Positions 1 through 33,208 of a stretch of 33,208 bases of DNA are shown here, one piece after another. This DNA comes from Frankiales bacterium (GTDB taxonomy: Bacteria; Actinomycetota; Actinomycetes; Mycobacteriales; Jatrophihabitantaceae): the NCBI GenBank assembly GCA_025966315.1, contig JAOPUZ010000035.1:1-33208 (forward strand). Direction: 5' to 3'. The first letter of the stretch is position 1; each line of letters begins with the position of its first letter. Made by a program: the position numbers and the translations under genes. Below the pieces are notes generated by a model. That model did not search any database, was not told where the DNA came from, and was given only the letters and a program-made list of their open reading frames with translations.

Positions 1-38
1 GCCGGCCGCGCTCCCGCCGGCCGCGCTCCCGCCGGCCG
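1..38. repeat. 15-bp tandem repeat inside dnaX
   Basis: A 15-base unit, gccggccgcgctccc, occurs twice in full (1-15 and 16-30) and begins a third time. The unit is a multiple of three, and in dnaX it encodes repeated GGSAA, so copy-number change would keep the frame. It sits in the flexible linker after the AAA+ part and may continue beyond the window. Confidence 0.8.
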
Positions 39-1332
39 GTGGTCGCCGCGAGGGCGCATCGTCGATGTTGGCCACCGGGTTGGTGCGAACGGTCGGACTG
101 GCGGTCCGCGTGTGCGACGCGCCCGAGTTCGTGGGGCTGGTCGTCGTACCGGCCGCGGCCGCATCGTCCGTCATGCCTTGCCGGCGTTCCAGCCGCTCGA
201 GTCGTTGTAGCAAGGCGCCGGAGTCTGCGCTCGCGTCCGGCAGCAGCATCCGGGCGGACAGCAACTCGAGCATCAGCCGAGGCGACGTGGTACCGCGCAT
301 ATCGGTGAGCGTGGTGTGCGTGATGTCGGCGAATCGCACCAGGCTGGCCGTGCCGATCCGGCGCGACTGGTCGGCCATATGCTCGGCCTGGTCCGCGGGA
401 TGATCGATGAGACCGCGCTCGATGGCCTCGGGCACCGCGTCCATCAGGATCAGATCGCGCAGCCGATCGAGCAGGTCCGCAGCAAAGCGACGTGGATCGT
501 GGCCAGCTTCGACGACTCGATCGATAGTGGCGTAAACCGTGGCGGCGTCCCCGACCGCGAGCGAATCGATCATGTCGTCCAGCAACGCGGAATCGGTGAC
601 ACCCAGCAAGCCGACGGCCATCGAGTACGTGACGCCTTGCGGCCCGGCGCCGGCCAGCAGCTGATCGAGAATCGACAGCGAGTCACGGGCTGATCCGCCA
701 CCGGACCGGACGACGAGCGGCAGCACGGCCGGCTCGATGACCGCACCCTCGGCCTCGCAGATGTGTTCGAGGTGGCTGCGCAGCGCGGACGGTGCGATCA
801 GCCGGAACGGGTAGTGATGGGTCCGCGACCGGATGGTCTGCAGCACCTTGTCGGGCTCGGTCGTGGCGAACACGAAGACCAGGAAATCGGGCGGTTCTTC
901 GACCAGTTTGAGCAGGGCATTGAAGCCTTGCGTGGTGACCATGTGGGCTTCGTCGATGATGTAGACCTTGTAGCGATCACGGGCCGGGGCGTAGTAGGCG
1001 CGCTCGCGCAGGTCACGCGCATCATCGACCCCGCCGTGACTGGCCGCGTCGATCTCGATCACGTCGATGCTGCCGGAGCCGTTCGGGGCGAGGTCCACAC
1101 AGGACGGGCATACCCCGCACGGCGTCGGAGTCGGGCCTTGGATGCAGTTGAGCGACCGGGCCAGGATCCGAGCGCTGGACGTCTTGCCGCATCCGCGCGG
1201 ACCGGAGAACAAGTAGGCGTGATTGATGCGGCCGGCCGACAGGGCCTGGGTGAGGGGGCCGGTCACATGCTCCTGACCGATCACCTCGGCGAAGGTTGCC
1301 GATCGGTACTTCCGGTATAGAGCAAGAGCCAC
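1..1332 (-). CDS. dnaX: DNA polymerase III subunits gamma/tau (partial)
   Basis: Clamp-loader ATPase of the replicative polymerase. The reading frame is open from a GTG at 1330-1332 to the window edge (444 codons), so the C-terminal tau region is missing. The protein begins with a typical DnaX N-terminus (LALYRKYRSATFAEVIGQEH). It has a Walker A motif (GPRGCGKTS), the four-cysteine zinc module that follows it, and a Walker B DEAH box within KVYIIDEAHM, then the expected LLKLVEEPP and FATTEPDKVLQTI stretches. Towards the edge it turns into a Ser/Thr/Pro/Ala-rich linker ending in a short GGSAA repeat. The amidase gene lies upstream on the same strand, 105 bases away. Identity is secure; only the truncation limits the description. 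Confidence 0.96.
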   Translation of the reverse strand, partial: MALALYRKYRSATFAEVIGQEHVTGPLTQALSAGRINHAYLFSGPRGCGKTSSARILARSLNCIQGPTPTPCGVCPSCVDLAPNGSGSIDVIEIDAASHGGVDDARDLRERAYYAPARDRYKVYIIDEAHMVTTQGFNALLKLVEEPPDFLVFVFATTEPDKVLQTIRSRTHHYPFRLIAPSALRSHLEHICEAEGAVIEPAVLPLVVRSGGGSARDSLSILDQLLAGAGPQGVTYSMAVGLLGVTDSALLDDMIDSLAVGDAATVYATIDRVVEAGHDPRRFAADLLDRLRDLILMDAVPEAIERGLIDHPADQAEHMADQSRRIGTASLVRFADITHTTLTDMRGTTSPRLMLELLSARMLLPDASADSGALLQRLERLERRQGMTDDAAAAGTTTSPTNSGASHTRTASPTVRTNPVANIDDAPSRRPPAGGSAAGGSAAG

Positions 1333-1367
1333 GCCGTGAGGTTAGTCCACGATGCCGACAGTCCGCG

Positions 1368-1420
1368 ATGACCGATCACCGACGGCCGATGACCTCATGA
1401 CCGATGACCGACGGCCGATG
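1368..1420. repeat. 24-bp direct repeat between dnaX and the amidase gene
   Basis: Two 24-base copies (1368-1391 and 1397-1420) differ at one position and are separated by 5 bases. Each contains the words gaccgat and acggccgatg. A partial third echo (gcggacggccggtgg) follows. The array fills most of the gap between the amidase stop (1438) and the dnaX start (1332), so it lies just upstream of dnaX. It could be an operator or simple local duplication; the sequence does not decide. Confidence 0.7.
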
Positions 1421-1437
1421 GCGGACGGCCGGTGGCC

Positions 1438-2436
1438 TCAGCCGAGCCAGGCCAGGATGCCGGCGGCCACCGCGACCGCGACCTGCTGCCGCCCGGCCGC
1501 GGAACTCTGCCGGGCCGCGTCCGAAGCGTTGCGCATGTTGCCGATCTCCAGGAACGTCGCCGGCACGGTCGCGCTGTTCAGCCCGGCCAGATCGTCGCGC
1601 GGGTAGTAACCGTTGCTGCCCAGGTAGGTCGACGTGGTGAAGCCCGATCCCTTGAGCAGCGCGTCGTGTACAGCCACGGTCAACGCGTGGGATTGGCGGG
1701 CAATCGCGGCGCCGGCTGGTTGCCGGCTGTCCTCGCAGACGTGAAAACCGTGCCCGTCGGTGGGCGCACCGTCGGCGTGGATGGATACGACCGCATCGAC
1801 GCCAGCTTCATTGCCGATCCGCGCCCGCTCGTCTACACACGGTCCCACCCCGGAATCATTGGGCCGCGTCAGGATCACCCGCACGCCGTGGGCCTGCAGC
1901 AAGGACCGCACCCGCAGGGTCACATCCCAGTTGAAGGCGTGCTCGGGATAGCCGGCGTTGGTGTTCGTCCCGGTCGTGTCGCACGCCTTGTACTCGCCGA
2001 AACCGGCGGGCACGCTGCGGTTGATGGCCGCCGGGTTCGCGGCGTTGCCACCGTTGTGACCGGGGTTGAGCACGATGGTGGGACCGCCCGCGACCCGGGC
2101 CGGTGGCTTCGCAGCCGGCGGGGCGCTCGACGTCCGGGCCGTCGTCGGTGGGCGGGCCGTGGTCGCTGGGCTCGTCGCGGGCCGCGATCGGGTTGCCGCC
2201 GTCGTGCGGGCGGCCGGGGTCTTGGTCGGGCTCGGGGACGCCAGGCCGGTCGAGGGCGAGGTCGAGGTCGAGGGAATCGGCGACGCCGAGCCGGCCAGCC
2301 CGGACGATCCGGACTCGATAGCCGGGCCGGCCGCGCCCTCGGACGCGGCCGTACAGCCCGAACTCGACAACAGCAAGGCCAGCAGCAGGGCGGGTACACC
2401 GAGGCCCGCCGCCGCACGCACGCATCTTCCCGACAT
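1438..2436 (-). CDS. N-acetylmuramoyl-L-alanine amidase, Amidase_3, probable lipoprotein
   Basis: Zinc amidase predicted to cut the amide bond between MurNAc and the stem peptide outside the membrane. The 332-residue protein starts with a basic segment and hydrophobic stretch ending in LLSSSGC, a near-lipobox with Cys28 as the likely lipidation site. A Ser/Thr/Pro/Ala-rich linker follows to about residue 115. The catalytic domain (118-332) has the Amidase_3 zinc ligands His127 (NPGHNG), Glu165 (PEHAFNWD) and His220 (VSIHADG), and the catalytic Glu297 (TFLEIGN). I take the ATG at 2434-2436 because it gives this signal sequence. The open frame continues upstream but there it is antisense to ybaB and recR. 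The family matches mycobacterial Rv3717 (Ami1), also a neighbour of ybaB and recR. The -3 lipobox residue is Ser rather than Leu, so lipidation is less certain than export. Confidence 0.88.
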   Translation of the reverse strand: MSGRCVRAAAGLGVPALLLALLLSSSGCTAASEGAAGPAIESGSSGLAGSASPIPSTSTSPSTGLASPSPTKTPAARTTAATRSRPATSPATTARPPTTARTSSAPPAAKPPARVAGGPTIVLNPGHNGGNAANPAAINRSVPAGFGEYKACDTTGTNTNAGYPEHAFNWDVTLRVRSLLQAHGVRVILTRPNDSGVGPCVDERARIGNEAGVDAVVSIHADGAPTDGHGFHVCEDSRQPAGAAIARQSHALTVAVHDALLKGSGFTTSTYLGSNGYYPRDDLAGLNSATVPATFLEIGNMRNASDAARQSSAAGRQQVAVAVAAGILAWLG

Positions 2437-2495
2437 GGCCACAGGGTGCCAGAATCCCGGGTTACGCTGGCGGATGTCGATGGAAACGCCCGTAT

Positions 2496-2504
2496 AGAGG
2501 AGAG
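2496..2504 (+). promoter_or_regulatory. Ribosome binding site of ybaB
   Basis: The purine-rich agaggagag lies 8 bases before the GTG at 2513. This supports that start over the in-frame ATG at 2537. Confidence 0.7.
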
Positions 2505-2512
2505 AACTGCCC

Positions 2513-2862
2513 GTGCGACCCGGTGGCCAGCCCAATATGCAGCAGCTGATGAAGCAAGCCCAGAAGATGCAGCAGCAACTCGCTGCTGCCCAGGCTGAGC
2601 TCGCCGAGACCGAGGTCCAGGGCACGGCCGGTGGCGGCCTGGTCACGGCAACCGTGACCGGCAGCGGTGAGTTGCGGGCCCTCACGATCAGCCCGGCCGC
2701 GGTCGACCCCGAGGACGTCGAGACCTTGCAGGATCTGGTGGTGGCGGCGGTCCGCGACGCCAACCACAACGCGCAGGCGCTGGCCGCTGAGAAAATGGGT
2801 CCGCTGACCGCGGGTCTGGGTGGCGGAGCGGGTCTGGGTGGACTGGGTCTGCCCGGCCTGTG

Positions 2863-2863
<1 letters not shown>
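2513..2863 (+). CDS. ybaB: YbaB/EbfC family nucleoid-associated protein
   Basis: Small DNA-binding protein of 116 residues, the usual size for the family. The N-terminal part is the expected Gln/Met/Lys-rich amphipathic helix ([15 protein letters not shown]). It is followed by the core with [15 protein letters not shown] and the conserved [20 protein letters not shown] helix. A Gly/Leu-rich tail closes it. Family members form dimers that bind DNA with little sequence preference. The stop overlaps the start of recR by one base (TGATG), implying translational coupling. This ybaB-recR pairing is conserved across bacteria. The amidase gene is divergent, with a 76-base shared upstream region. Confidence 0.95.
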
Positions 2864-3459
<596 letters not shown>

Positions 3460-3461
3460 CC

Positions 3462-4613
3462 ATGACGCACCCGCCCGGTCCGGACTGGCCCGCCCCGGAC
3501 CCGCAGCGCTGGTCGGCGCCCACCCACTTCGCCGGCTCGGGTTCCGGATCAGGCGATGGCGGCGCGTTCGGCGGGCCGATCCCGCTGCCCCCGCGCGCGC
3601 CGCGCCCGCCGGCTCGCCCGGTTCGACGGCGGCGAGCGCGGTTCGTGGTGGCCGCGGTGCTGTGCTTGGTGCTGGCGTTGGTCACCGGCGGACTCGCGGT
3701 GCGGCAATACGCCACCGGCCACGGCGCGCGAGCGGTCGTGCTGCGTTACTTTGCCGCGGTCTCTCAGGGCGACGCCCCGGCCGCGCTCGCGCTCGCCGAC
3801 CAGTTGCCTGCCAACGCTGCCTACCTGACCTCGCAGGTGCTGCGCCAGCAACTGGGCGTGGCGAAACTGACCGACGTCGCCGTGTCGGACGTCCAGACCT
3901 CGGGGCCGACGCCACGGGTGGCTGTGAGCTACCGGCTGAGCTTCGCCGCCGGAGCGGAGACGGTTCGTGATTCGGTGGCCGTGGTTCGGCACGGGACGAC
4001 CTGGCGGCTGGCGTCGGTAGCCGCTTCGGCCGACATCGTGGTATCCGGGCTCGGCGCCGAGCGGCTGGTGTTCGCCGGCCGGCCGTTGCCCAGCGTCCGG
4101 ATAACGCTGTTCCCAGGCGCCTTGCCGCTCAGTACGGACACGCCGGCCGCAACCGTGCACGGGCGGCCGTATCTGACTTTGAGCGCCGGGACCGCTGCGG
4201 ATCCGGCATCCGCGGCTGGCGGGTCGCCCAATGTCGTGACCGTATCGGTGGATGTGTCCAAGCGGGCGAAGATGCAGGTGTCGGACGGAATCAGCGACGC
4301 GCTGGCCGCCTGCCTGGCCGCGGCTTCGGTCGATCCGGCGTGCCCGTTGCCGCCATCGGTCGGCCGTCCGGTGCCCGGGTCCTTGCACGGCGCGTTGTCC
4401 CAGCCGCTCGCCTCCAGTGAGACCACGGTCGCGTTCGCAGCGAGTGGCCGGGGCATCCTCGAGGTGTCGGCCGGCGTCGAGGTCAAAGGCACCTGGCAAG
4501 CGTGGAACTTCGAGAATCAGGCCGTACCGCAGCACGGCACCATCGTGTTGAAGCTCAGCCTGCGCGCGACCGTGGACAACCCCGGGCACACGGTCTGGGC
4601 GGCCGCCACATGA
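3462..4613 (+). CDS. Membrane-anchored protein with extracytoplasmic NTF2-like region, unknown function
   Basis: The 383-residue protein has three visible parts. Residues 1-55 are Pro/Gly-rich and presumably cytoplasmic. A basic cluster (RRRRAR, 55-60) and one membrane helix (about 61-80) follow, giving an N-in, C-out single pass. The rest is extracytoplasmic. It opens with AVVLRYFAAVSQGDAPAALA (91-110), which resembles the first helix of NTF2-like domains in bacterial membrane proteins, then a beta-rich stretch to the C-terminus. Two cysteines (in AACLAA and DPACPLPP) could form a disulfide. It starts two bases after recR and its stop overlaps the start of the mycosin-like gene (ATGA), so it may act with that protease. 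I do not recognise a named family. Confidence 0.75.
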   Translation: MTHPPGPDWPAPDPQRWSAPTHFAGSGSGSGDGGAFGGPIPLPPRAPRPPARPVRRRRARFVVAAVLCLVLALVTGGLAVRQYATGHGARAVVLRYFAAVSQGDAPAALALADQLPANAAYLTSQVLRQQLGVAKLTDVAVSDVQTSGPTPRVAVSYRLSFAAGAETVRDSVAVVRHGTTWRLASVAASADIVVSGLGAERLVFAGRPLPSVRITLFPGALPLSTDTPAATVHGRPYLTLSAGTAADPASAAGGSPNVVTVSVDVSKRAKMQVSDGISDALAACLAAASVDPACPLPPSVGRPVPGSLHGALSQPLASSETTVAFAASGRGILEVSAGVEVKGTWQAWNFENQAVPQHGTIVLKLSLRATVDNPGHTVWAAAT

Positions 4614-5890
4614 GCCGCCGGCTGCGGGGCGTGCTCGCCGCCGCCACGGTTGCGCTGCTGGCCATCGGCGGTTCGCTGGCCGGGGCGGCACCGGCCAGCG
4701 CGGCACCGGGGCCGCCGGACGCCCAGGAATGGTGGTTCGACAGCTGGAACGTCCCGGCGCTATGGGCTGTCGGTGCCGATGGGCGTGGGATCACCGTTGC
4801 GGTCGTGGACACCGGAGTGCAGGCCAGCATTCCCGAGCTGGCCGGCAAGGTGCTCCCGGGTACCGACTACACCGGCAACGGCAGTGATGGGCGCACTGAT
4901 TTCGATGGGGACGACTTCTCGCACGGCACCGCGATGGCCAGCCTCATCGTCGCCTCGAAAGGGGTCTACGGCATCGAAGGGCTGGCGCCCCAGGCCAAGA
5001 TCTTGCCGATCGCGATCCCGCTCGAGGGCACCATTCGCACCGGGGCGGGCGCGCCGAACCCGAACAGCACAGCGCTGGCGGTGCGGTACGCCGCCGATCA
5101 CGGCGCCAAGATCATCAGCATGAGTCTGGGCGGCATCCGGAATCCGGACGAGGACGAGGTGCCATGCCCGCCGGCCCTGCAGGCCGCGGTCGTGTACGCC
5201 CTCACCAAGGGTTCGCTGGTAGTGGCCGCGTCGGGCAACTCGGGGGACTCCGGCAGCCCGGTCGAGGAACCCGGCGTGTGCCTCGGGGCCGTGTCGGTCG
5301 GCGCGATCGATGCCACCCTGGCGGTCGCCCCCTATTCGTCCCGGCACAGCTATCTGACGGTGAGCGCGCCGGGTGACGCCATCGCGACCTTGTCCCGGCA
5401 GTCCGGCACGGCGTTCGTCGGCGACGGGACGTCCCAGGCCACCGCGATCACGTCGGCCGCGTTGGCCCTGATCTGGTCGAAGTACCCGACGGCAACGAAC
5501 AAGCAGATCCTGTCGAGGTTGCTCAGCACGGTCGTCGACAAGGGGCCGAAGGGCCGGGATCCGGCCTACGGGATCGGCGTGATCAACACCGGGGCGGCGG
5601 TGCGCAGCGGGATCGCCACGGCGCCGGACCCGGTATTCGACGGGGTGCAACCGCTGCTGGCCCAGGCGGCGGCCAAACCGATCAGCTTGGCGGGCAAGGC
5701 GCCGGCCGGTAACGCGCAGGCACCGATCGGGTCGGTCGTCGTTGCCGGCCAAGCACGGGTGCTGGGCAGCAGCTTCTATCTGCTGGCGGCCGTGGCGGTG
5801 GCTGCGCTGCTGGCGGCGTTGGCTTTCGTGCTGCTGGCCATCCGCCGCCGAGCCGGTCCGGCTCCGGCCACTCTCGCTCCGAACCTATAG
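4610..5890 (+). CDS. Mycosin-like membrane-anchored subtilisin (S8) protease
   Basis: Exported serine protease of 426 residues. It has a signal peptide (1-32, ending PASAA), the S8 triad Asp67 (VAVVDTGV), His105 (DFSHGTAMA) and Ser275 (GDGTSQATA), and oxyanion Asn210 (AASGNSG). A C-terminal membrane helix (about 389-411) is followed by a basic cytoplasmic tail. This layout is that of mycosins (MycP), which stabilise and process type VII secretion systems. No ESX genes (eccB-E, esxA/B, PE/PPE) are nearby, so it is an orphan copy or a mycosin relative with another job. The ATG at 4610 overlaps the previous stop and yields the signal peptide; an upstream in-frame start at 4502 would lie within the previous gene. 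The catalytic-Ser region reads GTSQATA rather than the GTSFAAP usual in mycosins. Confidence 0.88.
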   Translation: MSRRLRGVLAAATVALLAIGGSLAGAAPASAAPGPPDAQEWWFDSWNVPALWAVGADGRGITVAVVDTGVQASIPELAGKVLPGTDYTGNGSDGRTDFDGDDFSHGTAMASLIVASKGVYGIEGLAPQAKILPIAIPLEGTIRTGAGAPNPNSTALAVRYAADHGAKIISMSLGGIRNPDEDEVPCPPALQAAVVYALTKGSLVVAASGNSGDSGSPVEEPGVCLGAVSVGAIDATLAVAPYSSRHSYLTVSAPGDAIATLSRQSGTAFVGDGTSQATAITSAALALIWSKYPTATNKQILSRLLSTVVDKGPKGRDPAYGIGVINTGAAVRSGIATAPDPVFDGVQPLLAQAAAKPISLAGKAPAGNAQAPIGSVVVAGQARVLGSSFYLLAAVAVAALLAALAFVLLAIRRRAGPAPATLAPNL

Positions 5891-5943
5891 TGCGGCCTGA
5901 GTTCCCGCCCAAGTCGATCGAACCGGGAACTCGGGCCGCACTA
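5888..5943. terminator. Long hairpin between convergent protease gene and leuA
   Basis: Two 20-base arms (5888-5907 and 5924-5943) are inverted repeats with one mismatch, which can pair G-U in one orientation, and enclose a 16-base loop. The left arm begins with the stop codon of the protease gene, and leuA ends 5 bases beyond the right arm. The position fits a bidirectional terminator. There is no T-run after either arm, so a classical intrinsic mechanism is not shown. Confidence 0.75.
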
Positions 5944-5948
5944 TGCAC

Positions 5949-7751
<1,803 letters not shown>

Positions 7752-7769
7752 TCACATTCCGGGTGAGCT

Positions 7770-7857
7770 GGTCGGCACAGCACGACGCCCGCGACGAGGG
7801 GCCGACCGATTCGAACTGGCGATCAGAGTCGCTCAGGAATCCAGTGCCTCGTCACGG
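7770..7857 (-). promoter_or_regulatory. LEU-type leader RNA of leuA, predicted hairpin plus pseudoknot
   Basis: On the minus strand, the arms ggtcggc (7807-7801) and gccgacc (7776-7770) form a 7-bp stem around a 24-base loop. Eleven bases of that loop (7799-7789, cctcgtcgcgg) can pair, with one G-U, with eleven bases just downstream of the main Leu codons of the leader peptide (7857-7847, ccgtgacgagg). A ribosome stalled on, or released from, the Leu codons would therefore decide whether the loop pairing forms. Comparative work has described a LEU element of this kind upstream of actinobacterial leuA genes. The pairing is seen here; its regulatory role is inferred. Confidence 0.75.
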
Positions 7858-7895
7858 CGGCGAAGGAGCAGCGCGCGCATGATGAGCAAGAGCAT
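7833..7895 (-). CDS. Leu-rich leader peptide of leuA
   Basis: A 20-codon frame lies 120 bases upstream of leuA on the same strand. It reads MLLLIMRALLLRRR followed by six more residues and TGA, with seven Leu codons in two runs of three plus one. This is the expected form of a leucine attenuation peptide: slow translation of the Leu runs reports low charged tRNA-Leu. No strong Shine-Dalgarno sequence precedes the ATG, so translation may be leaderless or weakly initiated. The 3' half of the frame takes part in the predicted pseudoknot with the downstream hairpin loop. Confidence 0.8.
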   Translation of the reverse strand: MLLLIMRALLLRRRDEALDS

Positions 7896-8016
7896 AACCC
7901 AACGTGCGCGTGCGGTGACCGTGCTGGGCGGGAATGACCGATAGACTTTCGCCGCTCGTGCTTTATATCGCGACCGGCGCGATACGGCATAAAACGTACG
8001 TTAGGGGAAAAGGCCT
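7896..8016. promoter_or_regulatory. Divergent promoter region between leuA leader and gmd
   Basis: These 121 bases must hold promoters for both directions. They contain two small inverted repeats upstream of gmd: ATCGCG-5-CGCGAT (7967-7983) and the perfect palindrome aacgtacgtt (7993-8002). The latter is next to the gmd ribosome site. I cannot fix -35/-10 boxes with confidence; the AT-rich ctttatatcg (7961-7970) is the best candidate for a -10 area serving gmd. Confidence 0.4.
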
Positions 8017-9012
8017 GTGCCTCGTGCTCTGATCACCGGCATCACCGGCCAGGACGGGCTCTATCTCGCGGAGCTGTTGCTGAGCAAGGGCTATGAGGTG
8101 TTCGGCTTGATCCGCGGCCAGAACAACCCGAAAGCCGCGCTCGTCGCCAGCATCGTGCCCGAGGTGAAGGTGCTCGCCGGCGACCTCACCGACCTGTCGA
8201 GCCTGCTTCGCGCGCTTCGTACCTCGCAGCCGGATGAGGTCTACAACCTCGGCGCGATCAGCTTTGTCGCCTACTCGTGGGAGCAGGCCGCGTTGACCAC
8301 GGACGTGACGGCCAAGGGCGTGCTGAACATGCTCGAGGCCGTACGCCTGTACTGCGGCGATGACATCAGCAAGGTCCGCTTCTATCAGGCGTCCAGCTCG
8401 GAGATGTTCGGCAAGGTGCAGCACGTACCGCAGAGCGAGTCGACGCTGCTGTGGCCGCGTTCGCCGTACGGCGTGGCCAAGGTTTTCGGTCATTACATGA
8501 CGATCAACTACCGCGAGTCCTACGGCATGCATGCGTCCAGCGGCATCCTGTTCAATCACGAATCACCCCGGCGCGGTCCGGAATTCGTCACTCGCAAGGT
8601 CTCGCTCGGCGTGGCCGAGATCGCGGACGGCCGTCGCGAGAAGTTGATCATGGGTAACCTCGACGCCAAGCGTGACTGGGGCTTCGCCGGCGATTACGTG
8701 GACGCCATGTGGCGCATGCTGCAGCAGCCGGTGGCCGATGATTTCGTTATTTCCACGGGTGAAACTCACTCGGTGCGCGAATTGCTGAGCGCCGCGTTCG
8801 CCGTGGTGGGCATCGAGGACTGGCAGCCGTACGTCGAGATCAACCAGGACTTCCTGCGCCCGGCCGAGGTCGACCTGCTGATCGGTGATGCCAGCAAGGC
8901 CCACGACAAGCTTGGCTGGAAACCCACCGTTCCGTTCGAGCAACTGGTGCGCATGATGGTTGAATCCGATGTGGCTGCGCTCGCCGGTGACCGCCGGGGT
9001 ACGCCCCGTTGA
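8017..9012 (+). CDS. gmd: GDP-mannose 4,6-dehydratase
   Basis: Converts GDP-D-mannose to GDP-4-keto-6-deoxy-D-mannose, the precursor of GDP-rhamnose, GDP-fucose and related sugars. The protein is a 331-residue extended short-chain dehydrogenase. It has the nucleotide-binding [15 protein letters not shown] (8-22), the catalytic SSSEMFG (126-132), Tyr151 and Lys155 in SPYGVAK, and the family signature [17 protein letters not shown] and [16 protein letters not shown]. The GTG start at 8017 follows aggggaaaagg. The next gene is a paralogue overlapping by four bases. No GDP-4-keto-6-deoxymannose reductase or GDP-fucose synthase is recognisable in the window, so the final sugar is not determined. 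Confidence 0.92.
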
Positions 9013-9956
9013 CACCGCCTCGACGCGCATTGGTCACCGGAGTTACCGGCCAGGACGGCTGGTATCTCTGCCAATTGCTGCGCGAGCACGGCTTCGAGGT
9101 GTTCGGACTGGTGCGGCCGGGCGATTCGGCCGCGGTTCCACCCGAGGTGAGCGAACTGGCGGGTGACCTGCGCGACGAGAAATCACTGGCCGCGGCCCTG
9201 GAGCTCGTTCGGCCGGATCACGTCTACAACCTCGCCGGGCTGTCGTCCGTCGCGGCGTCTTGGCATGACCCGGCCACCACCAGCGAGGTGAACGGCACCG
9301 GCGTGCTGCGGCTGCTGCACGCGGTCCGCGAATTCGCCGACCGGACCGGGGTCAGCCCGCGGGTAGTGCAGGCCAGCAGTGCCGAGATCTTCGGACGGGC
9401 ACCGGCGCCGCAGAACGAGCAGACGCCGATCGCACCGATCAGCCCGTACGGCGTGGCCAAGGCCGCGGCCCACCATGCGGTACGCGTCTACCGGCAGGCG
9501 GGCGTCGACGTGCGCTCCGCGATCCTCTACAACCACGAATCGCCCCGTCGCCCGCCGACCTTCGTGACGCGCCGGATCACGCAGAGCGCGGCCCACATCA
9601 AGCTCGGACTGATCGACTCGATCGCCTTGGGAAATCTCGACGCCCGCCGGGACTGGGGTTTCGCCGGTGACTACATGGCCGCGATGTACCTGATTGCCGA
9701 GCATGATGTTCCCGATGATTTCGTGGTCGCCACCGGGGTCAGCCATACCGTCGCGGAGTTCGTGGCCGCCGCCTTCGCCCAGGTCGGCATCGAGGACTGG
9801 CAGTCGCGGGTGACCGTCGATCCGGCGCTGACCCGGCCGGCCGACGTTTCCGAACAACGCGGCGATGCCGGCAAGGCTCATCGCGAACTGGGCTGGCAAC
9901 CGTTGGTGTCCTTCGACGAGCTGGTCGGCCAGATGGTCGAGGCCGACCTCGGGTGA
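9009..9956 (+). CDS. GDP-mannose 4,6-dehydratase paralogue (GDP-sugar SDR)
   Basis: The 315-residue protein follows the first gmd motif for motif: [23 protein letters not shown], the SSAEIFG active-site loop, Tyr147 and Lys151 in [24 protein letters not shown] and [16 protein letters not shown]. It is shorter in the region after the first beta-alpha unit. All catalytic positions I can check are kept, so it is either a second active dehydratase or has shifted to the reductase step or another GDP-sugar; motifs alone do not decide. The start is a TTG overlapping the previous stop (TTGAC), and the end overlaps the next GTG (GTGA), so all three genes look translationally coupled. Tandem duplication followed by divergence is the simplest origin. 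Confidence 0.85.
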
Positions 9957-11332
9957 ACGATCAGTTCGAAGTCGTCGAACGTAGGTTGCGGACGTTGATC
10001 GCAGCCCGCTATTCGTTGCTGCTGGCGCTTTGCATGGTCGCCCTTGGTTGCTTACGCCAGCCCGTCGCGACGTTCTTCTACGACGCGGGCGCATATTTCG
10101 GCGGGGCTCAGGCGCTCGTCCATGGCGGCAACGTATTTGATTCTGGTGGACTTTTCCTGCGTGGGGCGTTGACGCCGATCGTGTACTTTCCCGCCGCGCT
10201 GGCTTCTGCGTTGTTCGGATCCGGAACCGCGGGATTCTTTGTTCTGCTGCAGAACTCGATCGGCGTCGCGCTGTTCGGCGTGGTGCTGATTCCGCGACTG
10301 GTCGAGGTCTGGTCGCCGGTGTCGAATCTCGCCCGCCTCGTTTCCGCCGTGCTTTCACTACTTCTCATCGGGCCTTACTCACCGTTTGCGTTAATGGATC
10401 TGTGGACCCTGTTGTTGGCACTGACGATCGTGCTAAACCTGGCGGCGCGACGACCCGCCGCGCTATTCCTCATGGGATTGCTCAGTATTGCGTTGGTCAA
10501 CATTCGGCCCGCATACGTTGTGTTTGCGGTGCTCGTGACGCTATGGGTACTCGTTCGCGCTCGTCTGGCCGCGGGGTGGTTTGTGGCGGGCGGGGTGCTT
10601 GCCGGGCTTCCTCAGCTGCTGGTCAATTGGGGACACGGCAACGGGTTCAGCCTGGTTCCCCCGCAAGCGGCCGAGGTGACGCGTCTACAGCAGATGTTCT
10701 CGCTGTATGTGGTCCGGTACGACACCATTATCGACACATCAGGCAAGAGCCCCCAACAGTTTTACTGTGATCCGGCAATGGCCGCGAAGATGCGTGGGTA
10801 CGCTAACCCGGAAGGCCTGCTGGGCGTGTCGAAAGACTTTGTGATCACCCTGCCGCGCTCACTGCGTCTGGTCGCGGACAAGCTGGCAGCGAGTGTGCAT
10901 TGGGCGTCTTCGGGCCCGTATCTGACTCCGCACCCCGTCGCGGACGCTGCCATGGCCACGCTCGCTACCCTGACGGCAGTGACGGGTATTGCGTTACTGA
11001 GTGCGCGGTTCGTGCGCGTCAAAAAGCCGAGCGCGATGCAGCTCGGGTGCCTCGCCTTGCTCGTGTCGACGGTTCTGTCTATCGCCGGATCAACGCCGGA
11101 GACCCGGTTCGCCCTACCGCTGGTCGCTCTTGGAATTGTCGGATTGCTGGCCAGCCCGTTGTTCATCAGCCGAGGCCTCCGAGAACTGGGTGCGGCCGTG
11201 TGGCCGTTTGGATTCCTCAAGACCTCATTGACGATGGCGATCTTCGTCCTCGTACTGCTTGCCGGCGCAGTCAGCCTCAACCACACCGCGCCGCGAGGTG
11301 GCGCGAATGCCGCCATCTGTGCGGGTACATGA
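9953..11332 (+). CDS. GT87-like polytopic membrane protein, putative polyprenyl-linked sugar transferase
   Basis: The 459-residue protein has roughly ten hydrophobic segments. After the first one it carries FFYDAGAYFGGAQALVHGG, with Asp44 at the position where GT-C enzymes of the GT87/DUF2029 type have a catalytic Asp followed by a Tyr and a GG or GN motif. Near the C-terminus GSTPETRFALPLVALG is also seen in membrane glycosyltransferases. Such enzymes take sugar from a polyprenyl phosphate donor on the outer face of the membrane. The GTG start overlaps the upstream stop (GTGA). The gene ends only 16 bases from the end of the convergent fusion gene, with no obvious terminator. Base composition looks less GC-rich than the flanking housekeeping genes. 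The family call is by motif and topology only. Confidence 0.65.
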   Translation: MNDQFEVVERRLRTLIAARYSLLLALCMVALGCLRQPVATFFYDAGAYFGGAQALVHGGNVFDSGGLFLRGALTPIVYFPAALASALFGSGTAGFFVLLQNSIGVALFGVVLIPRLVEVWSPVSNLARLVSAVLSLLLIGPYSPFALMDLWTLLLALTIVLNLAARRPAALFLMGLLSIALVNIRPAYVVFAVLVTLWVLVRARLAAGWFVAGGVLAGLPQLLVNWGHGNGFSLVPPQAAEVTRLQQMFSLYVVRYDTIIDTSGKSPQQFYCDPAMAAKMRGYANPEGLLGVSKDFVITLPRSLRLVADKLAASVHWASSGPYLTPHPVADAAMATLATLTAVTGIALLSARFVRVKKPSAMQLGCLALLVSTVLSIAGSTPETRFALPLVALGIVGLLASPLFISRGLRELGAAVWPFGFLKTSLTMAIFVLVLLAGAVSLNHTAPRGGANAAICAGT

Positions 11333-11348
11333 CGGCGACGCAACGAAG

Positions 11349-14300
11349 CTATCCGGCGCTGCCGACCCGATCCTGTGTCGCCAGCTGAAGAACGTCAGCC
11401 AGAATCGCTCGCGCGGCCTGTGGCGAGAATCGATCGGCAATCGTTGCCTTTGCTGATTCTGAAATTCGACGCCACATCGAATCTTCGGTAAGCAGCAGCA
11501 CAATATGGGCTGCGAATTCCGCGGCACCGTCCGCGGCTAGCACGTCCTCGCCAGGCACTAGGTGCATGCCCTCGGTAGCGAGCGTGGTGGCAACGGTGGG
11601 TACGCCATGGCTGATCGACTCGCCGATCTTGCCCTTGACTCCCGCGCCGAATCGCAGCGGTGCAGTGGCCACCCGACATTGGGCGTACATCGCGTTGAGG
11701 TCGCTTACGAATCCATGGATGCGAACGCCTGGCCGCGCCAGGTCCTCGATCTCCTTGGTCGGATTGCTGCCCACCACGTGCAGGACGGCGTCCGGTACTT
11801 GCTGGTGCACCAGGGGCATGATCTCGTTGACGAGCCAATTCGCGGCGTCCCGGTTCGGTGGATGATCGTACGAGCCGACGAACAACACGCCCGCCCGCCC
11901 GCTCAGATCGGCCTTGACCCAGTCGATCTCGTGAATGATCGACAGCACCCGGACGTCGGCGTCAGGCACCAGCTCGCTCAACAGCTTCTGTTCGACATCG
12001 GAAACCACAAAGGTGAGGTCGCAGGTTCGAGCCAGACCCAATTCCAGCTCGCGCGAGGTGTTTGCTGTCCGCTGGAGTGCGTAGGCGGTTTCGCTGTCCC
12101 CCTCATCCATGAACAGCTTCGCCTGTCGCTCGAGCCGCAAGAAGTGAACGTCGACTGTGTCGTAGGCGATGACACACTTGGGTGCGAGTCGCCGCAGCTC
12201 CTCCAAAAAGCGCCAGGCAACGTTTGGCCGAGAAAGTAGCGTGAAGCGCAACTCGCTACCGAGTTCGCGAATAAACTCCAGCTGACGTCCCCATGACGTC
12301 AGGACGGTGACACCCAGCTGACGTAGTTCTTCGGTGTACGGTTCCGGCTCCGCGTCATTGGCTGGGAAGAACACCACACGACAGCCCAGTCCCACGAGTT
12401 GACGAATGACTTGCGACATTCTCGCCGACCCGGCGTCCATGTCAGGCATTGGCACCTTATGGTCGAGCACCAACACCAGCGGGCCGTCCTGGTCAAGCGG
12501 GTCACGCTGGCGGGCCAACCACAGGTTGGCGGGATTGGGTCCTGAGAACTGCTGGGTCAACTCGGCAGCCCACTTCTCCGCGAAGACTTTGCGGTTCAGT
12601 TCTTGATACCGCTTGATCCCAGATGAGCTGTCAGTGCCGTTCGAAATCCCCTCATGGTGTACGACGACAGCGCGCGGCTGGACGATGACGCGGTGCCCGG
12701 TCGCGCGAATCGCAAAGGCAAGGTCTGCGTCCTCGTAATAGGCCGGAGCGTATCGCCGGTCGAAGCCACCGACCTGCTCGAACAAATCTCGCCGCACGAG
12801 AATGGCGGCGCCCGACACGTAGTCCACATCGCGCAGGACGTTCACCGCGGGATCGTTGCTGTCACCGTTGCGGCCGTAATTCCACCCACTGGCGTCCGAC
12901 CAAATGATGCCGCCCGCCTCCTGCAGCGATCCATCCGGGTATATCAGCTTTGCGCCCACCAGGCCGATGCGGTCGTCGCTGTTCGCCGTCTCGACCAGGC
13001 GTTCGACCGCATCGGGCAACACCTCGGTGTCGTTGTTGAGAAACATGATCAAGGCTGCCCGTGCACTGGCCGCGCCAAGGTTGCAGGCACCGACAAAACC
13101 CAGGTTGGTGCCGGTTGACACCAGCCGCACGCCGGGGCATTCCGCTATCCGAGCGGCTGAATTGTCGGGCGAGGCGTCGTCGACGACGATGACCTCAAAC
13201 GGCACCGAGATGAAGGCCCCGGCAATGCTGCGCAAGCATTGTTGGGTGTAGGACCACTTGCCGTGCACCGGTATGACGATGCTGACCAGCGGCGCTTGGC
13301 TGGTCATGATGGTGACGGGGCCGAGATGGGGACGCTGTACGAGGGCGGCTTGCGGCGAAGCGCCACCGCGACCCATCGCTGATTCGTAGGCCCTGCGTAG
13401 CGGTGTCCCGCGTGGTGCGTAACGCTCGATCGTGTTCCGGTACGTCCGCAAGGCTCGTTGTACGGGCGCGGACACCTCATCGGTTACTGCCTGCAACTCA
13501 ATCGCGCGCTGCTCGGCAACGGCGGCTTGGCGCGAGCTGACCAGGATGCTCTCTCTCAGCCATTCGACCATGGCAGCTTCACGCTCAGCCGCCCGCGTCT
13601 GCAAATGGAGCTGCGTGGAGAGCCGAGCCAGTTCCCCGCGCGTTTCGTCGGCTTCCGCGCGAGCCGCCTTAGCTGTTTCCTGCTCGCGGACCCGCAGCGA
13701 TTCAACACGACGGAGTGCAGACTTCAACTCCTCGACTTCGCCACGCTCGATCTCGCGCTGATCCAGCAGTCGCGATTGATCCGCTCGGAGCATTTCGATC
13801 TCCGCGCGTTCGACGTCATGCTGGTTTAGCAGCCGATCACGCCAGCCTCGCAATTCGTCGCGTTCTTGCGCGACCGGCGTCAACTGCGATTGCAGAAGCG
13901 TGAAGTCGGGGTCAAGCATGATCGCCGCGGCTGGCGGCGACTTCAGTGGCTCATCGGAGGCGAGCGCGACGAGGTATGTGTGCGGCAAACCCGGCGCGAT
14001 GGTCCAGCCGTCCTCGACACGATCTAGCGTGTGCGTGACGACATCACCGGGGGCGTCGAGGTTCTTCGCCGGGTAGATCACCGAACCCATCGCCATGCTC
14101 TGGTTGAACAGCACTTGGTACCCGAAATTGCGGGCCAGCAGCTCGTAAAGTTCCGTTCCCGTGAGTTCCTTCACGTGGAATGGGTTGTCATTGCCATGAT
14201 CATGGCTGTAGATCTCGACGTCTGGGGTGCTGATGATCAGCACTCCGCCAGGGTTGAGTCGACTCTTGATCAAGCTAAGCACGGCGTTGTGGTCGCCAAC

Positions 14301-14654
14301 ATGCTCAATCGCCTCAAAACACACCACCAGATCGAATCGATCAACGTCCGCCAGCAAGGCTGGGTCGGTCATCGATCCAACGGCAAAGCTGAGCTTGTCG
14401 GATCCGTAATTGGCAATGGCGTGGTCAATAGATGGAGCGTCGATGTCGACGCCGACCACTTCGGACGCGACCTCGGCTAGCAGCGAGCTGCCGTACCCCT
14501 CGCCGCAGGCCAAGTCGAGCACCCGCTTGCCCTCTGCAAGACCGCGCGCAAGTGCGTAGCGGTGGTAATGCTCGTAGGCGACCTGCACGTCAGGCGTCCA
14601 CGGAACGCAGCGTTCCCCCGTCCATTCGATCCCCCGGTCCAGAGGTTCGCCCAT
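11349..14654 (-). CDS. Fusion protein: SAM methyltransferase, coiled coil, GT2 and GT4 glycosyltransferases
   Basis: A 1101-residue multidomain protein. Residues 40-235 are a class I methyltransferase (VLDLACGEGYGSS, then VGVDID and FDLVVCFEAIEHVGDHNAVL). Residues about 255-395 are heptad-like and charged (repeated QRE/ERxEV units), a coiled coil. Residues 455-675 are a GT2 domain: VSIVIPVHGKW, VVDDASPDN (Asp492/493), FLNNDTEV (Asp542) and YYEDADLAF (Glu641, Asp642). Residues 724-1095 are GT4-like, with VLVLDHKVPMPDMDAGSARM and the C-terminal FVGSYDHPPNRDAANWLV, RFGAGVKGKIGESISHGVPTVAT and TEGM. The ATG at 14654 follows aaaggcggag; an upstream in-frame extension lacks this support. It probably assembles or caps a glycan in the cytoplasm, methylation possibly setting chain end. 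It is the only minus-strand gene inside the glycan locus apart from the closing methyltransferase. Confidence 0.88.
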   Translation of the reverse strand: MGEPLDRGIEWTGERCVPWTPDVQVAYEHYHRYALARGLAEGKRVLDLACGEGYGSSLLAEVASEVVGVDIDAPSIDHAIANYGSDKLSFAVGSMTDPALLADVDRFDLVVCFEAIEHVGDHNAVLSLIKSRLNPGGVLIISTPDVEIYSHDHGNDNPFHVKELTGTELYELLARNFGYQVLFNQSMAMGSVIYPAKNLDAPGDVVTHTLDRVEDGWTIAPGLPHTYLVALASDEPLKSPPAAAIMLDPDFTLLQSQLTPVAQERDELRGWRDRLLNQHDVERAEIEMLRADQSRLLDQREIERGEVEELKSALRRVESLRVREQETAKAARAEADETRGELARLSTQLHLQTRAAEREAAMVEWLRESILVSSRQAAVAEQRAIELQAVTDEVSAPVQRALRTYRNTIERYAPRGTPLRRAYESAMGRGGASPQAALVQRPHLGPVTIMTSQAPLVSIVIPVHGKWSYTQQCLRSIAGAFISVPFEVIVVDDASPDNSAARIAECPGVRLVSTGTNLGFVGACNLGAASARAALIMFLNNDTEVLPDAVERLVETANSDDRIGLVGAKLIYPDGSLQEAGGIIWSDASGWNYGRNGDSNDPAVNVLRDVDYVSGAAILVRRDLFEQVGGFDRRYAPAYYEDADLAFAIRATGHRVIVQPRAVVVHHEGISNGTDSSSGIKRYQELNRKVFAEKWAAELTQQFSGPNPANLWLARQRDPLDQDGPLVLVLDHKVPMPDMDAGSARMSQVIRQLVGLGCRVVFFPANDAEPEPYTEELRQLGVTVLTSWGRQLEFIRELGSELRFTLLSRPNVAWRFLEELRRLAPKCVIAYDTVDVHFLRLERQAKLFMDEGDSETAYALQRTANTSRELELGLARTCDLTFVVSDVEQKLLSELVPDADVRVLSIIHEIDWVKADLSGRAGVLFVGSYDHPPNRDAANWLVNEIMPLVHQQVPDAVLHVVGSNPTKEIEDLARPGVRIHGFVSDLNAMYAQCRVATAPLRFGAGVKGKIGESISHGVPTVATTLATEGMHLVPGEDVLAADGAAEFAAHIVLLLTEDSMWRRISESAKATIADRFSPQAARAILADVLQLATQDRVGSAG

Positions 14655-14865
14655 ATGGACTCCGCCTTTCTGCGGTCGAGTGCGGTCCGGTAGCAGGATA
14701 CGTCCACGGTGCGCTTTTTGAGCAGTCGGCAGAGCCGACGAACGACACAAAGTTGGCTATCACCAAGAGCGCGTCGGGCCGCGGCACGACAGGATGGCGT
14801 GGTGCGGTTGCTACCATTGCGCGGTTCGTGCATCGGTGGTCGCGTTCGTCTGGAGGGCTGGTCGA
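14655..14865. promoter_or_regulatory. Divergent upstream region with palindrome
   Basis: This 211-base gap separates the fusion gene from the DegT operon and must carry both promoters. It contains a perfect inverted repeat GTCGGC-AGA-GCCGAC (14725-14739). The run of T lies before it on the plus strand, so it is not a terminator for either gene and may be an operator. I cannot assign -35/-10 boxes with confidence. Confidence 0.35.
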
Positions 14866-15972
14866 GTGTCCTCGCCTGTACCGGTAAGTGATCCGTCCCG
14901 GGCCGTGACCCAGCATCGTGACGAGCTGACGGCAGCAATGGGCGCCGTTCTCGACAGTGGCTTCTACATCATGGGACAGCAGCACGGGGGCTTTGAAGCG
15001 GAATTCGCAGAATTGCTCGGTGTGCAGCACGTCATCGGTGTAGCGAACGGTACCGACGCGCTGGAACTCGCCCTACTGTCGGTGGGTTGCGAACGCGGCG
15101 ACAGGGTGATCACGGCGGCCAATGCCGGGGGTTATGCGACTGCGGCTTGCCTCAAGCTAGGGGCGCAGCCGTACTACGTCGACGTCGATGAAGCGTCACT
15201 GCTGTTGACCGAATCCGGGCTCGCCGCAGCCTTCAACGCTCTGCCGGCCCCACCGCGCGCGGTCATAGTGACGCACCTTTACGGCGCGATGGCGGACGTA
15301 GCCGCGATCGCAACGCTGTGCCGGCGGTACGAGGTAGCCCTGATCGAGGACTGCGCCCAAGCCGCTGGCGCCCGCCTGGATGGGCGCTGCGCGGGCAGCT
15401 TCGGTGACGTAGGCACCTTCAGCTTCTACCCGACTAAGAATCTGGGCGCACTCGGCGATGGCGGGGCGGTCTGCACGAATGAGCCGGGCCGAGCCGAGCA
15501 GTTGAAGAAGTTGCGCCAGTACGGCTGGGGCTCGAAGTACGACGCGGTCATCCCGGCGGGCCGCAACAGCCGGTTGGATGAACTCCAAGCGGCCGTCTTA
15601 CGGACGCGAATTCCACGCCTCGACGCGGATAACGAACGCCGGCGAGGCATCCATGATCAGTACTCGCGGGCGGTGAAGGATGGTCCACTGCGGATGGTCC
15701 ATCAGTCGGACTCGTCGTTCGTCAGCCATCTCGCGGTGGTGCTTGCGACTGACAGGACTGCGGCGCGGTCCGCGCTGCACCAGGCGGGTGTCCGAACCGA
15801 CGTTCATTACCCGACGCCCGACCATCGTCAGAAGATCAGCTCCGATCGCCTGAGCGCGCTGCGCCTGCCCGTGACGGAGTGGGCGGCCGAGCACGTTTTC
15901 ACTGTGCCGTGCTTTCCCGAACTTTGCGACGAGGAGATCGCCCGGGTGTGCGATGCGCTATCTGCCCTATGA
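14866..15972 (+). CDS. DegT/DnrJ/EryC1-family sugar aminotransferase (FdtB/QdtB-like)
   Basis: PLP enzyme that transfers an amino group to a keto-sugar nucleotide. The 368-residue protein has NGTDALELAL (61-70) for phosphate binding, the LIEDCAQAAGA block (159-169) with Asp162 facing the pyridine nitrogen, and the Schiff-base Lys191 in FSFYPTKNLGALGDGG. The GTG at 14866 lies 9 bases after ggagg and gives the normal family N-terminus; an earlier in-frame ATG (14794) would add an unusual Cys/Trp-rich stretch. Three genes downstream lies an acetyltransferase/3,4-ketoisomerase fusion, so the likely substrate is a dTDP-3-keto-6-deoxyhexose and the product a dTDP-3-amino-3,6-dideoxyhexose (Fuc3N or Qui3N type). 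That substrate is inferred from context. Confidence 0.85.
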   Translation: MSSPVPVSDPSRAVTQHRDELTAAMGAVLDSGFYIMGQQHGGFEAEFAELLGVQHVIGVANGTDALELALLSVGCERGDRVITAANAGGYATAACLKLGAQPYYVDVDEASLLLTESGLAAAFNALPAPPRAVIVTHLYGAMADVAAIATLCRRYEVALIEDCAQAAGARLDGRCAGSFGDVGTFSFYPTKNLGALGDGGAVCTNEPGRAEQLKKLRQYGWGSKYDAVIPAGRNSRLDELQAAVLRTRIPRLDADNERRRGIHDQYSRAVKDGPLRMVHQSDSSFVSHLAVVLATDRTAARSALHQAGVRTDVHYPTPDHRQKISSDRLSALRLPVTEWAAEHVFTVPCFPELCDEEIARVCDALSAL

Positions 15973-16957
15973 CTCGCGCGAAGTCGAGTTGACCGTGCCC
16001 AAGGAGCGGGCGGACGGACTCGGTATCCGATTTTCGGTAGTGGTACCGGTGTACGGCAATGCGGCGACGTTGCCCGAGGTCATCGACCGACTTTCTGACA
16101 TGGCTCGACGACTGCCGGGAGCTCTCGAGGCCGTCTTCGTCGTAGACGGGTCGCCCGACGATTCATTGGCTTTGCTGCGGAAGCTGCTGCCCGACGCAGG
16201 CTTGCACGCCCAGTTGCTTGTGCATTCGCGCAACTTCGGGAGCTTCGCCGCCATTCGCACTGGGATGGCCGCTAGTCGTGGAGAATTCGTCGCGGCCATG
16301 GCGGCCGATCTGCAAGAGCCACCAGAACTGGTCGAAAAGTTCTTCGAGCTCCTGGTGACCGGAGACTACGACGTGTGTGTCGGAGTGCGGTCCGGCCGAG
16401 CCGATCCGGTGCTGAGCGGAGCTCAGGCCAGGGTGTTCTGGGCGCTCTATCGACGGTGGGTTCATCGCGACATCCCGGCCGGCGGTGTCGACATCTTTGC
16501 GTGTAATCGCCTGGTGGCCAGCCGCCTGAAGGAGATGGCTGAATCCCATTCCAGTCTGGTCGGCCTGCTCTATTGGCTCGGATTCAGGCGGGTAGAGGTG
16601 CCGTACGAGCGACTGGCCCGCACCGAAGGCAAGAGCGGATGGTCGACGCGACGCAAGGTCCGATATCTGCTCGACAGCGTCTTTTCTTTCACCGACTTGC
16701 CTATAAGTGTGCTGGTCGGGGTGGGCGCCATCGGCGTAATACTGTCCACCCTCGCGTCGATGGTTACCGTCGTCGCACGCATCGCGGGACTGATCAGGGT
16801 GCCGGGGTATACGGCGCTGATGCTTGTCCTATTACTGTCGGCCACCAGTATCTTGCTCGGTCTGGGAATCGTCGGCTCGTATGTGTGGCGCACTTATGAG
16901 AACAGCAAGCAGCGCCCCCTCTCGGTCGTCATGATCCACGAAACGGTGGATCCATGA
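15953..16957 (+). CDS. GT2 polyprenyl-phosphate glycosyltransferase (GtrB/CsbB-like)
   Basis: Predicted to move a sugar from its nucleotide to polyprenyl phosphate on the inner face of the membrane. The 334-residue protein has a GT-A domain with FSVVVPVYGN (27-36), VFVVDGSPDDS (61-71, Asp65) and AADLQEPPEL (117-126, Asp119), then GGVDIFACNR and GKSGWSTRRKVRYLLDS. Two C-terminal membrane helices follow (about 252-275 and 288-312), the layout of GtrB, CsbB and ArnC. The first Asp of the usual DADLQ is Ala here. The ATG start lies 20 bases inside the aminotransferase gene; GTG at 15995 is an alternative and would remove the overlap. The stop overlaps the gtrA-like start (ATGA). Confidence 0.88.
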   Translation: MRYLPYDSREVELTVPKERADGLGIRFSVVVPVYGNAATLPEVIDRLSDMARRLPGALEAVFVVDGSPDDSLALLRKLLPDAGLHAQLLVHSRNFGSFAAIRTGMAASRGEFVAAMAADLQEPPELVEKFFELLVTGDYDVCVGVRSGRADPVLSGAQARVFWALYRRWVHRDIPAGGVDIFACNRLVASRLKEMAESHSSLVGLLYWLGFRRVEVPYERLARTEGKSGWSTRRKVRYLLDSVFSFTDLPISVLVGVGAIGVILSTLASMVTVVARIAGLIRVPGYTALMLVLLLSATSILLGLGIVGSYVWRTYENSKQRPLSVVMIHETVDP

Positions 16958-17367
16958 GTCAGACTATGACGCCGGTGTGGCGCGGGCAGCTGGTTCGATT
17001 CATCGCTGTTGGTGGCTCGAATACGCTGGCGACCTACGCGATCTTCGTTTTGTTGTCCCTGTGGTTCGACGCCCGTCTCGCCTACTCGATCGCATTCCTG
17101 ATCGGCATCGTCTACAGCACGGCTCTGTCGTCCCGATGGGTGTTCACCGGCGAACGGTCGGCGGCTCGACTCGGCGCTTTCGTCTCGTGGTACGTGGCCG
17201 TGTGGCTAGTTGGCATCTCGCTGGTCTGGCTGTTCGGAAGCGGCGATTTCGTACATCGAGTTGTTGCCGCCGCGTTGGTGCTCATGATCACCGTTCCGTT
17301 GAATTTCCTAGGCGGACGCCTCGTATTGGGACGCGCGATCGCCGCGTCAGGGAGCGGCAACCTATGA
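16954..17367 (+). CDS. GtrA family membrane protein, putative polyprenyl-P-sugar flippase
   Basis: The 137-residue protein has four membrane helices (about 12-37, 43-60, 74-94, 101-120) and the family landmarks RFIAVGGSNT near the N-terminus, SRWVFTGE after helix 2 and PLNFLGGRLVL at the end. GtrA/GtcA proteins are thought to move polyprenyl-phosphate-linked sugars across the membrane. It overlaps both neighbours by four bases (ATGA at each end), so it is made together with the GtrB-like enzyme before it and the sugar-biosynthesis fusion after it. Confidence 0.88.
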   Translation: MSQTMTPVWRGQLVRFIAVGGSNTLATYAIFVLLSLWFDARLAYSIAFLIGIVYSTALSSRWVFTGERSAARLGAFVSWYVAVWLVGISLVWLFGSGDFVHRVVAAALVLMITVPLNFLGGRLVLGRAIAASGSGNL

Positions 17368-18305
17368 CCTTCTTTCTCCATCCACAGGGCTTGTGCGAGA
17401 GCACCGAAGTGGGCGAGGGCACACGTATCTGGGCGTTTGCGCATGTCCTGGAAGGCGCGGTCGTCGGCGCCGATTGCAACGTCTGCGACGGGGTATTCAT
17501 CGAGGGAGGTGCCTGGGTAGGCGACCGGGTAACGCTCAAGTGCGGGGTTCAACTGTGGGATGGCGTCACGTTGGGTGACGATGTTTTCATAGGTCCCAAT
17601 GTGACTTTCACTAACGATCCCTTTCCGCGGAGCAAGCAATACCCGCAGGAATACCTGCGCACGCGCGTCGACCAGGGGGCGTCGGTCGGTGCGAACGCGA
17701 CGTTGCTGCCCGGGATCCGAATCGGCCGCCAAGCAATGATAGGTGCGGGCTCGGTGGTGACGAAGGACGTGCCGCCCAACGCGATCGTCGTCGGAAACCC
17801 GGCTCGCATCGTCGGCTACACCGAGAACCCGGTCGAGTCGGCCGCGCTGACGCCGCGTGCTGTCACGGACGCGGCGATCGGTAGCAAGGTGCCAGGCGTG
17901 CGGCTGATCGAACTCGCTCTGGCCACGGACATGCGGGGCAGTCTGGTTGCGACGGAACTCGAAACGGACCTGCCCTTCGTGCCGCGCCGTACTTTTGTCG
18001 TTTTCGACGTGCCGTCGAAGGACGTTCGGGGTGAGCACGCGCACCGGGTGTGTGAACAGGTGCTGGTCTGCGTACGCGGGTCGGTCGTAGCGCTGGTCGA
18101 CGACGGCCGTGTGCGACAACAATTCACGCTAGACAGCCCGAGACTTGCGTTGTACATACCCCCGATGATTTGGGGCACTCAATATCATTACTCGGCTGAC
18201 GCCGTACTGCTCGTGTATGCCTCTCATCCATACGACAAAGACGACTACATACGTGACTACGACGACTTTATGCTGTTGAGCAAGGCGTCGCCTCTTGATG
18301 CCTAG
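17364..18305 (+). CDS. Bifunctional sugar N-acetyltransferase / 3,4-ketoisomerase (FdtD/WxcM-like)
   Basis: Two enzymes in one 313-residue chain. Residues 1-155 form a left-handed beta helix of hexapeptide repeats with FTNDPFPRS (82-90), GIRIGRQAMIGAGSVVTKDVPPNAIVVGNPARIVG (117-151), as in WlbB/FdtC acetyltransferases. Residues 178-305 are a cupin ketoisomerase of the FdtA/QdtA type: DMRGSL, VRGEHAHR with His225 and His227, and IPPMIWGTQYHYS through PYDKDDYIRDYDDF. Known fusions of this kind convert dTDP-4-keto-6-deoxyglucose to the 3-keto isomer and later acetylate the 3-amino sugar. With the DegT aminotransferase this supplies the two missing steps to a dTDP-3-acetamido-3,6-dideoxyhexose. 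Whether the galacto or gluco product forms cannot be read from the motifs. The start overlaps the gtrA-like stop. Confidence 0.9.
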   Translation: MTFFLHPQGLCESTEVGEGTRIWAFAHVLEGAVVGADCNVCDGVFIEGGAWVGDRVTLKCGVQLWDGVTLGDDVFIGPNVTFTNDPFPRSKQYPQEYLRTRVDQGASVGANATLLPGIRIGRQAMIGAGSVVTKDVPPNAIVVGNPARIVGYTENPVESAALTPRAVTDAAIGSKVPGVRLIELALATDMRGSLVATELETDLPFVPRRTFVVFDVPSKDVRGEHAHRVCEQVLVCVRGSVVALVDDGRVRQQFTLDSPRLALYIPPMIWGTQYHYSADAVLLVYASHPYDKDDYIRDYDDFMLLSKASPLDA

Positions 18306-20526
18306 GGCCAGCTGGCGGTCCGCGATCGAAGGGCTTTCCGGCCGGATTACTGTCCGATTCAGCCTCGTCGGGCCGTTGGCTGTGCTCGTCATCGCAATGC
18401 AGGTGACCGTATTCTGGGGGTACTGGTCAGGGTCGAAGACGCCACCGTGGGACTTCTACGGCGGCTATGGGTCCAACGCCTTCGCGTGGTGGACTGACGG
18501 CAGCTTCTTCCACCCGCAAGAATGGATGCCATACACATTCTCGGGTTTCCCGTCGAGTCTCGATTGGCAGAACAGTTCGTGGTATCTGCCGGTTGGAATC
18601 GCATCATTGTTCCGGCCCTATGACTTGCAGTGCGCGGCCGCTGTGTCGGCATTGCACGTCGCTCTGGGTGGCGTCGGAATAGCCGTACTGGCTCGACTGT
18701 GGCGGCTACCGAACGCCTCGGCGCTGTTCGCGGCAGCGGCGTGGAGTTTTGCGAGCGGCTTCTATGCCAACGCTGAACACGTCGACATCGTCCGTGGGTA
18801 TGGCTGGGCTCCGTGGATACTCGCGCTGCTGTCTCCGGGGTGGAGGTGGCGCCGCCCGTGGGCTGTCCCGGTCGGTGCACTGATCGTCTGGCAATGCGTA
18901 GTCGGGGTTTATCCCGGGATCCTTGTCGCTGCTGTGTATTGCGGCCTCGGCTGGATGGCCGCAGGGTGGATTCACGAGCGCCGTATTGATCGCGTCCAAG
19001 TCAGCGGAATTGTCGCCGCCGGCCTGGGCGGTTTATTGCTTGCCGCCCCGAAACTGCTTCCTGCCGCGTTAAATCATTCACAATTACCCAGCCATAGCGC
19101 CAACACGTCGGTGCTCACCTGGCGGCTGTTCGGTACCGCATTCTTTAACTACGCCAGTCCGTCGTTGCCTAACGACATCAGCATGCGGTCCTTCTTCCTG
19201 CCGATCACGGTATTCGTCCTAGTGCTCTTCCTCAGATCTGTGGTGCCCCTGGCTCGGGCTGCACTGGCCGCGCTGGGCATCGCGGTCGTGTTGGGCCTGC
19301 CGTGGTGGCCGTGGAACGGTGTGGTGTCGAGTCTGCCCGGGCTCGGGCTCAGCCGATTCCGGATGAGCGACTTCAAGGTCTTTCTGCTGTTGGCACTGGT
19401 CCTGCTGGCGGCATGCGCGCTGCCCGAGCTGGTCAACCCGCCGCAGGTAAACCGGCCATCGCCACGCAGCGCGGCACTGCGAGTCTCGGCCCTGACTGTC
19501 ATCGCCGCCGCGCTGGCGTTCTCCGGGCCGTACTCCGGTGCGGCGCGCGTGGTGCCGTTCTTGATCGTCCTTGTCCTGGGCGGATTCCTGATCGCGCGGT
19601 CCTTCGGCCGGGTGGTGCCTTCTCGACGCGGGGTCGCTGTCGGCGCGATCCTGCTGACCCTCGCCTCGGGCTTGCAGTGGGCCTTCACCGAAACGCTGCC
19701 CTGGCGGGTGGACCGAGCCGTCGCCGAGAAGGCGACCTACGGTGCGACCGTCGACTCGTTGATCAAGGAGCGATCTACCCGCACGGGCGCACAGCGTCCC
19801 GGCCGACAGGCAGCGCCCCCGGCCGCCGGGGCGAACGTCTTGCAGTCGCAGTCGTTCAACCGTGGCGCCTATTCCGCAACGTCGTACGTCGGGGGCTACG
19901 TCAATTTGAAGGGCTCGCCGACGGCCGACCATCTGCTGGCAGGCCTGACCGACCCGGTCTGGGGGCAGCCGCTCAACAGCTTCCTGGCGGCGCCGGGGAC
20001 CGCGTTGGCCACCGCCCCTGGCGCGCACGTCACACCCACCGACCTCACCGCCTGCTCCGCCACCGCGCAATGTGGTGCCCGCGCCACGGTCATCCCGGCC
20101 GGGTACACCCCCGGGCACCTGAGTTACCGCGTGTCTGCCAACGAAGAGGCGACCTTGTTGTTGAATGAACCCGATTACGCCGGGTGGCAAGGCTCGATCT
20201 GCGCCGCTGACGGTTGCCGGGCTCGCTCGGTCGTATCAGGGGACTTCGACCTCGTGCAGGTCACTGTGCCGGCCGGCACCTGGACGTTGCACCTGAACTA
20301 TGGTGCGCCGGGCCGTGAGGCGGCCTGGGTACTCTTCTGGCTTGGCCTCCTGTTTTCTGTGGGGGTTGCCGCGGTGGCTGGTCGCCCTCGGCAGCCGTCT
20401 GTCACGTCGGCCCCGATGTCGATGACCGAGAAAGGACGACCGGATGAGTCTCGACGAGATCCTGGTGGCCGCCGACAAATGGCGGGCCAAGCTGCTCGAT
20501 CTCAAAGCGGCGAACCCGCCGACTGA
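18298..20526 (+). CDS. YfhO-like GT-C membrane protein
   Basis: The 742-residue protein has about a dozen membrane segments up to residue 465, an extracytoplasmic domain (about 470-670), one more helix (about 674-695) and a basic tail. The first outer loop has TPPWDFYGGYGSN with Asp52 and, further on, QEWMPYTFSGFP. The outer domain contains LLNEPDYAGWQGSI, like the end of YfhO proteins. In Bacillus and Listeria, YfhO-type proteins are the outer-face transferase of a three-part system with a CsbB-type enzyme and a GtcA flippase; relatives of both lie just upstream. The ATG at 18298 overlaps the previous gene by 8 bases; TTG at 18295 is possible. The last 27 codons overlap the next gene by 83 bases. 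Confidence 0.72.
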   Translation: MPRASWRSAIEGLSGRITVRFSLVGPLAVLVIAMQVTVFWGYWSGSKTPPWDFYGGYGSNAFAWWTDGSFFHPQEWMPYTFSGFPSSLDWQNSSWYLPVGIASLFRPYDLQCAAAVSALHVALGGVGIAVLARLWRLPNASALFAAAAWSFASGFYANAEHVDIVRGYGWAPWILALLSPGWRWRRPWAVPVGALIVWQCVVGVYPGILVAAVYCGLGWMAAGWIHERRIDRVQVSGIVAAGLGGLLLAAPKLLPAALNHSQLPSHSANTSVLTWRLFGTAFFNYASPSLPNDISMRSFFLPITVFVLVLFLRSVVPLARAALAALGIAVVLGLPWWPWNGVVSSLPGLGLSRFRMSDFKVFLLLALVLLAACALPELVNPPQVNRPSPRSAALRVSALTVIAAALAFSGPYSGAARVVPFLIVLVLGGFLIARSFGRVVPSRRGVAVGAILLTLASGLQWAFTETLPWRVDRAVAEKATYGATVDSLIKERSTRTGAQRPGRQAAPPAAGANVLQSQSFNRGAYSATSYVGGYVNLKGSPTADHLLAGLTDPVWGQPLNSFLAAPGTALATAPGAHVTPTDLTACSATAQCGARATVIPAGYTPGHLSYRVSANEEATLLLNEPDYAGWQGSICAADGCRARSVVSGDFDLVQVTVPAGTWTLHLNYGAPGREAAWVLFWLGLLFSVGVAAVAGRPRQPSVTSAPMSMTEKGRPDESRRDPGGRRQMAGQAARSQSGEPAD

Positions 20527-21193
20527 CTTCAGTTGGTACGGCTATGACATCCTGGCCAACACCGCTCACCTCGACGGGCTGCTGTCCGGTGCTGATCGCG
20601 ACGTCTTCGACACGATCGACGGTGGGTCGATTGCCGATATCGGCGCAGCGGATGGTGATCTCGGGTTTCTGTTCGCAGACCTCGGCTTCGACGTCGACGT
20701 CGTCGACTGGCCGTCGACGAACTGGAACGGCATGCGAGGGGCGAGGGCGCTGCGGGACCTGCTCGGTTCGCCCGCGACTATCAATGAGGTGGATCTGGAC
20801 TCGCAGTTCGATCTGCCGCGCGAGCGGTACGACATGGTGCTGCTGCTGGGCATCCTTTATCACCTGAAGAACCCGTACTACGCGCTTGAATACATCGCCC
20901 GCCACAGTCGGTACTGCCTGCTCAGCACGCGGGTTGCCCGGCTGGTGCGCGCCGATGGCACCGTCATCGACGGTGAACCAGTGGCTTATCTGCTCGACCC
21001 GGCCGAGTGCAATAACGACGCCACCAACTTCTGGATCTTCACCCTTGCGGGACTGCATCGGCTGGCGCAACGCTGCGGCTTCGTGGTGAAGGCGTCGTAC
21101 ACAGTCGGCGATCTGACCGCATCCAACCCGCAGGATCCCGATCATGATGAACGGGCCTTCATGTTGCTGGAGAGCACGGTGTACCAACGCTGA
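20444..21193 (+). CDS. Class I SAM-dependent methyltransferase
   Basis: The 249-residue protein carries motif I IADIGAADGDLGFLFADLG (63-81), an acidic motif II (VDVVDWPST) and LLLGILYHLKNPYYALEYI, a post-I pattern seen in CmoB-like and sugar methyltransferases. The ATG follows aaagga by six bases, which supports this start even though it lies 83 bases inside the previous gene. In this locus it most likely methylates a sugar, but acceptor and position are unknown. Confidence 0.82.
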   Translation: MSLDEILVAADKWRAKLLDLKAANPPTDFSWYGYDILANTAHLDGLLSGADRDVFDTIDGGSIADIGAADGDLGFLFADLGFDVDVVDWPSTNWNGMRGARALRDLLGSPATINEVDLDSQFDLPRERYDMVLLLGILYHLKNPYYALEYIARHSRYCLLSTRVARLVRADGTVIDGEPVAYLLDPAECNNDATNFWIFTLAGLHRLAQRCGFVVKASYTVGDLTASNPQDPDHDERAFMLLESTVYQR

Positions 21194-21196
21194 ACG

Positions 21197-21655
21197 GTGA
21201 GGGTCGGACTCGGGATGGGCTGGACGGAAGGCGGGACTGAAGCGGTGCAGGGCAGATTTCGCCGCCGGCTGTTCGCCGCCGAGATTGCGGTGCTGCTGCT
21301 AGTGCTGCTCTGCGCGTGCGGCGGCAACCCGGCAATCCCGGTGCCAGTCATCACCGTGTCTGCCGCTGGCTCGTCGACCGCCAAACCCGGCATGGCGCTC
21401 ACCGTGCTCGAACGGCGCAGCGGTTGCGGGAAGGCTCCGTACCAGACCTACGTCGCCTGGCGGGTGAGCGGACCGCAACCGCCGCCAGTCACGGTTCGGG
21501 TGATGGCGCCCGATGGCGTCGAATTTGTGGAAGCTTCGACGGCTACCGGCAGCGCGTTGACCGGGCCGTGGGTACGAGCCGGGTTGAAATTCTTCTTAAC
21601 GAACGGCGATGGCGCCGTGCTCGCCTCAGCTAGCGCCCCGGACGACCGGTGCTGA
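21197..21655 (+). CDS. Putative lipoprotein of unknown function
   Basis: A 152-residue protein with basic residues (RFRRR), a hydrophobic stretch and LLCAC at 38-41, a plausible lipobox with Cys41 as the modified residue. The mature part is about 110 residues, beta-rich in appearance, with Cys pairs that could form disulfides (RSGCGK and the last residue). I do not recognise a family. Starts are uncertain: GTG 21197, ATG 21215 or GTG 21245, the last giving a shorter and more usual signal sequence. It sits between a methyltransferase and a GT-C-like gene and overlaps the latter by seven bases, so it is likely an extracytoplasmic partner of the glycan pathway. Confidence 0.6.
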   Translation: MRVGLGMGWTEGGTEAVQGRFRRRLFAAEIAVLLLVLLCACGGNPAIPVPVITVSAAGSSTAKPGMALTVLERRSGCGKAPYQTYVAWRVSGPQPPPVTVRVMAPDGVEFVEASTATGSALTGPWVRAGLKFFLTNGDGAVLASASAPDDRC

Positions 21656-23370
21656 CCAATAGCGCCGACGTCAGCGTGCCGCGACTGTCGGGCCTGAGTG
21701 GGCGCATAGCCACCGCCCGAAGACTGTTGCCGAGTGGTTTGGCGATCGTCGTGCCCCTGGTCGCGATGGCGTGGGCGCTGTGGTGGGACTGGGGTCGTCC
21801 GGGTCTTTATATGGACGCCATCAACCCGGAATATCTGGGTCAGTGGGTGCTGCACGGCAGTCCGAGCACCCACTCGCTGATGCCGGGCAACGCGCTGTTC
21901 GGCCGACTTCCTGTATTCACGGGCAGCGTCTATCACGGCAGCACGCAGCTTTACTTTTCCCTTCCGTTCGTGGCCGTCTTCGGCTTCAATCTCGCAGCCT
22001 GGCGTGTGGTTCAGTTCGTCGCTGCCGGCATCATGCTCTTGCTTGTCGTGCGTCTGATCAGCAATACGCTCGGTCCGGCGCGGCGCCGCGGGGCCGCTGT
22101 TTTGTCATTGCTGGCCGCTCTCGGTCTAGTTGCCGATCCGGCCTTTTCGTTGGCACTCCGGACGCAGGCGTACAGCTGTCTGTTCCCGATGATGTTCCTG
22201 CTGGGTTCACTTGTGGTGCTGCGGTTGGGCACCGACACTGATCCTGGGTGGCGGCGACGGGTGGCGGCCGGAGTCCTCTACGGCCTCGCCGCGTTCAGCT
22301 ATTTCATCTTTCTGCTTTTCGCTCCGGCGATGCTGTTCATCCTGTGGCGATCGGCGCATCCAGCGCCGCTGCTGCGTCGTTTGCGGTGCCTAGTTCCGTG
22401 GCTCGTAGGCACGATCATCGGATACTCGCCCTTCATCCTCGGCATGTTCCTGATCGCTCGTGCGCTCGGCGGTATCAGCCAGGCTCGGCAATATCTCGCC
22501 GGGCTGTCCGACACGCTCCACGTAGGCCCGCAGACAACCGGATTTCTGCCCCGAATCGAAGCGCCGATCAAGAATTTTCACTACATGATTAACGGCGAGT
22601 GGGTTTCGCTGATGATCCTGGCCAAGCCGGTCAGCGTCTGGGGTGACGTGCGAGCCGCTGTCGGGCTGACTCTGATCGTGGTGGGATTCCTGCTCAGTCT
22701 CTGGCGCCGCTTCGACGCGCGATACCGGCACGCTCAGCAGGCCGTGGTCGCGCTGCTGGTGTCATTCATGGTTGTGTCGGTGCTGTTCGGCGATCGACTG
22801 GCTGGGCATCATTTCTCGGCGTTGATGCCGCTCTGGTACCTGGCCATTGCGCTTTCCCTGGCGATCATCGCCGAAGTCGTGCGCGGCCTCTGCGCGTCAC
22901 GACTCGAGCTTCGGGTCGCGAACCGGATTGCGTGGTCGGCGATAGTTGCGGTCACTGCTGGCATAGCCCTGTGCGGGCTCGGGAGTCAGGTGGCCGCCCA
23001 CCGTGAGATCAGGCGCTCGGGGGGCGCGTTGCTCTACTCTCAGGCAGTCACCCAACTGGCGGTGTCGATAGAAGACCTGCCTACTCATAGCACGGTCTAC
23101 ACACCGGACTGGGGTTACGGCATGGAGTTGGAATTTCTAGCCGGCGACAAAGCGAATGTGGTCTTTGCTAACGGCACGCCGGCCCGCGTCCACGCCTCAG
23201 CCTGCGTCAACCGACCTGTCGCGATCATCGCTACCTTCCCGTCTGCCCTCGATGCCGCGGCACTGGCGGCTAAGTCGATGACCGCAGCGCAACCGCGGCA
23301 ACTTTGGTTGAACGACGCCGGTGTGCCGCTGATCCAGGTCGACTGGTTCATGTCGGACCGGCCTTGTTGA
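21649..23370 (+). CDS. GT-C-like polytopic membrane protein, putative glycosyltransferase
   Basis: The 573-residue protein has about ten to eleven membrane segments and a C-terminal extracytoplasmic part. After the first helix it reads GRPGLYMDAINPEYLGQWVLHG, with Asp56 and Glu61 in the loop where GT-C enzymes hold their catalytic acid. The C-terminal part includes HSTVYTPDWGYGMELEFLAG, a Rossmann-like remnant also seen in membrane mannosyltransferases. It starts with GTG overlapping the lipoprotein stop. Substrate is unknown; context points to a polyprenyl-linked sugar donor. It is unrelated in motif detail to the YfhO-like protein in the same operon, so the two probably do different transfers. 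Confidence 0.65.
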   Translation: MLTNSADVSVPRLSGLSGRIATARRLLPSGLAIVVPLVAMAWALWWDWGRPGLYMDAINPEYLGQWVLHGSPSTHSLMPGNALFGRLPVFTGSVYHGSTQLYFSLPFVAVFGFNLAAWRVVQFVAAGIMLLLVVRLISNTLGPARRRGAAVLSLLAALGLVADPAFSLALRTQAYSCLFPMMFLLGSLVVLRLGTDTDPGWRRRVAAGVLYGLAAFSYFIFLLFAPAMLFILWRSAHPAPLLRRLRCLVPWLVGTIIGYSPFILGMFLIARALGGISQARQYLAGLSDTLHVGPQTTGFLPRIEAPIKNFHYMINGEWVSLMILAKPVSVWGDVRAAVGLTLIVVGFLLSLWRRFDARYRHAQQAVVALLVSFMVVSVLFGDRLAGHHFSALMPLWYLAIALSLAIIAEVVRGLCASRLELRVANRIAWSAIVAVTAGIALCGLGSQVAAHREIRRSGGALLYSQAVTQLAVSIEDLPTHSTVYTPDWGYGMELEFLAGDKANVVFANGTPARVHASACVNRPVAIIATFPSALDAAALAAKSMTAAQPRQLWLNDAGVPLIQVDWFMSDRPC

Positions 23371-23485
23371 GTTCCCATGAACCGCTCAATGCCGTGAGCC
23401 GCTCGTTGGAGTGGCCGGACCCGCCTTCGCTTTCGCCCGACGACATCGAGGCATTCCGGCGTCACGACGGACCACCATATTCATC

Positions 23486-24499
23486 ATGTGCATCGAGGCA
23501 CGTGAGTTGAAACGCGGCATCCGCAAAGGACTCCCCGCTTTGGTCGGCTTGGTTGTCCTGGCGGCCGGGGCCTGGTTGATCTATCGCGACCGGTCGGGCT
23601 TGGCGGCTGCGTACGACGATGTCGGCGCCGGCTCGCTCTTGATATCGGCACTGTTAGCAGTGCTCGGAACAGCCTGCATTGAGCGCATCTGGGCGTCAGT
23701 TCTACGCGGACTGGGTACCAGAGCTCCTGCTCGGCAGGTGGCCGGGGTGTTCTTTGTCAGTCAACTCGGCAAGTACCTGCCGGGCTCAGTGTGGCCGGTC
23801 CTGGCGCAGATCCAGTTCGGGCGGCGTGTCGGGGCGCCGCGGCGAAATATGCTGGCCGCCAATCTGATCATGCTTGTCGTCGTAAGCGTAAGTGGTTTGC
23901 TGTCCTCGGCAGTGCTGCTTCCGTGGGCGGCACGCGCGGGTCTGCACGGCTTGGGCTGGGTATTCGTGCTGCTCGTGCCTCTGGTCGCGCTCCTGCATCC
24001 GCGTGCCGTACCTGCTTTGCTGGATGCAGCGTTTGGCTTGCTGCATCGAGAACCGCTGCGGCTCCGAGTCGACGGCCGTCGGATGTGGGCGGCGATGGGT
24101 TGGGGATTCCTCACGTGGGTGTTACTCGGTGCCCACCTGCTGGTAATGACGCGCGCGCTCGGCGCTACCGGAGCGGACGCGATCGGCGCGGCGATTGGCG
24201 GGATGGGACTCGCCTTCGCCGCTGGCCTGCTGTTCATCCCGGCGCCGGCTGGAGCTGGACTGCGCGAGGCCGTATTGGTGGCCACCTTTGGCCCGGAGAT
24301 TGGAACGACCAACGCCTTGGCGGTGGCCGTCGCCTCGCGGGTGTTACTCCTCGTTGCCGATGTGACGCTTGCTCTCGCCGGGGCGCTCGTCGGGCGGACC
24401 GGCCCCGCCCTATCTGCTGGGGATACGCCGCGATCGTCTGGGGTGGGGAACGAAACTGAGGTGGTCGACACCCGAGGTTCGGTCAGGGACGAAGACTAA
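23486..24499 (+). CDS. UPF0104 / lysylphosphatidylglycerol synthase-type membrane protein
   Basis: The 337-residue protein has about eight membrane segments and the family hallmarks SQLGKYLPGSVWPVLAQI in the first third and LLFIPAPAGAGLREAVLVA in the last third. It lacks the soluble C-terminal aminoacyltransferase domain of MprF. Stand-alone members often sit in glycan loci and are suspected of lipid or lipid-linked sugar translocation (AglD-like in archaea). The ATG at 23486 is chosen because homologues begin near the LKRGIRKGLP stretch; an in-frame GTG at 23411 would add 25 residues. The 115 bases upstream break the otherwise tight operon spacing. The last 17 bases overlap the convergent methyltransferase gene. 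Confidence 0.78.
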   Translation: MCIEARELKRGIRKGLPALVGLVVLAAGAWLIYRDRSGLAAAYDDVGAGSLLISALLAVLGTACIERIWASVLRGLGTRAPARQVAGVFFVSQLGKYLPGSVWPVLAQIQFGRRVGAPRRNMLAANLIMLVVVSVSGLLSSAVLLPWAARAGLHGLGWVFVLLVPLVALLHPRAVPALLDAAFGLLHREPLRLRVDGRRMWAAMGWGFLTWVLLGAHLLVMTRALGATGADAIGAAIGGMGLAFAAGLLFIPAPAGAGLREAVLVATFGPEIGTTNALAVAVASRVLLLVADVTLALAGALVGRTGPALSAGDTPRSSGVGNETEVVDTRGSVRDED

Positions 24500-25190
24500 G
24501 AATTGAGGTCTGGTCCGGATACGGGAGTGTGGGTGTCAGCCCGAAGTACCTGCGTTCGAAGACCGCGCACTCTCTGATCTTCGCACGGTAGCGACGGCGC
24601 AGGCTGTTGTCGAAGACGATAATCCCATCGTCGGCGAGACGCTTCGTGGCGGCTTCCAGGCATGCCTCCCGCGCCCTTCCGTCGATGACGATTAGGTCGA
24701 ATTGCCCGGGCACCGAATCGATTGAGGCCACGTAGTCGGCAAAGTCCAGACTTTCGTGGCCCTCTTTAGCCGATGGGACCGCGGGGTCGTTGGATGTTGC
24801 CGGTTCGACGATCTGCAGGTCTGCGTTGGCGTAATCGCGTAGCTCGACACGCATACGCTCGCCGAAGGCGCGGTGATGTTCGACGCTGTGTACATCACCA
24901 GCCCGGCGAGCCAGCCAGATCGTGCTCGCGCCCGAGCCGTACTCGAAAACGCGGACGGGCTTCGTCCGATCCGCCAACCAGCGGTCGACCTCGTTGATCG
25001 CTCGATACGTCCACCAGGGCAGGTCGAGTCGGGCCAACGCCGTCGAGTCGTGAATCGAGGTGAGGGTGAACGCCCAGTGCAGGAAGGGTTTGGACGTCGG
25101 GGGCGGCGTCTCGGGGAGAAGATTCAGTCGGCGCAGCAAGGCGCCTAGCAGACGCATGAGGCCGACGTAGCTTCGTTTGAGAAGCTGCAT
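24483..25190 (-). CDS. Class I SAM-dependent methyltransferase-like protein
   Basis: The 235-residue protein has motif I VRVFEYGSGASTIWLARRAG (79-98), an acidic SVEHHRAFG (102-110) and FDLIVIDGRAREACLEAA (164-181) with IIVFDNS, the pattern of small O-methyltransferase-like proteins in glycan clusters. An amphipathic N-terminus (LLGALLRRLNLL) may touch the membrane. The ATG at 25190 follows ggggac by a few bases; a GTG at 25223 would add eleven residues. It is convergent with, and overlaps, the UPF0104 gene, and closes the glycan locus. Confidence 0.75.
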   Translation of the reverse strand: MQLLKRSYVGLMRLLGALLRRLNLLPETPPPTSKPFLHWAFTLTSIHDSTALARLDLPWWTYRAINEVDRWLADRTKPVRVFEYGSGASTIWLARRAGDVHSVEHHRAFGERMRVELRDYANADLQIVEPATSNDPAVPSAKEGHESLDFADYVASIDSVPGQFDLIVIDGRAREACLEAATKRLADDGIIVFDNSLRRRYRAKIRECAVFERRYFGLTPTLPYPDQTSILSLRP

Positions 25191-25247
25191 CGTGGTCCCC
25201 ACAGTCGAATGGCTTACCCGCACCTGGCCTCCACGTCAGCATTCGCT

Positions 25248-25298
25248 CAGCAGCGTCGACCGCATCTCAGACAGCCGATGCGTAAACCGACGCTGCTG
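25248..25298. repeat. Two-tier inverted repeat upstream of patD
   Basis: CAGCAGCGTCG (25248-25258) pairs perfectly with CGACGCTGCTG (25288-25298). Inside it, CGCATC (25261-25266) pairs with GATGCG (25277-25282) around a 10-base loop. The result is a 17-bp interrupted stem. It lies in the 296-base gap between the divergent methyltransferase and patD genes. It is not followed by a T-run on either strand. It could be a structured leader, an operator or a small-RNA fold; otherwise the gap shows no gene I can support. Confidence 0.6.
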
Positions 25299-25486
25299 CT
25301 GAAGTCTGCCATCTAGGTGTCCTAACGATGAGACGGCCATGTGAATAGTGCGCCGCGGGGTCGGCCGCCCAGCCGCGGGAAATGAATCCGATGTTGCCCC
25401 GGGCACCTCGCGCCACTTTCGCTTCGGCGGGTCTCCGGGTAGAACTGGTAACGAAACCGTCGCCGATCGCCCAGATGAGGTACGTA

Positions 25487-26917
25487 ATGGCACGTTCGAT
25501 CCTGAACTTCATCAATGGCGCGTCGGTGCCGGCGGCGGACGGGGGGACGCTCGACGTCACCAATCCGGCCACCGGCGAGGTGTACCTGAACGCGCCGCTG
25601 TCCCGGGCCGAGGACGTGGACCGGGCCTACCGGGCGGCCGCGGCCGCTTTCGAAACGTGGCGTGACAGCACCCCGAGCACCCGGCAACTCGCACTGCTCA
25701 AGTTCGCCGATGCCATCGAGGCCCGCGCCGAGGAGTTGATCGCGGTCGAGAGCGAGAACACCGGAAAGCCGCTGGCGTTGACCCGCAGCGAAGAGATTCC
25801 GCCGATGATCGACCAGGTCCGCTTCTTCGCCGGGGCGGCCCGGCTGCTCGAAGGCAAGTCGGCGGGGGAGTACCTGGCCGGCCACACGTCCTATGTACGC
25901 CGCGAGCCGGTCGGCGTCGTCGGCCAGGTCGCGCCCTGGAACTACCCGATGATGATGGCCATCTGGAAGGTCGCGCCCGCGCTGGCCGCCGGCAACACCG
26001 TCGTCCTCAAGCCGTCGGACACGACGCCGGCCAGCTCGGTGATGCTGGCCGAGATCGCGGCCGAATTCCTGCCGCCGGGCGTGCTGAACGTGGTCTGCGG
26101 CGACCGGGACACCGGCCGTGCGCTGGTCGCCCACAAGACGCCGGCCATGGTGTCCATCACCGGTTCGACCCGCGCCGGTTACGAGGTTGCCCGCAGCGCG
26201 GCCGAGGACCTCAAACGCGTTCACCTCGAACTCGGTGGCAAGGCGCCGGTGATCGTGTTCGACGACGTCGACATCGAAGCGGCCGCCGAGGCCATCGCGG
26301 TGGCGGGCTACTTCAACGCCGGCCAGGATTGCACGGCCGCGACCCGGGTGCTGGCCCGCGAAGGCTTCGCGGAGGAGTTCGCGGCGGCCCTGGCCGAGCA
26401 GGCCCGCAGTACCAGAACTGGCGCGGCCGACGACGAGGACGTGCTGTACGGACCGCTGAACAACGCCAACCAGCTCGCGCACGTATCGGGTCTGGTCGAC
26501 CGGCTCCCGGATCACGCCGCACTGCTTGCCGGCGGGCATCAGCAAGGCCACACCGGCTATTTCTACGAGCCGACCGTGCTGTCCGGCATCCGTCAGGCCG
26601 ACGAGCAGATTCGCACCGAGATCTTCGGCCCGGTCATCACCGTGCAGTCCTTCACCGACGAGGACCAGGCCGTGGGCTGGGCCAACGACGTCGAGTACGG
26701 GCTGGCGTCCTCGGTGTGGACCCGCGATCACGGCCGCGCGATGCGGGTCAGCAATCGGCTCGATTTCGGCACGGTCTGGGTGAACACCCACATCCCGCTG
26801 GTGGCCGAGATGCCGCACGGCGGATTCAAGCATTCCGGGTACGGCAAGGATCTGTCCATGTACGGCCTGGAGGATTACACCCGCATCAAGCACGTCATGC
26901 ACAACATCGATTTCTGA
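25487..26917 (+). CDS. patD: Gamma-aminobutyraldehyde dehydrogenase
   Basis: Oxidises 4-aminobutanal, from putrescine, to GABA with NAD. The 476-residue protein is a full-length ALDH with Asn152 (APWNYP), Glu248 (LELGGK) and the nucleophile Cys282 (NAGQDCTAA). Stretches such as [34 protein letters not shown] and [26 protein letters not shown] follow E. coli PatD (YdcW) closely, more than they follow betaine aldehyde or succinate semialdehyde enzymes. The ATG at 25487 follows gatgagg by seven bases; an upstream ATG at 25475 is possible. It is followed by a biotin carrier, gabT and a second ALDH on the same strand, which completes a putrescine-to-succinate route except for the amine-oxidising or transaminating first step. 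Confidence 0.88.
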
Positions 26918-26953
26918 CGTCGAGGGCAAAGCACTCAGCGTAAGTTTGCGAGC

Positions 26954-27178
26954 ATGAAGAACCTGGTGCTGGCCGAACTCGTGGCCAATGTACTGACCAT
27001 CGTCGTCGAAACCGGCGCGCCGGTCGAGGCCGGCGACACGCTGGTCATTCTGGAGTCGATGAAGATGGAGATCCCGGTGCTCGCCGAGGTCTCCGGGACG
27101 ATCGCCGAGATTGCCGTCAGCGTCGGCGAGGTGATCACCGAAGGTGACACCATCGCGGTGATCGAAAGCGCGCGATGA
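26954..27178 (+). CDS. Free-standing biotin/lipoyl attachment protein (TB7.3-like)
   Basis: A 74-residue single-domain carrier with the biotinylation motif ESMKMEIPV; Lys37 is the acceptor. It resembles the small biotinylated protein TB7.3 of mycobacteria (VLAEVSGTIAEIAVSVGEVI block). Such proteins carry carboxyl groups for an acyl-CoA or other biotin-dependent carboxylase, but no carboxylase gene is in the window. It lies 36 bases after patD and 44 before gabT, in the same direction. The link to amine catabolism is by position only. Confidence 0.88.
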   Translation: MKNLVLAELVANVLTIVVETGAPVEAGDTLVILESMKMEIPVLAEVSGTIAEIAVSVGEVITEGDTIAVIESAR

Positions 27179-27222
27179 TCCCGGGCAGCGAGCGAATAAC
27201 CTTGTCCTAAAAGGAGAAACCG

Positions 27223-28566
27223 ATGTCGATCGAACAGCGACGGGTCCTGGCTACCGCCATTCCCGGTCCGAAGTCGACAGAACTCCAGCAACGGAAGAAG
27301 GCCGCCGTATCGGCCGGCGTCGGCGTCACGCTGCCCGTCTACATCGAACGGGCCGGTGGCGGCATTCTGGTGGACGTGGACGGCAACCAGCTCATCGACT
27401 TCGGCTCCGGAATCGCCGTCACCACCGTGGGAAACTCAGCACCGCGGGTGGTCGAGCGCGTCCAGCGGCAGGTCGCCGACTTCACCCACACCTGCTTCAT
27501 GATCACGCCGTACGAGGAGTACCTCGAGGTGTGTGAGGCCCTCAACGCGCTGACCCCCGGCGATCACGACAAGCGCTCGGCCCTGTTCAACTCCGGCGCG
27601 GAAGCCGTCGAGAACGCGATCAAGGTTGCCCGTGCGGCGACCGGGCGGCAAGCCGTCGTCGCCTTCGATCACGCCTACCACGGGCGTACCAACCTGACCA
27701 TGGCGCTCACCGCCAAGAACATGCCTTACAAGCAGAGCTTCGGGCCGTTCGCGAACGAGATCTACCGCGTGCCGATGGCGTACCCGTACCGCTGGCCGAC
27801 TGGTTCGGAACACTGCGCCGACGAGGCCTTCGCGATGTTCGTCAACACCGTGCACGCCCAAGTCGGGGAGGCCAACACCGCGGCCGTGATCGTTGAGCCG
27901 ATCCAGGGCGAGGGCGGTTTCATCGTGCCGCCGCCGGGCTTCCTCTCCATGGTGGCCGACTGGTGCACCGAAAATGGCATCGTGTTCATAGCCGACGAGA
28001 TCCAGACTGGTTTCTGCCGGACGGGTGACTGGTTCGCCAGCGAGTTCGAAGGCGTGGTGCCCGACCTCATCGCCACCGCGAAGGGCATCGCCGGTGGCTT
28101 GCCGCTGGCCGGGGTGACGGGCCGCGCCGAACTGATGGACGCGGTGCACGTGGGTGGCCTCGGCGGCACCTACGGCGGCAACCCGGTCGCGTGCGCAGCC
28201 GCCCTCGGGGCCATCGAGACGATGCGGGCCGAGGACCTGCCCGGCCGGGCCCGCATCATCTCCTCGATCATGCTGCCTCGGCTGCGCACGATGGCGGAGC
28301 GGTTCGAGCTGATCGGCGATGTCCGAGGCCGAGGCGCGATGCTGGCGATCGAGCTGGTGTCCGACCGGTCCGCCAAGACACCGGACCCCATTGCGACCGG
28401 CCTGATCAGCTCGGCCTGCCACCAGCAGGGCCTCGTCACACTCACCGCCGGTACGTTCGGCAACGTGTTGCGCTTCTTGCCTCCACTGTCCATCGGCGAC
28501 GAGCTGCTGACCGAGGGGCTCGACATACTGGAAGCCGCGATCGTGCAACATCTGGCATCGCCGTGA
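27223..28566 (+). CDS. gabT: 4-aminobutyrate aminotransferase
   Basis: Transfers the amino group of GABA to 2-oxoglutarate, giving succinate semialdehyde. The 447-residue class III PLP aminotransferase has NSGAEAVENAIKVAR for phosphate binding, AYHGRTNLTMALT, the GABA-transaminase VEPIQGEGGFIVPP, Asp258 and Gln261 in FIADEIQTGFCRTG, and the Schiff-base Lys287 in LIATAKGIAGGLPLAGVTG. The ATG follows aaaggaga by about seven bases. The stop codon lies inside a long inverted repeat just before the next aldehyde dehydrogenase gene. Confidence 0.94.
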   Translation: MSIEQRRVLATAIPGPKSTELQQRKKAAVSAGVGVTLPVYIERAGGGILVDVDGNQLIDFGSGIAVTTVGNSAPRVVERVQRQVADFTHTCFMITPYEEYLEVCEALNALTPGDHDKRSALFNSGAEAVENAIKVARAATGRQAVVAFDHAYHGRTNLTMALTAKNMPYKQSFGPFANEIYRVPMAYPYRWPTGSEHCADEAFAMFVNTVHAQVGEANTAAVIVEPIQGEGGFIVPPPGFLSMVADWCTENGIVFIADEIQTGFCRTGDWFASEFEGVVPDLIATAKGIAGGLPLAGVTGRAELMDAVHVGGLGGTYGGNPVACAAALGAIETMRAEDLPGRARIISSIMLPRLRTMAERFELIGDVRGRGAMLAIELVSDRSAKTPDPIATGLISSACHQQGLVTLTAGTFGNVLRFLPPLSIGDELLTEGLDILEAAIVQHLASP

Positions 28567-28586
28567 TGCCAAATGTTGCACGATCG
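28538..28586. terminator. Long hairpin spanning the gabT stop codon
   Basis: Two 22-base arms (28538-28559 and 28565-28586) are inverted repeats with a single mismatch and a 5-base loop that overlaps the gabT TGA. The right arm abuts the gabD-side ribosome site (gaggagaaaagga). There is no T-run, and a gene in the same direction follows at once, so it may be a partial terminator, an mRNA-processing or stability element, or a translation-lowering fold. Confidence 0.6.
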
Positions 28587-28606
28587 AGGAGAAAAGGACT
28601 GATCAC

Positions 28607-30031
28607 ATGACCGCGTTCTGGTTGTCCGGCCAGGCCACCACCGGCGAAGGCACCCTGGAAGTCACCTCGCCTTGGGACGGCCGCGTCGTGGGCGAAGTTT
28701 CGCTGCCCACCGACGCCCAGATCGAACAGGCGGTGGCCGACCTGCACGCCGTTCGCCAGCAGGCCCAGGCGCTGCCGGCCCACGTGCGCGCCGGTGCCCT
28801 CGACCACATCAGCCGGCGCATCGCCGAGCGAGCCGACGAGATCGCCGCGGTGATCACCGCCGAGAACGGCAAGCCGCTGGTCTGGGCTCGGGGTGAGGTC
28901 TCCCGGGCGGTTTCGACGTTCCGCTGGGCGGCCGAGGAGGCCCGCCGGTTCGCCGGCGACCTGCAGCGCCTGGACACCGACCCGGCCGCGACCGGGCGAC
29001 TGGCCGTGGTTCGCCGGTTCCCGCGAGGGCCGGTGCTGGGCATCTCGCCGTTCAACTTCCCGCTGAACTTGGTTGCCCACAAGGTGGCGCCGGCCATCGC
29101 GGTCGGCGCGCCCATCCTGGTCAAGCCCGCTCCGGCGACTCCGCTGACGGCGATGATCCTGGGCGAGATCATTGCCGAGACCGACCTGCCACCCGGCATG
29201 GTCAGCGTGCTGCCCGTCCCCAACGCCAAGATGGCCGCGCTGGTGGCCGATCCGCGGCTGCCCGTCATCTCGTTCACCGGATCCGGGCCGGTCGGCTGGT
29301 CGCTGCGGGAACAGGCGCCGCGCAAACACCTGACCCTCGAGCTGGGCGGCAACGCGGCGGTCGTGATCGACCGGAGCTGGCCTGATCTGGCCGCCGCCGC
29401 CGACCGGGTCGCGCTGTTCTCCAACTACCAGGCCGGCCAATCCTGCATTGCGGTCCAGCGGGTCTATGTCCACACCGACGTCTACGACGAGTTCGCCGAT
29501 CTGCTGGTCAAGGCGGTTGAGAAGCTGCCCACCGGCGATCCCGCTGCGGACGGCGTCCAGGTCGGCCCGGTGATCAACGATGCCGCCGCCGAACGCATCG
29601 AGAGCTGGATCGACGAGGCCCGGGCCGGTGGGGCGAACGTGCTCACCGGTGGTACCCGCGACGGACGGACGGTGGCGCCGACCGTGCTGACCGACGTGCC
29701 GAGCAGCGCCGCCCTGGCCAACGACGAGGTGTTCGGTCCGGTGCTCACCCTGGCCCGGGTCGCGTCGCTGGACGATGCCTTCACGGCGGTGAACCAGTCC
29801 CGCTTCGGGCTGCAGGCGGGCGTCTTCACCCGCGATGTGCAGGCGGCCTTCAAGGCGCACCGGGAGCTCGAGGTCGGCGGGGTGATTATCGGCGACGTGC
29901 CGTCCTACCGGGCCGATCAGATGCCCTACGGCGGCTGGAAGGAATCCGGGGTGGGCCGCGAGGGCCTGCACTCAGCCATGAACGATCTGACCGAAGAGCG
30001 GGTTCTGGTGCTCACCGGGTTGGACCTCTGA
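28607..30031 (+). CDS. Aldehyde dehydrogenase family protein, possibly succinate-semialdehyde dehydrogenase
   Basis: The 474-residue protein has Asn150 (ISPFNFP), Glu245 (LELGGN) and the nucleophile Cys280 ([11 protein letters not shown]). The [34 protein letters not shown] stretch is typical of the lactaldehyde/phosphonoacetaldehyde/semialdehyde branch of ALDHs rather than of classical GabD. Placement straight after gabT makes succinate semialdehyde the likely substrate, giving succinate. The ATG follows aaagga by eight bases. Motifs alone leave the substrate open. Confidence 0.82.
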
Positions 30032-30043
30032 CCGGTTCACCGC

Positions 30044-30094
30044 CGAAAGTCCTACTCTCCCGTCGTCATGGCAACGGCAGAGTAGGACTTTTCG
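30044..30094. terminator. Hairpin after the aldehyde dehydrogenase gene, before lysC
   Basis: Arms cgaaagtcctactct (30044-30058) and agagtaggacttttcg (30079-30094) pair over 15 bases with one bulged base, and part of the 20-base loop (ccgt/acgg) can extend the stem. The left arm begins 13 bases after the stop codon. It separates the GABA operon from lysC and is the probable terminator, though no T-run follows the right arm. Confidence 0.7.
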
Positions 30095-30176
30095 GGCTGG
30101 GGCAATTGAGGTTGGGCGTCCCGGTAGACTTGGCCCCGAATTTGCCGCACCCGTCGCCAGCGCCTTTGGAGTGATC

Positions 30177-32500
<2,324 letters not shown>

Positions 32501-32534
32501 CTCAACCCGTTGGACGGTCTCTGCGCCGATCCGG

Positions 32535-33083
32535 TCAGACGGTCTTCGCCCCAGCGGGGTCGGGCAGCGGCGCGTTCCACTCGAACGGTTCGATGCCCTG
32601 CAACACCCGGCTGCGTTTGCGCTTGTTCAGATGGTCGATATAGAGCACGCCGTCCAGATGTTCGGTCTCGTGCAGCAGGCAGCGGGCCAGAAACCCGGTG
32701 CCGGTGACCTCGATCGGCTTGCCGTGCTTGTCCTGCCCCTGAACGGTCACCACGCTGGGGCGACCGAGGACGGCGTACGGGCCCGGCACTGACAGGCAGC
32801 CCTCTTCGCTCTTGTCCTCGGGGCCAGCGGTGGCGACCACCCGGGGATTCACCACGTGCCCCTTGTGCTGAACGTCCTCGTCGTCGTGGCAGTCATAGAC
32901 GAACACGGCCAGCCCCACCCCGATCTGGGTGGCGGCCAGACCGACGCCCTCGGCCACGTACATGGTGGCGAAAAGGTCGTCGATGAGCCGCGCAAGGGAA
33001 TCGTCGAAATCGGTGACCTTCGCGGTCGGGGTGTGCAGCACCGGGTCGCCGACAACGACCACCGGACGAGCAGAACCAGGCAT
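32535..33083 (-). CDS. def: Peptide deformylase
   Basis: Removes the formyl group from the N-terminus of new proteins. The 182-residue metalloenzyme has all three motifs: GVGLAATQ (46-53), EEGCLS with metal ligand Cys96, and LLHETEHLDG with His138, Glu139 and His142. The basic LNKRKRSR segment and a short C-terminal tail follow, as in actinobacterial forms. It is convergent with asd, 34 bases apart, with no clear hairpin between them. The ATG at 33081-33083 is the only start that gives the normal N-terminus (VVVVGDPVLHTPT). Confidence 0.95.
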   Translation of the reverse strand: MPGSARPVVVVGDPVLHTPTAKVTDFDDSLARLIDDLFATMYVAEGVGLAATQIGVGLAVFVYDCHDDEDVQHKGHVVNPRVVATAGPEDKSEEGCLSVPGPYAVLGRPSVVTVQGQDKHGKPIEVTGTGFLARCLLHETEHLDGVLYIDHLNKRKRSRVLQGIEPFEWNAPLPDPAGAKTV

Positions 33084-33208
33084 GGTGACACATTCTATGG
33101 GCCGGTTCGGGTGCGTTGTGCGATGTCGTTGTAACGTCGATAACGCCGGTCAGGGGTTGGGGAGTCAGCTTGGGCCGCAGGTGAGAGAGCTGACGCCAGA
33201 TGGCAATG

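Follow-up and report, generated by a model that had tools for sequence, protein, structure and literature searches.

A predicted wxc-type module for a lipid-linked amino-deoxysugar, probably Fuc3NAc, in an actinobacterial glycan gene cassette

Gene content of the cassette

The window, that is, the whole stretch of 33,208 nucleotides analysed here from a Frankiales bacterium (contig JAOPUZ010000035.1), carries five forward-strand reading frames between 14866 and 20526, all open and each overlapping its neighbour (Table 1). Gene starts were picked from the reading frames and overlaps; that of the aminotransferase gene is a GTG, picked from the GGAGGG stretch ahead of it. The families that an earlier note had assigned to the five genes were borne out by domain scores and, for the fifth, by profile-profile alignment (hhalign) to YfhO. 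Because of these domain scores and an identical gene order in another genus (Cryobacterium lactosi, locus L073), the five overlapping genes are a real module and not a product of chance. The extent given earlier holds for the five genes, but the co-directional run ends only near 24499, and upstream there are more glycan genes, starting at 8017.

Table 1. Genes of the cassette and the basis of their assignment
Position	Strand	Assignment	Basis
8017..9012	+	GDP-mannose 4,6-dehydratase (GMD)-like enzyme	TIGR01472 398.7 bits, just below the 415 cut-off
9009..9956	+	Second GDP-mannose 4,6-dehydratase-like enzyme	TIGR01472 289.6 bits
9953..11332	+	ArnT-fold (GT-C) membrane protein, unnamed family	Predicted fold; linkage to module
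11349..14750	-	Methyltransferase-GT2-GT4 fusion	PF13489, PF00535, PF13692
14866..15972	+	DegT-family sugar aminotransferase (WxcK/FdtB/QdtB-like)	PF01041 300 bits
15953..16957	+	Polyprenyl-phosphate glycosyltransferase (GtrB/ArnC/WxcL-like)	PF00535 75 bits
16954..17367	+	GtrA-family small membrane protein (WxcN-like)	PF04138 54.3 bits, cut-off 26.1
17364..18305	+	FdtD/WxcM-type fusion: hexapeptide N-acetyltransferase and FdtA 3,4-ketoisomerase	PF00132, PF05523 167 bits
18295..20526	+	YfhO-type GT-C membrane protein	Profile-profile match to YfhO members
20444..21193	+	Class I methyltransferase	PF13489 30.6 bits, cut-off 27
21197..21655	+	Small protein	No Pfam match at E<=10
21649..23370	+	Large hydrophobic protein	No Pfam or NCBIfam match over cut-off

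The overlap of the downstream methyltransferase gene with the fifth gene suggests that it belongs to the same unit, and the large hydrophobic protein beyond it is possibly a further GT-C enzyme. Scans of the sequence found one promoter-like site where 1.9 were expected and nine terminator-like sites where 8.5 were expected, and no exporter was found among the window proteins scanned. On the upstream side, the first GMD-like protein scored up to 361.9 bits against GDP-mannose dehydratases in the PDB, and the second scored 275.7 bits against GMD (1n7g) and 115.8 bits against the reductase RMD (2pk3). Since the second is no closer to RMD, the synthesis of GDP-D-rhamnose is incomplete as seen. That either might be an RmlB was rejected, their dTDP-glucose dehydratase scores being 83.9 and 74.8 bits against the GDP-mannose dehydratase scores of Table 1. 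The reverse-strand fusion is a candidate chain-building glycosyltransferase; in its glycosyltransferase portion it shares about 42% identity with proteins encoded at the module loci of Stenotrophomonas (L086) and a member of Lysobacterales (L040).

Enzymes for the amino sugar

In the PDB the aminotransferase matched WlaRG (220.6 bits), DesV (211.1 bits) and QdtB (204.1 bits) best, with ArnB (164.5 bits), PerA (111.2 bits), WecE (71.9 bits) and PseC (71.3 bits) lower. By the C3 and C4 classes set out in excerpts of PMC7725333, it scores nearer the solved C3 than the solved C4 enzymes, and it is probably C3-type. No NCBIfam model passed for this protein; the best was PseC at 194 bits (cut-off 423.5). 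PseC is a C4-type enzyme, and this best-but-failing model counts against the C3 call.

The fusion aligned over its full length with PDB entry 4mzu (372.5 bits), which has the identical two-domain arrangement, and so belongs with the FdtD/WxcM fusions. This entry was deposited as a WxcM-like protein; we take it to be FdtD, presumably making the galacto product. After 4mzu/4zu4 the next match was FdtA at 117.8 bits. Residues R192, H226 and H228 are invariant in all 81 aligned fusions, and the arginine is also present in 4mzu. We assume that certain residues separate FdtA from QdtA products and that position 192 helps to set galacto versus gluco. The ketoisomerase domain scored 74.2 bits with WlaRA, deposited as a TDP-fucose ketoisomerase, and 72.6-78.9 bits with QdtA, so that scores of this domain fail to separate the products clearly.

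The earlier note had found rmlA and rmlB absent from the cluster and looked for the precursor elsewhere. This was confirmed: a true RmlB (G000:C53) and a true RmlA (G000:C59), both over curated cut-offs, lie on other contigs, and their absence from the genome can be rejected. Among the window proteins scanned, none was a dTDP-sugar 4,6-dehydratase by curated cut-off.

Transfer genes and the YfhO-type protein

The best PDB match of the GT2 enzyme was the glycosyltransferase sll0501 (5ekp, 141.7 bits), which we take to be GtrB, followed by ArnC. The alignment with 5ekp covers residues 24-326 of 334, and so the GT2 domain and the membrane region end to end. The GtrA-family protein is presumed to be the flippase and the fifth protein the acceptor transferase. 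The polyprenyl-phosphate transfer, GtrA flipping and GT-C step proposed earlier have the support of homology.

The assignment of the fifth protein needed the most sensitive comparison. It had no Pfam match at E<=0.001, its sole match below the cut-off was irrelevant (E 0.6), and against YfhO (PF09586) it gave no match at E<=10 and so stayed short of the curated Pfam cut-off. Homologues were found at two of the 80 fusion loci surveyed below, in Agromyces (L041, about 41% identity) and Cryobacterium (L073, about 40%; range 40-42%). A profile of three fifth-protein sequences aligned with three YfhO-family proteins at an hhalign probability of 97.3 (E 2.6e-11), while three other comparisons of this profile and three reversed-sequence runs, which did not include the YfhO set in reversed form, gave 1.6 or less. 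Profile-profile comparison alone thus places it as a divergent YfhO-type protein, one that Pfam fails to detect. The assignment to a non-glycosyltransferase family that would have spoken against the earlier proposal did not occur, Pfam giving nothing over cut-off and hhalign giving YfhO.

The same profile reached proteins in other genomes of the phylum, of which 19 were fetched and seven scanned; three of these exceed the YfhO cut-off, and a fourth, at 22.4, lies below it. Among ten large membrane proteins at module loci, a Pfam scan identified three as YfhO, the two homologues of the window protein not being among them. Searches with the single protein returned one of 24 genomes in the family sample, this genome only, and two of 394 in the class sample, namely this genome and one weak C-terminal match. 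A scan of viral contigs with this protein led nowhere, and its AlphaFold model was unusable (pLDDT 40.5).

A second GT-C gene linked to the module

The newest point is a gene without a Pfam or NCBIfam family that lies outside 14866-20526. The 9953-11332 protein had no match in either collection at E<=0.001, and its AlphaFold model (pLDDT 80, pTM 0.83) superposed on ArnT (5f15) with Z 18.2 over 305 aligned residues at an rmsd of 3.8 A, ArnT being the best VIA-align match. Foldseek gave weaker results, with three matches at E<=0.001 (ALG9, PglB and AglB; TM 0.40-0.43) and E 0.026 for ArnT. As modelled, the protein has a GT-C fold over most of its length.

Of 12 actinobacterial module loci, eight have the gene within 10 kb of the fusion; in genome G413, too, it lies close to the module. 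Its profile was built from the window protein and six of the eight loci later recovered by that profile; the window protein alone had earlier recovered all eight. Among 394 genomes of the class, two carry the gene (E<=1e-15), this one and one other, each near a complete module. Every candidate was scored in the family search with this profile. In the class and phylum searches two to five candidates were scored per genome, so that distant members may be missed. Tentatively, this unnamed ArnT-fold family may be dedicated to polyprenyl-phosphate-Fuc3NAc in Actinobacteria, in a module with two GT-C proteins. The ArnT-fold protein would then be the Fuc3NAc transferase and stay constant, while its partner, of the YfhO type or another large protein, would vary. 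Its linkage to the module makes the family a concrete candidate for the transfer step.

Recurrence and relation to known systems

The loci surveyed were the best 80 of 347 confirmed relatives of the fusion, and thus the nearest set and not a random sample; for 17 of them the sequence stops less than 4.5 kb from the fusion on one side or both. An aminotransferase and a GT2 gene lay within 6.5 kb of the fusion at 49 of the 80, and these two together with GtrA and a large membrane protein at 37. The term large membrane protein covers here any open frame, on either strand, that has 420 or more residues and six or more hydrophobic stretches, and some of these could be false. The order of the genes was taken from the table of loci without a formal count. 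Synthesis genes mixed with transfer genes are thus the commonest context among these nearest loci. The interleaving had been put forward as a peculiarity of this cluster, a view that the 37 loci and the wxcK-L-M-N-O arrangement contradict. To call the module self-contained was also too strong, given that the precursor genes are elsewhere and that the cassette also contains the GMD-like genes, the methyltransferase-glycosyltransferase fusion and a second GT-C gene. The closest counterpart, C. lactosi L073, has the same five families in the window's exact order plus an ArnT-fold gene, and Agromyces L041 has the five rearranged, the YfhO-type gene coming first; neither has a GMD-like gene seen nearby, whereas the window cassette has two.

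By homology the core genes belong with a side-branch module that has been investigated in Xanthomonas before, and the kind itself is therefore not new. The aminotransferase, polyprenyl-phosphate GT2, fusion and GtrA together make up a wxc-type set, GtrA weakly so: identities to the Xanthomonas locus L056 are 47.5% (wxcK position), 48.7% (wxcL), 60.7% (wxcM) and 25% (wxcN). The order of aminotransferase, GT2 and fusion is common to the window and to wxcK-L-M-N-O of X. campestris and X. hortorum, and the wxc module likewise has GtrA and a large membrane protein beside the core and a gmd gene in the region. However, GtrA precedes the fusion in the window and follows it in the wxc module, the ArnT-fold gene is a feature of the window cassette, and the rml genes, near neighbours in X. 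hortorum in an excerpt of PMC12573098, are on other contigs here. The large protein at the wxcO position is of another family by profile. Five such Xanthomonas proteins gave an hhalign probability of 0.2 with the fifth protein, arguing against homology, and mutual profile comparison of the fifth, ArnT-fold, Xanthomonas fifth-position and Dactylosporangium large proteins gave 0.5 or less. Since the fifth protein shows no detectable relationship and GtrA is only 25% identical, three genes support the correspondence strongly and one weakly. Xanthomonas strains differ among themselves in the fifth-position frame (PMC2238763, in part), so wxcO homology may not be a defining feature, and an analogous role of the two proteins is possible.

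For the wxc genes, a role in branching has mutant support (excerpts of PMC4878081 and PMC12573098). In X. campestris B100, FucNAc branches sit on a rhamnan; insertions in wxcK and wxcN removed FucNAc from the LPS, with traces at most in wxcN, and raised rhamnose 3.17-fold and 5.01-fold, respectively, polar effects being impossible to exclude by the account of that paper itself (PMC4878081, in part). The CsbB-GtcA-YfhO and related Firmicutes systems also combine a polyprenyl-phosphate GT-A enzyme, a GtrA-type flippase and a GT-C protein, but in the table rows of PMC8035078 considered here they carry Glc, Gal or GlcNAc and no dedicated nucleotide-sugar genes are listed in the set. A limited literature search found no report of the module in Actinobacteria, from which we do not claim its absence from print, and none on Fuc3NAc together with GtrA.

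Proposed pathway and its alternatives

We consider it likely that the enzymes of the cassette produce dTDP-Fuc3NAc and that its sugar is added, on the outer side of the membrane, as a side branch of a surface glycan. The precursor dTDP-4-keto-6-deoxyglucose would come from RmlA and RmlB, and the FdtA domain of the fusion would isomerise it to the 3-keto galacto form; the aminotransferase would then put an amine on C3, to be acetylated by the fusion's hexapeptide domain. The GT2 enzyme would transfer the sugar onto polyprenyl phosphate, GtrA would flip the lipid-linked sugar, and either the YfhO-type or the ArnT-fold protein would pass it to the acceptor. Since the host is an actinobacterium, this acceptor cannot be assumed to be LPS. 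With less certainty, and on the model of the FucNAc-branched rhamnan of Xanthomonas, it may be a 6-deoxyhexose-containing polymer made by the GMD-like genes and the methyltransferase-glycosyltransferase fusion. This rhamnan part may not carry over, because no GMD-like match was found at 11 of 14 actinobacterial fusion loci and the other three (L018, L044 and L068) match the broadened GMD profile only, at 31-49 bits to the window's second GMD.

Of the earlier suggestion that Fuc3NAc or Qui3NAc decorates the surface, the C3-amino 6-deoxy sugar stands by homology, and Fuc3NAc is the likelier of the two. The same machinery could carry Qui3NAc, the gluco form: both pathways use all the same enzyme types, the ketoisomerase scores do not separate the products clearly, and WlaRG, the top match of the aminotransferase, is listed for Fuc3NAc/Qui3NAc in an excerpt of PMC7725333. 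We nevertheless regard this as unlikely in view of the closest matches of the fusion, the invariant 4mzu-type Arg192 with its presumed galacto link, and the FucNAc produced by the Xanthomonas counterpart. Very unlikely is a route in which the aminotransferase and the fusion act on GDP-4-keto-6-deoxymannose from the GMD-like genes to give a GDP-linked 3-acetamido-3,6-dideoxymannose. The two GMD-like genes in the cassette and the lack of a dTDP-sugar 4,6-dehydratase among the window proteins scanned would fit it; RmlA and RmlB are present in the genome, though, most of the solved relatives compared here for the two enzymes belong to dTDP-sugar pathways, and the 11 loci mentioned above have homologous modules with no GMD-like gene in view.

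As to the acceptor, protein O-mannosyltransferases and oligosaccharyltransferases among the fold matches of the 9953-11332 model could indicate that a mannosyltransferase-like GT-C enzyme places the sugar on secreted proteins and not on a polysaccharide. This is quite unlikely: the best VIA-align match is ArnT, the glycosyltransferase fusion and GMD-like genes share the cassette, and the Xanthomonas counterpart decorates a polysaccharide (PMC4878081, in part). The dTDP-3-amino-3,6-dideoxy sugars also occur in actinobacterial antibiotics, and the acceptor could be a small secreted natural product, but we hold this to be extremely improbable, since a polyprenyl-phosphate GT2, a GtrA and GT-C proteins belong to the machinery of glycan assembly at the membrane and no polyketide or peptide synthase was found among the window proteins scanned.

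With dTDP-Fuc3NAc branching of a surface glycan as the preferred reading, a module for O-antigen branching, backed by mutants in Gram-negative bacteria, would extend to Actinobacteria, and a small gene set is named; deleting it should eliminate one rare sugar. Such glycans can act as receptors. In the excerpted accounts, wxcK and wxcO mutants of X. hortorum are phage resistant (PMC12573098) and Streptomyces umbrella toxins distinguish species by teichuronic-type glycans (PMC13274773). The cassette sits at a variable site adjoining leuA; in two of five informative relatives of the genus this site is nearly empty. Such a turnover of genes at a single chromosomal location within the genus looks like serotype variation.

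Gene content and chromosomal site

The window is the entire contig G000:C50 of a 4.56 Mb genome assembled in 77 contigs. The five genes of the module share one direction, each overlapping its neighbour, and the enzyme families named for them in the earlier note were found again, by Pfam for four, the fifth being a large membrane protein. Beyond the module, the same run holds a methyltransferase, then a small protein and a further large hydrophobic protein that reaches to 23370. The GMD-like genes lie in tandem (8017-9956), the second likewise resembling GMD more than the reductase RMD. The glycosyltransferase part of the methyltransferase-GT2-GT4 fusion is about 42% identical to proteins of module loci in Stenotrophomonas (L086) and Lysobacterales (L040).

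Features of the cassette and its right-hand border
Feature	Position	Strand	Remarks
Two GDP-mannose 4,6-dehydratase (GMD)-like genes and a membrane protein gene	8017-11332		mutually overlapping; absent from the earlier note
ArnT-fold membrane protein	9953-11332	+	the membrane protein of the row above; 459 residues
Methyltransferase-GT2-GT4 fusion	11349-14750	-	opposite strand, directly after the genes of 8017-11332
DegT aminotransferase, GT2, GtrA, hexapeptide-FdtA fusion, large membrane protein	from 14866	+	module; Pfam families for the first four
LPG-synthase-type membrane protein	to 24499		closes the co-directional run after 23370

The site was compared in five genus relatives; G014, whose contig begins 2.4 kb before leuA, was left out, as were G008 and G011. 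The cassette is flanked by leuA and an aldehyde dehydrogenase gene. In G009 the matches to these two genes are separated by only 0.36 kb and in G012 by 0.25 kb, a nearly empty junction, and the same gap holds other content in G010 (about 4.7 kb), G013 (10.6 kb) and G015 (8.2 kb). A swapped surface-glycan locus would show just this pattern. Since G015, alone among the stretches fetched, has counterparts of 23411-24499 (57% identical) and 24483-25223 (51% identical) beyond the aldehyde dehydrogenase gene, these two genes may be part of the flanking DNA, and the exchangeable segment may be limited to roughly 8017-23370. Per kb, GC content is 61-68% in the cassette, against 68-72% in the window's first 6 kb, 64-67% in leuA and 65-70% on the right side, so that the contrast of the cassette with its flanks is modest.

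Sugar donor and acceptor

Compared with solved structures, the aminotransferase scored 220.6 bits with WlaRG (5u1z), 211.1 with DesV (2oga), 204.1 with QdtB (3frk), which we take to be a C3-type enzyme, and 178.3 with WbpE, against 164.5 with ArnB, 111.2 with PerA, 71.9 with WecE and 71.3 with PseC. DesV, WbpE and WlaRG are described as C3 enzymes, and ArnB, PerA, WecE and PseC as C4 enzymes (PMC7725333). The top structure match, 7b0d (246.3 bits), carries the deposited name glutamine-scyllo-inositol transaminase and is uninformative on this point. NCBIfam points the other way, its best model being PseC, although at 194 bits this falls far below the cut-off of 423.5 and no model exceeded its own. 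The fusion could be aligned over its whole length with 4mzu (372.5 bits), and its Arg192, His226 and His228 are unchanged in all 81 aligned fusions. Residues 24-326 of the GT2 protein align with 5ekp (sll0501), ArnC being the next structure match. The earlier note had expected the donor precursor to come from outside the cluster, and a single RmlB (404 bits, cut-off 365.1) and a single RmlA (455.2 bits, cut-off 360.65) were indeed found on other contigs; with these predicted enzymes the precursor of the dTDP-sugar donor is available in the genome.

Judged from its enzyme families, the cassette quite probably makes dTDP-Fuc3NAc, which would be attached as a side branch to a surface glycan outside the membrane. 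The function proposed earlier, transfer of lipid-linked Fuc3NAc or Qui3NAc, is thus probably correct in broad terms, Fuc3NAc being the likelier sugar; the claim of novelty did not hold, the core being a known and widespread module. It is unlikely that the same machinery carries Qui3NAc instead, as the ketoisomerase domain scored 117.8 bits with FdtA and 72.6-78.9 with QdtA, although the bit score alone cannot fix the product because WlaRA, a TDP-fucose ketoisomerase by name, scored 74.2, within the QdtA range. For the Fuc3NAc branch, the GMD-like genes suggest a rhamnan as the acceptor, but the second of them is no closer to RMD, and 11 of the 14 actinobacterial fusion loci show no GMD-like gene. 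Three more GtrA-family genes in the genome (G000:C53:283333, C74:16835 and C27:33964) make other lipid-linked sugar systems likely.

Known counterparts and occurrence of the module

In X. hortorum, rmd and gmd are reported to come next after the genes wxcK-wxcL-wxcM-wxcN-wxcO, and the rml genes to lie near them (PMC12573098). With positions assigned from gene order in X. nasturtii (L056), the window proteins are 47.5% (wxcK), 48.7% (wxcL) and 60.7% (wxcM) identical to their counterparts, and GtrA is 25% identical to the protein at the wxcN position. The O-antigen of X. campestris B100 is described as a rhamnan bearing FucNAc branches; in wxcK and wxcN insertion mutants FucNAc was undetectable, with traces for wxcN mentioned in the paper's discussion, and rhamnose was 3.17 and 5.01 times as high, polar effects of the insertions being possible according to the authors (PMC4878081). 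The wxcO position is reported to hold a different ORF in different X. campestris strains (PMC2238763), which fits a variable terminal transferase; no relation of the fifth protein to the Xanthomonas proteins at this position was found by hhalign. The three-part systems of Firmicutes have been reviewed (PMC8035078).

Species genomes were searched with the fusion; this yielded 347 relatives, and the best 80 were retained, 17 of these loci being cut off on one side or both. The aminotransferase and GT2 lie within 6.5 kb of the fusion in 49 of the 80, and in 37 they are joined there by GtrA and a large membrane protein. The interleaving of synthesis with transfer, which the earlier note held to be unusual, is therefore no novelty. 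The order aminotransferase-GT2-fusion-GtrA occurs in many proteobacterial loci; GtrA sits between GT2 and the fusion in Blastococcus (L017, L019), Agromyces and Cryobacterium, and in Cryobacterium lactosi (L073) the five genes all follow the order of the window. In the sampled family (24 genomes), a full-length match to the fusion was found in one further genome, G019. By its coordinates it was taken as the same record as L031, a Pseudonocardiales metagenome bin in which the aminotransferase, GT2 and GtrA adjoin the fusion and read in the opposite direction; the host was classed as an actinobacterium on the strength of this record. In a tree of 81 fusions, that of the window groups with eight actinobacterial rows with weak support.

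The fifth protein

Pfam gave no recognised family for the fifth protein, and homologues were found in two of the 80 fusion loci, Agromyces L041 (41% identical) and Cryobacterium L073 (40%), neither being YfhO by Pfam. Ten large proteins from module loci were scanned with Pfam, and three of them, two from L015 and one from L040, are YfhO. Compared by hhalign with these three, the fifth-protein profile matched over the N-terminal half (97.3%, E 2.6e-11), whereas three other comparisons and three reversed controls all gave 1.6% or less. The fifth protein is thus most likely a divergent YfhO-type GT-C protein, as had been proposed. Among 396 genomes of the phylum, 41, with this one counted, gave a match to the profile of the window protein and its L041 and L073 homologues. 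Nineteen matched loci were fetched from other genomes and seven of their proteins scanned with Pfam, to the extent of the fetched stretches: three passed the YfhO cut-off (L130, L132, L134), one matched YfhO below it (L128), one matched PMT_2 (L142), one had an irrelevant match under the cut-off (L131) and one had no match (L140). An AlphaFold model of the fifth protein from three sequences was unusable. Another protein of the same genome (G000:C20:43697-43840, L005) passes the YfhO cut-off of 28.5 bits with its C-terminal end, scoring 28.3 bits, or 28.7 with its neighbours.

A protein of predicted ArnT fold accompanying the module

A more interesting question than the module itself is the ArnT-fold family that accompanies it in Actinobacteria. 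The protein of the window (9953-11332) has no match in Pfam or NCBIfam. Its AlphaFold model, built from seven sequences, was good (pLDDT 80, pTM 0.83), and in VIA-align it came closest to ArnT with undecaprenyl phosphate bound (Z 18.2, 305 residues, rmsd 3.8), exceeding the tool's caution level for helical proteins of about 13. The remaining rows, among them PMT, oligosaccharyltransferase, ALG, Emb, Aft and PimE, are presumably all GT-C proteins. By its predicted fold the protein would be a second GT-C enzyme of the cassette. Foldseek was weaker, with ALG9 first (E 2e-4) and ArnT at E 0.026.

Searched with the single window protein, eight loci were found, and a profile confirmed the same eight. 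They are 8 of the 14 actinobacterial fusion loci, all within the 12 having the aminotransferase and GT2; the remaining 66 loci gave two weak matches (42 and 24 bits). Four module loci show no ArnT-fold gene: L031, L041 (where only about 5.4 kb of contig precedes the fusion), L044 and L068. Among 394 class genomes, the profile had matches at E<=1e-15 in two, namely this genome and G413. In G413 the gene lies with GtrA, GT2, the aminotransferase, the fusion and a large membrane frame inside about 7.5 kb. G403 is the only other genome of the class sample with a full-length fusion among the matches listed; the 19.9 kb fetched from it show neither the aminotransferase nor GT2, and the profile search gave no ArnT-fold gene in G403. 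Excluding this genome, there is one ArnT-fold match, and the genome that holds it is one of the two with the fusion among 393. Within the family sample (24 genomes) the gene occurs only in this genome; G019, which is 82% complete, carries the module but no ArnT-fold gene. The link between the ArnT-fold gene and the module is therefore strong, yet not absolute. In Blastococcus saxobsidens (L017:4655-7247, minus strand) the ArnT-fold gene overlaps a second GT2 copy, which scores 418 bits with the window GT2; this overlap suggests that the ArnT-fold protein and GT2 work as a pair.
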